Below are positions 1 through 64,000 of a stretch of 64,000 bases of DNA, piece after piece. The notes beneath the pieces are model-generated. The model had not been told where the DNA came from and did no database searches. It saw only the letters and a list, made by a program, of their open reading frames with translations. Within the stretch, counting starts at the first letter, position 1, and each line of letters starts with the position of its first letter. This stretch comes from Phycisphaerales bacterium (GTDB lineage: Bacteria > Planctomycetota > Phycisphaerae > Sedimentisphaerales > Anaerobacaceae). The stretch spans positions 3,150,149 through 3,214,148 of the forward strand of contig CP070675.1 of the NCBI GenBank assembly GCA_020352215.1, given 5' to 3'. Both the position numbers and the translations under genes were made by a program.

Positions 1-339
1 GGTGACTATCACCTGAAATCCCAGGCCGGTAGATGGGACCCGAGTACCCGGACGTGGGTAGTCGATGATGTGACTAGTCCTTGCATTGATGCCGGAGACA
101 TTAATACTGCTGTCGGTTCCGAGCCCTTCCCCAGCGGTGGGATTATCAACATGGGCGCCTACGGTGGCACGGCCGAGGCCAGCAAATCTTACTTCGCGGA
201 ACCGGTTTGTGATACAATAGTCGCAGGCGATATCAACGGCGACTGCAAGGTGGACTTCGCAGACTTCGAGATCATGGCTTCGCACTGGCTTGAAAAAAGA
301 TTTGTTTTTCGACTTGACAGAGGTCTGCCCCCGCCGTAG
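1..339 (+). CDS. C-terminal end of a secreted beta-helix protein with a dockerin-like tail (5' partial)
   Basis: The frame is open from the first base of the window, so the start lies upstream. The visible 112 residues include CIDAGD, followed about 25 residues later by GGIINMGAYGGT. This ending is common after right-handed parallel beta-helix repeats in planctomycete extracellular proteins. A single dockerin-like EF-hand follows (GDINGDCKVDFADFEIMASH, then WLE), and about 13 residues later the protein stops. It is probably secreted or surface-bound, but its catalytic activity cannot be judged from this fragment. The dockerin-like tail matches those on six other proteins in the window. Confidence 0.8.
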   Translation, partial: GDYHLKSQAGRWDPSTRTWVVDDVTSPCIDAGDINTAVGSEPFPSGGIINMGAYGGTAEASKSYFAEPVCDTIVAGDINGDCKVDFADFEIMASHWLEKRFVFRLDRGLPPP

Positions 340-382
340 AATACGTTGACTGCTTGGGGATAAGGGGGTAGACTCCTCGGCT

Positions 383-1000
383 GTGGGCAAGACTGGGAAA
401 AAGCCAATAATAGGAATCTTGGGCGGTATGTTTTCCGGCAAGAGCACCGTTGCGGCTGAGCTTGCCAAACTGGGCTGCAAGGTTATCGACGCCGACAAGA
501 TCGCGCACGAGATTCTCCAGAAAATGTCCGTTAGGGATGAGATAGTCGGGCTATTTGGGCAGACTGTCCTTGACTCTGCCGGCAAAATTGAGCGTAGGAA
601 ATTAGCCCAAATCGTTTTTGGTGACGGCCGCAAGCTGTCGTCGCTTAACAACATTATTCATCCTTTGGTCCTGGAGCGGACAGAGGAGCTTATAGAAGAA
701 TACGGCCGGCAGGGCCCTGTCAAAGCGATCGTGCTGGACATGCCTTTGTTGGTGGAAGTCGGGTGGGCCGATCGGTGCGACAGGCTGATTTTTGTAGATT
801 GTAAGGAGCAACTAAGGCTGGATAGGGCCAGGAAAATGGGTCTTTTCGACGACAGCCAAATTAAAATTCGAGAAAATTTTCAGAATTCTCTGGACAGCAA
901 GGTTTGCCTGGCCGATAATATCATAAACAACAATTCCGACGTTTCGACGTTGGTCAGACAAGTCGCTGATCTCTTCTCTAATATTGTTAATAGTCAGTAG
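383..1000 (+). CDS. coaE: Dephospho-CoA kinase
   Basis: CoaE phosphorylates the 3'-hydroxyl of dephospho-CoA with ATP, the last step of coenzyme A synthesis, in the cytosol. The 205-residue length is normal for the family. The N-terminus shows the P-loop GGMFSGKST (residues about 14-22) and the family stretch KLGCKVIDADKIAHE. LDMPLLVEVGW matches the CoA-binding region, usually seen as PLLFE. The start is a GTG at 383; no better ATG lies near the P-loop. It stands alone between the beta-helix protein fragment and rho. Confidence 0.93.
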   Translation: MGKTGKKPIIGILGGMFSGKSTVAAELAKLGCKVIDADKIAHEILQKMSVRDEIVGLFGQTVLDSAGKIERRKLAQIVFGDGRKLSSLNNIIHPLVLERTEELIEEYGRQGPVKAIVLDMPLLVEVGWADRCDRLIFVDCKEQLRLDRARKMGLFDDSQIKIRENFQNSLDSKVCLADNIINNNSDVSTLVRQVADLFSNIVNSQ

Positions 1001-1214
1001 GTTTTTTTTTCGGCGAATTACGCTTATTGGCGTTGATTGTTGCTGACAGATAAGTCTCGACTCCACTGTTCAAAGCCCAAATCCTGCTGAACTGTTGCGA
1101 GAAGGCGGGGTAATTGAAATCACGAAGTTCTGCCCGTTTTGGAGCGTACTAATTGTCACCGGCCCAGACAGGCAAAGATGCGACGGCGTTTCGCAGATAG
1201 AATAAGGAGTAGTC

Positions 1215-2702
1215 ATGGCTAGAGCATCCGCAAAAAGCGCAAAGACAGGTAAGAAGCGCAAGGCATCAAAGAGGAAGACGGCCTCACGGCGAGCGGAGCA
1301 AATCCCTGAAGAGACCGAGTCCACCATAGCTACAGCTACGGTTGAAGAACCGGTTAGTGAGGAAATGCCGGACGAAGCTCTGCAGGTGCAGAAAGAAGAC
1401 GAAGAATCCACACACGCCAAGTACGAGCGCATCAAGAAGGGCAACCTTTACTTGACAGATCTGCAGAGGCTCACCGTCGGGGAGTTGCACGATATTGCCA
1501 AGAACGAGGGCATAACCGAGTACACCGCGCTCAAGAAGCAAGACTTGATCTTCAGGATTCTCAAGGAGCGTATCCGCCAGAACGGTCTGATGTATGGCGA
1601 AGGCGTGCTGGAGGTCCTGCCGGACGGCTACGGATTTCTGCGGAACCCGGCTTACAACTATTTGTCGTCGTCCGACGACATCTATGTTTCACCTTCTCAG
1701 ATCAGACGTTTCGGCCTGCGAACGGGGAACATTGTATCGGGCCAGATCAGACCTCCCAAAGATTCGGAGAAGTACTTTGCCCTTTTGCGTGTTGAGGCGA
1801 TCAATTTCGAGAACCCTGATATCCTTTCAGATAAGGTCGTGTTTAGCGACCTGACGCCGCTGCATCCTGAGGAACGGCTAATTCTCGAGACGGTCCCGGA
1901 AGAGCTGAACATGCGGATAATCGATCTGGTGACGCCGGTGGGTAAAGGCCAACGCGGGCTGATAGTCGCTCCGCCGAGAACGGGCAAGACCATACTGCTG
2001 CAAAAGATAGCGAATGCGGTCAGTACGAACCACCCGGAAGTGAAACTGATAGTCTTATTGATTGACGAGCGGCCTGAAGAAGTCACGGAAATGGAACGCA
2101 AGACGGCCGAAGACGTGGAGGTGATAAGCTCGACCTTCGACGAACCGGCGGCACGCCACTGCCAAGTTGCGGAAGTCGTAATAGAAAAGGCAAAGCGACT
2201 TATCGAGTACGGCCAGGATGTGGTGATTCTGCTGGATTCGATAACGCGTTTGGCACGCGCTTACAACAACGAGACGCCCCACTCCGGCAGAATCCTGACC
2301 GGCGGTGTGGACGCCGGCGCGATGCAGATGCCCAAGAGATTCTTTGGCGCAGCCAGAAATATCGAGGAAGGCGGGTCCCTGACTATTTTCGCCACGGCTC
2401 TGATTGACACCGGTTCAAAGATGGACGAGGTGATCTTCGAGGAATTCAAGGCGACAGGTAACATGGAGCTGCACCTCGACCGCAAGCTTGTGGATCGAAG
2501 AACATGGCCTGCCATAGACATTAGCCGCAGTGGAACCAGACGGGAAGAACTACTGCTGGATGCCAAAGAGCTACAGCTTGTGTATCGCCTGCGCCGAGTC
2601 CTCAGTGAACTGAATCAGGTGGAGGCGGTGGAGTTACTCAAGAGCAGACTCAGCAAATGCCACACGAATGCGGAATTCCTAATGACAATGAACCTCGATT
2701 AG
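1215..2702 (+). CDS. rho: Transcription termination factor Rho
   Basis: Rho is the hexameric RNA-dependent ATPase that ends transcription at C-rich, untranslated RNA. The 495-residue protein starts with a charged low-complexity extension: a Lys/Arg-rich stretch (residues 3-28), then an acidic one (residues 30-70). Next come the Rho N-terminal helical domain ([16 protein letters not shown]), the cold-shock-like RNA-binding domain ([16 protein letters not shown]), and the RecA-type ATPase with Walker A PPRTGKT (about residue 252) and Walker [24 protein letters not shown] precedes the ATG by 6 bases. E. coli Rho is about 419 residues, so the extension is extra, although such extensions are known in several phyla. 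Confidence 0.97.
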
Positions 2703-2868
2703 AGCGGCAGCGGAGTGCGACCGCGTCAGAGAGGGCATCTCAGGCGGCCTTCTCGTATGTTGAACGTGGGATGCACGGCCGGCTTCGCAGCGAGTCGGCG
2801 CGCGAGACTGTCGCCGCCCGGGGGTGAAGGCAGACTTTACATTGTTGCTCGTCCCGATTAACATTATC

Positions 2869-2900
2869 TTCCGGTGATTTTATGTCAGCCGGAATTTTTT
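2869..2900 (+). terminator. Hairpin plus T-run between rho and valS
   Basis: TTCCGGTGA (2869-2877) pairs with TCAGCCGGAA (2885-2894), allowing one bulge and one G-T pair. Six T follow (2895-2900). It lies 167 bases after the rho stop and 28 bases before the valS start, so it can act as the rho terminator or as an attenuator in the valS leader. No T-box hallmark was seen. Confidence 0.6.
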
Positions 2901-2928
2901 ATTGCCGATTATTTGAATCAGGTAGGCT

Positions 2929-5880
2929 ATGGAAGCAGAGCTTTCAAAAGTCTATGACCCGAAGTCGATAGAAAGTCAGGTGAACGAGCTTTGGTTCTCT
3001 CGTTCGCACTTTCATGCCGAGCCTTCCGGTGATCGGCGAGAACAAAAGGCGTATACGATCGTTATCCCACCACCCAATGTCACGGCACCGCTGCATCTTG
3101 GCCATGCGCTGAATAACACCTTGCAAGATGTCCTGATTCGCTTCCGTCGGATGCAGCAATACAACACACTGTGGATGCCGGGGACGGACCATGCCGGTAT
3201 CGCAACTCAGACGGTTGTCGAAAAGAGGATACTCTCGGAAGAGGGAAAAAGGCGTACAGACTTCGAACGGGACGAATTTGTCGCAAGGGTGCAGGCGTGG
3301 AAAGATGAATACGAAGAGCGAATAATAGATCAGTTGCAGGCTATGGGCTGTTCCTGCGACTGGGATCGCACGCGGTTCACAATGGATGCGGTGTGCGTCA
3401 AGGCGGTTCGGGCGAACTTCTTCAAGCTCTTCAAGGACGGGCTGATCTACCGCGGCAAGAGGCTGGTCAACTGGGATCCGGCGACACAGACGGTGTTAGC
3501 CGACGATGAGGTGGAGCATGAGACGGTACAGGGACATTTCTGGTACCTACGCTACCCGCTCGTCGAGCCCGTCGATATCGGGGCAGAGCGAGTCGAGCAT
3601 CTCACTGTGGCTACGACCCGGCCCGAGACAATGCTCGGGGACACTGCAGTTGCCATGAATCCGGCCGACGCACGGGCCGAGCATCTGCTTGGCCAGAAGG
3701 TCCGGCTGCCCATAGTCGGTCGAATCATCCCGATCATCGCAGACGATCATGTGGTTCTACCGGACCCTGAGGGCGAGGACGAGAAGGCGCGGTTCTCGAC
3801 CGGCTTTCTGAAGGTGACACCGGCCCACGACCCGGACGACTGGGAAATCGGCCAACGGCACGACCTGGATGTCATCAACGTCATGGCACCAGATGGTACT
3901 ATCAGCGACAGGCATGGCTGGGAAGATGTGGATTCTCCGGAAGCGCAGGCATTGTTGGGGATGGACCGTTTCGAGGCACGCGAGGCAATTGTCGAATGGT
4001 TCCGAAAGGAAGATCTTCTTGGGGACGTTCGCGAATACGTGCATGAGGTCGGGCACAGCTACCGAAGCCATGTGCCGATCGAGCCATATCTGTCCGACCA
4101 GTGGTACGTTGCTGTCAAAAAGCCAATCGAGCATCTCGTCGATAAATTCGGTGAAGGGCTGATCGAAGGAACTGATGTGCCGGTGAATTCGCTGGCCGGC
4201 CTCGCCCTTAAGCCGCTGCTTGATGGCCGGCTGCGCTTCAATCCGGAGCGCTACGCAAAAACATATCAGAACTGGCTGGAGAATCTGCGCGATTGGCCGA
4301 TAAGCCGCCAGCTCTGGTGGGGACACAGGATTCCAGTATGGTCCAAGCCCGGCGAGGATGGGCAACTCCCAAAGGATCTCTTAAGCTCCTCGACAAATGT
4401 ACAATTCATTTCGATGGACACCGAGGAAGGCGTGACGACATACGCTTGCGTTGGTCCCGGAGGTCAAGACATTGAGCGGGAACTCGAAGCCGACGGCTGG
4501 ACTCGCGACGAAGACGTTCTGGACACTTGGTTCAGTTCTGCGCTTTGGCCGTTCAGTACGATGGGCTGGCCGGATGACACGCCGGAACTGAAGACATACT
4601 ATCCCGGTGACGTACTCTGTACAGCCCGTGAAATCATAACGCTGTGGGTATCGCGTATGGTGATGATGGGGCAGTACTGCGTGGGTGATATTCCGTTTGG
4701 GGACGTCTACATCCATGCGATGATCCAGGACGGCGAAGGCCGCAAGATGTCCAAGAGTCTGGGTAACGGAATTGATCCACTGGTCGCCATCGACAGCCAC
4801 GGCGCCGATGCAATGCGGTTTACGCTGGCCAGCATGACGACTGACACGCAGGATATTCGAATGCCGGTTGTCTCGATGACTCTGCCGGATGGGCGCAAGG
4901 CCAATACGTCACCGAAGTTCGACATCGGGCGAAACTTCTGCAATAAGCTGTGGAATGCATCCCGTTTTGCGATGATGAATCTCGACGGCGTCGATCCGGC
5001 CAAGTTCGACCGTAACAAGCTGGACATTACAGACCGCTGGATTCTGTCTCGCCTTTCAGGAACCGTCTCTGAAGTAACGCAGGCACTCGAGCAGTACAAG
5101 TACAGCGAGCCACTGTCGCAACTCTATAGGTTCTTCTGGAACGATTTCTGCGACTGGTATCTTGAGTGGGTTAAGCCAAGGATGCAGGACCAGCAGCAGA
5201 AACTGATCGCGCAGAATGTGTTAGCCTTTGTGTTGGATCAGATACTGCGTCTTCTGCATCCGTTTGTCCCGTTCATCACGGAGGGGATATTTCAGAAGCT
5301 GAACGAAGTAGCGCCGGTTAGAGGACTCGAAGGCCTGACGCAGGGTGAAGCGGCGGACGCACTGGTAATCGCACAGTGGCCGGAATCCCTCGATGCCCTT
5401 CGGGATGATGAGATTGAGAGACGGATGTCGGTCACTCAAGGGCCGATTCGGGCGATCAGGGACATCAGGAACACATACAATGTCGGGCCCGCGGCTGTGC
5501 CAACGACGTCGGCTAACGCACCAGCGGACGTGGCGAAGGTACTCAACGACAATGCAGGCCTGATCTGCCATCTGGCTCAGGTGAAGGAATTCGTCGCCGG
5601 TCCGAGGATCGTCAAGCCGAAGGCCGCTGCATCGGCAGTCGTAGGCGACGTACAAATCTACGTGCACGGCGTGGTTGATCTTGAGGCCGAGCGAGGCAGA
5701 TTCGGCAAACGGAAGGAAGAAATAGAGAAAGCAAAGGCGGGTGTCGAGGTTAAGTTGGCTAATGAGAGTTTTGTCACCAAGGCTAAGCCTGAGGTGGTCG
5801 CTCAGGCCAGAGAGAAACTGGAGCAGCTTCAGGAGCAACTGAAGACGGTCGAGAAACACCTCTCGGAATTAGAAGGTTGA
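2929..5880 (+). CDS. valS: Valyl-tRNA synthetase
   Basis: This class I aminoacyl-tRNA synthetase attaches valine to tRNA-Val. At 983 residues it is slightly longer than E. coli ValS (951). The HIGH-type signature HLGHALNN follows PPPNVTAPL (about residue 46). The CP1 editing domain covers roughly residues 190-410 and includes TTRPETMLGDTAVA. The KMSKS motif is in GRKMSKSLGNGIDP (about residue 605). The C-terminus (about 915-983) is a charged coiled coil, the tRNA-binding arm typical of ValS. The next gene begins 21 bases downstream, so the two may be cotranscribed. Confidence 0.97.
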   Translation: MEAELSKVYDPKSIESQVNELWFSRSHFHAEPSGDRREQKAYTIVIPPPNVTAPLHLGHALNNTLQDVLIRFRRMQQYNTLWMPGTDHAGIATQTVVEKRILSEEGKRRTDFERDEFVARVQAWKDEYEERIIDQLQAMGCSCDWDRTRFTMDAVCVKAVRANFFKLFKDGLIYRGKRLVNWDPATQTVLADDEVEHETVQGHFWYLRYPLVEPVDIGAERVEHLTVATTRPETMLGDTAVAMNPADARAEHLLGQKVRLPIVGRIIPIIADDHVVLPDPEGEDEKARFSTGFLKVTPAHDPDDWEIGQRHDLDVINVMAPDGTISDRHGWEDVDSPEAQALLGMDRFEAREAIVEWFRKEDLLGDVREYVHEVGHSYRSHVPIEPYLSDQWYVAVKKPIEHLVDKFGEGLIEGTDVPVNSLAGLALKPLLDGRLRFNPERYAKTYQNWLENLRDWPISRQLWWGHRIPVWSKPGEDGQLPKDLLSSSTNVQFISMDTEEGVTTYACVGPGGQDIERELEADGWTRDEDVLDTWFSSALWPFSTMGWPDDTPELKTYYPGDVLCTAREIITLWVSRMVMMGQYCVGDIPFGDVYIHAMIQDGEGRKMSKSLGNGIDPLVAIDSHGADAMRFTLASMTTDTQDIRMPVVSMTLPDGRKANTSPKFDIGRNFCNKLWNASRFAMMNLDGVDPAKFDRNKLDITDRWILSRLSGTVSEVTQALEQYKYSEPLSQLYRFFWNDFCDWYLEWVKPRMQDQQQKLIAQNVLAFVLDQILRLLHPFVPFITEGIFQKLNEVAPVRGLEGLTQGEAADALVIAQWPESLDALRDDEIERRMSVTQGPIRAIRDIRNTYNVGPAAVPTTSANAPADVAKVLNDNAGLICHLAQVKEFVAGPRIVKPKAAASAVVGDVQIYVHGVVDLEAERGRFGKRKEEIEKAKAGVEVKLANESFVTKAKPEVVAQAREKLEQLQEQLKTVEKHLSELEG

Positions 5881-5901
5881 TGAAGGGAAGGCGGTACAAC
5901 A

Positions 5902-6297
5902 ATGGATGTCGAAGTCGAGCTGTCTCGGATAATCATTAACGAATCATCCGACCAACAGATAATCGTCCTGAAGGAGCGTCACGGTGAGCGGGGCTTTCCG
6001 ATAGTTATCGGCATCGTAGAGATCTTTGCGATCGACCGGCGACTGAAAGGTATTGACCCGCCACGCCCGATGACCCACGACTTGTTGGACAGCGTAATCA
6101 AGAGCCTCGGTGCCAGAGTGGAGAGGATAGTCATAAACGACTTGCGCGATCATGTTTTCTACGCAACCATACAGCTAAGTGTGAATGGGCGAACCGTGGA
6201 TGTAGATTCGCGTCCTTCCGACGCCATCGCGCTGGGCGCGGCGTCGAATGCACCTATTTATGTTGCCGACCACGTTTTTGATCAGACCGCCCAGTGA
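5902..6297 (+). CDS. Bifunctional nuclease (BFN, formerly DUF151) domain protein
   Basis: This 131-residue single-domain protein belongs to the BFN family, named after a plant nuclease with DNase and RNase activity; bacterial members are mostly uncharacterised. Family hallmarks are VVLKERHGERGFPIVIGIVE-like text near residues 20-38 (here IIVLKERHGERGFPIVIGIV), then PPRPMTHDLLDSVI, and a C-terminal VDSRPSDAIALGAASNAPIY. It begins 21 bases after valS. Its last 44 bases overlap the 3' end of lspA on the other strand. The exact substrate is unknown. Confidence 0.88.
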   Translation: MDVEVELSRIIINESSDQQIIVLKERHGERGFPIVIGIVEIFAIDRRLKGIDPPRPMTHDLLDSVIKSLGARVERIVINDLRDHVFYATIQLSVNGRTVDVDSRPSDAIALGAASNAPIYVADHVFDQTAQ

Positions 6298-6841
6298 CAA
6301 AAGTCGAGATAACCAGCAATCCAACCGCAACACACAACAAGGTGTCTGCGACATTGAACGTGGGCCATGCAAACCTGCCGTAGTAGACGCGGACGAAATC
6401 CCGGACCTCACCCGCATTAAAGAGCCTATCCCAAAGATTACCGGAAACACCCGCAGCAAAAAGTCCAAGAGCTGTCGGGACAAGTCTCTGGCCTGCCCCG
6501 GAGAAGAAGAGAAAGACCACAAAGATCACCAACAGAGCTATGATTGACACCGCAACCAGGAAGCCGTGCCGTCCCTGAGCAATCCCCCAGGCGGCCCCCG
6601 GGTTCTGGTGCATCACAAACTCCAGCAGGCCATCTATCAGTGAAGCCGCATTACGGGGTTTGTGCTCCAGCCAGGCAAACACGGTGTGCTTAGTCCACAA
6701 ATCCAGACCAAGGCCGAGGAACATCAGCGGCCAGAAAATAAGGTGCGCTGCCACATCAGGTAGTGCAAACGACTTGGATTGAAAGAGGTGACGCCATGAA
6801 GGGCAATGCTCGTCAGTTTGATCCATCTTTGGCTCTGTCAC
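6254..6841 (-). CDS. lspA: Lipoprotein signal peptidase (signal peptidase II)
   Basis: LspA cleaves signal peptides from diacylglyceryl-modified prolipoproteins in the inner membrane. It shows four membrane segments, starting with LIFWPLMFLGLGLDLWTK. The family motif NPGAAWGI is present. Both catalytic aspartates are visible: GNLWDRLFNAGEVRDFV and FNVADTLLCVAVG. A GTG start gives 195 residues; the ATG at 6826 is equally possible and gives 190. The first 30 residues are a soluble lead, longer than in E. coli. Lipoprotein clients in the window include the TPR protein, TolC and the tetrahaem protein. Confidence 0.93.
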   Translation of the reverse strand: MTEPKMDQTDEHCPSWRHLFQSKSFALPDVAAHLIFWPLMFLGLGLDLWTKHTVFAWLEHKPRNAASLIDGLLEFVMHQNPGAAWGIAQGRHGFLVAVSIIALLVIFVVFLFFSGAGQRLVPTALGLFAAGVSGNLWDRLFNAGEVRDFVRVYYGRFAWPTFNVADTLLCVAVGLLVISTFVTGRSDQKRGRQHK

Positions 6842-6872
6842 GCTGAGATACCCCGTTGAACAGTCAAGCTTC

Positions 6873-7850
6873 TTAGTTCGAATAAAGTTGTATTAGTTCC
6901 CGCAGGTCTTCACCATTCGATTGATCGGGCTCAATGGTCAATGACAATCGCCAGAGCTGAATGGCCTTGGACCTGAGCAGCGCGTTGTTGGCGCTACGTG
7001 ACTTGACCATGTAGGCAACGCCGAGGCCTCTGTAGGCCTGCCAATCGTTTTCGTCAATTCTCGTGGCCGCGGAATAACACTCGATTGCCTTGTCCGGATT
7101 GCCAAGTTTGAGAAAGCAGTAACCGAGATGGCGATGTGCGATGGGATTATCAGGCTGCATCTGCACCACTACCATCAATAGTCTCTGGGCACTGCCGTAG
7201 TGACCGGTTCTGAGATAAACGATAGCCAGCGAAGTCATGAGCTCCGGATTCTCACGATCTGTTTGCAGTGCGCGTTTGTAGGCCCGAATCGCTTGATCGT
7301 AGTCCTTCTGCAGACTGTAGATGTCAGCCAACAGGACCTGGACTTCGATTCTGTTAGGATCGATCTGCTCGGCCTGTTCGGCCAACATCAAGGCCCTGTT
7401 GTATTGCTCGGCCTTGAGGTAGGACTTGGCCGCATTGATATAGGCCGGCAGATGTTTGGGGTTGATCTCGGAGGCCCTGCTATATGCCTTGGCGGCTTCC
7501 GCGAACTTGCCCACATTCTCGTAGGCATTGCCAAGATTGAAAAAGTCTTTGAAAGACCATGGGTTGAGTTTGGTCGCTTTTTCGTAAGAGGCGACACTTT
7601 TTTCATAATCCTCGATCTGTTGGTAGCTGCGACCGAGCATGGAGTAGGCCGAAGTCAGGTGGCTGTCGGCTTTTACCGCAGCCTCGAGCTTGTCGATGGC
7701 CAGCTCGTCCTCGCCGAACTCCTCGAGCATCACAGCATCGAGATACAAATCCACGGCCGTCTGCCGGTGGCGACAGCCGGTCGAGAGAATCAGCAGCGAG
7801 CCCGCCATGATGATGGGCATACAAGCAGCAGTACTTCGACTCTCCGACAC
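6873..7850 (-). CDS. TPR-repeat lipoprotein
   Basis: The predicted lipobox LSTGC follows a short hydrophobic stretch, so the mature protein should be lipid-anchored. About seven tetratricopeptide repeats then fill the rest of the protein, for example AYSMLGRSYQQIEDYEKSVA and KDFFNLGNAYENVGKFAEAA. Such repeats mediate protein-protein contacts. The chosen start is the GTG at 7850, which has AAAGG nine bases upstream and gives 325 residues; the open frame extends further to 7940 but without a ribosome site. It lies 31 bases upstream of lspA on the same strand, so the two are probably cotranscribed. Its specific role is unknown. Confidence 0.82.
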   Translation of the reverse strand: MSESRSTAACMPIIMAGSLLILSTGCRHRQTAVDLYLDAVMLEEFGEDELAIDKLEAAVKADSHLTSAYSMLGRSYQQIEDYEKSVASYEKATKLNPWSFKDFFNLGNAYENVGKFAEAAKAYSRASEINPKHLPAYINAAKSYLKAEQYNRALMLAEQAEQIDPNRIEVQVLLADIYSLQKDYDQAIRAYKRALQTDRENPELMTSLAIVYLRTGHYGSAQRLLMVVVQMQPDNPIAHRHLGYCFLKLGNPDKAIECYSAATRIDENDWQAYRGLGVAYMVKSRSANNALLRSKAIQLWRLSLTIEPDQSNGEDLRELIQLYSN

Positions 7851-8015
7851 GACCCTACCTTTCAGGTAGTTGAGGCGATGCCAACACCGTCGTCTGCGGA
7901 CGACCACGAGCACCTTCCAACGGGCAACGGATTGTACCATAGCGACGACTCACGTCAAATTGTTTTCCGCCGCCATCGTTGTTATCGGCTCGCCAGAGAG
8001 ATGCAGGATAAAGGT

Positions 8016-8044
8016 TTGACATACTCGATGCGCCCCCCTATCAT
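8016..8044 (+). promoter_or_regulatory. Sigma70-type promoter for gpmI
   Basis: TTGACA (8016-8021), a 17-base spacer and TATCAT (8039-8044). The expected transcription start near 8051 would leave a leader of about 75 bases before the ATG at 8127. Confidence 0.6.
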
Positions 8045-8126
8045 ATCCTGGCTTATTTCGGTTATATCTGTGCGGCGACGATGTAATCGCCGCATCGATC
8101 AGGTTTGTTGGAAAGGTCAGTTTTCG

Positions 8127-9701
8127 ATGGCGAAAGAGAAAGCGGTTTTGAACACAAGACCCTTGGTGCTGATAATTCGTGACGGCTGGGGCCATAACCC
8201 GAACCCGGCTGAAGATGACTATAACGCCGTCAAGCGCGCGAATCCGCCCGTGGACAACATGCTGATGGCCGAATACCCAAATTGCCTCATTCACACCAGT
8301 GGCGAAGATGTCGGGCTCCCCGACGGGACAATGGGCAACAGTGAAGTGGGACATCAGAACATCGGCGCCGGCAGAATTGTGCCGCAGGAGTCGGTCAGGC
8401 TCAGCAAAGCCATTCGCGATGGTTCGTTCTTCAAGAACCAGCAATTCGCGAATCTTGTGGAGTTTATCAAGCGCTCTGGGGGCAAAATGCACCTTATGGG
8501 CCTCTGTAGTGACATCGGAGTCCATTCTCGGCTGGATCACCTCTACGGGCTGCTGGAGCTGGCAAAAAGAAATGGCATAAAGGATGTATTCATCCACGCA
8601 TTCACTGATGGCCGTGATTCCCCTCCGGACAGTGGGGCAGGATATATAGCGACGATAGAGAAGAAGGCTGCAGAAATAGGAGTGGGAAAGATAGCCTCTG
8701 TCATGGGCAGATTCTATGCGATGGACCGAGACAGCCGATGGGACCGCGTCCAGAAGGCTTACGAATGCATGAGAATCGGCAAGGGCCTGAAGGCAACGAG
8801 TGCCCCCGAGGCCGTCGCCAAAAGTTACGAAAAAGATGTCACAGACGAATTCATCGAGCCAACCTGCATTGTGAATGAGGACAGCGCGCCAATAGCGACG
8901 ATCGATGACGGCGACGGGGTCGTGTTCTTCAACTTTCGCGGTGACAGACCTCGCGAGATCACGCGTGCGTTTGTCGAGCCGGACTTCAAGGAATTCCCGC
9001 GGACAGGCAAACCGGGCATATTCTTGCTCTGCATGACCGAATACGACGCGACGATACCGGCGCCCGTGGCGTTTCCCAAGCCGCCGAAGATGAAGAACAT
9101 CCTGGGGGCCTACTGGGGCTCACTGGGTCTGAAGCAGTTCCGGTGCGCCGAGACTGAGAAGTACGCGCACGTCACATTCTTCTTCAACGACTACACAGAG
9201 AAGCCCTTCCGCGGCGAAGATAGACAGATCGTGCCTTCACCGCGAGTCAGGACATATGATCTGAAGCCGGAGATGAGCGCGTATGAGGTCGCGGACGTCG
9301 TATTGGACCGGCTCGACTCGGATAAGTACGACGTCGTAGTTGTCAATTTTGCCAACCCGGACATGGTTGGACATACCGGGGTGCTGGAGGCGGCGATACA
9401 GGCTGCTGTGGCGGTGGATGAATGCGTGGGGAAGATTCTGGACAAGGTCAAAAGTATGGGCGGTGCGGCGATAATAACTGCCGACCACGGCAACTTTGAA
9501 AAGATGATAGATGGCAGCCCAGACAATCCCCATACGGCCCATACCGTTGGTGACGTGCCCCTGATAGTGTTCGACGAGCGCTACAAGGGTGCGAAGTTGC
9601 GTCAAGGTGGCCGACTGGCCGACATAGGACCCACACTTCTGGATATGATGGGCCTGCCGCAACCCGAAGAAATGACCGGCAAAAGCCTTCTTACGAAGTG
9701 A
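8127..9701 (+). CDS. gpmI: 2,3-bisphosphoglycerate-independent phosphoglycerate mutase
   Basis: GpmI interconverts 3- and 2-phosphoglycerate in glycolysis and gluconeogenesis using two Mn ions and a phosphoserine intermediate. The 524-residue length is typical. Visible motifs are the N-terminal metal ligand in IIRDGWGHNP, the catalytic serine in GTMGNSEVGHQNIGAGR, FTDGRDSPPDSG, NFANPDMVGHTG and TADHGNFEKM. The start is the ATG at 8127 with GAAAGG eleven bases upstream. The same frame is open 309 codons further upstream, but that part is antisense to the TPR gene and lies before the promoter, so it is not counted. Confidence 0.95.
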   Translation: MAKEKAVLNTRPLVLIIRDGWGHNPNPAEDDYNAVKRANPPVDNMLMAEYPNCLIHTSGEDVGLPDGTMGNSEVGHQNIGAGRIVPQESVRLSKAIRDGSFFKNQQFANLVEFIKRSGGKMHLMGLCSDIGVHSRLDHLYGLLELAKRNGIKDVFIHAFTDGRDSPPDSGAGYIATIEKKAAEIGVGKIASVMGRFYAMDRDSRWDRVQKAYECMRIGKGLKATSAPEAVAKSYEKDVTDEFIEPTCIVNEDSAPIATIDDGDGVVFFNFRGDRPREITRAFVEPDFKEFPRTGKPGIFLLCMTEYDATIPAPVAFPKPPKMKNILGAYWGSLGLKQFRCAETEKYAHVTFFFNDYTEKPFRGEDRQIVPSPRVRTYDLKPEMSAYEVADVVLDRLDSDKYDVVVVNFANPDMVGHTGVLEAAIQAAVAVDECVGKILDKVKSMGGAAIITADHGNFEKMIDGSPDNPHTAHTVGDVPLIVFDERYKGAKLRQGGRLADIGPTLLDMMGLPQPEEMTGKSLLTK

Positions 9702-9931
9702 TTCGCTTCAGCCCTGCCATCCTCTTCGCGGGGTCGTCTTTTCAGATTTCGTTTTACAAACCCTGCTGTCGGCGTGCCAGAAGAATCCACGCCATAGACG
9801 AGAGCAAGGGCAGAAAGTGGACTACCCGGCCGACGGTTGCGGCTGCAGAACTCATATCGGGTGCGCTACTCTAAGCTGTCTGAATGATATAAGACCAAGA
9901 CTGTAATTGGGTATGGTAGCGATGCAGCTAT

Positions 9932-11254
9932 TCACAACGTCTCCAGAAAGAAGCATGATTCATCAGGTGTGATATCTGATAGCCATGATGTTGCTACCAG
10001 ACTACGTTCTTCTTCACTGGCGTCACTTATCTTCTTGAACAAGGATTCGTCGTCAATAATGAATGAACCCAAAGACTCAAGCACGGCAAGGCTCCTCTTC
10101 GGGGGGATACCTGCTACTACCTTCTTTGCATCTACTCTTCGGCAGTCACGCAGCACAAAGTAGCCCGCTTTCCCTACTTCCTTGCCGGGTATGAATACGT
10201 TCGCCGCATGCACCGGAACATAGTCTGTTTCCTTCGGACGAACAAGGCGATCGAACTCTCTATACAAGCACTTCACACTGCCAGATGACTGCCATTCAAT
10301 ACCGATTTGAGTGCCTGCTTCCTTGTGTAACGGTGGTTGGCCATCGATTCGGTAAATCGGCAGTGGCCAGTCTATCTTGGATACGGACACTGCGCTCTTC
10401 TTGAGGGGCAGTCGCTTCGTCCAGTAAGCAGAGCTACCCAGAATCGGGATGTCTTTTTCCATTCGCACAAACTGAAAATGATTGTGATACAGGGTGTTCC
10501 CGGCCCAGCCATTATGAACGCCGTCAATTACGGGAAAGTCCGTGATGCCGCGATCTCCAAAGTACCTGTGGATGGACTCGTTGATCTCTATGACAAACTG
10601 AACGAGGTCGGTATACGTGTCCGGGTTGAATGTCATATCGGGAGCATATCCGTCTCTGTTGGGTGCATTCCAAGCAAGACAATGAACGACCCGATCCGGT
10701 CTGCCAAAGGGGGCAAGTGTGAAGCCTATTTTGTAAGTATCAGAAAGCTCTTGACTTGTGTGATCTATCACTACTTCACGGGGATTCATTTCGCCACATG
10801 AGCAGTAAAAGCACGGCTTCTGATCCGTCTCATGTGTCAAATAGTTCTTGTCGTTCGCGTATTTGTAGACAATGCCCAATTCTCTCAGCACTTCTATGTT
10901 ATTTCTGTACATTCTCAGCGGGACGTTTAGGAATTGTTCGCCGTTTTTGCCTGCGACTGTCTCCGTTTTCCTAGCAAGGTTCTCTCCCCTAATCTCTAAA
11001 GGGATATGCCCCGAAATGAATTGCTGGGCGTGCAATACCAGAATAGCAACACCCAGCCCGTACTCACCGCTGATTCCTTCGATATCTTTCTTTATTTCCG
11101 ATCTGCGATCTCTTTCAATGCGCCCGCTGGCCCCAAGCTCTACAGATGGAGTAGAAACGATTTCCTCAAATTGCCTGAAAACGTGCCTCTGGTATTCCTT
11201 TGGCCCTTTGCTTGCGAGATAGGACTTGATTGCTTCTCTGTTTGTCGTGGCCAT
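9932..11254 (-). CDS. GalT/HIT-superfamily protein, nucleotidyltransferase or phosphorylase-like
   Basis: This 440-residue protein carries NTLYHNHFQFVRME (about residue 270). Its H-x-H-x-Q arrangement is that of the galactose-1-phosphate uridylyltransferase branch of the HIT superfamily, where the middle histidine forms a nucleotidyl intermediate. CFYCSCGE (about residue 170) may be a metal-binding cluster. Related families include GalT and Ap4A phosphorylase, so a sugar-1-phosphate or dinucleotide substrate is plausible but not established. The start is the ATG at 11254, preceded by AAAAGGGA; a longer reading to 11317 has no ribosome site. It is a single gene convergent with gpmI and divergent from mutL. 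Confidence 0.6.
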   Translation of the reverse strand: MATTNREAIKSYLASKGPKEYQRHVFRQFEEIVSTPSVELGASGRIERDRRSEIKKDIEGISGEYGLGVAILVLHAQQFISGHIPLEIRGENLARKTETVAGKNGEQFLNVPLRMYRNNIEVLRELGIVYKYANDKNYLTHETDQKPCFYCSCGEMNPREVVIDHTSQELSDTYKIGFTLAPFGRPDRVVHCLAWNAPNRDGYAPDMTFNPDTYTDLVQFVIEINESIHRYFGDRGITDFPVIDGVHNGWAGNTLYHNHFQFVRMEKDIPILGSSAYWTKRLPLKKSAVSVSKIDWPLPIYRIDGQPPLHKEAGTQIGIEWQSSGSVKCLYREFDRLVRPKETDYVPVHAANVFIPGKEVGKAGYFVLRDCRRVDAKKVVAGIPPKRSLAVLESLGSFIIDDESLFKKISDASEEERSLVATSWLSDITPDESCFFLETL

Positions 11255-11505
11255 GTTCTCATGTCCCTTTTGGATAGAAATTGGGGCCTCGCCTATTCTA
11301 ACCCTTTGACCCTTCACTTCTGACCTTTCTGACTGCCTCTAAATTCTACCCGAACTTAATCCTCTTTCAACGGCAAGGACTTCTTAACGATGAGACTCAA
11401 AGGCCATGAGTTTCATTCTGATGTTGATGGAGCGGTGTTTATCCGTGTAAATCATGGTCTCAAGGCCGAAATACTGGAATTTCCGCAGAAAACGCATAGA
11501 ATAAC

Positions 11506-13326
11506 ATGACTATGGGGCAGATAGTCGTTCTGGATCAGAATATGATTAATATGATCGCGGCCGGTGAGGTGATCGAGCGACCGGCCAGCGTGGTCAAGGA
11601 ACTTGTGGAGAACAGCATCGACGCGGGGGCGAAACGAATAACAGTCTCCATCGAAGACGGCGGGCGAAAATCCATATCGGTCTGTGACGACGGCCTGGGG
11701 ATGGACGCAGGCGACTTGGCCAGGGCATTTGAGCCTCATAGCACGAGTAAGATCAAAACGAGCTCCGACCTGCTCGGCATATCGACACTCGGCTTCAGGG
11801 GTGAAGCGTTAGCGAGCATCGCCGCGGTTGCGCAGGTCAAAGCTGTTAGCCGAATAAGAGACTCCGACCAGGCCAGTTGTATTGAGATAGACTGTGGCAG
11901 CAAGAACGAAGTCAGCCCGTGCAGCGGCGATTACGGCACGACGGTCCAGGTTCGGGACATCTTCTACAAGCTGCCTGCCAGGCGTAAGTTCCTCAGAACA
12001 GCCAATACGGAAATGGGCCACATCACCGAACAATTCACTCGCATTGCCTTGGCAAATATCAGCCTGGATTTGACGCTGATGCACAACGGCAGAGAGCTGT
12101 ACCGATTGGCTGCCGAACAGTCTCTGCGAACACGGGTTAATGAGTTGTTCCCGATGCTCTCATCAGGATCTTTCGACAACCTGATTGAAACCGAAAACGA
12201 CGAAAGAGGGATACGCGTTATCGCCCTGCTGGGCAAGCCGAGCATTTCAAGGACAAGCAACAAATTCCAGTACATATTTCTCAACGGCAGATTCATCCGC
12301 GACAAGTTCATATCGCATGCGATCAAAGAGGCCTACCGAGGGATGTTGGAGCCGAATCGATTTGGCGTAGTCTTTCTGTTCGTCGAAATGCCCTATCAGG
12401 ACTACGACGTGAACGTCCATCCCACAAAGACGGAGGTACGATTCTTCAATGCTAACTTGGTGCATTCGGAGATTCTTGGCTGTCTTCGGGAAAGACTCTT
12501 GGGGGCAAACCTTCAGACGCAGGCGAAGCTGCCGACAAGAGTTGGTCCCACCGGCGGGCGGCAGACACGTGGGCCGCGAGGCAGGGATCAGCAGATTGCC
12601 GACGCGATGGCGGAATTCTTCAAGAGGCACAGACCCGCTTCGACACAGCAACGAATGGAGCAGGCGTGGGATAAGACCGCGGGACGAAGTAGCGCAGTCC
12701 GTGGGCAGATAGCCAAGCCCGCACCAGATAATGTCGCAGCGCAGACGCAGACGCATGAGAGAAGGTTTCTGCAGATACACGACAGCTTCATTGTCGAACA
12801 GACGGACGACGGGTTTGTCATCATCGACCAACACGCGCTGCACGAACGGATACTGTATGAGACCATGTGCCGGCGAGTGGACGAGAGCAAACTCGAATCA
12901 CAGCGGTTGCTGATACCGGAGAGTTTTGAGCCGACAGCGTCACAGGCTGAGACGCTGCAAGCCAATAGCGAGCTGATGGAGAAGTTGGGTATCGAGGTTG
13001 TGCCGTTTGGGCCGAAGAGTTACGCTGTTCAGGCTTTCCCAACCTTGCTGGCAAATGTGGCACCGGCTGATTTTGTCCAGGATATGCTCGATTTACTTGA
13101 GAGCAGAAGTTCAGGACCTGATGCCGGGAATCTGCTGGACGAAGTCCTGAACATGGCGGCGTGCAAGGCCGCAATCAAGGCCGGTCAGAAGTTGAGCGAC
13201 GGCGAGATAGAGCATCTTCTCGCCGATAGAGAAAGGGTTGAATCGGCGAGCCACTGCCCCCACGGCAGGCCCACCACAATATGGTTTTCGATCAGCGATC
13301 TGGAAAAGCAGTTCAAGAGGACGTAA
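11506..13326 (+). CDS. mutL: DNA mismatch repair protein MutL
   Basis: MutL links mismatch recognition by MutS to strand incision. The N-terminal GHKL ATPase is clear: IAAGEVIERPASVVKELVEN, DDGLGM and TLGFRGEALASI. After a variable linker (about residues 350-420), the C-terminal domain has the endonuclease motif DQHALHERILYE and the metal-site stretches ACKAAIKAGQKLS and CPHGRPT. This is therefore the nicking type of MutL, as in bacteria lacking MutH. ATG codons at 11506 and 11512 are both possible. The stop overlaps the next start as TAATG, which suggests translational coupling to the transporter genes. Confidence 0.96.
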   Translation: MTMGQIVVLDQNMINMIAAGEVIERPASVVKELVENSIDAGAKRITVSIEDGGRKSISVCDDGLGMDAGDLARAFEPHSTSKIKTSSDLLGISTLGFRGEALASIAAVAQVKAVSRIRDSDQASCIEIDCGSKNEVSPCSGDYGTTVQVRDIFYKLPARRKFLRTANTEMGHITEQFTRIALANISLDLTLMHNGRELYRLAAEQSLRTRVNELFPMLSSGSFDNLIETENDERGIRVIALLGKPSISRTSNKFQYIFLNGRFIRDKFISHAIKEAYRGMLEPNRFGVVFLFVEMPYQDYDVNVHPTKTEVRFFNANLVHSEILGCLRERLLGANLQTQAKLPTRVGPTGGRQTRGPRGRDQQIADAMAEFFKRHRPASTQQRMEQAWDKTAGRSSAVRGQIAKPAPDNVAAQTQTHERRFLQIHDSFIVEQTDDGFVIIDQHALHERILYETMCRRVDESKLESQRLLIPESFEPTASQAETLQANSELMEKLGIEVVPFGPKSYAVQAFPTLLANVAPADFVQDMLDLLESRSSGPDAGNLLDEVLNMAACKAAIKAGQKLSDGEIEHLLADRERVESASHCPHGRPTTIWFSISDLEKQFKRT

Positions 13327-14222
13327 TGAACAAGTGGCTGTGGCTACTGCTTCTGATCGTAGTCTGGATAGGGATGGGCGTCTTGGGTTCTGGCGCACTG
13401 CAGGACCGCGGTCGCCGGGGTGCCGCGCTGCCCAGCCAAGTCGAGAGAATCGTCTCGATGGCTCCGAATCTGACAGAAATACTCTTCGCTCTCGGACTGG
13501 ATGACGAAATCGTCGGGGTGACAACTTGGAGCGAATACCCGCCCGAAGCGAAGAACAAGCCGAACGTCGGCACGTTCTGGCAGCCAAACATCGAGGCGGT
13601 TATCGCGGCCAAGCCGGACCTAGTGGTCACACTTGGATTCGAACAGCAGAAGAGCCTTGCCGGGCGTCTGGAACGGATTGGCTACAACTGCGTGTCTGTG
13701 AATATCGAACGCGTGGACGATCTCTTTGAGGCAATCGAGACAGTGGCAGCAGCGGCCAACAAACAGGCCGAAGCGGCCAAGCTGGTGCGTGACATGAAGG
13801 AGAAGCTCAACACGCTTTCACGTTTAGTTGCCGCGGGCGACAGGCCGAAAGTGCTGTGGGTAGTCCAGAGAGAACCTTTGCGCGTGGCGGGCCGGGACAC
13901 GTTTGTCAACGAGATGATCGAACTGGCCGGTGGCGAGAATGCAATCGGGCCTACAATACACAAGTACCCGCCGATCGGAGGCGAGCAAGTGATTGCAGGT
14001 GGTGCCGACATAATAATTGAGCCGGCCATGGGACGAGAGGATACGGGGCAAGAGCAAGAAGACGCTCTGCAATTCTGGAACAAATTCCGGAACGTTCCAG
14101 CCGTGATGAATAAGCAAATCCATGTCATACGCGGCGACACAGTCTCGCGGCTGGGGCCCCGACTCTATGAGGGGATAGAGGCAATCGCCAAGTGTCTGCA
14201 CCCGGAACATTTCGCCGACTGA
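13326..14222 (+). CDS. btuF: BtuF-type ABC transporter substrate-binding protein
   Basis: This periplasmic binding protein (298 residues) probably delivers cobalamin or another metal chelate to the permease encoded next. An N-terminal hydrophobic segment (KWLWLLLLIVVWIGMGVLGS) acts as a signal or anchor. The body matches the class III helical-backbone fold: VERIVSMAPNLTEILFALG, VGVTTWSEYPPEA, NIEAVIAAKPDLVV and a long linking helix near residues 140-165. Cobalamin is the best guess from the BtuF-like opening, but iron-siderophore proteins share it. The ATG overlaps the mutL stop codon by one base. Confidence 0.82.
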   Translation: MNKWLWLLLLIVVWIGMGVLGSGALQDRGRRGAALPSQVERIVSMAPNLTEILFALGLDDEIVGVTTWSEYPPEAKNKPNVGTFWQPNIEAVIAAKPDLVVTLGFEQQKSLAGRLERIGYNCVSVNIERVDDLFEAIETVAAAANKQAEAAKLVRDMKEKLNTLSRLVAAGDRPKVLWVVQREPLRVAGRDTFVNEMIELAGGENAIGPTIHKYPPIGGEQVIAGGADIIIEPAMGREDTGQEQEDALQFWNKFRNVPAVMNKQIHVIRGDTVSRLGPRLYEGIEAIAKCLHPEHFAD

Positions 14223-14226
14223 GACG

Positions 14227-15258
14227 ATGAGACAATTGCTGACACCAAAGAAGCTGATTGTAAGGACTTTAGCAGCAACTATCCTGCTGTTGATAATCGT
14301 ATTGATGTGTTCGCTGATAGGTGCTGAGAAGATCTCGTTGCGGGCGGTCCTGGGCGGTGCAGGCACGGCCGAGCAAGTCAACCCGGACTACGAGATATTC
14401 ATGCATTTCAGGGTGCCGCGCGTTATTCTTGCTGCGATTGTCGGAGCGGCACTGGCGTGTTCGGGCGTTGTTCTACAAGGTCTCTTGCGAAACCCGCTGG
14501 CAGACCCCTACATACTGGGCATATCGAGTGGAGCCGGGCTGGGGGCGATTGTGGCGGTCCTCAGCGGATTCACGTGGACGCTCTGGGGGCGGTCTCCAAT
14601 AGCGGTATTCGCCTTCGTGGGCGCGCTGGGGACAGTTTGGCTGGTCTGGTTCATTGGCCGGCTAACGGGGAGGTTTCACGTCACGGGCCTGCTCCTGGCC
14701 GGAGTGGTAGTCAACGCCTTCTTCTCAGCCGTGATTATGTTCCTGACGTCGATTGCGAAAAGTCAGCAGGTCCACTCAACGATATTCTGGCTAATGGGCA
14801 ATATGACGGAGGAAGATTTTCTCGTACTATGGATCGGCGCCGGCTGTGTCCTGGCGGGGACGTTGGCACTATTTTACATAAGCCCACAATTGAACGCCCT
14901 TAGTTTCGGCGAGGAGGACGCCAGGAGCATGGGCGTTAATACCAGCAAGACTCAAATGGTGGCTTTCGCCATCACAGCATTTGTAACCGCCGTGGCAGTG
15001 AGCCTGAGCGGGCTAATAGGATTTGTGGGATTGGTTGTTCCGCACGGAGTGAGGCTTGCCGCCGGCCCGGACCATCGCCAGTTGCTGCCGCTTAGTGCCG
15101 TAGTCGGCGCGACATTTCTCGTTGTCGCCGATACTCTGGCGCGGACGATCGTTGCTCCCGCACAACTGCCGGTCGGGGTGGTGACAGCCCTTGTGGGCGG
15201 GCCCTTCTTCTTAGTCCTGCTCGTCCGGTACAGCAAGAGGGTCAATTGGCTAAGATGA
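14227..15258 (+). CDS. btuC: BtuC/FecCD-type ABC transporter permease
   Basis: This 343-residue inner-membrane permease should form a homodimer of about ten helices per chain and accept substrate from the adjacent binding protein. Family signatures are FRVPRVILAAIVGAALACSG, LQGLLRNPLADPYILGISSG, GFVGLVVPHGVRLAAGPDHR and LPVGVVTALVGGPFFLVLL. It starts 4 bases after btuF and ends overlapping the ATPase start as ATGA, so the three subunits form one operon. Confidence 0.92.
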   Translation: MRQLLTPKKLIVRTLAATILLLIIVLMCSLIGAEKISLRAVLGGAGTAEQVNPDYEIFMHFRVPRVILAAIVGAALACSGVVLQGLLRNPLADPYILGISSGAGLGAIVAVLSGFTWTLWGRSPIAVFAFVGALGTVWLVWFIGRLTGRFHVTGLLLAGVVVNAFFSAVIMFLTSIAKSQQVHSTIFWLMGNMTEEDFLVLWIGAGCVLAGTLALFYISPQLNALSFGEEDARSMGVNTSKTQMVAFAITAFVTAVAVSLSGLIGFVGLVVPHGVRLAAGPDHRQLLPLSAVVGATFLVVADTLARTIVAPAQLPVGVVTALVGGPFFLVLLVRYSKRVNWLR

Positions 15259-16106
15259 ACAGCATCATAGAAGTCAAAGATGTTAGTTTCGGCTATACAC
15301 GGCAAAGCACGATATTGAGTAACATTAGCTTTGACGTGCCGGTGGGGTCGTTTCTCGCGGTAGCCGGTCCCAACGGGGCAGGCAAAAGTACACTGCTCAA
15401 TCTGCTCAGCGGATCTCTGACGCCCAAATCAGGGACAATAAGAATTGATGCGGCGCCGATTGAATCGTACAGTACGAAAAGTCTCGCATCGAAGATTGCA
15501 GTGGTAAGGCAGGAATTTGTGCCGGTGTTCGGCTTTTCTGTGATCGAAACGGTAATGATGGCGAGAACACGCCACTACGGCCAAGTCGGATTCGAGAGCA
15601 AAGCCGACAGAAAGATTGTCAACGAAGCCATAGAAGCAACCGATACGGCTCAATTTGCCGCGCGACCGCTTGGCAGCCTGAGCGGCGGTGAAAGACAAAG
15701 AGTCTTTATCGCCAGAGCCCTCGCGCAGGCCAGTGATATTCTGCTTTTGGACGAGCCGACGAGCTTTCTCGATCTGAGACATCAAGTAGACATATACGAC
15801 TTGCTCAAGGCGGCGCAATCCGAGAAAAACAAAACGGTTGTCGCGGTCACGCACGACATCAACCTTGCGGCACAATACTGCGATCACATCATGCTTCTGG
15901 GAGGGTATCCCGCGGGCGCCGGGGCACCGGGCAGACACCAGAGCGAAGGCAACTACTGCGTCGGCAGAACCCGTGACGTGTTCTCGCCCGAGCAGATCGA
16001 AGAGGTTTTCGGTGTCAAGGTCTTCTCAGGCGAGGTCGGGCGTGAGAGGTTCTTTCTGCCACTTGGAAGATTCGCGAAAGATTATCGAGGAATCAGCAGG
16101 ACTTGA
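15255..16106 (+). CDS. btuD: BtuD/FecE-type ABC transporter ATP-binding protein
   Basis: This ATPase subunit (283 residues) powers the importer. It shows Walker A GPNGAGKST (about residue 40), Q-loop VVRQEF, signature LSGGERQR, Walker B DILLLDEPTS with D-loop FLDLR, and the switch histidine in VAVTHDIN. The ATG at 15255 overlaps the btuC stop (ATGA); a TTG nine bases upstream is less likely. A short Gly/Pro/Ala-rich insert (YPAGAGAPG) follows the H-loop. The last 40 residues (EQIEEVFGVKVFSGEV) match the regulatory tail seen in FecE/BtuD proteins. Confidence 0.92.
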   Translation: MNSIIEVKDVSFGYTRQSTILSNISFDVPVGSFLAVAGPNGAGKSTLLNLLSGSLTPKSGTIRIDAAPIESYSTKSLASKIAVVRQEFVPVFGFSVIETVMMARTRHYGQVGFESKADRKIVNEAIEATDTAQFAARPLGSLSGGERQRVFIARALAQASDILLLDEPTSFLDLRHQVDIYDLLKAAQSEKNKTVVAVTHDINLAAQYCDHIMLLGGYPAGAGAPGRHQSEGNYCVGRTRDVFSPEQIEEVFGVKVFSGEVGRERFFLPLGRFAKDYRGISRT

Positions 16107-16191
16107 GAGAGCAACAAAGGGGTAAATGTGTCGTGCGAATCCCCATAAATCGCTCCCTGACAACCACTTACAATCACAAGAACATTTTGAC

Positions 16192-16220
16192 TTGAACGGT
16201 CTGGTTGTGCTGACTATACT
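16192..16220 (+). promoter_or_regulatory. Sigma70-type promoter upstream of the DksA/TraR gene
   Basis: TTGAAC (16192-16197), a 17-base spacer and TATACT (16215-16220). The predicted leader is about 115 bases. A second TATAAT-like box at 16283-16288 lacks a good -35 element. Confidence 0.5.
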
Positions 16221-16342
16221 TTCCGCTCTGGATTTGTAGCCGGACGAAGGGCAAATGTCGGGTAAGCCGCAGCGCAATATGTTATAATCCAGATTCTATT
16301 CATACAAAGAAGTTTCGCGTAGTAAGAAAGGTAGACGAAGAA

Positions 16343-16801
16343 GTGGCACAAAAACGCAAAAAGGCACCGAAGAAGAAGACGAGCTCCACGCGGGCCAGAA
16401 AAAGCCGTCTGAGCAGCGCAAGTATTGAACACTTCAAGCAAATGCTGCTGGAGAAGCGGAGAGAGATACTGAGAAACGTCAACGAGATTGAGGACGAGAC
16501 TCTGAAGAAATCTCGGCTGGATGCAAGCGGAGACCTGTCCAGCATGCCGATACACATGGCTGACCTGGGAACGGACAATTATGAGCAGGAATTCATTCTG
16601 GGACTGATGGATAGTGAACGCAAGCTGCTGCACGAAATTGACGTTGCACTTCAGCGCATCGCGGACGGAACATACGGTGAGTGCGAAGGGACCGGCAAAC
16701 CGATTAGAAAAGCTCGACTTGAAGCTCAACCGTGGGCTAGGCACTGTGTTGATTACGCCCGGATGGTGGAGGAGGGCCTGGTAGTAGAAGAGGAACAATA
16801 G
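16343..16801 (+). CDS. DksA/TraR-family protein with a half-lost zinc finger
   Basis: The 152 residues begin with a Lys/Arg-rich tail (residues 2-22), followed by a coiled-coil helix pair and a C-terminal zinc-finger-like segment. DksA-type proteins enter the RNA polymerase secondary channel and modulate initiation. The segment YGECEGTGKPIRKARL...RHCVDYAR keeps only one cysteine of each expected CxxC pair: positions normally Cys read Thr and Tyr. The fold signature (G-x-P-I, RL-x-A) is kept. It starts at GTG 16343. The polymerase link is inferred from the family, and zinc binding is doubtful. Confidence 0.8.
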   Translation: MAQKRKKAPKKKTSSTRARKSRLSSASIEHFKQMLLEKRREILRNVNEIEDETLKKSRLDASGDLSSMPIHMADLGTDNYEQEFILGLMDSERKLLHEIDVALQRIADGTYGECEGTGKPIRKARLEAQPWARHCVDYARMVEEGLVVEEEQ

Positions 16802-16840
16802 GCCGGTACTCTGAGGCCACAGCGATTGTGTCAAAGAGCA

Positions 16841-16990
16841 GGCCACAAAGGCTGAAATCTTTGTGGTCGAGGCCCCAGACCCGAAAAAGTCGAGTCCGAA
16901 AGAGCGGGGTGATTAGGCCGGTCAGCCAGGATAGGCAGTGACTTTAACGCTGGCCGGTTATGTTGCTGGCCGCGCGGGTTGAATCACCCC
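16841..16990 (+). ncRNA. Candidate structured RNA in the dksA-like/yacG intergenic region
   Basis: The 331-base gap after the DksA-like gene holds three good stems. One 10-base-pair hairpin has arms at 16841-16850 and 16859-16868 with an 8-base loop. A nested pair follows: outer arms GGGGTGATT (16906-16914) and AATCACCCC (16982-16990) match perfectly, and inner arms 16916-16926 and 16949-16959 pair over 11 positions with G-T wobbles. No T-run follows, so this is not a simple terminator. No known riboswitch or housekeeping RNA consensus was recognised. It could be a 3' UTR structure, an independent RNA or a leader of yacG. The strand is inferred from the flanking genes. Confidence 0.35.
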
Positions 16991-17132
16991 AAAAAGCTAT
17001 TTTGCCGGCAGATTAGCCCATCGCCGACATGATTCAGACTGCAGAGTACGTGCTTTTAAGGCAACTTGTACCAGCCTTTGGGAAGTTCGGAGTTTTTGAA
17101 GGCAGTGGTCTTCTTTTGGAAACGGCACCGAC

Positions 17133-17357
17133 ATGAAACACCGATGTCCCACCTGTCACAAGGTCATTGAGGCATCACGCCCGGAGCGATCCAAGAGGCC
17201 AGCTTACTTTCCCTTCTGCTCCGAGCGATGTAAGTTAGTGGATTTGGGCGGATGGCTTGACGCGGAACATAAGATAATCACGGAGCTTCATGCGCAGCAA
17301 GGCCGAGAGCAACCGGAGGGGCTATCCGAAGTGCGAGAGATAAAAAAGGGCCAGTGA
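17133..17357 (+). CDS. yacG: YacG-family zinc protein (DNA gyrase inhibitor type)
   Basis: This small 74-residue protein shows the YacG pattern: HRCPTCHKVI, then FPFCSERCKLVDLGGWLD, giving four zinc-binding cysteines (CPTC and CSERC). In E. coli YacG binds GyrB and blocks gyrase. The length and the DLG-W motif agree with the family. It has an ATG start following the long structured intergenic region; no strong ribosome site is visible. The next gene starts 114 bases downstream. Confidence 0.9.
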   Translation: MKHRCPTCHKVIEASRPERSKRPAYFPFCSERCKLVDLGGWLDAEHKIITELHAQQGREQPEGLSEVREIKKGQ

Positions 17358-17388
17358 CGCACGTGAGGAGAAAATATTGCGAAATCTG

Positions 17389-17418
17389 TTGAAACCGGCA
17401 GACAATAAGCTATATATA
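17389..17418 (+). promoter_or_regulatory. Possible promoter of the unknown membrane protein gene
   Basis: TTGAAA (17389-17394) and TATATA (17413-17418) are separated by 18 bases, about 54 bases before the ATG at 17472. The AT-rich box allows other registers. Confidence 0.4.
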
Positions 17419-17471
17419 CTCACATCGGTTCTTCCCCGGCGACTATTGCAGCCTTAAGGAAAGGAGGCAAA

Positions 17472-18812
17472 ATGGACAGCGACATGGAATCGGCCCACTT
17501 GCTTGACAGTTTTCTCTTTCCCAAGATCTTTCAGGCATTCCGCATGGCGATTCAGCCAAGCAAACTAATCATCGCTTTTCTGGGGCTCGTTGTCATATGC
17601 CTGGCCGGTCGGATCATGGACCTCAACAAGACCGTTGTGACCACGCCTTTGTCCCCAGGCTTGGCCGGAGACACGCGGTCGGGCGCGAGTCAGCCAAGTG
17701 GAGTCACGGAGCTGCTCGTACATATAACCAACCCGGACGCAGTGGAGCGCTACATAGCAGCGTCCTCGAAGGACCGAGAGTTCAGGGGCGTATTCTCCAC
17801 GCTCTGGGGCTTCGGCACCGACAGGTTTCACGGCGCGTTGCGATGCCTGTTCAGATTCGACCTTCTCGGCGTTGCGGCCAATATCGCTGACTGCTTCCAG
17901 GCAATGGTATGGGCTGTTCGGTACCATTTCATGTACAGTATCATCTTCTTCGCAATAGCACTGGCCGTAATGTCCATAACGGGTGGAGCCATCTGCCGGA
18001 TTGCAGCGATGCAATTTGCCGTGGGCGAAAGACCCAGGCTTACCGAAGCAGTGCGGTACAGCACAAAGAGATTCACGAGCTACTTCACCGCCCCGCTGGC
18101 GCCGGCATGCATAATTGCCTTCATAGGTTTGTTCATCTTTGTCGTGGGATTGATGGGCAACATTCCGTACGCTGGTGAGTTGGTGATGGCTATCGGCATG
18201 CCACTGGTTTTGTTTGCCGGGGTGCTGATAGCGGTTGTGTTGATAGGAGCGCTCGCCGGATTCAATCTGATGTTCCCGGCCGTGGCATACGAGAACTCAG
18301 ACAGTTTCGATTCGATAAGCCGGTCTTTCAGCTACGTATATGCAAAGCCCTGGCGTATGGGTTTTTACACCGCCACGGCCACGGCCTACGGGGCAGTTTC
18401 GTATATATTTGTGCGATTCTTCGCCTTTTTGATGTTGTGGATCAGCTACCGTTTTCTGCAGCTCGGGGTCTTGCGTGACAACGCCAAGCTCAAGGCGATC
18501 TGGCCTGAGCCGAGCTTCCCATACTTTGTAGGCGCAGCAAGCCCGACTCCGGGCAACTGGTCGGCAGCAGCGGCGGCTTTTCTCGTGTACCTGTGCATCT
18601 TGGCAGTTATCGGACTGGTGGTCTCCTTTGTGATAAGCTTCTATTTCTCAGCTAACACCATAATCTACTCACTTATGCGCAACAGAGTAGATAATACGGA
18701 GCTTTCGGACATCTATACATACTCTACGGCGACTGATATCGAATCGACCACGCCTGAATTCGAGGCGATAGAGACAGAGTCGCAACCGGACTTAGACGCC
18801 GAGCAAGATTAA
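17472..18812 (+). CDS. Polytopic membrane protein of unknown function
   Basis: The 446 residues include about seven hydrophobic segments: LIIAFLGLVVICLAG (near 32), MYSIIFFAIALAVMSITGG (near 155), IIAFIGLFIFVVGLMG, LVMAIGMPLVLFAGVLIAVV with VLIGALAGF, YIFVRFFAFLMLW, and AFLVYLCILAVIGLVVSFVI. A soluble stretch at about 55-140 separates the first helix from the rest. The C-terminal 45 residues are acidic and low in complexity. Strong AAGGAAAGGAGG precedes the ATG. No family was recognised. A Cys-rich frame directly after the stop is described separately. Confidence 0.75.
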   Translation: MDSDMESAHLLDSFLFPKIFQAFRMAIQPSKLIIAFLGLVVICLAGRIMDLNKTVVTTPLSPGLAGDTRSGASQPSGVTELLVHITNPDAVERYIAASSKDREFRGVFSTLWGFGTDRFHGALRCLFRFDLLGVAANIADCFQAMVWAVRYHFMYSIIFFAIALAVMSITGGAICRIAAMQFAVGERPRLTEAVRYSTKRFTSYFTAPLAPACIIAFIGLFIFVVGLMGNIPYAGELVMAIGMPLVLFAGVLIAVVLIGALAGFNLMFPAVAYENSDSFDSISRSFSYVYAKPWRMGFYTATATAYGAVSYIFVRFFAFLMLWISYRFLQLGVLRDNAKLKAIWPEPSFPYFVGAASPTPGNWSAAAAAFLVYLCILAVIGLVVSFVISFYFSANTIIYSLMRNRVDNTELSDIYTYSTATDIESTTPEFEAIETESQPDLDAEQD

Positions 18813-18813
18813 T

Positions 18814-18945
18814 AGGTGCCACTGCTGCAGCCAAACAGGCCATCTGCCCGGGCCGTCCGGAGAACAGCACTGCAAGAAATGCCGGAAGAACAAGGGTGTT
18901 ACCTTCGATTGTCCCAGGTGGCTTTCCGGGGCGCTGGGGCACTGA
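18814..18945 (+). other. Short Cys-rich zinc-ribbon-like reading frame without a standard start
   Basis: Immediately after the membrane-protein stop, the next frame encodes 43 residues starting RCHCCSQTGHLPGPSGEQHC and continuing KKCRKNKG, then a stop. The C-x-C-C ... H-C-x-x-C spacing resembles a zinc ribbon. The frame is open only from 18796 and contains no ATG, GTG or TTG upstream of the cysteines; the only near-start is an ATT at 18808. It could be reached by a frameshift at the end of the upstream gene, be a gene relic, or be chance. Confidence 0.25.
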
Positions 18946-18962
18946 AGTCCAGCCGCGATGCC

Positions 18963-18992
18963 TTGACATTTTTGTGAGTCTTCTCATATACT
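18963..18992 (+). promoter_or_regulatory. Sigma70-type promoter for the nucleotide-sugar dehydratase gene
   Basis: TTGACA (18963-18968), an 18-base spacer and TATACT (18987-18992). The predicted start near 18999 gives a leader of about 36 bases before the ATG at 19035. Confidence 0.65.
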
Positions 18993-19034
18993 CTCGTGTC
19001 TATTTTGCGAGCATGACTTTCGTGTCTGGAAAAT

Positions 19035-20984
19035 ATGCCTGACTCAGAGACAAATACACAAGCAAACGAAAACAATGAAGCTGAGTTGGACCTGTCAATT
19101 TCCAACCCTGGGCCCTTGCTCGCCTTCCGCAAGCCGCTGATCGTACTCGCCCATGTACTCGCCTTCGCCACTTCTCTGATGTTGTCATTCTTAGTGGCCA
19201 ACGGTATGCAGTTCAGCTGGGATTGGCTTCAAGGCCAATATCCTGCTTTGCTGTTTTTCGTTTTGATAATAAAGTTGCCGGTATTTGCGTTACTCAAGCA
19301 GTATCGCGGCTGGTGGCGCTATGTGGGGATTTCGGACCTTCTCGGTATACTCAGGGCATCGCTTCTCAGCACGATGATCATCATATTCCTTTGGTTTGCC
19401 GTGCTGTGGTACGCCCCGGTTCGCAGAAGTGTGCCGATTGGCATAACTCTGGTCAGTCAGGGCGTGTTCGTGGCAGATTTATTCGGCACAATTCTACTTC
19501 TGGCGGGACTGCGGATGGTGGTCCGGCTGTATTTCGAGGAATTCCGGACTGTTGAAGGAGGCCGACTGAAGCGATTCCTCATCATCGGGGCAGGTGACGC
19601 AGGGGAGGCACTGTTGCGCGAAATAGACCGGATGCAAGTGGCCCAATACGAAGTCGTTGGTTTCATTGACGACGACACGTTCAAACAAGGCACGAATATC
19701 CATGGGATACCGGTACTCGGCACCGTTGAGGAGTTGCCCACAATCTGCGCGGGCCGCAACATCGAAGAAATCGCCATAGCGATGCCTTCCGCGACCCGCC
19801 AGCAGTTGAGGCGGGTTGTTCAGGTATGCGAGGGGACAAAGATCCGCTTCCGGACAGTGCCGGCGCTTACGGATATCGCATCAGGCAAGTTCCGTGTGTC
19901 GCAGATTCGCGACGTGGACATCAACGATCTGCTTGGAAGAGCGGCAGTGGAACTCGACCTTGATCTGATAGAAGCTTTTGCCAAAGACAAGACAATACTG
20001 GTCACAGGTGCAGGCGGTTCGATTGGTTCGGAAATGTGCAGGCAAGTCTGCAACTTTGGCCCGAAGCGTCTTTTGCTTATCGAGCAGGCGGAGAATCCAC
20101 TGTTCTATATTGAGCGGGAACTGCACAGCCAGTTCCCTGAAGTCTCGATAAAAGCGCTCGTCTGCAACATCACCGACCGAATCCGCGTCGAGAAGGTATT
20201 CGAAGAGTATAGACCGGAGGTTGTCATTCACGCGGCTGCTCACAAGCACGTGCCGCTGATGGAGCTTAATCCCGGTGAAGCCATCAGGAACAACGTTGTG
20301 GGTACGCAGAACATCGCCGATGCGGCTGACAACTACGGGGCTACCAACTTTGTGATGATCAGCACGGACAAGGCGGTGAATCCGACGAGCATAATGGGTT
20401 CATCCAAACGAGTGGCGGAGATATACATTCAGGATTTGGCCAGGACCAGCTCGACGCACTTTGTGACCGTGCGGTTCGGCAACGTGCTTGCGTCGGACGG
20501 CTCAGTTGTCCCCATATTCAAAAAGCAAATAGCCGAGGGCGGGCCGGTGACTGTCACGCACCCGGAGATGAAACGGTACTTTATGACCATTCCGGAGGCC
20601 AGCCAGCTTGTGCTTCAGGCGGCAACGATGGGCAAAGGTGGGGAGATCTTTGTGCTGGATATGGGCGAGCCTGTGAAGATCGTGGATTTGGCCAGAGAGC
20701 TGATAACGCTGAGTGGCTTTCGGCCGGGCGAGGATATTGAGATGATCTTCACCGGCCCGAGGCCGGGTGAGAAGCTCTTTGAAGAGCTTCGAATAGAAGG
20801 CGAAGACATGCAACGGACGAGGCATCCAAAGATCGGGATATGGATGAATATTCCGATGGATCGAGACAAGCTCCGCGCCGGGATAGCGGAGCTCGTCGAG
20901 ATCGCCAAGACACAAGACCACGCCGCCATAGTGCAGAAGATCAAACACCTCGTCCCCGAATACACCGGCCCCAACGCCAACTGA
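19035..20984 (+). CDS. Membrane-bound nucleotide-sugar 4,6-dehydratase (CapD/WbpM/FlaA1 type)
   Basis: This 649-residue enzyme probably converts a UDP-HexNAc to a 4-keto-6-deoxy sugar for surface polysaccharide. Four membrane helices (about 35-180) come first. Next is a Rossmann domain starting LKRFLIIGAGDAGEALLREI, then the SDR dehydratase domain with ILVTGAGGSIGSEMCRQV (about residue 320), HAAAHKHVPLMELNPGEAI, and the catalytic stretch STDKAVNPTSIMGSSKRVAE, where Met replaces the usual Tyr of the SDR triad, as in WbpM/PglF. RPGEKLFEEL is near the C-terminus. It is a single gene with its own promoter and no neighbouring glycosyltransferases. Confidence 0.92.
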   Translation: MPDSETNTQANENNEAELDLSISNPGPLLAFRKPLIVLAHVLAFATSLMLSFLVANGMQFSWDWLQGQYPALLFFVLIIKLPVFALLKQYRGWWRYVGISDLLGILRASLLSTMIIIFLWFAVLWYAPVRRSVPIGITLVSQGVFVADLFGTILLLAGLRMVVRLYFEEFRTVEGGRLKRFLIIGAGDAGEALLREIDRMQVAQYEVVGFIDDDTFKQGTNIHGIPVLGTVEELPTICAGRNIEEIAIAMPSATRQQLRRVVQVCEGTKIRFRTVPALTDIASGKFRVSQIRDVDINDLLGRAAVELDLDLIEAFAKDKTILVTGAGGSIGSEMCRQVCNFGPKRLLLIEQAENPLFYIERELHSQFPEVSIKALVCNITDRIRVEKVFEEYRPEVVIHAAAHKHVPLMELNPGEAIRNNVVGTQNIADAADNYGATNFVMISTDKAVNPTSIMGSSKRVAEIYIQDLARTSSTHFVTVRFGNVLASDGSVVPIFKKQIAEGGPVTVTHPEMKRYFMTIPEASQLVLQAATMGKGGEIFVLDMGEPVKIVDLARELITLSGFRPGEDIEMIFTGPRPGEKLFEELRIEGEDMQRTRHPKIGIWMNIPMDRDKLRAGIAELVEIAKTQDHAAIVQKIKHLVPEYTGPNAN

Positions 20985-21012
20985 AACGCGCCTTCACCGT
21001 CAATTTGTTTGG

Positions 21013-24000
21013 CTATTCGGTACCGACGAGCCAGCTGTCAGCGAATTCGCACATATCCTCCGGCATCACCCGACCGTCTCCGGTGAGATCTGCTCCGCCG
21101 CATGTATCGCACGCTGTTTCCAGCCACTTGCTGGCGAAGAGCGCGTAGTCCGTCATATCTGCATCTTCGTCGTCGTCGAGATCACCGGGAAGGAAAGACT
21201 CGCCTTCGAATCCATAGGTAGTGATTTCGGTGCTATGCATCCCGCCTCGTGCATGGATCAGCCGTATGTCCTGTGCGCGGAGTTCTGCCAGCAGTGCTTC
21301 AGATAGCCCCGGTTCAAGCCGCGGTTCAAAGAGAAAATGCTCGTCGAAGTTATGATGTTCGGGGCGATACGTCTGTGAGTAGTAGCCGTGTAGGATAATG
21401 GGCACACTTGTATGACCTTCGATCACGGTCTCGACCCAGCGAATAAGCGGCGCTGTGTAACCTACGACGAAGCCTTTCGGGGGAGGGGGCCAGTAGAATG
21501 ACGTCGTGATAGTGACACCGTTGGGGCCCTGGAAATGGCGCTGCTGCAGCAGGTCACCCGCTTGTGGCTCTTGACAGGGACACAACCGCGTACTATCGCT
21601 CACGGTCATCTTGGGACCGTCCCAGTCCCACGCCGGTACGGCCCGTTCATGATCTGCCTTCAGTATCAAGCACCCGAAGTCTCTGAGCGTCAGAATCGGG
21701 CTCTCAGCCGCGGAAACCTGGATTGGAATGTTGGTGGCCACAAGCCCACAGACCCTCGGATTTGACAAATGATGCATCACCCATTCATCGGTGATCTCAA
21801 CACCGTCGTACTTGTGAGCGGCCCTCGGCAGCAGTGGCAACGTACTCGTAAGGGCGCGAACTCGGCCGTCTGCGACATATTCGAACTCAACCTCAGCATA
21901 GAGGCAGTCGATCAAGTTGTCACTTGCAAGCCAGAGGTTCTTGGTCTCCATCAACCACCTTGACTTGAGACGATGGTTTGCGAAGACGTCGCCGAATTCT
22001 CCTTGGAAGGTGCAATACTCAACAGCTTCGTTGACCAGGAACGGCGTGATCGTCGGGGAACTGTTAGGCTCTGGAATCTGGCGCACCTGCTTGACGACAA
22101 GCTTGCCGTCGGGCGCGACCTTTTTGTACTCGGTCTCGAACACAAAGCGCGTCTGCCCTGTCACGTCGCTGAAGCGCTCAGCCACCTTGACAAGCAATCC
22201 GACCAGCTCCTCATAGTCGTCCTGCCACCGCATGACCTTCGCACCCAGCGGCACAAGATTCGATTCACGGACCAATGTAGGAAACGCCCCAAACGAATAG
22301 ACCTGGACGCTCACGTGCTCCGGAATGCTGCCGTCGGTGGGATTCGTCACAGAGGTTGCCCCGTGTTGCGTCACCAAGTCTATAGCCCAGCTTGACGAAT
22401 GCCTCCTGTGGATGGTCCCTACGCCATTGGCCAACTCGATCTCGTCCGGGAACGAGTGGTGCACGAGTAACGCCATGCCCACACTGTCTTCGTCGACACC
22501 GTGCCGCAAACGCTCGAGATAGGCATTATCGTTGTAGAAGCTGGCGAAGACCCTGCGTACGGCCCTGAAGACCCCACGCTCATTACCGTTGTCCGGATCA
22601 CAGTGGCACGGACCGGCCGTATTACCGTCAAGATCATCGGCCAGGCATCCACTGTAGCTGTCGTACAGCCCGGCCCCAGTAAATTGTTCACTGTCTTCGA
22701 CGTTAGTGGAGCTGCGAAAACGGATCTTCTTGTTCGGGTCAAATCCGTACTGTGGGTCTTGAAGGATGCCGACAATTGCCTGCTGCTGCGTCGGGGTGAA
22801 GCTGGTGAGGCTATTGTCTCTGAACAGACTCCGTATGCCGTTGAGCACACCGGACAGTTGTGCCATGTTTGATGGCGGGTAGGTGAATGGCGCTAAGCGA
22901 GCTTCGATCTCCTCACGCAGAGTATTACCGGTAGCAAGCTGCTGATCGAGAAATTCCTTCCAGAGGTCAAACGAAAATGCCACGGCCACCGGCGAATCCT
23001 CAGGAATAGCGGTCCGCAAGATACCAAAGTTCGACGCCTTACCGCCGAAGTACTTGATGTCTGACGGCAACAGACCATCGGCATTTGAACTATAGCTGCC
23101 ATAGTCGGTAGCCGGTTCGATATCCAGTACCGGGGGGGCCTTCAGTTTGAGCAGGTCTGCGATGGCGTTCTCATCAAGAACGCCCTCAACATCAATCAGC
23201 CGCACATCGGATGAGCCTTCTTTCTCGTAGGCCCGCAGAACCACACGGTGGCCGATAAGCCCCGTCGCTCGGTCTGCATCTCCAGTAACAGCCAGATGCA
23301 CGAACGGGACGCCGAACGTCTTGGCAAGTATCGCCACGTGTGAATTGGGAGTCGAGGGTGACAGCGTGATGATGCCGGCGACGAAAGGCACCTCAGCGGG
23401 TACACCGTCGGTCAGCAAAATGTCGTTTGGCTCTAACTGTCCCGTCAGATACGCCTGATTGACATGACCACCGCTGATGTACTTGAGCTTGCCGAGCGCC
23501 CATCCAGTTGAATAGCAAGTATTGCCCTGGGCCCAGCGGTCGGGGGAACTCACTGGCATGCCCTGCTCTTCGAACCAATCGCGATTGGCTCTTGCTGCGG
23601 CGAGCTGCTCGTAAGATGGAAAGTAGAATGCCTGTACCCCGGGCTCGGCCACAATGCTGCCCTTAACAACATCGAAGAACCGGGCGATCTCTTCTCGATC
23701 GTACACGTCATGCCCGACGAATTGAATGCCGTACTCAGGGTACTCAGGCGGTGGAGGATCGCCACCTTTCGGAGGCAAGATAACGGCGCCCAGGATCGCC
23801 TTTCGGCCGTCCCTGAATAGGGTCGCCTGATTGAACTGTTCCGTGGTCATACCGATGAACGGCTCAAGCAGTTCGGTGGCAAAATGATAATGAAAGGTAT
23901 ACTCGTGCCCATCCTGGAAATACACGACATTCGGATCGTATGGCTCCAGCAGTATGGTGAACTTCACCCAGCCCGGCGCAGCAGCTGAGCTTCCCTCTAC

Positions 24001-24147
24001 CCGAAATGGGTCGTCCGGGAACGCAATCTCGTTCTTGCAGTATGGTGAAGTAATAGCCGGACCACGGGCAATCGCCGCAGCCATCACAAGAAGCAGAGCC
24101 GCAAGAAAAGCCCACGGCCTACCCAATGATTCCCATTCGCGGATCAT
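21013..24147 (-). CDS. Secreted dikinase-like protein: phosphohistidine swivel domain, PPDK-type ATP-binding domain, dockerin-like tail
   Basis: The 1044 residues start with a signal peptide (PWAFLAALLLVMAAAIARG). At about 262-285, SPSTPNSHVAILAKTFGVPF matches the phosphohistidine swivel domain of PEP-utilising enzymes, with His in NSHVAI. The PEP/pyruvate-dikinase nucleotide-binding domain follows: GGKASNFGIL (about 368), RFRSSTNVEDSEQFTGAGLY (about 475) and the closing DGKLVVKQVRQIPEP (about 700). The swivel-then-ATP order and the N-V-E-D...AGLYDS wording resemble plant glucan, water dikinase more than PEP synthase. Two dockerin-like EF-hands end the protein (GDLDDDEDADMTDYALFASK and ADLTGDGRVMPEDMCEF). 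GGAAGG precedes the ATG. A glycan-phosphorylating role is inference; ATP supply outside the cytosol is a problem for it. Confidence 0.75.
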   Translation of the reverse strand: MIREWESLGRPWAFLAALLLVMAAAIARGPAITSPYCKNEIAFPDDPFRVEGSSAAAPGWVKFTILLEPYDPNVVYFQDGHEYTFHYHFATELLEPFIGMTTEQFNQATLFRDGRKAILGAVILPPKGGDPPPPEYPEYGIQFVGHDVYDREEIARFFDVVKGSIVAEPGVQAFYFPSYEQLAAARANRDWFEEQGMPVSSPDRWAQGNTCYSTGWALGKLKYISGGHVNQAYLTGQLEPNDILLTDGVPAEVPFVAGIITLSPSTPNSHVAILAKTFGVPFVHLAVTGDADRATGLIGHRVVLRAYEKEGSSDVRLIDVEGVLDENAIADLLKLKAPPVLDIEPATDYGSYSSNADGLLPSDIKYFGGKASNFGILRTAIPEDSPVAVAFSFDLWKEFLDQQLATGNTLREEIEARLAPFTYPPSNMAQLSGVLNGIRSLFRDNSLTSFTPTQQQAIVGILQDPQYGFDPNKKIRFRSSTNVEDSEQFTGAGLYDSYSGCLADDLDGNTAGPCHCDPDNGNERGVFRAVRRVFASFYNDNAYLERLRHGVDEDSVGMALLVHHSFPDEIELANGVGTIHRRHSSSWAIDLVTQHGATSVTNPTDGSIPEHVSVQVYSFGAFPTLVRESNLVPLGAKVMRWQDDYEELVGLLVKVAERFSDVTGQTRFVFETEYKKVAPDGKLVVKQVRQIPEPNSSPTITPFLVNEAVEYCTFQGEFGDVFANHRLKSRWLMETKNLWLASDNLIDCLYAEVEFEYVADGRVRALTSTLPLLPRAAHKYDGVEITDEWVMHHLSNPRVCGLVATNIPIQVSAAESPILTLRDFGCLILKADHERAVPAWDWDGPKMTVSDSTRLCPCQEPQAGDLLQQRHFQGPNGVTITTSFYWPPPPKGFVVGYTAPLIRWVETVIEGHTSVPIILHGYYSQTYRPEHHNFDEHFLFEPRLEPGLSEALLAELRAQDIRLIHARGGMHSTEITTYGFEGESFLPGDLDDDEDADMTDYALFASKWLETACDTCGGADLTGDGRVMPEDMCEFADSWLVGTE

Positions 24148-24347
24148 TCGCGCGCCTTCCTTTCAAAGACGAACCGTCCCTCATACAATCGAACGTTATC
24201 TACGCAATAGTATTGCCCTAATGTGCCGCCTGGCCGCCAAAACGTAACGCCCTTTATCCCAACATCATGACAATTGCGACTATTTCCCCCGCAAATTCCA
24301 CTTATCGCCCCTGCAAAACGTTCTTCCGGAGCGCGCTCCAAGACCAT
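24144..24347 (-). pseudogene. Short ORF, possible lectin-domain remnant
   Basis: A 67-codon frame ends with GQYYCVDNVRLYEGRFVFER. The phrase D-N-V-R-L-Y-E is common near the end of jelly-roll or ConA-like domains in planctomycete surface proteins. Its stop overlaps the start of the dikinase-like gene as ATGA. The first 30 residues look unlike a normal domain and the ATG has no clear ribosome site. It may be the tail of a decayed gene, or a tiny coupled leader ORF. Confidence 0.3.
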
Positions 24348-24362
24348 ACGGAATGATCCGCC

Positions 24363-26672
24363 TTATCGAGCAGGCCATTCAGAGCCGCCGAGCCATTGCT
24401 CGCCGAGTATTGCCAAGTCCAAGAAATCAACCCGGCCATCGTAATTCAAATCGCCCTGTGGACGGCTTCTTAGGAATGGATACGTCTGATTGTCTGCTAT
24501 ATCCCAGACTTCGATGAAATCCCAGCCAGCATCTGTGAACGTGTTTCGCATCCGCATCTCAGCCGTTGTCTTACCAGCCCCACCGTCACTGTGGCTCAGC
24601 CCGCTGGCCTCGACATCCCAGAAGCAGCCGACCGTGTGACGCTCACACCCATCACCGCCACCAGCTTCACCACCAACAAAGCCTCCAATGTGTTCCCCTG
24701 TCCCCAGAACACTGCAGGCCGAATAGCTAAAGAGGATCTCACCACTATCAGCGCCCACGAGGCCGCCAATTTCATCTATGCCCTCGACGCTGCCGCCCGC
24801 GTAGCAGTTTCGTATGACACTGTTTGGTCCTCGTCGGCTGCAGTCATTCACTCCCACCAACCCGCCAACGGACCGCTGTCCTGAGACGTTTGCTACTGAG
24901 TAGGACTCTGACACCGTGCTATTGACGTAACGTGTGTCGCTGGTGCCTGTGAGTCCGCCAACTGAATCAACTCCCACGACGTTACCGGATGAACCGCAGC
25001 GCACGATAACGCTGCCGGGTTTTCCCTTGCCGGCCAGCCCACCAACGCTCTCGTTCCCGACAACATTGCTGGACGAGATGCTGTCACTAACAAAGTCAGC
25101 AGATCCCACTAATCCCCCGACGGCCCTGTCGCCAAAGACGTTCACCGATGACGTGCAATTCTCGATTGTACCGCCGGAGCCGATGAGTCCACCGACAGAT
25201 GTCCCTCCGGAGACACTACCACCCTCAACGTGGCAATTGGATACGGTGCCAAGCAGAATTCCCACGAGCGATCCGATGTCACGCCCAGTCCCAGCCTCAA
25301 CGTTGGGGTCGATTAGGGTCAGATTCCTGACCGTTCCGCTTACGCTTCCGAAAAGCCCGATGTAGTCCAAACCGTTGCAGTCATAGACCAGGTTTGAGAT
25401 CGCATGGCCGTTCCCACTGAAACTGCCTCCAAACGACAGTCTGGGAGTGACTCCGATTCTGTTGAACTCAGTCGGTCCAAGTACTGACAGATCAATATCG
25501 GCCATGAGCTTGAAGTGTTTGTCCCAGGCACATACCACGAGCCCGATCTGATTAAGCTGCTCTGCAGTGTGGATCACATATGGGTCATTGGGCTCACCTT
25601 TGCCGTGCCAAAATACGGGATTCGTCAAGACCTCTCCTGGAGCATGCTCCCAGGCAAGCCGCAGGTAATCTCGTCCGGCGTCAATCGTCCATATACCCGA
25701 GCATCCCCAGTTAGAGAAGGTGTTCGGATCGTACATCTGTCTAGTCGTCTTGCCGATTCCTCGCGCACTCGTGGCCTGGCCGCTGGTCTCCACATCCCAG
25801 AAAGAACTGACCACGGCCCCCGAGTTCTTACCGACCAATCCGCTAACCTCCGTAGTTCCTGTGACGCCGCCCGTGGAGTAGCTGTCGGCGACTGCACCGT
25901 CTGACAGATTCTCTCCCACCAGTCCACCGACCAGGTCAATCCCAGTCACACCGCTCTCAGAGTAGCAGTGGATGAGCGTACCGTCGTTCTGTCCTATCAG
26001 GCCGCCGACAAGACTGTCACCTGAAACAGCTCCGTTGGAGTAAGACCTAGCGACCTTTGTATCTTCAGAAGCCCATCCGACCAGCCCGCCCACGTTTTGG
26101 AAACCTGACACATCGGCATTGGAACTACAGTCGACGATCTCTCCGTTGGCGTATCCGACTAAACCACCCACAGGGCCGTATCCCAAGACACTGCCGGCTT
26201 CGACGCTGCAGCCTCTCACGGTTCCGCTGTCCAACCAGCCGACCAGCGCGGCGACTCGCTCTCCCATTTCGGCGTCGATATTGGGATTTGTAAGTCTCAC
26301 ATTCTTGATCTGAGCATGCTCTCCGCTGACGTAGCCAAAAAGCCCAATGTGATTCCCACCCGTACAAGCACGGCCGAAGTCGGATATTGTATGGCCGTTG
26401 CCGTCAAAGACGCCGGCGAAGCCTTTGCGATCGTTCCAGGCTCTGTAGTACCCTATGATGTTGAATTCAGTGCCGGTGTACGCAGACAGGTCGATGTCCG
26501 CCACAAGAGCGAAGTGCTTGTCCCAGTCGTTCGGTTCGGCCCCGATAGCATTCAACTGCTCGGGGGTGTAGATCAAATACGGATCATTGGGCTCTCCTGT
26601 GCCGCCGCCGTACTTGGCCTGAGTCGGAGCGGCCAACGCAAGAATACTCAGAATGAGAATGCATGTCTTCAT
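24363..26672 (-). CDS. Secreted GLUG-repeat protein with two tandem modules and a dockerin-like tail
   Basis: The 769-residue protein has a signal peptide (LILSILALAAPTQA). It then has two copies of one module. Each opens with GEPNDPY followed by I-x-T-x-E-Q-L-N and DKHF-x-L-x-ADIDLS (at about 25 and 365). Each continues with GLUG-type repeats such as VGGLVGYANGEIVDCSSNAD. The GLUG motif is known from surface and adhesin-like proteins. A dockerin-like EF-hand (GDLNYDGRVDFLDLAILGEQ) closes it. The ATG at 26672 follows GGAGG and overlaps the stop of the upstream paralogue as ATGA. Confidence 0.85.
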   Translation of the reverse strand: MKTCILILSILALAAPTQAKYGGGTGEPNDPYLIYTPEQLNAIGAEPNDWDKHFALVADIDLSAYTGTEFNIIGYYRAWNDRKGFAGVFDGNGHTISDFGRACTGGNHIGLFGYVSGEHAQIKNVRLTNPNIDAEMGERVAALVGWLDSGTVRGCSVEAGSVLGYGPVGGLVGYANGEIVDCSSNADVSGFQNVGGLVGWASEDTKVARSYSNGAVSGDSLVGGLIGQNDGTLIHCYSESGVTGIDLVGGLVGENLSDGAVADSYSTGGVTGTTEVSGLVGKNSGAVVSSFWDVETSGQATSARGIGKTTRQMYDPNTFSNWGCSGIWTIDAGRDYLRLAWEHAPGEVLTNPVFWHGKGEPNDPYVIHTAEQLNQIGLVVCAWDKHFKLMADIDLSVLGPTEFNRIGVTPRLSFGGSFSGNGHAISNLVYDCNGLDYIGLFGSVSGTVRNLTLIDPNVEAGTGRDIGSLVGILLGTVSNCHVEGGSVSGGTSVGGLIGSGGTIENCTSSVNVFGDRAVGGLVGSADFVSDSISSSNVVGNESVGGLAGKGKPGSVIVRCGSSGNVVGVDSVGGLTGTSDTRYVNSTVSESYSVANVSGQRSVGGLVGVNDCSRRGPNSVIRNCYAGGSVEGIDEIGGLVGADSGEILFSYSACSVLGTGEHIGGFVGGEAGGGDGCERHTVGCFWDVEASGLSHSDGGAGKTTAEMRMRNTFTDAGWDFIEVWDIADNQTYPFLRSRPQGDLNYDGRVDFLDLAILGEQWLGGSEWPAR

Positions 26673-28267
26673 GGTTCTGTTTCCTCCAACCAATTGTCCG
26701 TGAACATCTGGAGATCCTCGATTCCAACTGCACCAGATTCATCAATGTCTGTACCGTCACAGTGGTCGTTGTCTGCGACACACTCTGTTTCCAGCCAGTG
26801 AGTGGCAAAGAACGAGAAATCCATCATCGTCACGCCATCCGGACAGACAAGATCACCAACCGGGACCTGCCAGGTGAGTCGCGGGTAGTTGGTCTGCTCG
26901 CAAATCACCCAGGCGCCATCTGAGCCCGCCGGATTTCTGCCGACAAGTTCCCAACCGGCACCTTCGAAAGTGCTTCGCATCTGCATTCGGTAGGTCTTCA
27001 TGCCAATGCCACCTGCACTGCTCGTCCAGCCGCTCGTTTGCGTATCCCAGAAGCAGCGTGAAACGTAGCTATGAACGCTTGTGCCTACAAGCCCGCCGAC
27101 ATCCCTGCTGCCTTGAGCCTTCCCACAAGAGTAGCTCCTGCTTATCTGGCCCCCGTCCAGCAGGCCAACCAGGCCGCCAACGTTCGTATTTCCCGAAGCC
27201 GGGCCTCGGGCGTAGCTGTCAGTGATCACACCGCCAGAGGTGGTTCCAACGAGCCCGCCACACCAGTCCGAGCTGGAAGCGCTCCCGACTGCGAAGCAGC
27301 TTGCAATCACTCCGGAGTCATCTCTACCGATAAGACCACCGGCGAGATCTCCCTCAACAGTTCCGGTAGCACAGCATCTGTTGATTTGTCCACTGATATT
27401 ATGGCCAATCAGCCCTCCCGCTTCGAAGCCACCGGCGACATCTCCGGATGCCCTACAATTGCTTATGACGGCCCCGTCAACTGCGCCGATCAGACCACCG
27501 ATGCAGAACCCCGCAACCTCAACCGATGAGCTGCAATCAACGACTACACCTGACTCGGTCATCCCTATCAACCCGCCGACGAAGTGGACCGCAGAAACGC
27601 TACCCGATGAATGGCAGTTGCTGATCCCTCCGTGAGTGTTGAGTCCGACCAATCCCCCGACGCAGTGCCCCAGCAGATGGTGAGCCTCGCCCAGAATCTG
27701 CGCGGACGACGAGCAGTCGACAACAGTACCACTATTGGCTCCGATCAAGCCACCGACATTGTTCCCACCTGAGACACTGCCACCAACAACAAAACATCCG
27801 CTCACGGCCCCATCCTGCAGGTAGCCAACCAGCGTGCCAACGTTGGACCCGATTCCGGCATTTGTGTTGGGATCGACCAACGTCAGATCTCTGATCTCGC
27901 CGCCGAAATCGACACATGCAAAGAGCCCAATGTAGTCTGTGTCAGCAGATGTATGGTGCAGGCCAAATATTGCGCAATCATTACCATCAAAATGGCCGGA
28001 GAATGGCTCGTCGGAAGTGCCGATGAGATTGAATGGCTCGCCACCGCACTGAGACAGGTCGATGTCCGCCATAAGCCTGAAGTGCTTGTCCCAGTCCTCT
28101 TCGTGCTGGCCGATATGGTTCATTTGTTGGGAGGTATAGATCAGGTAGGGATCATTGGGCTCTCCCGTCCCGCCGCCATACTTAGCATAGGCAGGAAAGC
28201 TCGCTAAGAAGGCTACCATCAGTACAGGGATTGTCCACAAGATCGCCTGATTTCTCGACCCTCTCAT
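26669..28267 (-). CDS. Secreted GLUG-repeat protein with dockerin-like tail
   Basis: At 532 residues, this protein carries one copy of the module found twice in the next gene. After a signal peptide ending FPAYA it has YGGGTGEPNDPYLIYT, DKHFRLMADIDLS, then about ten GLUG repeats (for example VGGLIGANSGTVVDCSSSAQ). The C-terminus has two dockerin-like segments (GVTMMDFSFFATHWL and GTDIDESGAVGIEDLQMFTD). GGAGG lies six bases before the ATG. It is first in a two-gene operon, translationally coupled to the following paralogue. Surface adhesion or matrix binding is likely but not proven. Confidence 0.85.
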   Translation of the reverse strand: MRGSRNQAILWTIPVLMVAFLASFPAYAKYGGGTGEPNDPYLIYTSQQMNHIGQHEEDWDKHFRLMADIDLSQCGGEPFNLIGTSDEPFSGHFDGNDCAIFGLHHTSADTDYIGLFACVDFGGEIRDLTLVDPNTNAGIGSNVGTLVGYLQDGAVSGCFVVGGSVSGGNNVGGLIGANSGTVVDCSSSAQILGEAHHLLGHCVGGLVGLNTHGGISNCHSSGSVSAVHFVGGLIGMTESGVVVDCSSSVEVAGFCIGGLIGAVDGAVISNCRASGDVAGGFEAGGLIGHNISGQINRCCATGTVEGDLAGGLIGRDDSGVIASCFAVGSASSSDWCGGLVGTTSGGVITDSYARGPASGNTNVGGLVGLLDGGQISRSYSCGKAQGSRDVGGLVGTSVHSYVSRCFWDTQTSGWTSSAGGIGMKTYRMQMRSTFEGAGWELVGRNPAGSDGAWVICEQTNYPRLTWQVPVGDLVCPDGVTMMDFSFFATHWLETECVADNDHCDGTDIDESGAVGIEDLQMFTDNWLEETEP

Positions 28268-28377
28268 TCTCAGCCTCCGTTCCCCCCATCCTCAAAGCAC
28301 ATAGTAGCCGCTTTTTCCACAACAACGGCCCACAAATGTACGAATACGCGCAGCAATCTCGGTTTGTATCTTGAAAT

Positions 28378-28406
28378 ACACTATCACACCACACCGGCGA
28401 TGTCAA
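28378..28406 (-). promoter_or_regulatory. Promoter of the GLUG operon
   Basis: Read on the minus strand: TTGACA (28406-28401), a 17-base spacer and TAGTGT (28383-28378). The -35 box is perfect and the -10 box weak. The leader would be about 100 bases. An inverted repeat (GTTGGCC at 28428-28434 with GGCCAAC at 28462-28468) lies just upstream. Confidence 0.45.
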
Positions 28407-28476
28407 GCGCGGAATATAGGGTGCTCTGTTGGCCCGGCCATTGGGAGCGCCGAGCGGCGTAGGCCAACGGGGTAAC

Positions 28477-28504
28477 AAAAAAGGCCGCTCTGGTTAGCGG
28501 CCTT
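28477..28504 (-). terminator. Rho-independent terminator of xerC
   Basis: Read on the minus strand, a perfect 9-base-pair stem (28504-28496 with 28489-28481) and 6-base loop run into a T tract (28482-28477), 27 bases after the xerC stop. Confidence 0.85.
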
Positions 28505-28530
28505 CCGGATTGCAGTTGATTCGTGCTACG

Positions 28531-29589
28531 TCAGTTATGGTGGTGTATGGGCGTCTGGTGCTCGTGAAACTGAGTCTCACCCTCGTGCGGCTCAAGATCT
28601 TCCCGCGGATGGGCACTCTCGTAGACGTCCTTTAGTTTCTTCGTGGTAAGGTGAGTATAAACCTGCGTGGTCGAAAGTGATTGATGGCCGAGCAGCTCCT
28701 GAACGCTTCGCAAATCGGCACCGTTGTTCAGCATGTGCGTTGCAAAGCTGTGACGCAAAGTGTGCGGGCTGATTGCCGGGTCCAGGCCGGCCATCTTCAA
28801 ATACTTGTCCATCTTGCGGCGGACGCTGCGCGTGCTGAGCCTCCGGCCGTGTTTGTTTACGAACAGGACCTTCGAATCGAAGTTGCTATTGCTCTGAGCT
28901 CGCTTGTTCCGGAACTCCATGTAGTGTTGGATCACTTGCAGGGCGGTTGAACTGATGGGCGCGATCCTTTCCTTCTTGCCTTTGCCCCTGATGTGCATGA
29001 CCTCACCCAGGAAGTCTATGTCGTCCATATTGAGCCCGACGAGCTCACTCACCCTTATGCCGGTACTGTAGAGGGTCTCAAGGATGGCTCTGTCTCTGGC
29101 ACCGAGCCAGGTATCGGCCGGTGGCGTTTCGAGCAATCTCTTTACTTCTTCGTACTCGAGGAACCGCGGAAGTTTCTTATCTTGCTTCGGAGTCCGGACC
29201 GCGGTGACAGGATTGGAAGTGATTCGGTTCGTTCTGACAAGGTACTTGTAGAAGCTGCGCAGAGTCGCAAGCTTGCGAGCTATGGTGGCCTTTGAATACT
29301 GCTTCTCATTCAGGAAGGCCAAGTAGCTTCTGAGGGTGGTGACATCAGCCGAGAGAAATAGCTGGTCAAGTTTGGGCGCCGTCTGTGTTGCCACGGCGGT
29401 AGCCGGCCCGGCATGGTCCGGCGTCAAAGAAATCGGCTCGGCATGTGCCATGCCGGTTTCCGAGGCGCCGAAAAGAAAATCGCCAAACTGCCTCAGATCG
29501 GCCCCGTAGCACTTGGCTGTGTGCTGCGAAAAACGCTTTTCAAATTCCAAGTAACTAAGAAACTGCTGGATGATTGCGCTGCCTTCTTC
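28531..29589 (-). CDS. xerC: Tyrosine recombinase XerC/XerD
   Basis: Xer recombinases resolve chromosome dimers at dif. The N-terminal SAM-like domain (FLSYLEFEKRFSQHTAKCYG) and the catalytic domain are clear: STGIRVSELVGLN (Arg), HTLRHSFATHML (His, Arg), LLGHQSLSTTQVYTHL (His, nucleophilic Tyr), and RGKGKKERIAPI (Lys). About 40 residues rich in Ala, Pro and Thr are inserted within the N-terminal domain (about 46-85). The C-terminus ends in a His-rich tail (HEHQTPIHHHN). The ATG at 29589 follows AGGTG by five bases; the frame extends to 29652 with other candidate starts. No att sites or phage genes lie nearby, so this is a housekeeping recombinase. Confidence 0.9.
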   Translation of the reverse strand, partial: EEGSAIIQQFLSYLEFEKRFSQHTAKCYGADLRQFGDFLFGASETGMAHAEPISLTPDHAGPATAVATQTAPKLDQLFLSADVTTLRSYLAFLNEKQYSKATIARKLATLRSFYKYLVRTNRITSNPVTAVRTPKQDKKLPRFLEYEEVKRLLETPPADTWLGARDRAILETLYSTGIRVSELVGLNMDDIDFLGEVMHIRGKGKKERIAPISSTALQVIQHYMEFRNKRAQSNSNFDSKVLFVNKHGRRLSTRSVRRKMDKYLKMAGLDPAISPHTLRHSFATHMLNNGADLRSVQELLGHQSLSTTQVYTHLTTKKLKDVYESAHPREDLEPHEGETQFHEHQTPIHHHN

Positions 29590-29710
29590 CATAGTAACAC
29601 CTACCATTTGATCTCGCCGGATTGTCTTTCGCTTTTCTATCAGAGAGCACATCCCCGCATCGAATACGGGGCCGTCACAATCATTTCACTTTCGCTTCTC
29701 TTGCGTGACA

Positions 29711-29950
29711 CTAATTCACGCGCATTTGAGAACTTGCCTTTTCGTGTATAAGTTCCTCTGCCTGGCCGATAAGAGTCTGCGTTAGTTTGAAACTGAGTAC
29801 GGCTGCATCAAACCAATCAAAATCCGTTCGCTTATCCTTTGCCAGTTTGATCAAGGCATCCAGAAGCTCATCTTCGGCGCCAGTCTCGTACCGAAAGATA
29901 AACTTCTCTGTTCCTTTGTTTAGAACCAGTTGTCGTTGAGTCTTGTTCAT
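29711..29950 (-). CDS. Small protein of unknown function
   Basis: This 79-residue soluble protein is rich in charged residues. A central acidic helix (ETGAEDELLDALIKLAKDKR) is followed by FDWFDAAVLSFKLTQTL. There is no signal peptide or membrane segment. It sits 121 bases upstream of xerC on the same strand. No family was recognised; base and amino-acid composition look like real coding sequence. Confidence 0.55.
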   Translation of the reverse strand: MNKTQRQLVLNKGTEKFIFRYETGAEDELLDALIKLAKDKRTDFDWFDAAVLSFKLTQTLIGQAEELIHEKASSQMRVN

Positions 29951-30317
29951 CACTTGAGTCGACAGTACGTCACTTCACACCAACTTCTGAATTTGGAAAA
30001 CAGGAACCGCAGGTATTACGTACAACTCACTACATATTCTTTGCGGCCTCAAAAATGAGCCCGCGAAATCCACATTTCAAAGCACATTAATAAGCATCAT
30101 CAAAACGACGCTTCCGCAAATGCCACACCGCTTTTATCGGCCAATAATGCTTTCGTCTTTACAAATTCGGGCGCTAAGATTGGCAAAAGTGAGGATAAAT
30201 CTTGGGCATGGTCTGTGTAGGCAGCAAGAGGGTGCGGCATCAGCGGCAGTCCGGCAGGACCGGCTCAACGAGGGCTTTGGGCCAGTTGCAGGAAGGGCGG
30301 CAGCTCTTGGATTTGGC
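29951..30317. other. Intergenic region, 367 bp, no gene seen
   Basis: This stretch between the radical SAM gene end and the small-protein gene start has no convincing ORF, tRNA, terminator or promoter. It should contain the promoter of the small-protein/xerC unit, but no good -35/-10 pair was found. Confidence 0.5.
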
Positions 30318-31307
30318 TTATGGCAGGGCTTTGAAGAATACAACGGCGCCCTTTGTCTCACGGCCAATCAGCCCCTGCTCTTGAAGCTGACTGACATACT
30401 TCAGCGCCTCATCAGGGTCTATGCCAAGGCCGGAGCATACGTCGTTTAGTGAGCAAGGCCTGCGTTTCAGCATTGATAACACGTCATCGGGTCCGCTCTC
30501 GCCGTGCATGACGTGACACGCGTGTGAGAAATCAGCTATCACTTCGCAGCTCGGACCCAGCTGAGCTGCGAGCACTTTGAGGCTCTCGCATTCTACTCTT
30601 CCAAGGCTCATCTCAGTACCGGGTCGGACGGCAGTATTGATCTGGATTTTGTCGGGGCGAATTTGTGATATCACATCCTTGAGCCTGGAAATCTGTTCGG
30701 CATCAGTGTTCAGCCCATCCACAAGAAAAACTTCGAGCCATATCTGGCCGCTGAATTCGCTTCTGAATGCGCACAGGCCTGAAATCAGCCTGCCAATACT
30801 GATAAGCTCGTGGGGCCGATTTACCTTCTGAAAGGTCTGCTCATCACCCGCGTCCAAGGAAGGCAGCACCACATCGGCTTTGGCGCAATCGGCCCGCACA
30901 TCCGATCTGTCAAGCAATGTGCCGTTTGTAAGTACCGCTACGGGAATGTCCGTTACTTGCCTTATCCGGTCTATCAACTCACCCAAGCGCGAGTTCAGTG
31001 TCGGTTCGCCGGAGCCGCCAATGGTAATAAAATCAGCGATGGGGCCTTTCTCACCGGCATCAGTACGGCCCAGATCATCCGCGTGGCCCGCGGCGAGTTT
31101 CTCCCTTAGCTCAGACAAGACTTTCTCGACGCAAACAAAATCCGCCCGCTCGACGGTCTTCTTTGTAGTCTTTCCGACCTGACAATACACGCAATCCAGG
31201 GTGCAGACTTTGGCTGGCACAATATCAACCCCGAGACTGAGGCCCAGCCTGCGTGAAGGGACGGGGCCGTACAAATATCCAGTTCGGTTAATCGGCTTCT
31301 GTTCCAC
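30318..31307 (-). CDS. Radical SAM protein with C-terminal winged-helix domain
   Basis: The opening TGYLYGPVPSRRLGLSLGVD and the cluster CTLDCVYC (CxxxCxxC, about residue 38) identify a radical SAM enzyme of the type often annotated as wybutosine-like. GSGEPTLNSRLGELI is the SAM-binding GGxxE region. The last 60 residues (DDVLSMLKRRPCSLNDVCSG onward) look like a winged helix. The GTG at 31307 follows GAGG by six bases; a TTG at 31319 following AAGGAG is an alternative. Either start lies inside kdsA, so translation is coupled. The substrate is unknown. Confidence 0.8.
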   Translation of the reverse strand: MEQKPINRTGYLYGPVPSRRLGLSLGVDIVPAKVCTLDCVYCQVGKTTKKTVERADFVCVEKVLSELREKLAAGHADDLGRTDAGEKGPIADFITIGGSGEPTLNSRLGELIDRIRQVTDIPVAVLTNGTLLDRSDVRADCAKADVVLPSLDAGDEQTFQKVNRPHELISIGRLISGLCAFRSEFSGQIWLEVFLVDGLNTDAEQISRLKDVISQIRPDKIQINTAVRPGTEMSLGRVECESLKVLAAQLGPSCEVIADFSHACHVMHGESGPDDVLSMLKRRPCSLNDVCSGLGIDPDEALKYVSQLQEQGLIGRETKGAVVFFKALP

Positions 31308-32124
31308 GGACAACCTCAAATATCTCCTTGCAGACCTCGAGCAAATCCTCGACCCAGTCTAATGGGAGAATGGAAGCGGCGTCTGATTTTGCTTTTTCCG
31401 GCTCGCTATGGACTTCGAGGAACAGGCCGTTGGCACCGGCGGCGACCGCTGCCTTTGACAGAACGGGCGCCATCTCTCGTCGGCCTGCGCTGGCGGTGCC
31501 GAGTCCACCCGGCTGTTGCGTGCTGTGAGTAGCATCGAAAACGACGGGATAGCCAAGTTGTTTCATGGTTTCGATTGCGGTCATGTCGTTGACGAGGCGA
31601 TTATAGCCAAAAAATGTTCCCCGTTCCGTGAGTATGATCTTCTCGTTGTTGCAGGCCCGGATCTTCTCCACCACATTCTTCATCTCGTTCGGCGAGAGAA
31701 ATTGGCCCTTCTTAACGCTCACAGGCTTGTGAGTCTGAGCACAGGCACAGAGCAGATCGGTCTGTCTGCACAGAAAAGCGGGGACCTGCAGACAGTCAAC
31801 GACCTCACTCACCGGCGCAGCCTGACCTGGTTCATGCACATCGGTCATAACTGGCAGGCCGGTTCGTCGACGAACGGCGGCGAGAGTCTTCAGGCCTTCT
31901 TGAAGGCCTGGACCACGAAAGCTTGATATGCTGGTGCGATTGGCCTTGTCGAAACTGGCCTTAAAGACTATCGGCACGTTCGTTCTGTCGGCTATCTCGA
32001 CGAGCCGATCGGCAATGGTCAAACAGGATGTTTCGCTTTCGATGACACAGGGACCGGCCATAACAAACAGCCGTGTATCCAAGCCGACTTTCACTTCGCC
32101 TATTTTGAAATCCCCTTTGCTCAT
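31288..32124 (-). CDS. kdsA: 3-deoxy-8-phosphooctulonate synthase (KDO-8-P synthase)
   Basis: KdsA condenses PEP with arabinose-5-phosphate to give KDO-8-phosphate for the lipid A inner core. The 278 residues match the family length. Motifs include FKASFDKANRTSISSFRGPG, GLPVMTDVHEP, QVPAFLCRQTDLL, FDATHSTQQPGG and LEVHSEPEKAKSDAAS. LFVMAGPCVIES carries Cys where the metal-independent class has Asn, which points to the metal-dependent class (family knowledge). The ATG at 32124 was chosen because the next 14 upstream residues are not KdsA-like. The 3' end overlaps the radical SAM gene. KDO synthesis implies an LPS-type outer membrane. Confidence 0.95.
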   Translation of the reverse strand: MSKGDFKIGEVKVGLDTRLFVMAGPCVIESETSCLTIADRLVEIADRTNVPIVFKASFDKANRTSISSFRGPGLQEGLKTLAAVRRRTGLPVMTDVHEPGQAAPVSEVVDCLQVPAFLCRQTDLLCACAQTHKPVSVKKGQFLSPNEMKNVVEKIRACNNEKIILTERGTFFGYNRLVNDMTAIETMKQLGYPVVFDATHSTQQPGGLGTASAGRREMAPVLSKAAVAAGANGLFLEVHSEPEKAKSDAASILPLDWVEDLLEVCKEIFEVVRGTEAD

Positions 32125-32204
32125 ATCGTCAATCCAAAAAACAGGTGCACACGCCCCCAACGGCACAACGAGGCAAGAGCCCCAAGAGACTTGACCCGGA
32201 ACTC

Positions 32205-33122
32205 CTACGACTTCTGCTCGTGCGAGCGCCTCGGTACTATTACGTTTACAGCGTGCGGAATCACCTTGATATGTACAGGCAGAGGCGGACCCGGATCACC
32301 ATCAATCTCAGTTTTTATGCCGGTGGTCGCAGAACTCACGACGATTTCCTTGCCTTGGCGGTAAATGAAGTCGGCACCATTGCCGTGCTGCTTGAGGGCG
32401 GTCATCGCCGAAAGCTTGACCAACTGCAATCGGTCCATGCATTTGAAGATACAGACGTCCAGCAGTCCGTCACCGAAATCCGCACTGTGCAATATCCTCA
32501 GACCCATAGCATATCTCGAAATGTTTCCGACAAAGACCAGGCACGGGCCATCAAAGATCTCTTCACCGTCCACCTGTACGCGCATTGGGCCGAACTCGTA
32601 GTCCCAGAATGCTCGCCAGATAGGACCAACATAAGTGAGATAGCTAATATGCCCGGTTCTGTTTGCGCTTACCCGCTCGACAACGTGGGCATCAAACCCA
32701 AAGCCCGCTATCGAAGTGAAGCATTTGCCGTTCGCACTTCCCAGGTCCAAGGGCCTAATACACTCTCTCTCGAACGTTCGTATCAGCGTCTTCAATCTCG
32801 CATCAAAACCCAGCTCGGTGGCCAAAAGGTTCTCCGTACCGCGTGGAACGATCATCAGAGGCTTGCTGCTACCTGCAAGTCCCTGTGCGATTTCTCTGAT
32901 GGTCCCATCGCCGCCGACCCCTACGACCATGGCGCAATCGCTATCGCCTGCGGCGGCGGCGGCCAGTTCCCGGGCGTTTTCCAGAGAGGCAGTGAGATCG
33001 CGTGTGACCTCAAAGCCCTTCTTGAGAAGGTACTGCTCGAACTGCCGGCCGACCGACGTACCGTTGCGGGCCCCGGATTTGGGATTTACGATATATCTTA
33101 TGCAACCATCTTCGGGTTTCAT
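32205..33122 (-). CDS. Diacylglycerol kinase-family lipid kinase
   Basis: At 305 residues this is a YegS/DgkB-type enzyme that phosphorylates a lipid hydroxyl with ATP. Visible are YIVNPKSGARNG, the nucleotide-binding VVGVGGDGTIREIAQGL, LMIVPRGTENLLA (usually P-x-GT-x-N), and DFGDGLLDVCIF. The C-terminal domain ends IDGDPGPPLPVHIKVIPHAV. It begins 9 bases after the CYTH gene in a minus-strand run from leuS to the radical SAM gene. Whether it serves lipid recycling or another lipid is unknown. Confidence 0.88.
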   Translation of the reverse strand: MKPEDGCIRYIVNPKSGARNGTSVGRQFEQYLLKKGFEVTRDLTASLENARELAAAAAGDSDCAMVVGVGGDGTIREIAQGLAGSSKPLMIVPRGTENLLATELGFDARLKTLIRTFERECIRPLDLGSANGKCFTSIAGFGFDAHVVERVSANRTGHISYLTYVGPIWRAFWDYEFGPMRVQVDGEEIFDGPCLVFVGNISRYAMGLRILHSADFGDGLLDVCIFKCMDRLQLVKLSAMTALKQHGNGADFIYRQGKEIVVSSATTGIKTEIDGDPGPPLPVHIKVIPHAVNVIVPRRSHEQKS

Positions 33123-33131
33123 GCTGGCGAC

Positions 33132-33698
33132 CTAAGCTCCCTTGAAGAGAACTTCTTTCTCCTCGCGACCCAACTGATCAAGTTTGTCTCTTATCAAGAG
33201 CGCGTAGCTTTCCGCGATGTGCTTGAGATTCACCAACCCCAGATTCGCCTGTACATCTGTGATCTTATCGTCGCTCGGCCCTTCGATTTCCACAAAGCTG
33301 CCCAACAAGGGTAATTCATCCAGTGCAACGATGCAATCGCGAAGTCGCCAAACGCGACGCCTCTTTTCAAGAACTAAGGCCCGCTCATATCCCAGTTCCG
33401 AAAGCAGCTTCTCGGTCAACTCAAGGTCATCGACTTGAATTTCTATCTCCTGCCTTTTCTTGAAATGGTCCTTCTCTTTAGCGCCCTTGTAAGTCAGATA
33501 GAAGGTCTCGCTGTTGTCGCTCCGCTGTCGTCGCAACCGCAGACATCTGTCACTTCCGGCTAACATGTTCTCAGCATCATCGAGATAGTAATCAGTTTGC
33601 GACTGTTGTCCTGCGAACTCGGCGCCGAGTTCGGTCAGCCTATTGCGGACTGGATCGAGCGAGTCAACTTTCAGTTTTGCCTCAATCTCGGTGCACAT
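33132..33698 (-). CDS. CYTH-domain protein (CyaB / thiamine-triphosphatase type)
   Basis: The N-terminal EIEAKLKV is the ExExK signature of the CYTH superfamily, whose members hydrolyse or cyclise triphosphates inside an acidic tunnel. Supporting signs are DYYLDDAEN, CLRLRRQR, LTYKGAK, KRQEIEIQVDD, ALDELPLLGSFVEIEGP. At 188 residues it matches the class IV adenylate cyclase-like group, but most bacterial members are triphosphatases, so cAMP production should not be assumed. The ATG at 33698 was chosen; a GTG two codons upstream is possible. Confidence 0.85.
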   Translation of the reverse strand: MCTEIEAKLKVDSLDPVRNRLTELGAEFAGQQSQTDYYLDDAENMLAGSDRCLRLRRQRSDNSETFYLTYKGAKEKDHFKKRQEIEIQVDDLELTEKLLSELGYERALVLEKRRRVWRLRDCIVALDELPLLGSFVEIEGPSDDKITDVQANLGLVNLKHIAESYALLIRDKLDQLGREEKEVLFKGA

Positions 33699-33765
33699 GA
33701 ACACAACTCAATATGCCAAGTGAAGGACGTAACAGAACAGGGCAGAATTCGACAGCACTCGCTAC

Positions 33766-34125
33766 TCAAAGGGCATCTCTAATTTCATCCAACTGCGTCC
33801 GTGCACCCGGGTCGGTGGCGAAGAGCTTCCCGAGCTTCTCACAGGGGTACTGATCGCAATGCGCACAGGTTTCAACAGAAGTCTCTTTCGCACATTTCCT
33901 TATGTCACACGTTCTGCATCCCGGAAAACGTATTCCGTCTTCCGCCCGGCATCCATCACAGCCGGCGATATCTTCCGGCTTGTACTCTTGACCATACAGG
34001 GACTTGATAAGCTGGACGATTTCGCCCTTCATCTCAGCCTTCTTATCATCATCTTTTTCCCTGGCCACCCGATAGATAGAGCACCTAAAACAATTCAAGC
34101 CGCAATAAGCAATCATCTCGCCCAT
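33766..34125 (-). CDS. DUF3795 Cys-rich protein
   Basis: The 119 residues open with IAYCGLNCFRCSIYRVA and contain CDGCRAEDG, GCRTCDIRKCAKE and CAHCDQYPCEKLGKL. This is the DUF3795 pattern: a small cytosolic protein with many paired cysteines, probably binding metal. The function is unknown. AAGGGAG lies eight bases before the ATG. It sits between leuS and the CYTH gene, 36 bases after the leuS stop. Confidence 0.85.
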   Translation of the reverse strand: MGEMIAYCGLNCFRCSIYRVAREKDDDKKAEMKGEIVQLIKSLYGQEYKPEDIAGCDGCRAEDGIRFPGCRTCDIRKCAKETSVETCAHCDQYPCEKLGKLFATDPGARTQLDEIRDAL

Positions 34126-34161
34126 ACCAACGCTCCCTTCAACGGAAGTTGATTCTGCTCT

Positions 34162-36717
34162 CTAAACGACGATGTTAACCAACCGGGATTTGATGACAAT
34201 GATTTTCTTGGCCTCTTTGCCAGCCATAGCGGCGACTACCTTCTCGCCGGCCAGGGCCCTTTGCTTTATTGCCTCCTCGTCCGCTCCAGCCGAGACGACT
34301 ATCCTGTCTTTGATCTTGCCGTTGACCTGCACAGCAAGTTCGATTTCCCTTTCCTTTACAAGTTCCTCGTCGTATTCAGGCCAAGGCTCATACGCCAGGC
34401 TTTCGGGATAACCAAGTCTCTGCCAAAGCTCTTCGGCAATATGAGGAGCGAACGGAGCAAGGATAAGCAGCAGTTTCTCGACAACCGATCTTGGCTGGAC
34501 ATCCTGCTTGCTGAGGTGATTTACCAAAATCATCATGGCGCTTATCGCGGTGTTAAAGCCGAACCTCTCAATATCGTCACCCACCTTCTTTATGGTCTGG
34601 TTCAACAACCGGAGCGTCGCCTCATCAGGCTGAACGTCCGTGACTTGTGGGGCAAGCTCACCCGTTTCCTCATCGACAACCACTCGCCAGAGCCTTTGCA
34701 AGAACCGATACACGCCCTCGACACCTTGCGTGCTCCAGGGCTTCATTGCCTCAAGTGGGCCCATGAACATTTCATAGAGCCGCATCGAATCGGCGCCGTA
34801 GCCGGCAACGACCTTGTCGGGATTGACGACGTTGCCGCGGGACTTGCTCATCTTCTGGCCGTCTTCACCGAGGATCATCCCCTGATTGATGAGCTTCTTG
34901 AAAGGCTCTTTGGTGGTGACATAGCCCAGGTCGTACAGCAGCTTGTGCCAAAAACGAGAGTACAAAAGATGCAGCACCGCGTGTTCGGCGCCGCCGATAT
35001 ACAGATCGACGGGCATCCAGTACTTCTCCTTGGCAGGGTCCCAGCCCTGGCGATCGTTGTTCGGGTCAAGGTATCTTAAGTAGTACCAGCAACTGCCGGC
35101 CCACTGCGGCATAGTATTCGTCTCACGCCGCGCCAGCGAGCCTCCGGACAAGGTCACGTTGACCCAATCGGAGACTTTGGCCAGTGGCGATTCGCCGGTT
35201 CCCGCGGGCTTATAGTCTGCCACCTCCGGCAGCTTCAAAGGCAGGTCTTGCTCTGAAAGCCCGGCGACATCGCCGTTTTCGGTGTGAAGAATCGGCAAAG
35301 GCTCACCCCAGTAGCGTTGCCGGCTGAAGATCCAGTCACGCAACTTGTAATTGACGGCTTCGGCACCCAGGCGCCGCTGCGCGAGCCAATCGGTGATCTG
35401 CTTCTTGAACTCGATCGTCGGTAAACCATCAAACTGCCCGCTGTTGATTGCTCTGCCATCCCCAACGAAGCACAGCTTGCCCTGCTTGACCAGTTCTACT
35501 TCCTCGCCGTCGGGCGGCTCGACCACCGGGACAATAGGAAGATTGAACTTCGTCGCAAACTCGAAGTCTCGTTCATCATGGGCGGGAACGGCCATGATGG
35601 CACCGGTCCCGTAGCTGATCAGGACATAGTCGCTGACCCAGATTGGTATCTTCTCGTCGTTGACGGGGTTCACCGCATAGGCGCCCGTGAACACGCCGGT
35701 CTTCTCTTTCGCCAGATCCGTCCGGTCAAGATCGCTCTTGGTGGCGGCGAGACGGCAGTATTCCTCTACTTGACCACGGTGTTCGTCCGTGGTAACAACA
35801 TCGAGGAGTCGGTGTTCCGGGGCCATCACCATATAGGTGGCGCCGAACAGAGTATCCGGCCGAGTAGTGAAGACCCAAATCTCCTCGTCAAAGCCATCCA
35901 CCTTGAAGTTGACTTCGGCTCCGATGCTCTTGCCTATCCAGTCAAACTGCAGCTTTCTTATTGATTCCGGCCAGTCCACCTCCTCCAAGTCTGCCAGCAG
36001 TCTTTCTGCGAATTTCGTGATCCGCAGCATCCACTGGCGCATCGGCTTTCTGACTACCGGATGGCCGCCCCGCTCGCTTACCCCGCCTACCACCTCCTCA
36101 TTGGCCAGGACCGTCCCCAGGGCCGGACACCAATTGACGGGGACATCCGCCTCATACGCAAGTCTGTGGTCGGCTACGTACTTGCGCTTCTCGTCTTCGC
36201 TCAGGTCCTCGGGAATCGGGAGCTGATCGATCGGCTTAGCCTTCTGCTCTGTCTCGTCGAAATAGCTATTGAAGAATTTGAGAAAGATCCATTGCGTCCA
36301 CCTATAGTAGTCCGGGTCGGCTGTGGCGATCTCCCGATCCCAATCGTAGCTGAAGCCGAGTGACTTAGTCTGCCGGCGCATGTTGTCGATGTTCTTCCGC
36401 GTTGTCGTATCCGGAGCCGTGCCCGTCGCAATGGCATGTTGCTCTGCGGGCAGGCCGAATGCATCCCAGCCGAAGGGATGTAGAACGTTGAAGCCTTTCA
36501 TTCGCTTGTAGCGAGCGACTATATCGCTTGCTGTGTAGCCCTCCGGGTGGCCGACATGCAGGCCCTGACCACTGGGATAGGGAAACATATCCAGCACATA
36601 GTACTTAGGCTTGGAATCGACGCAATCGCTGGCCTTGAACGTCTTGTGTTCGTGCCAGTGACGCTGCCACTTCTTTTCTATCTCGCCAAAGTCATAGCGA
36701 CCGCTCTTAGCACTCAT
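34162..36717 (-). CDS. leuS: Leucyl-tRNA synthetase
   Basis: This class I synthetase attaches leucine to tRNA-Leu. The 851 residues show [20 protein letters not shown] (HIGH motif HVGH, about residue 52), the CP1 editing domain (about 230-420, with [15 protein letters not shown] and the acid-rich [12 protein letters not shown]), and [13 protein letters not shown] (about residue 620). The C-terminal anticodon and LeuS-specific domains follow, ending in the expected [20 protein letters not shown]. It heads the minus-strand run ending with the radical SAM gene. Confidence 0.97.
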
Positions 36718-36969
36718 CTATCTTTACTACTCCTACCAACTAAAAACGTGCACATACGCAACCTCACCCCCACCCGTGCTCTGCAGACAATCGGGTTCTG
36801 TTCCGCGAGCAAAACGGCTCGGTCAGGCCGGCGACTGAATCAATCAAACACGATAGAACAAAAGTGTGAGGAAATCCACCAAAATCTGGATGGGGCGATT
36901 GAAGGGGGCACCGACTCTTGTTTCTGATCAGATCTTGTGCTGTGATCGGGGACAGCGCTGAAGGCTGAC

Positions 36970-38067
36970 TCACATACCCGTGGAGGCCAGCCATTCCGAA
37001 GCCATCAGGGCCAAGTCGAACATGTCCACGATGCAATCATCGTTGATGTCGCCCACTAACTCGCACAGATAAAGTGAGAAGGGCTGGTTACTGACATCGG
37101 CGATCCCAGGCCTCGTCGTACTGCTGGCTCGAACAAGGCAGTGGTCACTACGGATGATAGGCGCCAGCCAGTCGTATCGGCCGGCATTGCCGATATTGGG
37201 GGGAAAAACCTGCTGCCAGGTACTGCCGCCGTTTGTGGAGAACTCGATCATCACGTTGCCGATCGTGCCTTGGCTTTGCCATTCGACGGTCCATACTGCG
37301 CCGCCCGCCAAGAGTTCTGAACCATTGGGAGAAAGCACGGTAATGGAGGCCGGAGTGGGGGCAACGTTGCGAAGCTTGTCAAAGTGCTGCGCTCCCCAGC
37401 GGTTCGGCGCTCCGAAGGTGCTGAAATCGCTTCCATCGTCGTAGTCGGTCGAATCGGCGGTGACGGAAGAATCCGGGTTGCCTTCGAGCTGGAAAATCTC
37501 AGTGCCGCCGACTCCGCTTGCCGGACTGATGCCCTCACCCGCGGGTCCGAAGACCACCGCATTTGAGGCGTCCTTTATCATCAGTTGCCAGTCGTTAGCG
37601 CTGACCGGGAAGTTCGACTTTTCAATGAAGAGGCCGTCGCCATTGTCGTTTGCCTGAACGTTGATCCACCAGTCGCCGGCGGCAGGATCGTAGCTGGCAT
37701 CGCTTGGCAGATCTTCTGAGACCGTGATTATGGTGCCGCTTCGCAGGTCAGACCAGATGGCATGGTCGGTGAGGTCCAGGGTTTCATCAAAGACGCCGCC
37801 TTGAAAGATGTCGAGCCTCCAGCTTCTCATATCGAGATGATCGGTGATGACGACCAACTCGAACCAGTTGCCGCCGTTGCCGGGGATGCGGCCGAAGTAG
37901 CTGTCTGCCGCGCGGCCGCCGTCGTCGTCAGCCTCGGCTGTTCCACCATTCAGGAATTCCGACTTGCTGACGGCGTTGTATTCATTCAGGATCACGTCAG
38001 CTCCGAAGGCAGCCGGCCCCAGGAAAAGGACCAAGACCAGGATTTTCAGAGATCTGATCGCACACAT
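36970..38067 (-). CDS. Secreted lamin-tail-like protein with Ig-like domain and dockerin-like tail
   Basis: The 365-residue protein has a signal peptide (LKILVLVLFLGPAAFG). Next is a lamin-tail-like domain beginning DVILNEYNAVSKSEFL, with WFELVVITDHLDMRSWRLDI. An Ig-like stretch (ITVLSPNGSELLAGGAVWTV, EFSTNGGSTWQ) follows, and one dockerin-like EF-hand (VGDINDDCIVDMFDLALMAS) ends it. The ATG at 38067 follows GGGAGGAGC and precedes the signal peptide; the longer open frame to 38241 runs into tolC and is rejected. It is the last gene of the VTC/DUF4956/HlyD/TolC run, 115 bases after tolC. It is probably a surface or matrix protein. Confidence 0.78.
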   Translation of the reverse strand: MCAIRSLKILVLVLFLGPAAFGADVILNEYNAVSKSEFLNGGTAEADDDGGRAADSYFGRIPGNGGNWFELVVITDHLDMRSWRLDIFQGGVFDETLDLTDHAIWSDLRSGTIITVSEDLPSDASYDPAAGDWWINVQANDNGDGLFIEKSNFPVSANDWQLMIKDASNAVVFGPAGEGISPASGVGGTEIFQLEGNPDSSVTADSTDYDDGSDFSTFGAPNRWGAQHFDKLRNVAPTPASITVLSPNGSELLAGGAVWTVEWQSQGTIGNVMIEFSTNGGSTWQQVFPPNIGNAGRYDWLAPIIRSDHCLVRASSTTRPGIADVSNQPFSLYLCELVGDINDDCIVDMFDLALMASEWLASTGM

Positions 38068-38182
38068 ATGTACTGCTCCTCCCGAGTCAACCGACTGCCG
38101 CTGATCCATGACGCCACACGGGCCATTGCAGAGTAGCTGCGGCGTGTACCGTGCTATAGGCGCCTTTCTATTTGCGTTGTCC

Positions 38183-39889
38183 TTAGGAGGCGCCCAGCTG
38201 CCACATTCCGTCCGGGCGCACCCGAAGCGTTCCGGTGTCACGATAGAATTCCAACGTGGCGATAGTGAAGTCTACCAAGGCGTCCGTTGCGGCCTTCTGA
38301 GCGTCGAACAAATCGTCGCGGGCCTGAAGCACCCGGCGACTGCTTGCCCGCCCGTACTTCATCAACATAAATGTATTCTCGAAGCGTTTCTCCGCCAATT
38401 TGAGGCCTTCCGACTGTACACGATGGCGCTCTGCCGCTTCCGTGAGATCGCGGTAGGCCTGACGCACCTCTAACGTTACCATATCGGCTGCTTGGTCAGA
38501 CTCTCGCAGTCGCTGGTTCAAAGCTATCAGAGTTTTGCGATAAATATTCTGCTCCAAATCTCGGTCAAAAGGCAAATCCACAAGTAAACCAGACAAAAAC
38601 AAATCCTGCAAAGCCTTTGCATCTGATGAACTCAGTCCTTGCAATACTATATTGGTGTTCACACTTAGATCTAATTGAGTTCTGAGACCGTCGGCAGCTA
38701 CAAGCACTTTGCGTTGAGAATCAAAAATAGCATCAGTAGTGTTCGCAAGATCCAGACGGTGTAAAAGAGCAGTTTCGATGGCTTCATTCTCGGAGAAATC
38801 GGGGGGCGGTATCCCCGCTGCCTTCAGGTCATTGAGCACACTCTCGTCCAACTGGAATTCCGCTGTCGTCGGCAGACCCAGCGTAATCTTGAATTCGTCC
38901 AAGGCCTGCTCGTATTCCTTCGTTGCCTGCAAACAGACCTCACGGGCTCGAAGAATCTCTTGCCGAAGCCTGCCAACCTCCAACAGCGGCACGCGCCCTA
39001 CGCTCGCCAGCTTCTCCACATGCTCAGACAGTGCTGTAAGGCTCTTGTGATTGTCCTCGGCATTTCGCACCACATCATACAGTTCGAGAACCCGATAGTA
39101 CTGGCCGACAACCATCACAACGAACGTTTTGCGGAACCTATTGAACGACCGGACTTGATAGAGCACATCCCGCTCCGCCTGAGTCAAGGACTCCAGAACG
39201 ACTCTGCGGTCACTGCCGCGGAGAAGAGGTTTTGTTATTTCGAAACTCAGAAGTGATATGAGGCTTTCGCCCTTAAAAGCCCCATTCAGGATACGGCCCC
39301 ATGACAGAGCTACATTCGTTCCGATTCTGGTACCATCAGTCAGAAGTTGGTCAAAGCCGAATCCGTTGCTAACACCGAATTCATCTCCATCTAATGCTCC
39401 CTGTGGATCAACAGGAAGGTCCTGATCTGCTCTACGTGGACTAAACCGTGGTCCAAGACCAGATCCAGCACCCACATAATCAACACCTTTAGCCTTGGCG
39501 TATGTGCCTTTGAGTCTGCCGTAGTACAATCTTTCAAAATTGTGGCGTATCAAGTCTAAGTCTAGAGCTTTGATGTATAACGCTTCTTTTTGTGTTTGAT
39601 ATTCGCGATTGTGTGCCGTCGCCAGGGCAACCGCCTGAGGCAGAGTCAGGACGCCAAAGGAAGTAACCTCTTTTTCAATTACAATGTCGTTGGGTGATGG
39701 CACAGTGTCGCTGATCTTGTAGTTGGCCTTTGTGCCAAAATCATCCCTCCACTTGTAGTCGATGATATTGTAGACCTTCTCGTCGGCATCGGCCTTGTAA
39801 TTACGCCGGGCGCAACCCGAGAGCCCCAGGCCGACGAGGCCGGTGATAATCAAAAACGTTAGCTTCTTGGTGACGCTGTCGCAATTCAT
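38183..39889 (-). CDS. TolC-family outer-membrane lipoprotein
   Basis: The 568 residues start with a lipoprotein signal (LTFLIITGLVGLGLSGC). The rest has the TolC-type pattern: LTLPQAVALATAHNREYQTQ, then two long helical halves with heptad repeats (for example about 250-350 and 480-545). TolC proteins form trimeric outer-membrane channels with a periplasmic helical tunnel. The adaptor gene lies 83 bases upstream, so this should be the outer-membrane exit of that system. No pump gene is adjacent. The exported substrate is unknown. Confidence 0.85.
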   Translation of the reverse strand: MNCDSVTKKLTFLIITGLVGLGLSGCARRNYKADADEKVYNIIDYKWRDDFGTKANYKISDTVPSPNDIVIEKEVTSFGVLTLPQAVALATAHNREYQTQKEALYIKALDLDLIRHNFERLYYGRLKGTYAKAKGVDYVGAGSGLGPRFSPRRADQDLPVDPQGALDGDEFGVSNGFGFDQLLTDGTRIGTNVALSWGRILNGAFKGESLISLLSFEITKPLLRGSDRRVVLESLTQAERDVLYQVRSFNRFRKTFVVMVVGQYYRVLELYDVVRNAEDNHKSLTALSEHVEKLASVGRVPLLEVGRLRQEILRAREVCLQATKEYEQALDEFKITLGLPTTAEFQLDESVLNDLKAAGIPPPDFSENEAIETALLHRLDLANTTDAIFDSQRKVLVAADGLRTQLDLSVNTNIVLQGLSSSDAKALQDLFLSGLLVDLPFDRDLEQNIYRKTLIALNQRLRESDQAADMVTLEVRQAYRDLTEAAERHRVQSEGLKLAEKRFENTFMLMKYGRASSRRVLQARDDLFDAQKAATDALVDFTIATLEFYRDTGTLRVRPDGMWQLGAS

Positions 39890-39972
39890 ACAATTGGCGT
39901 CTCTTTTCCATTACCAAAGGTCTGACTTCCGTTTCGGCCGGCGGAGCCACGGGAGCGTCCCGCTTGCCAAAG

Positions 39973-41160
39973 CTACAGTCTGCGTACTCCCACCCTCTCG
40001 CCCACTACGAGCTTCATTTGAGGAGGGATCCGTATTCGGAACGGCCGGCCCCATTGGGGAAGGTTGGGATTTAGCCACAATCGTGGCGGCAATTGCTCGA
40101 CTGCCGGCCCGATCGACACAACCTCAGAACGTGCGATCTGTGCCGGGTCGGTCGGCTTTACGAGTTCCACAACCATCTTTTCACGCACCTGTCCAACCTG
40201 CTCCTCAGCCACGTACGCAACAATCTCTGTCGGTTTCGCGTCAGCTACCACAAGGATCTGATCGCCAGGTCGGACAACCTCGCCCGGGCGGCGCAGTGCT
40301 CTCTCGTCGGCCCGGGCCGACAGAGCCCGGTCCGCGCGATCAACAACTGAGACGACCACACCCGCCGCCGGCGCCCGCAACTCCAGCGGATCGGATCGCG
40401 CCACCAACTGATCTATCAGCCGCTCCTGAACCGCTATCTGTTTACGTATCACCTCGAGAGCACCGTCTATTGACGGGTGCTGCAACTGACGGTCGACAAA
40501 TTCGTCACGCCTCTCTCGTGCTTGGTCCAGATTAGCTCTCGCCTGCTCCAATAAGTGCCCGTTCTCTGCCATCTTCTCAGACAGGGCGTTGTACTGAGCC
40601 TGCAGTCTCTCAAGTTCATACGGCGCGATCGCATCCCGAAGGTCCTGGGAGATTTTGACCTCGACCCCAAGATCTTCCAGTGTGATCCGGTCGGAGGCGA
40701 TCAGCGCCCGCAATTCGAGTATCCGAAGCCTGGCGTTCTCAACGTCTGCGGAGAATCCCCGCCCATTTCTGACGCGGTCGGTCTCCAGGTTCGTGGCCTC
40801 TGCCTGCAGCTGTTCCTGCGTCGGAACAAGCTGAGCGGCCAGATGTTCAATCTGGGCAGCTACCACTGACAGTTCGGCCTGGATGTGTTCGTTGTCGAGC
40901 GTGGTATCGAGCACGGCCACAACTTGCCCTTGCTCAACATGCTCGAACAATTCCACGGGAATGCTCTTTATCCTGCCAGTACAACTGGCGGCAATCTCGT
41001 ACACACGACCTTGCGCCAGCCCCAATACCTCAAACCGCTGAGTGCGACTGTAGAACAGGCCGATCACCACCGCAACAGTCGCCAGCCACACCACGACCGG
41101 CATCACATGGTGCAGATACGCGCGTCTGGAGAAATGAGCTCTCGAGGGTTTTCTCTTCAT
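39973..41160 (-). CDS. HlyD-type periplasmic adaptor (membrane fusion protein)
   Basis: The 395 residues show one N-terminal membrane helix (VMPVVVWLATVAVVIGLFYS). The lipoyl-like first half is CTGRIKSIPVELFEHVEQGQ, a long coiled coil follows (about 85-240), and the second lipoyl half is LRAPAAGVVVSVVDRADRAL followed by PGEVVRPGDQILVVADAKPT. A beta-barrel part ends the protein. Such adaptors link an inner-membrane machine to TolC. It starts 7 bases after the DUF4956 gene, so the DUF4956 membrane protein is the nearest candidate for the inner-membrane partner (inference). Confidence 0.85.
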   Translation of the reverse strand: MKRKPSRAHFSRRAYLHHVMPVVVWLATVAVVIGLFYSRTQRFEVLGLAQGRVYEIAASCTGRIKSIPVELFEHVEQGQVVAVLDTTLDNEHIQAELSVVAAQIEHLAAQLVPTQEQLQAEATNLETDRVRNGRGFSADVENARLRILELRALIASDRITLEDLGVEVKISQDLRDAIAPYELERLQAQYNALSEKMAENGHLLEQARANLDQARERRDEFVDRQLQHPSIDGALEVIRKQIAVQERLIDQLVARSDPLELRAPAAGVVVSVVDRADRALSARADERALRRPGEVVRPGDQILVVADAKPTEIVAYVAEEQVGQVREKMVVELVKPTDPAQIARSEVVSIGPAVEQLPPRLWLNPNLPQWGRPFRIRIPPQMKLVVGERVGVRRL

Positions 41161-41167
41161 AAACGCT

Positions 41168-41863
41168 CTACACCTCCAGCAGCTGCTCCTGCATGGTCAA
41201 GCTGACGTTTTCGATCCCCTCGATTTTTTCGAGTTCAGCCATCATTAGCTCATTATTCGCGGCGTTTCGTATCATCAATTGGTAGGCATAGTCGGCTACG
41301 CCTCCGAAACCGGTATCCTGGACCGATATGAGGGTGAAGTTTCCGCAGAAACGCCTTAGGAGTGCGGGAATTGGGTGTTCGGGTCCAATATGGCCTCTGA
41401 AGCTAAACCGCAGGAATCCGTTGTGAGGTTGATGCGTCCCGAAGCTCGTCGCATAGAGATATACGGCAATCAGACACAGAATGATAGTCCCGATTATGGC
41501 CGTGGCAAATCGCTGTGAGCCCGTCGCCATCCCGACCACCAGCGAACAGAAGATGAAAGCAATGTCACGGGTATCCTTTATGATATTGCGGAAACGTATG
41601 AGCGCCAACGCCCCCATCAGTCCTACGGCGGTTACGATGTTGTTGCCGACGACGGTCATTACCATCGCAACGACAACCGTAATCAGAATAAGCGACTGCA
41701 CAAAGGATCTGGAATAGGACAGACCGCTGTGCGTGACATAGTACACCCAGGCCAAGACCTGGCCCAGGACAAATGCCAGCAGCAGTGACAGCAGTACAGT
41801 CTGGACAGAAAACGACCCTCCCATCGCGGAGGTTTCTTCCAGTACACGCCATACTCTATCCAT
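41168..41863 (-). CDS. DUF4956 membrane protein
   Basis: The 231 residues hold four to five membrane helices: VLLSLLLAFVLGQVLAWVYY, SLILITVVVAMVMTVVG, AVGLMGALALIRFRNIIKDT (the family hallmark), IAFIFCSLVVGMATGS and ATAIIGTIILCLIAVYLYA. A C-terminal soluble domain of about 85 residues follows. DUF4956 genes are often found next to VTC-domain genes (family knowledge). The start overlaps the VTC gene end; ATG 41863 is preferred over 41875 because a GGGG run precedes it. The function is unknown; a channel or scaffold for a polymer is a possibility. Confidence 0.88.
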   Translation of the reverse strand: MDRVWRVLEETSAMGGSFSVQTVLLSLLLAFVLGQVLAWVYYVTHSGLSYSRSFVQSLILITVVVAMVMTVVGNNIVTAVGLMGALALIRFRNIIKDTRDIAFIFCSLVVGMATGSQRFATAIIGTIILCLIAVYLYATSFGTHQPHNGFLRFSFRGHIGPEHPIPALLRRFCGNFTLISVQDTGFGGVADYAYQLMIRNAANNELMMAELEKIEGIENVSLTMQEQLLEV

Positions 41864-42716
41864 AGCCGACCCCATCAAACTTAGGTGCGCAAAATCCGAG
41901 TGCGCAGGATTGCTTTATCGAGGTTGCATATTTCGATATCGACCTGCTTCGCAAGTCGAAATGCCGGACCATACGGTTTAGCCACGCCGGATAACGGGCA
42001 GTGAACTTGACTTCCAAAATCACGTGCCCGAGCGTCAGGGAATTGCCCTGCCAACCTGAGCTGTTGAGCGTCACCTCAGGCTTACTGGTGATTTTATAGC
42101 ATAGCTCTCGGTCAAGAGTCACCCTCACCCTGTTCTCCGTGCCGCCTTCATAGGCTTGTCGCATATAGCGAATTAACACCGTCGGCCTGGCCATGATGCT
42201 GTTCATGTATAGCTGAAATTGGTTGAGCGATCGCTCGTCGGTCTTGTAATCCTGGGGTGCATAAGTCGCACCAGAGAGAAGCGCCTCCACATTTCGGTGC
42301 AGAACAGGTGCTCTACTCTTGAGAATGACGTTTGTGATACGGCGTTTGATCTCGAAGAAGCTGGGATAGTTGTGATCGTCACTGTAAGCGCGGACCCGCA
42401 GCTTGAAGCGATTCTTCAGCCCGCCCAAGCTCTCTCGGCAAAGCTGCAGGTTCTCCGAGTCCAGATAGAGACTCACAATGGGATAGAAACCGCCGGGTTG
42501 AAGTTTGCTGTACCGGTCCAGGCTCAAGTATAACTTTACATACTGGGCAATCGCCTCGGCCTTGGCCTCCGTAAGCAGGTACTTCAGCTCAAACCGGCAT
42601 CCGAGAGTACGGTCCACGTACTGACTGGCCTCCTCAGCGGTACCCGCCCCGCTCTTGTGCCGATGCCGGCCAGCTCCTTGCTTCGGTCTTTGTTCTGGCG
42701 ATTGAATCTCAGGCAT
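41856..42716 (-). CDS. VTC-domain (polyphosphate polymerase-like) protein
   Basis: The 286 residues match the tunnel-fold VTC domain known from the yeast vacuolar polyphosphate polymerase: CRFELKYLLTEAKAEAIAQY, GGFYPIVSLYLDSENLQLC, NRFKLRVRAYSDD, SFFEIKRRITNVILKSRA, VLIRYMRQAYEG, RVRVTLDREL, and HVILEVKFTARYPAWL. By eye, the Lys/Arg ring and the Glu expected in the tunnel are present. No membrane helix is seen, so it should be cytosolic. ATG 42716 has a weak AGG upstream; a GTG at 42785 is an alternative, but the extra residues look non-coding. Confidence 0.85.
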   Translation of the reverse strand: MPEIQSPEQRPKQGAGRHRHKSGAGTAEEASQYVDRTLGCRFELKYLLTEAKAEAIAQYVKLYLSLDRYSKLQPGGFYPIVSLYLDSENLQLCRESLGGLKNRFKLRVRAYSDDHNYPSFFEIKRRITNVILKSRAPVLHRNVEALLSGATYAPQDYKTDERSLNQFQLYMNSIMARPTVLIRYMRQAYEGGTENRVRVTLDRELCYKITSKPEVTLNSSGWQGNSLTLGHVILEVKFTARYPAWLNRMVRHFDLRSRSISKYATSIKQSCALGFCAPKFDGVGYG

Positions 42717-43083
42717 ATCGACCTGTGTTGCTCGGCAGCAATTACTGATGAAACAGCTCTTGCCGCTCTCGTCCGTATTTTGCACTCAGGGCCTTGTAGA
42801 CCGCGTCAGCGTACGCCTATCCACCCTTTTGGATGCGCAGAAGCATACTCGCGTTTGGTTGGTCCGGCCATACTGCGTCTTGTGCCTAATGCCCAACCCT
42901 ACGGCCTTACCTATTCTACCACATCAACGGCCCCTCAGTCAACAGTTTCTTACGGTCCAAAACAGGCAAATACAATTCCGTCATAGTGGGCCGCACGGAA
43001 CCAGCAGTGACAAACACACGAACCCGTAATAGCGGCCATAGCAATCATTTATCGGACAGTAAGGCCCCAATTGTGACACGCCT
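42717..43083. other. Intergenic region between cotH and the VTC operon
   Basis: These 367 bases contain the VTC promoter and no convincing gene. A weak extension of the VTC frame to 42785 cannot be excluded. No terminator hairpin with T-run was found after cotH. Confidence 0.5.
42913..42942 (-). promoter_or_regulatory. Promoter of the VTC/DUF4956/HlyD/TolC operon
   Basis: Read on the minus strand: TTGACT (42942-42937), an 18-base spacer and TAGAAT (42918-42913). The predicted leader is about 190 bases. The -35 box and spacer length are the same as in the cotH promoter. Confidence 0.6.
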
Positions 43084-46000
43084 TCAAGGGTTGGCTTTTC
43101 CGGGCGAGGGAGTGATTGCCTGCCAGTTGTTAGGGTCGTTGCCGTAGTGTTGTGGGAAAAGCCTGCTCAAAGTTGAGCCAAAACCATCGGCACCGGTAGG
43201 CCAGGGATCGACGCCCGAGGCGAAATCATCCGGATGCGAGCCGTCACTATACCTTACCCGATCTACTCGAATGTAGTGACGAACACCATCAACATCCACG
43301 TCGCCCGGCAAACTGATCTGTATCTTCTCGCCACCATTGTCCAACCGCCCGGCTCCCCAGGAGAATATCTGCGTATCGACCGGTGCAGTAAACTTCGAGC
43401 TGAATGTCGCCAGGTCTTTCACCATCAGGATATATTCACCAGATGCGACTGTCACAGGTGGCTCCGCCGGGAACAGAAATTCTATCCCGGGATTATCGGG
43501 ATCGTCCGTGAATCGCCACGGCTCGGCCGTCACGAAGTCGTACAGTGTAACATCAGCATCACTGATATTGAGAAGCTCAACATACTCAGCATCTGTAGGA
43601 CTATCCGGATGATACATGATCTCACTAATGACTATCGGCCCGACCTTTGGATAGGCATTGGCTGAGCCGGGCGTATTGACACTCATCGCAACAAAGTTGT
43701 ATGCGCCCGTGCTCTTCTGATACCGACCGAATGCGACCCCCGTCACGGATGCGCCGAACTTCTCCTGCTCACTGTAGCCTGTCAACTCACCATCCCGGCC
43801 GGAGTGCAAGTACAGGGTCTCGCCATTCTCGCTTAGACCAAAGGGCACGCGAGCCGCCCCACCACCGAAGTCAACATCTTCCGTAAAGACAATATATCCG
43901 TGCGCTGGGATCGACTTGCCATCGGCGATTTCATACTTTCTCAGGTCGGCATCATCGTCGCTGAGGAACCAGCCCCCGATGTTGATTGTATGGTCCGTCG
44001 TGTTGTGCAGCTCGATCCAATCTGGTGCGGCCGCGTGGGAATGGGCCAGGATTTCGTTGATGACCACATCGCCCAGCTCGGGGATCTGGCCCGTATCATC
44101 GGCGCCGGGCGAACCGCCTACATGGGCGCTCGGCCGCCACGTGGCTTTGTCACCCCACTGGCTGGGATGGGTACCCGCCGGGTCCTTGACGGTCAGTGAG
44201 AAGCCGTCACCATCTGTGATGTCGTACCAGCCATCCCTGTACCTGAACAGCTGTATTGTCGTGCCTATTGCGTCCTGCAGTTCAACTCTTTCGCCGCCAT
44301 TACGTAGACTCCCCGTGTATTGGCCGGCAATATTCAAACCCGCGCCGTATTTCGCCTCGAAAGCATTAACGTCTTTGACAACCAAGACGTATTCATCAGC
44401 CACAAGGTCCAGACGCGGGAAGACAAACTCAACTCCGTTGGTGAAATGGACAAGGTTAAGATTTATGGTCTCTGGCCCGACATTCTTGAGCTCGATGAAT
44501 TCTCTGTTCGGGTCATCAGGATGATTGGCGTCCTCGGGATTATACATGATCTCCGTGATGCGCAGATAATCCGCAACAGGGCCGATCGCAAAAATGGCCT
44601 CGTTCAGCGCGCTCCACGTAGAGCCACTTAGCACGCGTGCCTTGACCTGTGTGGTTTCAGTCAACGTGACCGGCCCGGTATACTTAAAGGCAGTGGGCGA
44701 AGAGCCGTCGCCAGGGGAATCGTCACTTGTACCGGCAACCAGTTCGGCAGAGATAACGAAGTCCGAGCTGGTTGTGGACGTGTTGAGGCCGTGAATAGCC
44801 AAGAGGTTGTCGCCCTGTCGCAGGTCGCCGATGTGGTCGGTCACGGAGAAGTCCTCCAGCCCGTCGGCTTCGTGGCTGCCGTCGGCCTCCGAGTCCCAGG
44901 TAAGCTCGTCAGGGGCCAGTGCCCGTTGGACTTCGACACCGTTGATGTAGGCGACGAAGCCATCGTCATAGCGCATCCTGAGCGTCAAGAATTCGAACTG
45001 ACTCGGATCCGAAATGACATTGAAGGGGATCCGAACGTAACAACTGCTGTTCTCGCCGTACATCTTCGATTCGAGGTCGAGGCTGATCAGCCCTTCGTAG
45101 CCGGAGCCTCTCTCGTAGCCCACACCACCAGGGCTGCCGGCCGAGACCATCCAGGACGAATCGTTGAAGGCACCGCCGCCCTTCCAGTTGTCACTGACCG
45201 GAACTGGCGGAACCAGGACCTTCTTGGCGGCGCTCTCGGCGACGAGCGTGGTAGTCGTGGTACTACCACCACCTGAACTTCCGTGCATGGGATCAGAACC
45301 ATCAAGGGTGTAGTAGATCGTGCCTATGGGGGCTGACATGTACAGACGGAACCCACTTGGCACATATCCTCCGTGCTGACTGAAAGTCGGCGCCGTGACG
45401 CTCGGATACAGGGGGGCGATACTGCCGTTTCTCATCCTGGTGGTCCTCAGCTGGCCGAGAAGAACGCCGGTCCGGCTGGGGAAGAAACCGTTGATTTCAT
45501 TGTTGATCGCACTGAGCCAGGTGTCCTTGTTGAGCCACGCGCTGCCCCAGCGGGCCGACTCTGCAATGATGGCCATGTCGATTTGCTGGCTACGGGCGCG
45601 GAAACGCGCTATGGCCCGGCTCGCAGTCAGCAGCCCGTTGTTGAAAAGATACTTATGCGCGCGGTCGGCAAAACGCATACGGTACTCTGCGTTGGCCATC
45701 AGTTCCTGGTGCATCCACTGGGGGTTGCTATACCGGAACTGGTCGCCGCACGAAAAGGGCCCGGTTCGGTCCCTCAGGCCCCTGGACATAATGTGCTCGG
45801 GATCGTGAACGAAGTAGCGAAATCCTTCGTTGCCATAGCGGTTGCGGATTCCATACCAGTTGTTGGTCCTGTTGTTGCCAAGGAACCAGGAGATGGGCGC
45901 ATCGCGATCACCGTCATAGAAGACCATGATCATATAATCGATCAGGTTATCGACGTCCAGCAGGACCTTATAATTGGGGTTCCGTGTCCCATCGGGATTC

Positions 46001-47862
46001 AAACCCTGGGCACGATAGTAGTTGTCGGGCTTTCCGAATCCAAGATTGGCCAGATCCCAAAGCTCTTGCCACGCGTCCATGTTGCCGTCGGTGGCCTCGA
46101 TAGTGTAGCCGCCACTATCACCGGTAGACTTGACGGTGTCGTATTCCTCTTGGTTGCCTCCAAAATACGAAGCCGCGTACGAAGCCTCGGAACGTTCCTG
46201 CGTCTGGAAAAGGCCCCAGTAGTGGCCGTTAATGTAGAGGTGATAGTATCGGCTTCGAGTGTAGGGCTGGCCCATCAGGCCTTGCGAGTCGCGGGCCCAG
46301 ACCTCACGACACATTGTATTGGCGCTGTCATTACCAAAACTCCAGGAATAGTTCTGGGAGGTACGAAGGTCAACCTTGTCGAAGCCATCCGCCCCCTCGT
46401 CGCCGAAGAGCGGATAGTCAAGCGCGCCGTCCCCATATTCGGGGCGGAAGAAGAAACGGAACGCATGCTTGGGGTTGTTTCCGCTTCGACTGTAACCTCC
46501 GCGTATTCTCAGGCCCGCATTTATCTGGAAACCATCGCGCATGTCACGAGGCAGTTCCCAGTGCACTGCTCCGTGACTATCAGTCACCTTCACCAAGTCA
46601 GGAAACCCGGGGCCCTCGGGATCGGGAGGATAGATCAACTCCAACGACGCGGGCCGCTCCCATGTACGACCGTGGCCGCGGGCGTTGACATAGATGCCTT
46701 TCTCGGAATCGAACAAGTTGCCCAGATCGGTCACGATGGACATCGTAGGGATCGAGGTCAGCGCCGCCTCAATCTGGCGCCCCCAAGTTGTGTGGTTCAC
46801 TATTGCCCGATCCATGCCATACTCCATTCTCTGGCCATTGATGCCGCTGCTCGGCCATCCAGGACCCGGCACCTGACCGTTTGGAGACTGGTTCTTGACG
46901 TCGCTGACGAAGATGTAGGTGTGTGTTTTCGCCCTGGAGGGCATCCAACCGTACTTGACGGCCTGGACCTTCAAGCAGGTCGTTCTGTCGATGGGAATCG
47001 GGCCCGTGTACAGCTTGCCGCCCGGACGACCTCGCTCTGAGCTGTAGGGATCAGTGCCGTCAAGCGTATAGTAGATGTTGCCTCCTTCCGTGGCCGTAGT
47101 GATCGTGACGGAGAACGGTGTCTCGTAGAAGCCCCGCTCGTGGCTAAGCCTTGGCTCGGCAACAACCCCTTGATAAATGCTAATGTTCGCGCCGCCCGGG
47201 GTGGGGAAAAACATCAGACGCCAGCTGGACATGGCATCGGGATAACGGCCATAGGACACGTTAGACGTCTGTTGGCCAAAAGTGACGGTGTCGATAACAG
47301 TGACACCATCTCTGGCGAAAAGCCCAAGCTCATCACCGCCTGCATCGATTCTGAAATTGGCGTGCAGGCCGGGGTCACCCACATCGTTGTCGGCCCATAT
47401 CAGAAGATACCCGTGTGGCTGGACCGTCGTTGTGGCAGGACTATCGTCAGGAATCCGCCACTTGGTCGGATCGTCAAGGTCGTCCGTCAGGTACATGCCG
47501 CCCATATCAACAGGTTCATCGCCAAGATTGTGGATCTCAATCCAGTCCTCGTACTCGCCCTGCGGGTCGATAACGTAGTTGAGGTTGGAAGCGCATAATT
47601 CATTGATTGCCAGCCCAGTGCCTGTTCGTTGCCAATCCTCCGCCAGCAGGGCAAAGTCCAACATCGCGACCCTGTCATCGCCGTCCAGATCGGCCGGGCT
47701 CTCAGGAGGATCCAGCCACCGCTCGGCAAGAAACTGAAGGTCTCCCGAGTCGACCCGGCAATCGTCGTTGAGGTCAGCTACAGGACAGAGGGCCCCGGCG
47801 GAGCCGGCGAAAGCCAGGCATAACGCCAGGGTCAGCAACAGCATTCTTGCACAATTTAGCAT
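43084..47862 (-). CDS. Giant secreted CotH-kinase protein with four lamin-tail domains
   Basis: The 1592 residues start with a signal peptide (LLLTLALCLAFAGSAGA) and two dockerin-like EF-hands (DLNDDCRVDSGDLQFLAERW and ADLDGDDRVAMLDFALLAED). Next are a lamin-tail domain (about 85-225), a chitobiase-type domain (IYYTLDGTDPYSS) and a CotH kinase domain (about 365-790). Kinase signs are LRIRGGYSRSGNNPKHAFRF, YYHLYINGHYWGLFQTQERS, VFYDGDRDAPISWFLGNN and RYFVHDPEHIM. A second chitobiase-type domain (about 835-1060) is split by a jelly-roll insert, and three more lamin-tail domains close the protein. CotH kinases phosphorylate secreted proteins in Bacillus spores; the target here is unknown. Confidence 0.9.
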   Translation of the reverse strand: MLNCARMLLLTLALCLAFAGSAGALCPVADLNDDCRVDSGDLQFLAERWLDPPESPADLDGDDRVAMLDFALLAEDWQRTGTGLAINELCASNLNYVIDPQGEYEDWIEIHNLGDEPVDMGGMYLTDDLDDPTKWRIPDDSPATTTVQPHGYLLIWADNDVGDPGLHANFRIDAGGDELGLFARDGVTVIDTVTFGQQTSNVSYGRYPDAMSSWRLMFFPTPGGANISIYQGVVAEPRLSHERGFYETPFSVTITTATEGGNIYYTLDGTDPYSSERGRPGGKLYTGPIPIDRTTCLKVQAVKYGWMPSRAKTHTYIFVSDVKNQSPNGQVPGPGWPSSGINGQRMEYGMDRAIVNHTTWGRQIEAALTSIPTMSIVTDLGNLFDSEKGIYVNARGHGRTWERPASLELIYPPDPEGPGFPDLVKVTDSHGAVHWELPRDMRDGFQINAGLRIRGGYSRSGNNPKHAFRFFFRPEYGDGALDYPLFGDEGADGFDKVDLRTSQNYSWSFGNDSANTMCREVWARDSQGLMGQPYTRSRYYHLYINGHYWGLFQTQERSEASYAASYFGGNQEEYDTVKSTGDSGGYTIEATDGNMDAWQELWDLANLGFGKPDNYYRAQGLNPDGTRNPNYKVLLDVDNLIDYMIMVFYDGDRDAPISWFLGNNRTNNWYGIRNRYGNEGFRYFVHDPEHIMSRGLRDRTGPFSCGDQFRYSNPQWMHQELMANAEYRMRFADRAHKYLFNNGLLTASRAIARFRARSQQIDMAIIAESARWGSAWLNKDTWLSAINNEINGFFPSRTGVLLGQLRTTRMRNGSIAPLYPSVTAPTFSQHGGYVPSGFRLYMSAPIGTIYYTLDGSDPMHGSSGGGSTTTTTLVAESAAKKVLVPPVPVSDNWKGGGAFNDSSWMVSAGSPGGVGYERGSGYEGLISLDLESKMYGENSSCYVRIPFNVISDPSQFEFLTLRMRYDDGFVAYINGVEVQRALAPDELTWDSEADGSHEADGLEDFSVTDHIGDLRQGDNLLAIHGLNTSTTSSDFVISAELVAGTSDDSPGDGSSPTAFKYTGPVTLTETTQVKARVLSGSTWSALNEAIFAIGPVADYLRITEIMYNPEDANHPDDPNREFIELKNVGPETINLNLVHFTNGVEFVFPRLDLVADEYVLVVKDVNAFEAKYGAGLNIAGQYTGSLRNGGERVELQDAIGTTIQLFRYRDGWYDITDGDGFSLTVKDPAGTHPSQWGDKATWRPSAHVGGSPGADDTGQIPELGDVVINEILAHSHAAAPDWIELHNTTDHTINIGGWFLSDDDADLRKYEIADGKSIPAHGYIVFTEDVDFGGGAARVPFGLSENGETLYLHSGRDGELTGYSEQEKFGASVTGVAFGRYQKSTGAYNFVAMSVNTPGSANAYPKVGPIVISEIMYHPDSPTDAEYVELLNISDADVTLYDFVTAEPWRFTDDPDNPGIEFLFPAEPPVTVASGEYILMVKDLATFSSKFTAPVDTQIFSWGAGRLDNGGEKIQISLPGDVDVDGVRHYIRVDRVRYSDGSHPDDFASGVDPWPTGADGFGSTLSRLFPQHYGNDPNNWQAITPSPGKANP

Positions 47863-48012
47863 CGTCTATCTCCTTCCTCAGTGAGGTTGCGCAGCCCCCC
47901 AGCGAGGTTTCTGTCCACTTAGAGACGTATTCGGCGCCTCAGTTCATGCAGCACAGACGCCCCACAGCCGGCGGACCCTAACAAGGCAGAGTCACAATGA
48001 AAAACCCTGTCT

Positions 48013-48042
48013 ATCTTAACACATTGGAGATAGCCAAGTCAA
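48013..48042 (-). promoter_or_regulatory. Promoter of the CotH gene
   Basis: Read on the minus strand: TTGACT (48042-48037), an 18-base spacer and TAAGAT (48018-48013). It lies between the Gfo/Idh stop and the CotH start, leaving a leader of about 145 bases. Confidence 0.5.
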
Positions 48043-48061
48043 TATCCTACCGAGTTATCGG

Positions 48062-49093
48062 TCAATACTCGACCTCGACCGGGAGTTTCTGTGCCGCCGA
48101 TGCATATACGGCGTCCTGGACGGCGAGGGTCCTGAGGTATTCGTGGCCGCCGGTTTCGAACGGTTTGCCGTCGATCAGGCGATCGATGAAGTGTCTTTGG
48201 GTGAAGTAGCAACAGTCCCCGGAAAAGGCGCGTTTTTCATGAGTGTATGGGTGATCGCGCTCCGCCTCGCCAAGCGGCTGCACAGTGATCTTACCTTCGC
48301 CATCGAGCCGAATAGAGCCGCCGTCGCAATCGATAAGAAATTCGCCAAAAGTATACCGTGGATCCTCGTAGTTGCTCTCGTTGTAGCGATTCGCATCCCA
48401 TACGCCGACCGCCCCGCTGTCAAACTCGAAGGTGATGACTCCAGAGTCTTCGCCTGCGATAACGGGGTTCAGCTTCTTCAAGACTGCATATACACGGTTG
48501 ATCTCTCCGGCCAAGAACCGATACGTGTCGATGAAGTGCACACCGTTTTCGTAGACCAGCAACCGAGGGTAGTCCCGGAAATACGGCTGGCGATCCAGGT
48601 AGGCCTCGGCACCCCAGCCATCCCCCATTCGCGAGCGGAAGTTCAACGTGTGAATCTTCTCGCCCACAACGCCGCTGTCCAGCAGCCGTTTGATCTCTCG
48701 ATGCCATGGTTGAAAGCGCCAGTTCTCATGCACCATGAAACGGACCCCCGCGGCATCCGTATCCGCCACGATCTGCTTGGCCTGCTCAAACGTCGGGGCA
48801 AGAGGCTTCTGGCAAACTATATGGATACCCATATCAGCCGCGATCTTGCACATCTCAAGATGCGTGGGCGGTGGCGTGATGATGTCCACGAAGTCGGGCC
48901 TTTCCTTCTCAAGCATCCGGCGATAGTCGGTGTAGTGGTTGGCAATGCCAAACTTGTCCATGACAATCTTGGCACGGTCGGCATTGCGGTTGCACATCGC
49001 CGTAATCTCAACTTCAGGAATCCGCTGCCACGCCTCATATTGAAAGTGGCTGAAGTAGCCGGCGCCGACACAAACACCTTTGAACTGTCCCAT
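48062..49093 (-). CDS. Gfo/Idh/MocA-family oxidoreductase
   Basis: The 343-residue protein starts with a Rossmann NAD(P)-binding motif (VCVGAGYFSHFQYEAW) and has VCQKPLAPTFEQA, the family's EKP-type motif with the catalytic Lys. The C-terminal half (about 125-330) is the substrate-binding beta-sheet domain. Members oxidise or reduce sugars, inositols and related compounds. The ATG at 49093 follows GGAGAAG; the longer frame to 49192 is rejected. It is the last gene of a run with tartrate dehydrogenase-like, cyclase and MFS genes, so it probably acts on the same imported sugar-derived compound. Confidence 0.88.
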   Translation of the reverse strand: MGQFKGVCVGAGYFSHFQYEAWQRIPEVEITAMCNRNADRAKIVMDKFGIANHYTDYRRMLEKERPDFVDIITPPPTHLEMCKIAADMGIHIVCQKPLAPTFEQAKQIVADTDAAGVRFMVHENWRFQPWHREIKRLLDSGVVGEKIHTLNFRSRMGDGWGAEAYLDRQPYFRDYPRLLVYENGVHFIDTYRFLAGEINRVYAVLKKLNPVIAGEDSGVITFEFDSGAVGVWDANRYNESNYEDPRYTFGEFLIDCDGGSIRLDGEGKITVQPLGEAERDHPYTHEKRAFSGDCCYFTQRHFIDRLIDGKPFETGGHEYLRTLAVQDAVYASAAQKLPVEVEY

Positions 49094-49145
49094 CAATACT
49101 TCTCCAGAACCCACATTGGCGGCCAACCTGACCATCCTACGTTTG

Positions 49146-50582
49146 TCACTTGACCTCTCCGCCCTCGATTCGATTGGGATCGCCCACGTCATTGGGACCG
49201 ATCTGACTCATCTGATCCGCAGGCGCCGGTTTCTTTTTGACCGACGTATAAATCTTGTAGCCAACGGCCCCGAAGGTCAGAAGAACCAGAGATGTCAGCA
49301 TGGCAATGAACCGGTTTTGAATTGACGCAGGCGACAGCTTCTTTTCTGAAACACGATTCGGATTCATAAAGCACCACGCGACAATGGCCACGAAATTGAT
49401 GCCCGCAGCAAACACAAAGAACGAATTGGCACTTCCCGTCCGTTCGTTCAGAAAGAGTGGGAACATGATGGCACTCAATGCCGCTCCAATATTCCCCACC
49501 ATGTTCATTGATCCCGAGACCGCGCCCGAATGAGCGCCGCCGATATCGTTGCAGAAGGCCCAGCTCGGGCTGAGCGTCATATCCACGCCGAACGTCGCCA
49601 GGCTAAAGCAAAAGACAAACCAGTACAGGTTGTCCGTGCGTGTCGCCAGAAGCAATCCGATCACGCCCAAGGCAAAGCCGACTATTGCCGTGACACGGCG
49701 TGAACTTACGTGGTAACCTCGCTTGAACAACTGTGTCACCATTGTCCCTGCAACCCAGTTCGCACAGGCGGCGAAGATCAAAGGCGTGGCCGAGAAGTAA
49801 ACGGCTCTCGGGTCATCCGGCCATTGGTTTTTCAGATATGAAGGCAGCCAGGTCAGGCTAATAAAGAACGTCACGTTACTGGCGAAGTACTGCACCATCG
49901 CCAGTGACATGTTCAGCGAGGTGAACACCTCGGCAAAAGAGGCCTTTACAGTCGCCGTGAAGTCACTGACGCGCCCGGATTCGATATACTCCAACTCGGC
50001 CTTATTAACCTTGGGATTGTCCTTCGGATTGTCACGGAACCAAATCAGCCAAACCGTCGCCCAGATAATGCCGATCAGGCCGTTGACCGCGAATGTCCAG
50101 CGCCATCCTATCTGCACAATCAACCACGGCATCAGAAAGAGTGAAAATGCAGCCCCCAGACGACTGCCGGAGAAGTTGATCCCGTGTGCAATGCCGCGAT
50201 CCTTTACGGGCAGCCAGCGGAAGAAGGCCTGCGTGGCGCCGGGAAAAGCCCCCGCTTCACCCACCCCAAAGAGAAATCGCAGGACCAGCATTTGTATTGC
50301 GTTTCGAGCCGCCCCGGTAAGGGCCGTGAACACGCTCCAGATGGACACCACGATGGTAAGTGCCTTACGCGGGCCGAGGCGATCGGCAATCCACCCAGAG
50401 GGCACCTGGAACAAGGCGTAACCCACCGCAAAGATGCCGAGCACCAGCCCCATCAGCTCACCTGATATGGACAGGTCTCTTTTAATATGGTCCACGGCAG
50501 ATGCGATGCAAGCGCGGTCCATGTACGTGTTGACGCTATGGAAAAAGAGAATGCCAATTAGGATAAAACGCTGGCGGCTCAT
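49146..50582 (-). CDS. MFS transporter, anion:cation symporter type
   Basis: The 478 residues show twelve membrane helices. NTYMDRACIASAVDHIKRDL and FAVGYALFQVPSGWIADRLG are typical of the ACS branch (ExuT/GarP/phthalate-type), which imports organic acids such as hexuronates. FGVGEAGAFPGATQAFFRWL is the family's helix-4 motif. The C-terminal 55 residues form a soluble tail after a last hydrophobic segment (MLTSLVLLTFGAVGYKIY). It lies 18 bases after the cyclase gene. The exact substrate is unknown; a sugar acid is the best guess from the neighbours. Confidence 0.9.
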   Translation of the reverse strand: MSRQRFILIGILFFHSVNTYMDRACIASAVDHIKRDLSISGELMGLVLGIFAVGYALFQVPSGWIADRLGPRKALTIVVSIWSVFTALTGAARNAIQMLVLRFLFGVGEAGAFPGATQAFFRWLPVKDRGIAHGINFSGSRLGAAFSLFLMPWLIVQIGWRWTFAVNGLIGIIWATVWLIWFRDNPKDNPKVNKAELEYIESGRVSDFTATVKASFAEVFTSLNMSLAMVQYFASNVTFFISLTWLPSYLKNQWPDDPRAVYFSATPLIFAACANWVAGTMVTQLFKRGYHVSSRRVTAIVGFALGVIGLLLATRTDNLYWFVFCFSLATFGVDMTLSPSWAFCNDIGGAHSGAVSGSMNMVGNIGAALSAIMFPLFLNERTGSANSFFVFAAGINFVAIVAWCFMNPNRVSEKKLSPASIQNRFIAMLTSLVLLTFGAVGYKIYTSVKKKPAPADQMSQIGPNDVGDPNRIEGGEVK

Positions 50583-50600
50583 AGTAGATCTTTGGCCAAA

Positions 50601-51236
50601 CTAACCTTCTTCAACAGCAAAGGCTCGCACCGGCGAGCCATCACCACCCGATACTCGCAACGGGAATGCCATGAAGGTGACTTTCTCCTTTGTGATTGAA
50701 TCCAGATTCGTAAGGCCCTCCACGATGATGACATCGCCTTCAAAGAGAACTCTGTGCACAGCAGTGATTTCCTCAACGTTGTTCACATCCGCGACCGCTG
50801 GCGTCTCCATACCGAGCATGGCAACTCCCTCGTCGGCGCACCAGCACCCCAGCTCCATACTCACGCGCGGCATGGCGTCAAGATATTCCGGACGCGACAC
50901 GTATTCACTCCAACCGGTTCGCAGCAAGAGGCTGTCCCCTGCCTGCAATTCATCAACGACGTCACCCAAATCTTCCAATTCGATCAGAGCGCGGGCTGGT
51001 ATCCCCGTCAGATCCACGACCCACGCCGGGCCCATGCACCTACCCAACGGAATCTCATCTATAGTCTGATCCCTTACTCCAAAGTGAACAGGGGCGTCCA
51101 TGTGTGTGCCGCAATGGGAATACAAATGGAGTCTGGTGGCGTTCCAGCCATCCTTCGCAAGCACCTTTGCAGGTTCAATCTCGACACCGCGCATTCCCGG
51201 CTTCAGGGGTAAGGTAAGATCAATGATACGGGACAT
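50601..51236 (-). CDS. Cyclase-family (kynurenine formamidase-like) metal-dependent hydrolase
   Basis: The 211 residues have the family motif HCGTHMDAPVHF (HxGTHxDxPxH), which binds a divalent metal. IDLTLPLKPGM starts the fold and GDSLLLRTGWSEY matches the second conserved block. Members hydrolyse cyclic or acyl substrates, and kynurenine formamidase is only one of several activities. The start lies 3 bases after the tartrate dehydrogenase-like stop, so the two are cotranscribed. In this context hydrolysis of a lactone or amide of a sugar acid is plausible. Confidence 0.88.
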   Translation of the reverse strand: MSRIIDLTLPLKPGMRGVEIEPAKVLAKDGWNATRLHLYSHCGTHMDAPVHFGVRDQTIDEIPLGRCMGPAWVVDLTGIPARALIELEDLGDVVDELQAGDSLLLRTGWSEYVSRPEYLDAMPRVSMELGCWCADEGVAMLGMETPAVADVNNVEEITAVHRVLFEGDVIIVEGLTNLDSITKEKVTFMAFPLRVSGGDGSPVRAFAVEEG

Positions 51237-51239
51237 ATC

Positions 51240-52307
51240 TCATCCTTGCTTGGTTTCAATGTTGCGGAGGACCGCATCCGTTACTTCGACCGTGCTCGCC
51301 GAGCCTCCCAGATCAACAGGTAACACACCCTGTTGCAGCGTTCGCTCTATCGCGCTGACGATCTGGGCCGCCGTATTGGCCTGTCCCAGATGCTCAAGCA
51401 TAATGGCACCCGACCATATCGCGCCGATCGGATTGGCTATTCCCTTTCCGGCTATATCCGGCGCCGATCCGTGGATCGGCTCAAACATCGAGGGATACCG
51501 CTTCTCCGGATTGATGTTGCCGCTGGGGCCGAGCCCCAGGCTACCCACGATCGCACCGCCAAGATCGCTGAGGATATCGCCGATGAAATTCGTCGTAAGA
51601 ATCACGTCAAACCGCTCCGGCCGGAGGACAAAATTGGCAGAGGCGTTGTCGACATACATCTTGTCATACTTAACGTCCGGATAGTCCTCGCCTACCTCTT
51701 CAATGACGCGATCCCAATACAGCAAGCTGTGAATGAGTGTGTTTGACTTTGTGACATTCGTGAGCCGCTTGCGGCGACGTCGCGCAAGGGCAAAGGCATA
51801 ATGGGCGATTCGTTCAATACCCTTCCGCGTGAAGACACTGGTATCGACCGCCATTCCATCGTCTGCGTCAGGTCGGATGATAGTGCCGGCCTGCACGAAT
51901 TCACCTTCCACGTTCTCACGGATCACGACGAAGTCTATCTCTCCGGATTCCTTGTTGCGGAGCGGACTCGGGACTCCGGGCAACAGACGTGCCGGCCGAT
52001 AGTTGACATACTGTTCAAAGCCCTTTCGGATCTTAAACGTGAACATCTTAGCCGGCAGCGTGTCATCAATATCGGGCAGCCCCACGGCCCCAAAGTATAT
52101 GGCATCGAACTGCTCAAGCCGATCCATACCATCCGGCGGCATGAAGTCGCCATGTTCCTTGTGGTACCCGGCACCGTAGGCAAATTCAGCCGTGCTCAAT
52201 TCAAATCCGTGGGACTTGGCAGCAGCCTTGAGGACCTTGACACCGGCGGGGACAATCTCATGTCCGATACCGTCACCGGGCACTACCGCTATTCTGTATT
52301 CTTTCAT
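51240..52307 (-). CDS. Tartrate / D-malate dehydrogenase-like enzyme (isopropylmalate dehydrogenase family)
   Basis: The 355-residue decarboxylating hydroxyacid dehydrogenase starts YRIAVVPGDGIGHEIVPAGV. It has IRENVEGEF (substrate contact), NFIGDILSDLGGAIVGSLGL, the metal-binding aspartates there, and MFEPIHGSAPDIAGKGIANP. The wording and length fit tartrate dehydrogenase/D-malate dehydrogenase better than leucine-pathway isopropylmalate dehydrogenase, and no leu genes are near. It is NAD-dependent and Mn/Mg-requiring by family. It is first in the run followed by cyclase, MFS and Gfo/Idh, 128 bases after the tetrahaem gene. Confidence 0.85.
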   Translation of the reverse strand: MKEYRIAVVPGDGIGHEIVPAGVKVLKAAAKSHGFELSTAEFAYGAGYHKEHGDFMPPDGMDRLEQFDAIYFGAVGLPDIDDTLPAKMFTFKIRKGFEQYVNYRPARLLPGVPSPLRNKESGEIDFVVIRENVEGEFVQAGTIIRPDADDGMAVDTSVFTRKGIERIAHYAFALARRRRKRLTNVTKSNTLIHSLLYWDRVIEEVGEDYPDVKYDKMYVDNASANFVLRPERFDVILTTNFIGDILSDLGGAIVGSLGLGPSGNINPEKRYPSMFEPIHGSAPDIAGKGIANPIGAIWSGAIMLEHLGQANTAAQIVSAIERTLQQGVLPVDLGGSASTVEVTDAVLRNIETKQG

Positions 52308-52435
52308 GGCCAGAATGTAGTGGGGCCGTCAGTCTGTTGCAAGGAGAATCATCTCTCGACACCGACACCCACCCCCGATGCACCCGCAGGCCGCAATCCA
52401 CGCTCGCGTACCCGAACTTGCCGATCCACCGGCGT

Positions 52436-53056
52436 CTACGGCCCTCTGTTGCTGCCGAGCAGCTTGCCCGTTTCCTTGTCCCACTGAACAGTACGGACCT
52501 TCAGGCGGTGTTTGCCGTGACAATCGGTGCAGGCTGCTGTCTCCGGCGCCGTCGCGCCGCCGTACTGCTGCCGCCACCGGGCGATGACGTCTTTAGCCGG
52601 GACATCGTGACCCAAATGGCATTTACCGCAGGCTGCGTCAATCTTGCCCCGCGGGTACATTGTCTCCGGCGGTGTAGTATTGTTCTCGTCGTTGCGGTGA
52701 GCGAATGACTTGCCGTGGCAGCTTGAACAGCCCACGTTCGCCGCCGCGTGCCACACGGCCAAGGGCTCAGACTTGTAGTTCGCGTGACACACAAAACACG
52801 CAGCATTCTCGGCGGCCGCCTCAGTGGTCGGCGTCATCGATGCCGCCTCGGCCTCCACCGGCTCATCCAGAAGCAAAGGAGCATCCGTGTCGACAACGAG
52901 AGGCGGTGGAGCACTCGACTGCGCACTCGCCCGGTCAACCGCATCCGCATCTTCACTGGAGGCCGGCTCGTGCTCACCCGTCGTACTGCAGCTCGATGAA
53001 AGAGTACACGCCACGAGGGCTAAAGCAACCAGAGAAGGCAACAGAATCCGTTTCAT
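52436..53056 (-). CDS. Tetrahaem c-type cytochrome lipoprotein
   Basis: The 206 residues contain four CxxCH haem c sites: CFVCH, CSSCH, CGKCH and CTDCH (from about residue 93). The N-terminus has a lipoprotein-type signal (LLPSLVALALVACTLSSSC) followed by an acidic and Ser/Ala-rich linker of about 60 residues. It should be exported and lipid-anchored, moving electrons in the periplasm or at the outer membrane. CAGGAG precedes the ATG at 53056. It begins 40 bases after the AKR-like gene and the pairing suggests a redox link between the two. Confidence 0.88.
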   Translation of the reverse strand: MKRILLPSLVALALVACTLSSSCSTTGEHEPASSEDADAVDRASAQSSAPPPLVVDTDAPLLLDEPVEAEAASMTPTTEAAAENAACFVCHANYKSEPLAVWHAAANVGCSSCHGKSFAHRNDENNTTPPETMYPRGKIDAACGKCHLGHDVPAKDVIARWRQQYGGATAPETAACTDCHGKHRLKVRTVQWDKETGKLLGSNRGP

Positions 53057-53096
53057 ATGCGCTCCTGACACGTCCATCGCGAAACAGAAGCCTTTG

Positions 53097-54191
53097 CTAC
53101 ACGTATTCCCAATCCTTCAGCCATTCATAGTTCGCGGGTAGATTGGCCCAGGCCCTGTCCATCGCCTGATCTAATTCGGCCTTCTCTTCCACGTCCAGTA
53201 TCCGGCGCTCCTTAACCGCCAACGCCACGTTGTCCACCTGCTGCTCACTGATCAGACCGGGAATCGGGGCCGTGATCGCATCGTTACACAGAATGTGACG
53301 GATCGCCAGCCGGGCAATACGGTTGTCGTTGTGGAAATGCGGGCTGTCCGGAGCACTGTCGCCCCTGAACACCGAGTTGCTGGCAAAGGGCTTGATCCCG
53401 AACCAGCCGACATCATGTTTCTTGATCGTCGCCCACAGACCCGCCTCATCCGTGACGAGCTTCGTCTTGGCCGTATAAGGCGTCAAAATCACTTCCATCT
53501 GATCGTGATACGTTTCGATCAGCTTCTTCAGGTGCGGCCGGTCATGTGAAGAGACTCCGATGAACCGCGACCGCCCGGTCTTCTTGGCCCAGTCCAGTGC
53601 AGCCACAGCTTCCTCCACCTCGGCCTTGCTGTGCTGACTGCTGTCGACAAGCAGACTTATCCGCCAGACGTCGACATGATCCAGGCCTGCCTCCTTCATG
53701 CCAGCGTCCAGACCCTCTTGCAGCTTCTTTCGCGACCGCCACTCTTCAAACCGGCTCTCTAAGATATGCCAGGAATAGCCAAAGTACATCTTGTCGCGCC
53801 GGCCTTTCAGCGCCTTTGCGTAGGCAAGGATCTCCTCCTTGCAGCACGCATCCACGTAGTTTATGCCTCGCTCTATACACCGAGTGACCACTTCGTGGCG
53901 ATTCTTCTGGAAGTCATTGCGGCCAATGTCCGTGGTCATCCAACCTTCCGGCTCGCTGCCGCCTATGACTTTCACCAGCCTTTTCCAGTGGCCGCCCAGT
54001 GCCACCGCCGAGACCATCAGACCCGTCCTGCCGCACCTGCGGTACTCCATATCCGGATTGTAATTGAGAATCTTGCTCGTGTTCGCCTCGGATCGCTCAG
54101 CAGCCTTGCCGGCGGTCAATCCCGTAGCCACGGCAGCCGCCGCGACAGCACCAGTGCGAACAAATTCCCTGCGTGTCAGCTCGTCAGCCAT
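53097..54191 (-). CDS. Tat-exported aldo/keto reductase-like protein lacking most of the catalytic tetrad
   Basis: The N-terminus (LTRREFVRTGAVAAAAVATG) is a twin-arginine signal. The body follows the AKR barrel: MEYRRCGRTGLMVSAVALGG, then GINYVDACCKEE, RRDKMYFGYSW, HVDVWRIS, GVSSHDRPHL and PIPGLISEQQVDNVALAV. By eye, only the Asp of the usual Asp-Tyr-Lys-His tetrad remains: Tyr maps to an acidic position after a CC pair, Lys to the FGYS segment, and His to the RIS segment. The protein may use another chemistry or bind without reducing. GGAGG precedes the ATG. It is the first gene of the minus-strand cluster ending at 48062. Confidence 0.82.
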   Translation of the reverse strand: MADELTRREFVRTGAVAAAAVATGLTAGKAAERSEANTSKILNYNPDMEYRRCGRTGLMVSAVALGGHWKRLVKVIGGSEPEGWMTTDIGRNDFQKNRHEVVTRCIERGINYVDACCKEEILAYAKALKGRRDKMYFGYSWHILESRFEEWRSRKKLQEGLDAGMKEAGLDHVDVWRISLLVDSSQHSKAEVEEAVAALDWAKKTGRSRFIGVSSHDRPHLKKLIETYHDQMEVILTPYTAKTKLVTDEAGLWATIKKHDVGWFGIKPFASNSVFRGDSAPDSPHFHNDNRIARLAIRHILCNDAITAPIPGLISEQQVDNVALAVKERRILDVEEKAELDQAMDRAWANLPANYEWLKDWEYV

Positions 54192-54384
54192 AGTAGTTAC
54201 CTCCTGATGTCTCAGGTTTATGTTGCACCAAGACTTTTATACGTAAGATGGATGACAACAGTGCCATTCGTTTGCATACAAGATAACACATACGGTCTGA
54301 CGACGCAACCATTGGAAACGCAACGTTGACAAACCGGAACAGCCGGATGTATCCTCTGGGTGTGTAACGCCCGGATTCTGAACA

Positions 54385-56115
54385 ATGAGAAAATTCCCGC
54401 TATTCGTAAGAATACTCTGCTCGCTGGTGATAGCGACGTATCTTTGCACCGAAGCTCGGGCCAAGGTCTGGCATGTCACCAAGAAGGATCTCCCATCCAT
54501 TGCCCCGGAAGACCAGATGCGATCTATCGGTGAAGCGGTCTCTCGCATTCAGGCCGGCGATACGGTGATAATCCACGGCGGTATCTACCGCGAGCGAGTA
54601 GTCCTTGAAAAAAGCGGTACCGCCACAGAACCCATCACGGTCCGGGCCGCTACCGGCGAACACGTCGTCGTCACCGGAGCGGATCGGATGACGCAACTAC
54701 AACGAGCAGCGGGCGAAGACCACATCTTCAGCACCGACTGGCCACACAGATTCATACAGTGGAACGAGAGCTTCACACACCCGAATGACGACTACCACCG
54801 CCTGATAGGTCGGTGCGAACAGGTCTTCGTCAACGATTATCAGTTGCGCCAGGTCCTGGAGCGAGACAAGCTCAGCCGCGGAACCTTCTACGTCGATCTG
54901 GATGAGAAACGCCTCTACATCTGGCATTACAACAACGCAGATATCAGTGGCGACAAGGCTATGGTCGAAGCCTCGGTGCGCGACAGCATCTGGACATGCA
55001 AGGGACAAAATGTCCGGCTCAAAGGAATTCGCTTTCGCTATGCAGCCAACCGCGCCCAACACGGGGCCGTGCAGATACTCGGAGACGACAACACCGTTGA
55101 GGACTGCATGTTTGAATACACCAACTCTTGCGGTGTCAATTTCGGCGGAGAGAGAATCACGGTTCGCAATTGCACATTCCAACACAACGGGCAGTTGGGT
55201 TTTGCGGCAAGCCGAGCGCATAAGCTGCTGATGACGGGCTGTGTCGTGCGAAACAACAATACCAAAGGATTCAACCGTGGTTGGGAGGCCGGCGGCAACA
55301 AAATCGTCCTCACCCGTGGCGCAGTCATCGAGAACTGTACTTTCACGGAAAACCGGGGCAACGGCATCTGGTTTGATATCGGCAACGAAGACAACGAGGT
55401 CCGCAAGTGTCTTGTCGCCTTCAATGAGAACGCCGGCATCTTCTATGAAATCTCGTATGGCCTCCACGCTCACGACAACGTGATAGTGGGCAACGGATTT
55501 GCCTTCACGCCGAGCGCGTGGGGTGCCAGCAGCGGCATCAGCATCTCCAGCTCCCCCGCTTGCATAATCGAACGCAATCTTCTGATAGGCAACAAGGAAG
55601 GATTCAATTTCCGCGAGCAAACACGTTCCACGCCCCGGATCGACAGCAGAAAAAGTGAACCGGTGTGGAATCACGACCACACGATCCGCAATAACGTCCT
55701 TGCCTACAACCGCGATGCACAGCTCTGGGGATGGTTCGACATCAACGATGAGCGTCACTGGCCAAAGCCAGTGCAGCGAGCCTCACAGGTCAACTCAGCA
55801 ACATCTAAGGCGCCGCCCGCCGGTTCCTCACTGCAAGAGCTCAACCTCAGACTCGAGAACAACCTCTACTGGACTGCGCCGGGCCAGGGCCTGTTCAACT
55901 GGGGAGTCACCTGGAAACGGCACAAGAGGTACCAAACGTTAGAGGACATGCGGACGGAGCTGGGCCTCGGGCAGTCAAGTCGGCTGGCCGAAATCAGTTT
56001 CAAGGACTTCCCAAGGTTAGACCTGCGCGTCCCACGCGACAGCCCGGCAGTCACAATGCAATGCTACCCGCGAGGGGATATCCCCGGGGTAGCACTGGGT
56101 ATGTATGAAGAATAG
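54385..56115 (+). CDS. Secreted right-handed beta-helix protein
   Basis: The 576 residues start with a short signal peptide (RILCSLVIATYLCTEARA). SIGEAVSRIQAGDTVIIHGG followed by ITVRAATGEHVVVTGAD is the usual opening of pectate-lyase-like or DUF1565 beta-helix proteins. From about 215 to 440, PbH1-type coils repeat: DNTVEDCMFEYTNSCGVNFG, ENCTFTENRGNGIWFDIGNE, RKCLVAFNENAGIFYEIS. Such proteins are often polysaccharide lyases or glycosidases, but no catalytic set is identifiable here. No dockerin-like tail is present. It is divergent from the AKR-like gene. Confidence 0.82.
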   Translation: MRKFPLFVRILCSLVIATYLCTEARAKVWHVTKKDLPSIAPEDQMRSIGEAVSRIQAGDTVIIHGGIYRERVVLEKSGTATEPITVRAATGEHVVVTGADRMTQLQRAAGEDHIFSTDWPHRFIQWNESFTHPNDDYHRLIGRCEQVFVNDYQLRQVLERDKLSRGTFYVDLDEKRLYIWHYNNADISGDKAMVEASVRDSIWTCKGQNVRLKGIRFRYAANRAQHGAVQILGDDNTVEDCMFEYTNSCGVNFGGERITVRNCTFQHNGQLGFAASRAHKLLMTGCVVRNNNTKGFNRGWEAGGNKIVLTRGAVIENCTFTENRGNGIWFDIGNEDNEVRKCLVAFNENAGIFYEISYGLHAHDNVIVGNGFAFTPSAWGASSGISISSSPACIIERNLLIGNKEGFNFREQTRSTPRIDSRKSEPVWNHDHTIRNNVLAYNRDAQLWGWFDINDERHWPKPVQRASQVNSATSKAPPAGSSLQELNLRLENNLYWTAPGQGLFNWGVTWKRHKRYQTLEDMRTELGLGQSSRLAEISFKDFPRLDLRVPRDSPAVTMQCYPRGDIPGVALGMYEE

Positions 56116-56162
56116 CGTCACCGTTCGACGCGTGCCGAGCCAACTTCAGTATGGCACCTGCC

Positions 56163-57089
56163 TCACGCAAGCTCGGGTCGGCCGGGCGCAACCGATGAGA
56201 TTACGGCCTCTGTCCCGCCCGTCAAGACCGGTGGCTTGACAAGCAGCACGACCAAAGCCCACGCGTAGACGAAAGAGTCCGCGAGTATCTCAACGCTGTG
56301 CACAATCCGCAACAATGGGCTAAGCCAGTACCCTTGAATCAGGCCATATAACCCCACCATCACAAAGAACGCAAAACCCAGAGTCAGAACAAGGCCGCGT
56401 CTGGATCCGGACCACATGATCAACACGCCGAGCGCCGCCAGAAGAAACAGACTGCTGCGGACAAACTGGACACCCACTATCACCTCCATATCAGGCAAGA
56501 CCAGGCCGCCGATCTGCTCTCTGTAGTGCTCGGCAACCAACGGCGAAATAGCCATCCCGAAGATCAAGTAGATAACCGGAAACGCTGCCAAGGCCGCAAG
56601 CAGACGCCATGCCCAGGCAGCACGGCTCCTCCGGCCCAAAAAGCCAGCCGCTTCGACCAGGAAAGATTGACCTGTCTGTGCCGGCTTGAATACCAGCGCC
56701 GCCACGACGGCACACAGCACGCACGGGGCAATAAGGAGCACGATCATCCCGCCGGTCCCACCTGCGGTCGTGAATATTGAGCTCTCAATCAACGTGTTAA
56801 CACCGAGACAGACGTACGTGAACACCGCAAGGATAGCTACCCTCACCAAATAGGTTCCTTTTAGCCGTCGGGCCAGTGGTCCCAGCGCCGCCGCCACTAC
56901 TATGCTGCCGACAAGGCTCAGCAACCCCATAAGCCGCTCGTCGGTCGCCTCGGCAATGCTCGGCAAATCCATACCCAAACCTGAGACCGCTGCACCTCCG
57001 ACCATCGTTCCGACCACGTACGCGATGGCACACAGTGCGATCCGCCACAGGTAGCCCGCCGTCACTCCAAATAATCTTCCAGCCTTCAT
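56163..57089 (-). CDS. Unknown polytopic membrane protein in a PadR-linked operon
   Basis: The 308 residues have about eight hydrophobic segments, beginning LWRIALCAIAYVVGTMVGGA and LMGLLSLVGSIVVAAALGPL. There are no recognisable catalytic motifs. The ATG overlaps the stop of the upstream gene (ATGA), so the two are translated together. With the PadR gene they form a three-gene unit. PadR targets are often membrane or transport proteins, so an envelope-stress or export role is possible. No family was recognised. Confidence 0.7.
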   Translation of the reverse strand: MKAGRLFGVTAGYLWRIALCAIAYVVGTMVGGAAVSGLGMDLPSIAEATDERLMGLLSLVGSIVVAAALGPLARRLKGTYLVRVAILAVFTYVCLGVNTLIESSIFTTAGGTGGMIVLLIAPCVLCAVVAALVFKPAQTGQSFLVEAAGFLGRRSRAAWAWRLLAALAAFPVIYLIFGMAISPLVAEHYREQIGGLVLPDMEVIVGVQFVRSSLFLLAALGVLIMWSGSRRGLVLTLGFAFFVMVGLYGLIQGYWLSPLLRIVHSVEILADSFVYAWALVVLLVKPPVLTGGTEAVISSVAPGRPELA

Positions 57090-58051
57090 GGTTTTTCCCT
57101 TTCAGTCACATTGCGGATAATGATTTCCCGCTCAATAACAGCGTTTATCTTGTTGGGCGGCATGGGCAGTGTAGTCTCTGTAACAACAAGCTCGTACATA
57201 GTCGCCTTTCTGACCCACCTTGAGGCAAGGTCTATATATATGTCACCCAAATAGTGCGAGCTGCCCACGGACCTGACTTCCATGTTTGGAGCAGGATTCA
57301 CGATCATCTTGAACGAGCTTTCGCCGGAATCATAGGCCACAATGCCGCACGCTTCCCCATCTACCCGACTGAGGCCTTTGAACTCGAGTGTGACTTCGCC
57401 GTTCTTGAATGTGGACCCCTCGGAAACGTGACTCCCAACATTTACAGGAGGCTCCGTAAATGCAGCCGCGTGGACGATCTTTTGCCCAATCCTCGTCAGA
57501 TCCTGAATGCCTTTTCCTCCTGCCGTACGTTCGGCAAAGACGTTGCAGAACGCATGGAAGTCGATGAAGGCATTATAAACGTGATACGCCTTGTCCGCCG
57601 GGACTGCCTTGCCATCCGCGTCGGCCAGGTTCGCGAACTTGCTGTGGTCAATACCCAAAACCTGCCCTTCTTCGTCCATGTTTGTAGGAGTCCGCTTGAA
57701 GACGTATGTCCAGCCTTCAAGGGTCGGTAGGTGAACCTTCGGGGCACCTGCGAGCTGCAGTGTGAATTCGACACACGTATACTCATCCCCGGCCTTGCCG
57801 GCCAGCTTGGCGGGGACACATTTGAGGCGCAGCCTGAACACATCGGTGCCCACACGCTTGCCGTCGAGCGCGTAGCTGATTAGCCTGGATTCCATGACGA
57901 AGTGCTGTATCTCGCTCGTCCGCTCGCCAGCCAGATCAAACGTCCGCCCCAGGATGGATTCACCCGACGCCGCCGCGCTGCGTGGAGAAACCGCCGGACT
58001 GCCGCATACGGCCAGTACACTCAAGATGGTCAGTATTCTGTTACCTTTCAT
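57086..58051 (-). CDS. Exported protein of unknown function in a PadR-linked operon
   Basis: The 321 residues carry an N-terminal signal (ILTILSVLAVCGSPAVSPRS). The mature part is rich in beta-strand-like text, for example RLRLKCVPAKLAG and VTLEFKGLSRVDGEACGIVA. No domain was identified with confidence. GGAGATTC precedes the ATG at 58051; the open frame extends to 58105 without a ribosome site. It begins 69 bases after padR and its stop overlaps the start of the membrane protein gene. It is probably periplasmic and functionally tied to that membrane protein. Confidence 0.7.
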   Translation of the reverse strand: MKGNRILTILSVLAVCGSPAVSPRSAAASGESILGRTFDLAGERTSEIQHFVMESRLISYALDGKRVGTDVFRLRLKCVPAKLAGKAGDEYTCVEFTLQLAGAPKVHLPTLEGWTYVFKRTPTNMDEEGQVLGIDHSKFANLADADGKAVPADKAYHVYNAFIDFHAFCNVFAERTAGGKGIQDLTRIGQKIVHAAAFTEPPVNVGSHVSEGSTFKNGEVTLEFKGLSRVDGEACGIVAYDSGESSFKMIVNPAPNMEVRSVGSSHYLGDIYIDLASRWVRKATMYELVVTETTLPMPPNKINAVIEREIIIRNVTEREKP

Positions 58052-58120
58052 GATTGAATCTCCAAATGAAAACGCCTTCTTTCTGTTCACGTGACATCCC
58101 AACAACTTGAAGCTGCCTCG

Positions 58121-58678
58121 TTACTCGCCGCTCTGCTGCAACTGCTTGATTGCCCGTCTTGCCCATCTTGCGTTCACCCTGTAGCTATCGAGCCCATTAT
58201 CCATTGCCAGTCTTCCGTACGGCGACATGGTCTCTCTGACCTCGTCCATGTACTGCCGGAGCGATGACAGGTGCGCCTCCACCTCTGCGGCAAATTCCTT
58301 CAGGAACTTCACCGTCTGTTTGCGCCCCACAACGTGGCCAAGAAACGCGAATCGCAACATCAAATCATCCATATGCCACATCACATCATCCTTCGTAACC
58401 GGCCGCGTCAGGTGCTCGGCAAGCACCTTCCGGCCTGTGTCCGTCAGTTTAAAGACTAGCTTGGGACGAAGGGTCTTTCTGTTCTTCACTTCGCCCTTGA
58501 TCCAACCGTTCTTCTCGATGCGCTTCAGGGCCGGATAAATCGCACCGGGGCTCGAACTGAAGTGCCCCATCGGCGTCGTCGAGAACACCTTGCGAACGTC
58601 GTAGCCCGAAAGCGGTTTCTGGCCAATCAGGCCTAAAATTGCCAGCGAAAGCGTCGATAACTGATTCTTCTCTTGCAT
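58121..58678 (-). CDS. PadR-family transcriptional regulator
   Basis: The 185 residues have an N-terminal winged helix: LSLAILGLIGQKPLSGYDVR, then SSPGAIYPALKRIEKNGWIK, and a C-terminal helical dimerisation region (about 90-185). The PadR hallmark GAIYPAL is clear. The ATG at 58678 was chosen because upstream codons would overlap the promoter's -10 box. PadR proteins usually repress their own operon and release DNA on binding small molecules. A palindrome in the promoter spacer fits autorepression. Confidence 0.93.
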   Translation of the reverse strand: MQEKNQLSTLSLAILGLIGQKPLSGYDVRKVFSTTPMGHFSSSPGAIYPALKRIEKNGWIKGEVKNRKTLRPKLVFKLTDTGRKVLAEHLTRPVTKDDVMWHMDDLMLRFAFLGHVVGRKQTVKFLKEFAAEVEAHLSSLRQYMDEVRETMSPYGRLAMDNGLDSYRVNARWARRAIKQLQQSGE

Positions 58679-58688
58679 AATACTAAAG

Positions 58689-58717
58689 AGAATAATACGA
58701 TTCGTAACATCTGTCAA
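58689..58717 (-). promoter_or_regulatory. padR promoter with operator palindrome in the spacer
   Basis: Read on the minus strand: perfect TTGACA (58717-58712), a 17-base spacer and TATTCT (58694-58689). The spacer contains TACGAATCGTA (58706-58696), an inverted repeat of five bases each side. The predicted transcription start lies about 4 bases before the ATG, so the mRNA would be almost leaderless. An AT-rich palindrome lies upstream at about 58721-58746. Confidence 0.7.
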
Positions 58718-58881
58718 GTCTTTTTTTCAAATATTTTTGAAAAAATTATATCGCTTGGCGCCCACGCCCATGCCGGATCAGCGCAAGATCTTCTGCTTGC
58801 GTGAGTTACGGCAGGACCTCGTCGCACAGATCCCAGACGCTCTCACGTCTCTGGACAACGCCTAAATGTGTCGGAATATCG

Positions 58882-58910
58882 TTGGGTGCCCTTGCCGCGT
58901 GCTGTATACT
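58882..58910 (+). promoter_or_regulatory. Possible promoter of the GH9 gene
   Basis: TTGGGT (58882-58887), a 17-base spacer and TATACT (58905-58910). The leader before the ATG at 58993 would be about 75 bases. The -35 box is weak. Confidence 0.4.
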
Positions 58911-58992
58911 GCCGGTCATGCACAGTGCAAGTTTGACTGATTTGCCCCACTTGGGAACGCTCAGGAGGTGGCGTGGGCAAGGAGACAAGACT

Positions 58993-61338
58993 ATGCGACT
59001 ACCCACACTTTTGGTGAGTTTGCTGACAACCGCTCTGGTTACGTCGAATGTGATCGGGTCCGCCAAGCTCTTGCACGTCGGCACGGTTGCGCCGGACGTC
59101 ATCGGCCTTACGATCAGTGACGGCAGAGGAGCTGAATACGGCCGGCAAATCCCCTACAAGCCACATCCGGACGACAAGATTACGGAGCCCCAGAAAGACC
59201 GCTGGGTTACTCGAAAAGGAACTGCTATCGGTTCCCTCGTTGGCCCCGAGGCCAAGATCCTGGGTACGTTCTCTCGGCTTGTCGGCGAACCCTTCGACAT
59301 TGTCCCCGCCACAAAGCCCGGCAATTGGGCGGTGACCTCGCTGGATGACGACATATACGAACCCGGAAAACGCGTGCGTCCTACAGCCGTCTGTCGCAAG
59401 TCCAAACCCACGGACCTGCTGCGGGTCGCTCCATGGGATTGGGCTGCGCCAGTAGAACACACCCTGTACCTCAAGCTCCCGAGCCCTCTGACACAGGGAA
59501 AACACTACACGATTAAGCCTGGAGGTATTTCACTCGATCCAATCGAGTTTGCATGGGAGCCCGCCGACCAGCGCAGTGAGGCCGTGCACATTAGCCACAT
59601 AGGATTCCGCCCCGATGATCCCGCCAAGGTGGCATTTCTATCGTGCTGGCTTGGAGATGGAGGCGGCCTGTCATACCCAGAGGCACTCAAATTCCACGTT
59701 GTGGACACTGAGACACACAGAAGAGTTCTCAGCGGCACGATCTCCCTCGCCAAGGGCGCCAATGACAAGACCGAGGATGCATACAAGCGGAACTACAACG
59801 GGGCTGACGTATACGAGATGGACTTTTCAGCTCTGCGAGAACCGGGCACGTACAGAGTCTTCGTCGAATCTGTCGGGTGTTCGTGTGCGTTTCGGATTGC
59901 GGATGATGTTTGGCGTAAGGCGTTCACTGTCTCTGCTCGCGGCTTCTACCACCAGCGAAGCGGCATTCCGCTGGGCCCACCCTATACCGATTTCAAACGA
60001 CCACGGCCATTTCATCCCGAGGCTGGCATGAACGTGTACGCGTCCACGACCCCTATTATGGACAGCGGAAACGGCCTGAACCAGAGCGACTCGAACTTCG
60101 GCAATCTCAACAAGGGCAGAACAAACGAAATCGTGCCAAACGCATGGGGCGGGTACATGGACGCCGGCGACTGGGACCGGCGCATCCAGCACCTCGATGC
60201 GACCCGGCTGCTGCTCGACCTGGCGATCCTCTTCCCTCGCTATTATGAGACGCTGTCGCTCAACATTCCCGAATCGCGTAACACACTGCCCGATGTCGTG
60301 GACGAGGCACTCTTCAATCTGGATTGTTACCGCCGTATGCAGACGCCGGAAGGCGGCATTCGTGGCGGGATCGAGTCCGCTGAACACCCTGCTCATGGCG
60401 AGGGAAGCTGGCAGGAATCGCTGCCGGTCATGGCCTATGCGCCGGGCGTCTGGTCCAGCTATGTCTACGCCGGCACCGCAGCCCGCGCCGCGCTCTGTCT
60501 GAAGTCACGTCATCCCGAACTCGCCTCCGAGTATCAAGAAAGCGCACTTCGCGCGATGCACTGGGCCGAGACGGAGTTGCCTCGTCGCAAGGACAAGGTA
60601 CCTCACCAAGTCCACGATGCCAGAAACCTCGCCGCCCTCGAGTTGCTCAGATTGACCGGCCATACTCAGTGGCACGACATCTTCCTTGCCACCACGGTCT
60701 TCAAAGACGCCAAAGCCGACCTCTTCGTGTGGCAAGACCACGAACAACGCGAGGCCGCGTGGGTCTACACCCGCATGGACCCATCCAGAACCGACGCGGA
60801 CGTACGGACCAACTGCCGCAATGCCATCCTTCGCGAGGCCGATCAGCGAGTGAAGCAATGCGGGCAAACGGCCTTTCGATGGACAAAGTACCCCTGGGCA
60901 CCGACTGCATACGGAATCCTCTCGAGTCCGGATGCTGTAAGCCTGGTGCGAGCGCACCTTCTTACGGGCAAGGTCCGCTACCTTCGCGCCGCGGTCCTGG
61001 CATGTCAGACCGGCCTCGGCGCAAATCCGGTCAATATCTGCTACACGACGGGCCTCGGCCACCGCTGGCCCCTGCACCCGCTGCACATAGACTCGCGTAT
61101 CTCCCTGCAGTCGCCACCGCCGGGCCTGACCGTATTCGGGCCCGTCGATCCTCAGGTGGACAGCCAGAAATGGGCACGAGACCTCGTCGACCGCTTCTGC
61201 TATCCGCCAGCAGCGGAGTGGCCTACCATAGAGGCATACTGGGATGTCTTCTGGTACCCGGTCGTCTGTGAATTCACAATCCACCAGCCGATGGCAGCAA
61301 ACGCCTACGTCTGGGGATACCTCGCGGCAAGGCCCTGA
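58993..61338 (+). CDS. Secreted glycoside hydrolase family 9 protein
   Basis: The 781 residues begin with a signal peptide (LPTLLVSLLTTALVTSNVIG). A CelD-type N-terminal Ig-like domain follows (about 220-310, with VHISHIGFRPDDPAKVAFLS). The (alpha/alpha)6 GH9 domain starts near residue 320. Its catalytic Asp motif is YMDAGDWDRRIQH; LGANPVNICYTTGLGHR and the C-terminal VVCEFTIHQPMAANAYVWGY give the conserved loop and probable acid Glu. GH9 enzymes mostly cut beta-1,4-glucans. GGAG precedes the ATG at 58993; the frame extends to 58801 but the signal peptide fixes this start. No dockerin-like tail is present. Confidence 0.85.
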   Translation: MRLPTLLVSLLTTALVTSNVIGSAKLLHVGTVAPDVIGLTISDGRGAEYGRQIPYKPHPDDKITEPQKDRWVTRKGTAIGSLVGPEAKILGTFSRLVGEPFDIVPATKPGNWAVTSLDDDIYEPGKRVRPTAVCRKSKPTDLLRVAPWDWAAPVEHTLYLKLPSPLTQGKHYTIKPGGISLDPIEFAWEPADQRSEAVHISHIGFRPDDPAKVAFLSCWLGDGGGLSYPEALKFHVVDTETHRRVLSGTISLAKGANDKTEDAYKRNYNGADVYEMDFSALREPGTYRVFVESVGCSCAFRIADDVWRKAFTVSARGFYHQRSGIPLGPPYTDFKRPRPFHPEAGMNVYASTTPIMDSGNGLNQSDSNFGNLNKGRTNEIVPNAWGGYMDAGDWDRRIQHLDATRLLLDLAILFPRYYETLSLNIPESRNTLPDVVDEALFNLDCYRRMQTPEGGIRGGIESAEHPAHGEGSWQESLPVMAYAPGVWSSYVYAGTAARAALCLKSRHPELASEYQESALRAMHWAETELPRRKDKVPHQVHDARNLAALELLRLTGHTQWHDIFLATTVFKDAKADLFVWQDHEQREAAWVYTRMDPSRTDADVRTNCRNAILREADQRVKQCGQTAFRWTKYPWAPTAYGILSSPDAVSLVRAHLLTGKVRYLRAAVLACQTGLGANPVNICYTTGLGHRWPLHPLHIDSRISLQSPPPGLTVFGPVDPQVDSQKWARDLVDRFCYPPAAEWPTIEAYWDVFWYPVVCEFTIHQPMAANAYVWGYLAARP

Positions 61339-61362
61339 TGCCACACACATCCGCCGCACCGC

Positions 61363-61391
61363 TTGACACAAGCCGGGCAAATCACTATGAT
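61363..61391 (+). promoter_or_regulatory. Sigma70-type promoter for the DUF362 gene
   Basis: TTGACA (61363-61368), a 17-base spacer and TATGAT (61386-61391). The predicted start near 61398 gives a leader of about 96 bases. Confidence 0.7.
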
Positions 61392-61397
61392 ACAAGA

Positions 61398-61493
61398 CAG
61401 GGACAGCAGGCCCGACCCGCCGCTGTGAATGAGCAAGACATGTAGTTGCAGCCGTCGCAGTCTGGGAATGGCCCCGGACAGAGGAGGTTTCTC
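61398..61493 (+). promoter_or_regulatory. Candidate cobalamin-riboswitch-like leader
   Basis: The leader contains ACCCGCCGCTGTGA (61415-61428) and later CTGGGAATGGC (61462-61472). Both resemble conserved parts of the cobalamin riboswitch core (CCCGCnnCTGTGA and GGGAAGGC). The part before the first motif is much shorter than in the standard element, so this would be a reduced or variant form, or a chance likeness. GGAGG of the DUF362 gene lies at the end of the leader (61483-61487). Confidence 0.3.
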
Positions 61494-64000
61494 ATGTACC
61501 CGCCGTCTCACCCGTGCCGAGAACGCACTTGTGCAGGCGAACAATCTGGATCAACTGCGAAACGCAGTTGGGTCAGGTGCATCCTTCCCCTGGCAGGGCT
61601 AACCTCACTTATCTGGTTCCTGGTACGAGTTATCCCCAAACCAAGCCGGGCAACGTATCCCTGTCAGCGCGTGGCATTCCCGCTCGCAAGCGGTTTCATA
61701 GTCTGGCTGCTCGGTCTGTTTGCATCCGTGTTGGCCTTTCGCAAGGCCAAACAGTTCTACCGCAGTTCCCGAGCAGTTTACGGCTTGGTGTGTCTGCTCG
61801 TTGCAGCGATTGCTGCAATAGTAGCTATCTACAGCACCCCTGAGAAGATGGCCTTTGCTGATGATTTCCCGGCGAACGTCCCTGTCGGCGTGGCAAAGGG
61901 ACTCCACCCCGGGCGAGTGGTCTGGGTACACGACACGGAAATCACGGATTGGGCCGGCCCCGATTCGGGCCAGCGGTGGTTCAATGAGGTCGACCAGGTG
62001 GCAGCCAACAGAATGGTCTCCCTGGCCATCCGCGCTTACGCCGGTGTTAATGACGACCGCCAAGCCTGGGACCTGATCTTCCGACACTTCAATCAGCAAA
62101 AGGGCAAGGGTGACGTCGGCTATACTCCCGGTGAGAAGATCGCGATGAAGCTGAACTGGACCACATGCAATTTCGGGACCGGCGGCTACGGTACGTGCGA
62201 CGCCAATTACAACAAAACCAACAGCAGCCCCGATCTGGACACCACGGAGAACACGCCGGAGATACTCCACGCCTTGCTGAGTCAACTGGTCCATGTTGTG
62301 GGTGTGGAGCCCTCGGACATTTCTATGGGAGACCCGACCGGTCAGTTCGCGAACCATTCGTACAACTACCTTCACGCGGACTTTCCCGAGGTCAACTACA
62401 TGGACGACCGTGGCGGTCAGGGGCGGACGCTGGTACGGTTGAGCAAAGTGCCTTTCTATTGGAGCAGTCCCCGCGCGGCCGGCACGCGCCAGGACTACGT
62501 CCCCGAGTACTACGCCGAGGCCGAATACTTCATCAACGTGCCTCTGCTAAAAAGTCACGACGGGGGCGGAATCACGGTTTGCGCCAAGAACCACTACGGC
62601 TCCCTGCAGCGCACGCCGGTGGGCAACTTCCGCACACAGGGCACACTGACCAACCCACGCTACTTCAATTTGCACGACGACCTGCCTGGCATGAATAGCA
62701 CGGCCCGGGCCATGGGTCGTTACCGACCGCTCGTGGACCTAATGGGCCACGCCCACATCGGCGGCAAGACCGTCCTGTACATCGTGGACGCGATATTTGC
62801 CGGACGTAATTGGGACTCGGAACCCTCGAAATGGAATCTGCCGCCGTTCGGCGATGGCCAAGGCGGAGACAGCGACTGGCCGTGCAGCCTTCTCGTCTCG
62901 ATGGACCCGGTCGCCATCGACTCGGTCGCGTACGACTTTCTGATCGAGCAGTGGCCGGAGCACGCGAGCATCGCCGGCACGACCGACTACTTGGTGGAGG
63001 CGGCCCTGGCCTACGACCCGCCTTCGGGCACGGTCTACGATCCCGATCACGCGGGCGATGTCGCTCGACTGCCCAGCCTCGGCGTGCACGAGCACTGGAA
63101 CAATCCCACAAGCAAGCAGTACTCTCGCAACCTCGGTACCGGCGACGGTATAGAACTGGTGAAGGTCCCGGGAGAGACAATCACTGGTGACATAGATCGT
63201 GACAATGACGTCGACACTCAGGACCTCGTCCGCCTGAGCGATCAATGGTTGGACCGCGTAACGTATGTGGAATCGCAAGGCCAGGTCGTCGTGGAGGCCG
63301 AACGCTTCTCCAGCCGTGCGCCGGGCGGCGCCGTAGCCTATGGCATCTCCTGGCAACGGCAGACAAGCGCCGAGGCGATGGGCGACTGCTATCTCCAGGT
63401 GCTACCCGACTACGGGCGGGGCATCGACCTGGGCGTCGAATACTATTCGCCCCACGTGGGCTACCAGGTGGACTTCTCAACTCCCGGAACCTACTACCTC
63501 TGGCTCAAAGGTCTCTCGGGCGACGAGGCGATCAGCAGCCTCCACTACGGCGTAGACGGCACACTCTCGAGCGCGGGTGGCGAATTCGCAGTGATAGATC
63601 CGCGAGTCGAAGAGCCCCTCGTCGGCAAGCAGGCCCACAATTGGCTTTATCTTGATATCGGCCTGGAGCAGGCCGGCTGGACCGACCCGCTCTTTGACGA
63701 CACAGGATGGCGCACCGGCCAGGCAAGGCTTGGCTATGGCGGCGACGGCGAAATCACCGAAGTGCGCTACGGGCCAAACGAGGACAATCGGGACAACGAC
63801 AGGAACAACAAGTATATCACAACTTACTTCCGCAAGCACTTCACGGTGAGCCAGCCGGAGCGTTTCACGGCGCTGCGGCTATCGATCCTGCGAGATGACG
63901 GCGCCGTGGCATATCTGAACGGCCGCGAAGTGGCCCGCAGCAACATGCCCACCGGGCCGGTCGATTACCATACGATCGTCCGCGGCTATGCCGTGGGGTC
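61494..64000 (+). CDS. Large membrane/surface DUF362 protein with dockerin-like segment and carbohydrate-binding domains (3' partial)
   Basis: The frame is open from the ATG at 61494 to the window end (835 codons visible). Three membrane helices come first (about 29-48, 61-82, 94-114). The DUF362 domain spans about 125-560, with ITVCAKNHYGSLQRTP and VSMDPVAIDSVAYDFLIEQW. A dockerin-like EF-hand (GDIDRDNDVDTQDLVRLSDQ) follows near 565. Next is a domain like the C-terminal domain of GH115 (VEAERFSSRAPGG, YLQVLPDYGRG). The last visible part is jelly-roll-like (LSILRDDGAVAYLNGREVAR). GGAGG lies six bases before the ATG. DUF362 has no settled function. Confidence 0.85.
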   Translation, partial: MYPPSHPCRERTCAGEQSGSTAKRSWVRCILPLAGLTSLIWFLVRVIPKPSRATYPCQRVAFPLASGFIVWLLGLFASVLAFRKAKQFYRSSRAVYGLVCLLVAAIAAIVAIYSTPEKMAFADDFPANVPVGVAKGLHPGRVVWVHDTEITDWAGPDSGQRWFNEVDQVAANRMVSLAIRAYAGVNDDRQAWDLIFRHFNQQKGKGDVGYTPGEKIAMKLNWTTCNFGTGGYGTCDANYNKTNSSPDLDTTENTPEILHALLSQLVHVVGVEPSDISMGDPTGQFANHSYNYLHADFPEVNYMDDRGGQGRTLVRLSKVPFYWSSPRAAGTRQDYVPEYYAEAEYFINVPLLKSHDGGGITVCAKNHYGSLQRTPVGNFRTQGTLTNPRYFNLHDDLPGMNSTARAMGRYRPLVDLMGHAHIGGKTVLYIVDAIFAGRNWDSEPSKWNLPPFGDGQGGDSDWPCSLLVSMDPVAIDSVAYDFLIEQWPEHASIAGTTDYLVEAALAYDPPSGTVYDPDHAGDVARLPSLGVHEHWNNPTSKQYSRNLGTGDGIELVKVPGETITGDIDRDNDVDTQDLVRLSDQWLDRVTYVESQGQVVVEAERFSSRAPGGAVAYGISWQRQTSAEAMGDCYLQVLPDYGRGIDLGVEYYSPHVGYQVDFSTPGTYYLWLKGLSGDEAISSLHYGVDGTLSSAGGEFAVIDPRVEEPLVGKQAHNWLYLDIGLEQAGWTDPLFDDTGWRTGQARLGYGGDGEITEVRYGPNEDNRDNDRNNKYITTYFRKHFTVSQPERFTALRLSILRDDGAVAYLNGREVARSNMPTGPVDYHTIVRGYAVG

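Follow-up and report, generated by a model that had tools for sequence, protein, structure and literature searches.

By what route might a bacterium with two membranes carry a polyphosphate-like polymer from the cytosol to its surface? To our knowledge, the way in which bacteria place polyphosphate on the cell surface is unsolved, and the question is raised by a locus in the window analysed here, by which we mean the whole 64,000-nucleotide stretch of DNA from a Phycisphaerales genome. On the minus strand, the locus encodes in succession a secreted CotH kinase, a VTC protein, a DUF4956 membrane protein, a HlyD adaptor, a lipoprotein of the TolC family and an LTD/dockerin-like protein. All of the genes listed in the original prediction were found on the minus strand at the place that it gave, and Pfam families could be assigned to all but the last. 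That prediction read the locus as a possible trans-envelope polyanion system, an interpretation that our analysis supports as the leading hypothesis.

Gene layout, the VTC-type polymerase and the secreted proteins

The source genome is a single contig of 6.2 Mb (marker completeness given as about 90%), and the genomes closest to it belong to Phycisphaerales and Sedimentisphaerales, within the Planctomycetota. It holds one VTC gene and one DUF4956 gene, together with about 11 HlyD_3 and about 12 OEP genes, and the VTC and DUF4956 profiles match the same three of 14 control genomes. Both genes are also present in the tractable species Corynebacterium glutamicum. The VTC and DUF4956 genes overlap by 23 bp, followed by gaps of 7 bp between DUF4956 and HlyD, 83 bp between HlyD and TolC, and 115 bp between TolC and the probable start of the last gene. 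The gene leuS lies downstream of the locus, and a Gfo/Idh oxidoreductase, an MFS transporter and a cyclase are encoded upstream.

The VTC (triphosphate-tunnel) polyphosphate polymerase-type protein (309 aa, positions 41856..42785, minus strand; PF09359, E 7e-37) carries its VTC domain at residues 64-292, which score 127.7 bits against a cut-off of 23, and the VTC-family profile matches yeast VTC4 (3g3q) with an E of 3e-27. All 13 of the active-site positions compared in an alignment with yeast VTC4 are identical: K68, R130, R132, E145, K147, K156, R158, R209, R221, D225, E258, K260 and K285 of the locus protein correspond to K200, R264, R266, E279, K281, K294, R296, R361, R373, D377, E426, K428 and K458 of VTC4. 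The basic tunnel residues and the metal-binding Glu of VTC4 are all among them (K200, R264, R266, K281, K294, R361, R373, E426, K428 and K458), and the original prediction, which had named loss of the catalytic basic residues as a refutation, is not refuted on this point. Substitutions at R264, R266 and E426 impair catalysis by VTC4 (PMC9911596). A profile search at E 1e-3 found neither PPK1 nor PPK2 in the source genome (completeness about 90%). Judged by homology and the intact active site, the locus VTC should be a likely maker of polyphosphate.

The locus resembles the yeast VTC complex (Vtc4 polymerase and Vtc1/Vtc3 channel) in using a polymerase of the same catalytic family, with its active-site residues kept, beside a membrane partner; the yeast model ties chain synthesis to passage through a membrane channel, along a path that carries positive charge (PMC9911596). 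Unlike its yeast counterpart, the VTC of the locus lacks an SPX domain, its membrane partner is encoded separately and is MgtC-like, and HlyD and TolC continue the route across two membranes.

The giant secreted CotH kinase protein (1592 aa, 43084..47862, minus strand; PF08757, E 8e-13) has a dockerin-like N-terminal part, LTD repeats, a CotH domain at residues 451-776 and chitobiase/Fn3-associated domains; Pfam reports LTD in four stretches, CHB_HEX and a marginal dockerin. A PDB search with the giant protein as a single sequence gave no match, whereas the CotH-family profile matches the Bacillus cereus CotH structure 5jd9 (E 2e-37). The Lys, the Glu and both Asp positions aligned with 5jd9 are retained, and the locus CotH is probably an active kinase. 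The original prediction assigned it the modification of proteins at the surface; CotH is present with its catalytic positions kept, but protein modification is not its only possible action, and it may act otherwise. Its membership of the operon is unproven in the source genome because 298 bp separate it from VTC downstream, despite a spacing of often 2-22 bp in relatives. The last gene (36970..38067, minus strand; reading frame 38241..36970, probable start the ATG at 38067) encodes a secreted LTD-like protein with a dockerin-like motif at its end; this label comes from reading the sequence alone, as the protein matched no Pfam family. Homologues of it are conserved after TolC in two relatives (L095 and L096).

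DUF4956, the adaptor and the outer-membrane channel

The DUF4956 membrane protein (236 aa, 41168..41878, minus strand; PF16316, E 6e-14) was modelled with a pLDDT of 87.7 as an N-terminal helix, five membrane-type helices and a C-terminal domain of beta-alpha-beta-beta-alpha-beta order, which in a structure search resembles ACT and other ferredoxin-like folds. When the full protein was searched, matches were confined to this C-terminal domain (Foldseek best E 3e-3; VIA Z up to 10.4 over 82 residues, rmsd 2.4), a fold that is very common. The membrane domain alone found no convincing solved relative (at best E 1.0 by Foldseek, and Z 5.6 over 98 residues with an rmsd of 4.3), which says nothing on the novelty of its fold.

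Profile comparison points instead to common ancestry of the DUF4956 membrane domain with the MgtC/SapB family. DUF4956-type genes from four relatives turned up below the cut-off in a Pfam MgtC search, and hhalign aligned the MgtC and DUF4956 profiles over 113 columns with a P of 97.7 and an E of 2.5e-12. Since DUF4956 proteins score 20-25 bits, below the PF02308 gathering cut-off of 31.4, we file the domain as a distant relative of MgtC and not as a member of PF02308. DUF4956 also differs from MgtC/SapB in its fixed partnership with VTC and HlyD and in an Arg-Phe-Arg motif, absent from the MgtC sequences in the alignment. The motif (Arg95-Phe96-Arg97, codons at 41588..41596, minus strand, where predicted helix 3 ends) is invariant in DUF4956 homologues, and Lys101 and Arg104 are nearly so; in the GTDB scan described below the motif is present by construction, as the scan pattern contained RFR, and the set drawn by VTC is the independent observation. 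The ACT-like character of the C-terminal domain suggests that it is cytosolic; if so, Arg-Phe-Arg would sit where helix 3 meets the cytosol and where a polyanion made by VTC would arrive. The description of DUF4956 as a distant MgtC relative with a C-terminal ACT/ferredoxin-like domain is new.

The HlyD-type periplasmic adaptor (395 aa, 39973..41160, minus strand; HlyD_3 PF13437, E 2e-10, 41.8 bits against a cut-off of 22.2) has a hydrophobic stretch near its N-terminus, its one predicted membrane helix. The outer-membrane lipoprotein of the TolC/OEP family that follows (568 aa, 38183..39889, minus strand; PF02321, E 2e-14, 54 bits against a cut-off of 22) has the lipobox LSGC with Cys26, and its family profile matches the solved TolC structures 7ng8 and 1ek9 with E of about 1e-6 to 1e-5. 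An adaptor and a TolC-family channel in one operon recall the tripartite exporters of type I secretion and of RND and MFS efflux. Unlike those systems, the operon has no ABC, RND or MFS pump by gene list and Pfam, and DUF4956 stands in that place. The MFS gene at 49146-50582, two genes upstream of CotH, is an ordinary MFS_1. Among the 105 genes flanking the HlyD-bearing modules of relatives, no transporter is found in the 25 commonest Pfam families, and LTD (12/105) and CotH (11/105) are the sole clearly recurrent functional families. It is possible that a pump is encoded elsewhere, unlinked to the HlyD/TolC module. The earlier suggestion that DUF4956 occupies the pump slot gains support from this lack of a conserved flanking pump gene and from Bacteroidota triads that have no VTC beside them.

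Distribution of the DUF4956-HlyD pair

The gene neighbourhood was followed in two sets of loci, the first comprising 60 VTC loci from other Planctomycetota genomes, taken from a search of 392, and the second comprising 80 loci from a DUF4956 profile scan of 84,980 species genomes across GTDB. Of the 60 Planctomycetota VTC loci, 55 include DUF4956, and in 26 HlyD comes directly after it. TolC is adjacent in 9 of these 26; where the gene order is that of the source genome, a TolC of the same type comes after HlyD. In the GTDB-wide set, HlyD lies within 200 bp of DUF4956 and on the same strand in 38 of 80 loci, from Planctomycetota, Acidobacteriota, Verrucomicrobiota, Lentisphaerota, Kiritimatiellota, Fibrobacterota, Spirochaetota, Delongbacteria, Bacteroidota, Balneolota and Pseudomonadota; in one Desulfobacterium locus the order is HlyD-X-VTC-DUF4956. 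Near-duplicate loci between or within the sets (L040/L100, L065/L106 and L072/L073/L076) inflate these counts slightly. Across all loci, 65 of 70 HlyD-family matches fall within 200 bp of DUF4956, and about a dozen bacterial phyla share the DUF4956-HlyD pair. An HlyD/TolC extension unique to the source genome, the outcome that would have weighed against the original prediction, is thereby rejected.

A maximum-likelihood tree of 131 DUF4956 proteins places this association on one side of a single branch (support 100/98) that splits 69 proteins from 62. HlyD is beside DUF4956 in 65 of the 69 members of one clade and in 0 of the 62 proteins in the remainder of the tree. Two of the four clade members without HlyD are at contig ends (L111 and L078) and a third (L121) has HlyD across VTC in the same operon, which leaves L089 as the only real exception. 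All of the monoderm loci, from Clostridia and other Firmicutes, Mycoplasmatota, Chloroflexota and Actinomycetota, are on the HlyD-less side, and many diderm VTC-DUF4956 loci lack HlyD too. For loci of named origin, HlyD occurs in 0 of 17 from monoderms and in 36 of 58 from diderms; the nominal Fisher p of 2e-6 should be read as indicative only, because the loci were sampled by similarity rank and envelope type is confounded with clade. From the tree split and these counts it follows that the core of VTC and DUF4956, usually with CotH, occurs in both envelope types, and that one diderm DUF4956 lineage is accompanied by a periplasmic adaptor, joined in many members by an outer-membrane channel. 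The CotH counts of the survey are upper bounds, since the custom CotH profile picks up LTD and related repeats as well.

The HlyD/TolC addition, which the original prediction had singled out as the unusual part of the locus, is therefore recurrent with respect to HlyD, in one DUF4956 clade only, but TolC is adjacent in only part of that clade. HlyD has a TolC-like gene after it in about half of the HlyD-bearing clade, with OEP/TolC-like genes in Acidobacteriota, Fibrobacterota, Spirochaetota, Delongbacteria, Bacteroidota and others. In Bacteroidota, Fibrobacter and others, two of ten such genes match Pfam OEP, and their link to TolC comes from where they lie, how large they are and a moderate hhalign score (P 67, E 5e-5); a profile built from the Bacteroidota/Fibrobacter-type genes found no TolC in the PDB.

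Seven Bacteroidota and Balneolota loci have a DUF4956-HlyD-TolC-like triad with no VTC beside it. VTC is encoded elsewhere in three of these seven genomes, adjoining another secreted-type gene in both that were inspected, and is not detectable in the other four, which include the isolate Neolewinella persica. PPK1 is present in all seven, and polyphosphate may be the cargo of these triads too, although PPK1 is common and its presence proves little. The separable triad supports DUF4956 as the inner-membrane partner of HlyD better than any other evidence. It is also the best reason for caution over the substrate, which, given such triads and the four genomes with no detectable VTC, need not come from VTC.

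Proposed mechanism, alternatives and significance

We propose, with a probability of about one half, that the operon is a synthase-driven trans-envelope exporter of polyphosphate or a similar polymer. The gene content and its conservation, the family memberships, the intact catalytic residues, the lack of a recurrent pump gene and the kinship of DUF4956 with MgtC back this reading, and from them we infer export, the identity of the polymer and the role of CotH. VTC would polymerise ATP-derived phosphate on the cytosolic side of the inner membrane, and DUF4956 would carry the nascent polyanion through that membrane, with Arg-Phe-Arg and the nearby Lys/Arg residues at the predicted cytosolic helix end; its ACT-like domain may gate transport in response to a metabolite. 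HlyD would then span the periplasm and the TolC-family protein would open the outer membrane, with polymerisation or ion gradients as the driving force in place of an ABC, RND or MFS pump. Once at the surface, the polymer may be a substrate or a partner of the secreted CotH kinase and LTD/dockerin proteins. Synthase-dependent secretion of alginate through Alg44/AlgE offers a parallel, in which a polymerase at the cytosolic face feeds a conduit with an HlyD-like periplasmic part. In contrast to the alginate system, the polymerase of the locus is of the VTC type and not a glycosyltransferase, and the outer-membrane part is TolC-like.

An alternative is that DUF4956 is an MgtC-like regulator that senses phosphate, Mg or nucleotide state via its ACT-like domain and controls VTC, with HlyD and TolC serving an unlinked pump and co-transcribed with VTC and DUF4956 because their cargo is needed in the same condition. 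MgtC itself is known as a regulator and not as a transporter, and in Salmonella it regulates ATP synthase and phosphate signalling; the ancestry of DUF4956 and its ACT/ferredoxin-like domain would suit a similar task. HlyD, however, tracks one DUF4956 clade over about a dozen phyla and persists without VTC at the locus, which ties it to DUF4956 itself, and no pump gene recurs nearby, so that we consider regulation by DUF4956 an unlikely explanation. Co-location of unrelated genes by chance or in one lineage could account for the 298-bp gap between CotH and VTC and for TolC and LTD genes that are not always present, yet it has next to no probability against overlaps, gaps of a few bases and recurrence over many phyla. 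Were neighbours random, well under 1% of them would be HlyD, given 11 such genes in 6.2 Mb. For VTC, DUF4956 and HlyD, chance co-location is refuted by the locus survey and the tree.

The cargo could also be a small phosphate-rich compound, a protein, or a surface polysaccharide phosphorylated by VTC/CotH, with VTC, DUF4956 and CotH forming an accessory set that modifies an exopolymer. The triads with no adjoining VTC, and N. persica with no detectable VTC anywhere, would fit such a cargo, as would the cotH-PPP-DUF4956-DUF4832 set noted beside pelDEADAFG in Gram-positives, among them streptococci and clostridia (PMC7112168). The locus has the trio of CotH, VTC-type polymerase and DUF4956 in common with that monoderm set, which has Pel genes alongside and no HlyD/TolC; the locus adds HlyD and TolC, and its immediate neighbours include no pel gene, DUF4832 or glycosyltransferase. 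Given also how closely the VTC active site agrees with that of a polyphosphate polymerase, we regard a different cargo as doubtful.

A search of open-access journal papers on bacterial VTC, DUF4956 with CotH, and polyphosphate export returned only the pel-linked report (PMC7112168) and a listing in a pathogenicity locus (PMC2879425); within that scope, three papers mention DUF4956. The same search found no bacterial polyphosphate exporter, and no earlier description of HlyD/TolC as an extension of the trio, of how this extension is conserved across the clade, or of the kinship between DUF4956 and MgtC.

A broader view, which we hold only tentatively and think improbable as a whole, is that the module is a widespread, dedicated machine by which diderm bacteria export polyphosphate across both membranes, that DUF4956 founds a class of MgtC-like polyanion translocases, and that the polymer is the extracellular phosphate donor for secreted CotH kinases; the last idea is speculative and arises because secreted CotH works where ATP is scarce. 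The synthase-driven exporter proposed here gives concrete candidates for a surface polyphosphate route, namely a polymerase, an MgtC-like membrane partner, an adaptor and an outer-membrane channel, in a module found in about a dozen phyla. It also gives DUF4956 a testable role and may provide an answer to the question of where secreted CotH kinases obtain their extracellular phosphate donor.

Other matches to the CotH/LTD profile in the window

Our home-made CotH profile, which also picks up LTD and related repeat domains, matched two further proteins in the window. A second large reading frame (61446-64000, + strand; 192 bits), which continues past the window end, lies 3' of the gene at 58801-61338, which encodes a family 9 glycosyl hydrolase. 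The other match was weak (67 bits) and involved a 1044-aa protein (21013-24147, - strand) whose middle portion contains a pyruvate phosphate dikinase ATP-binding domain.

Variant layouts of VTC loci

In the loci L043, L047, L048, and L054, all from one Planctomycetota family, VTC and DUF4956 are 2.9-3.8 kb apart, a layout unlike that of the main locus. Two genes separate DUF4956 from VTC in L043, one for a membrane-anchored TPR protein and the other for a CotH/beta-helix protein, and HlyD is absent from this DUF4956-to-VTC layout. One possibility is that the L043-type layout is an alternative to the HlyD module. Another genome has a second VTC-DUF4956-HlyD operon (L031, G057:C36; the genome also contains L032), which has no TolC gene with it and is located immediately 5' of genes that appear to belong to a type II secretion system or a type IV pilus.

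The VTC of Saprospiraceae is short, at only 208-210 aa, and is directly preceded on its 5' side by a gene for a product of ~500 aa (L195:1483-3602 and L196:1486-3609). The ~500-aa product could represent the C-terminal portion of a CotH-like protein that has a beta-helix region; the L195 protein had zero Pfam matches.

Co-occurrence of VTC and DUF4956

Profile searches of 14 control genomes matched VTC in three, Bacteroides ihuae, Corynebacterium glutamicum, and Methanosarcina acetivorans, and DUF4956 in the identical three. This overlap points to a tight association of VTC and DUF4956 that extends outside diderms as well.
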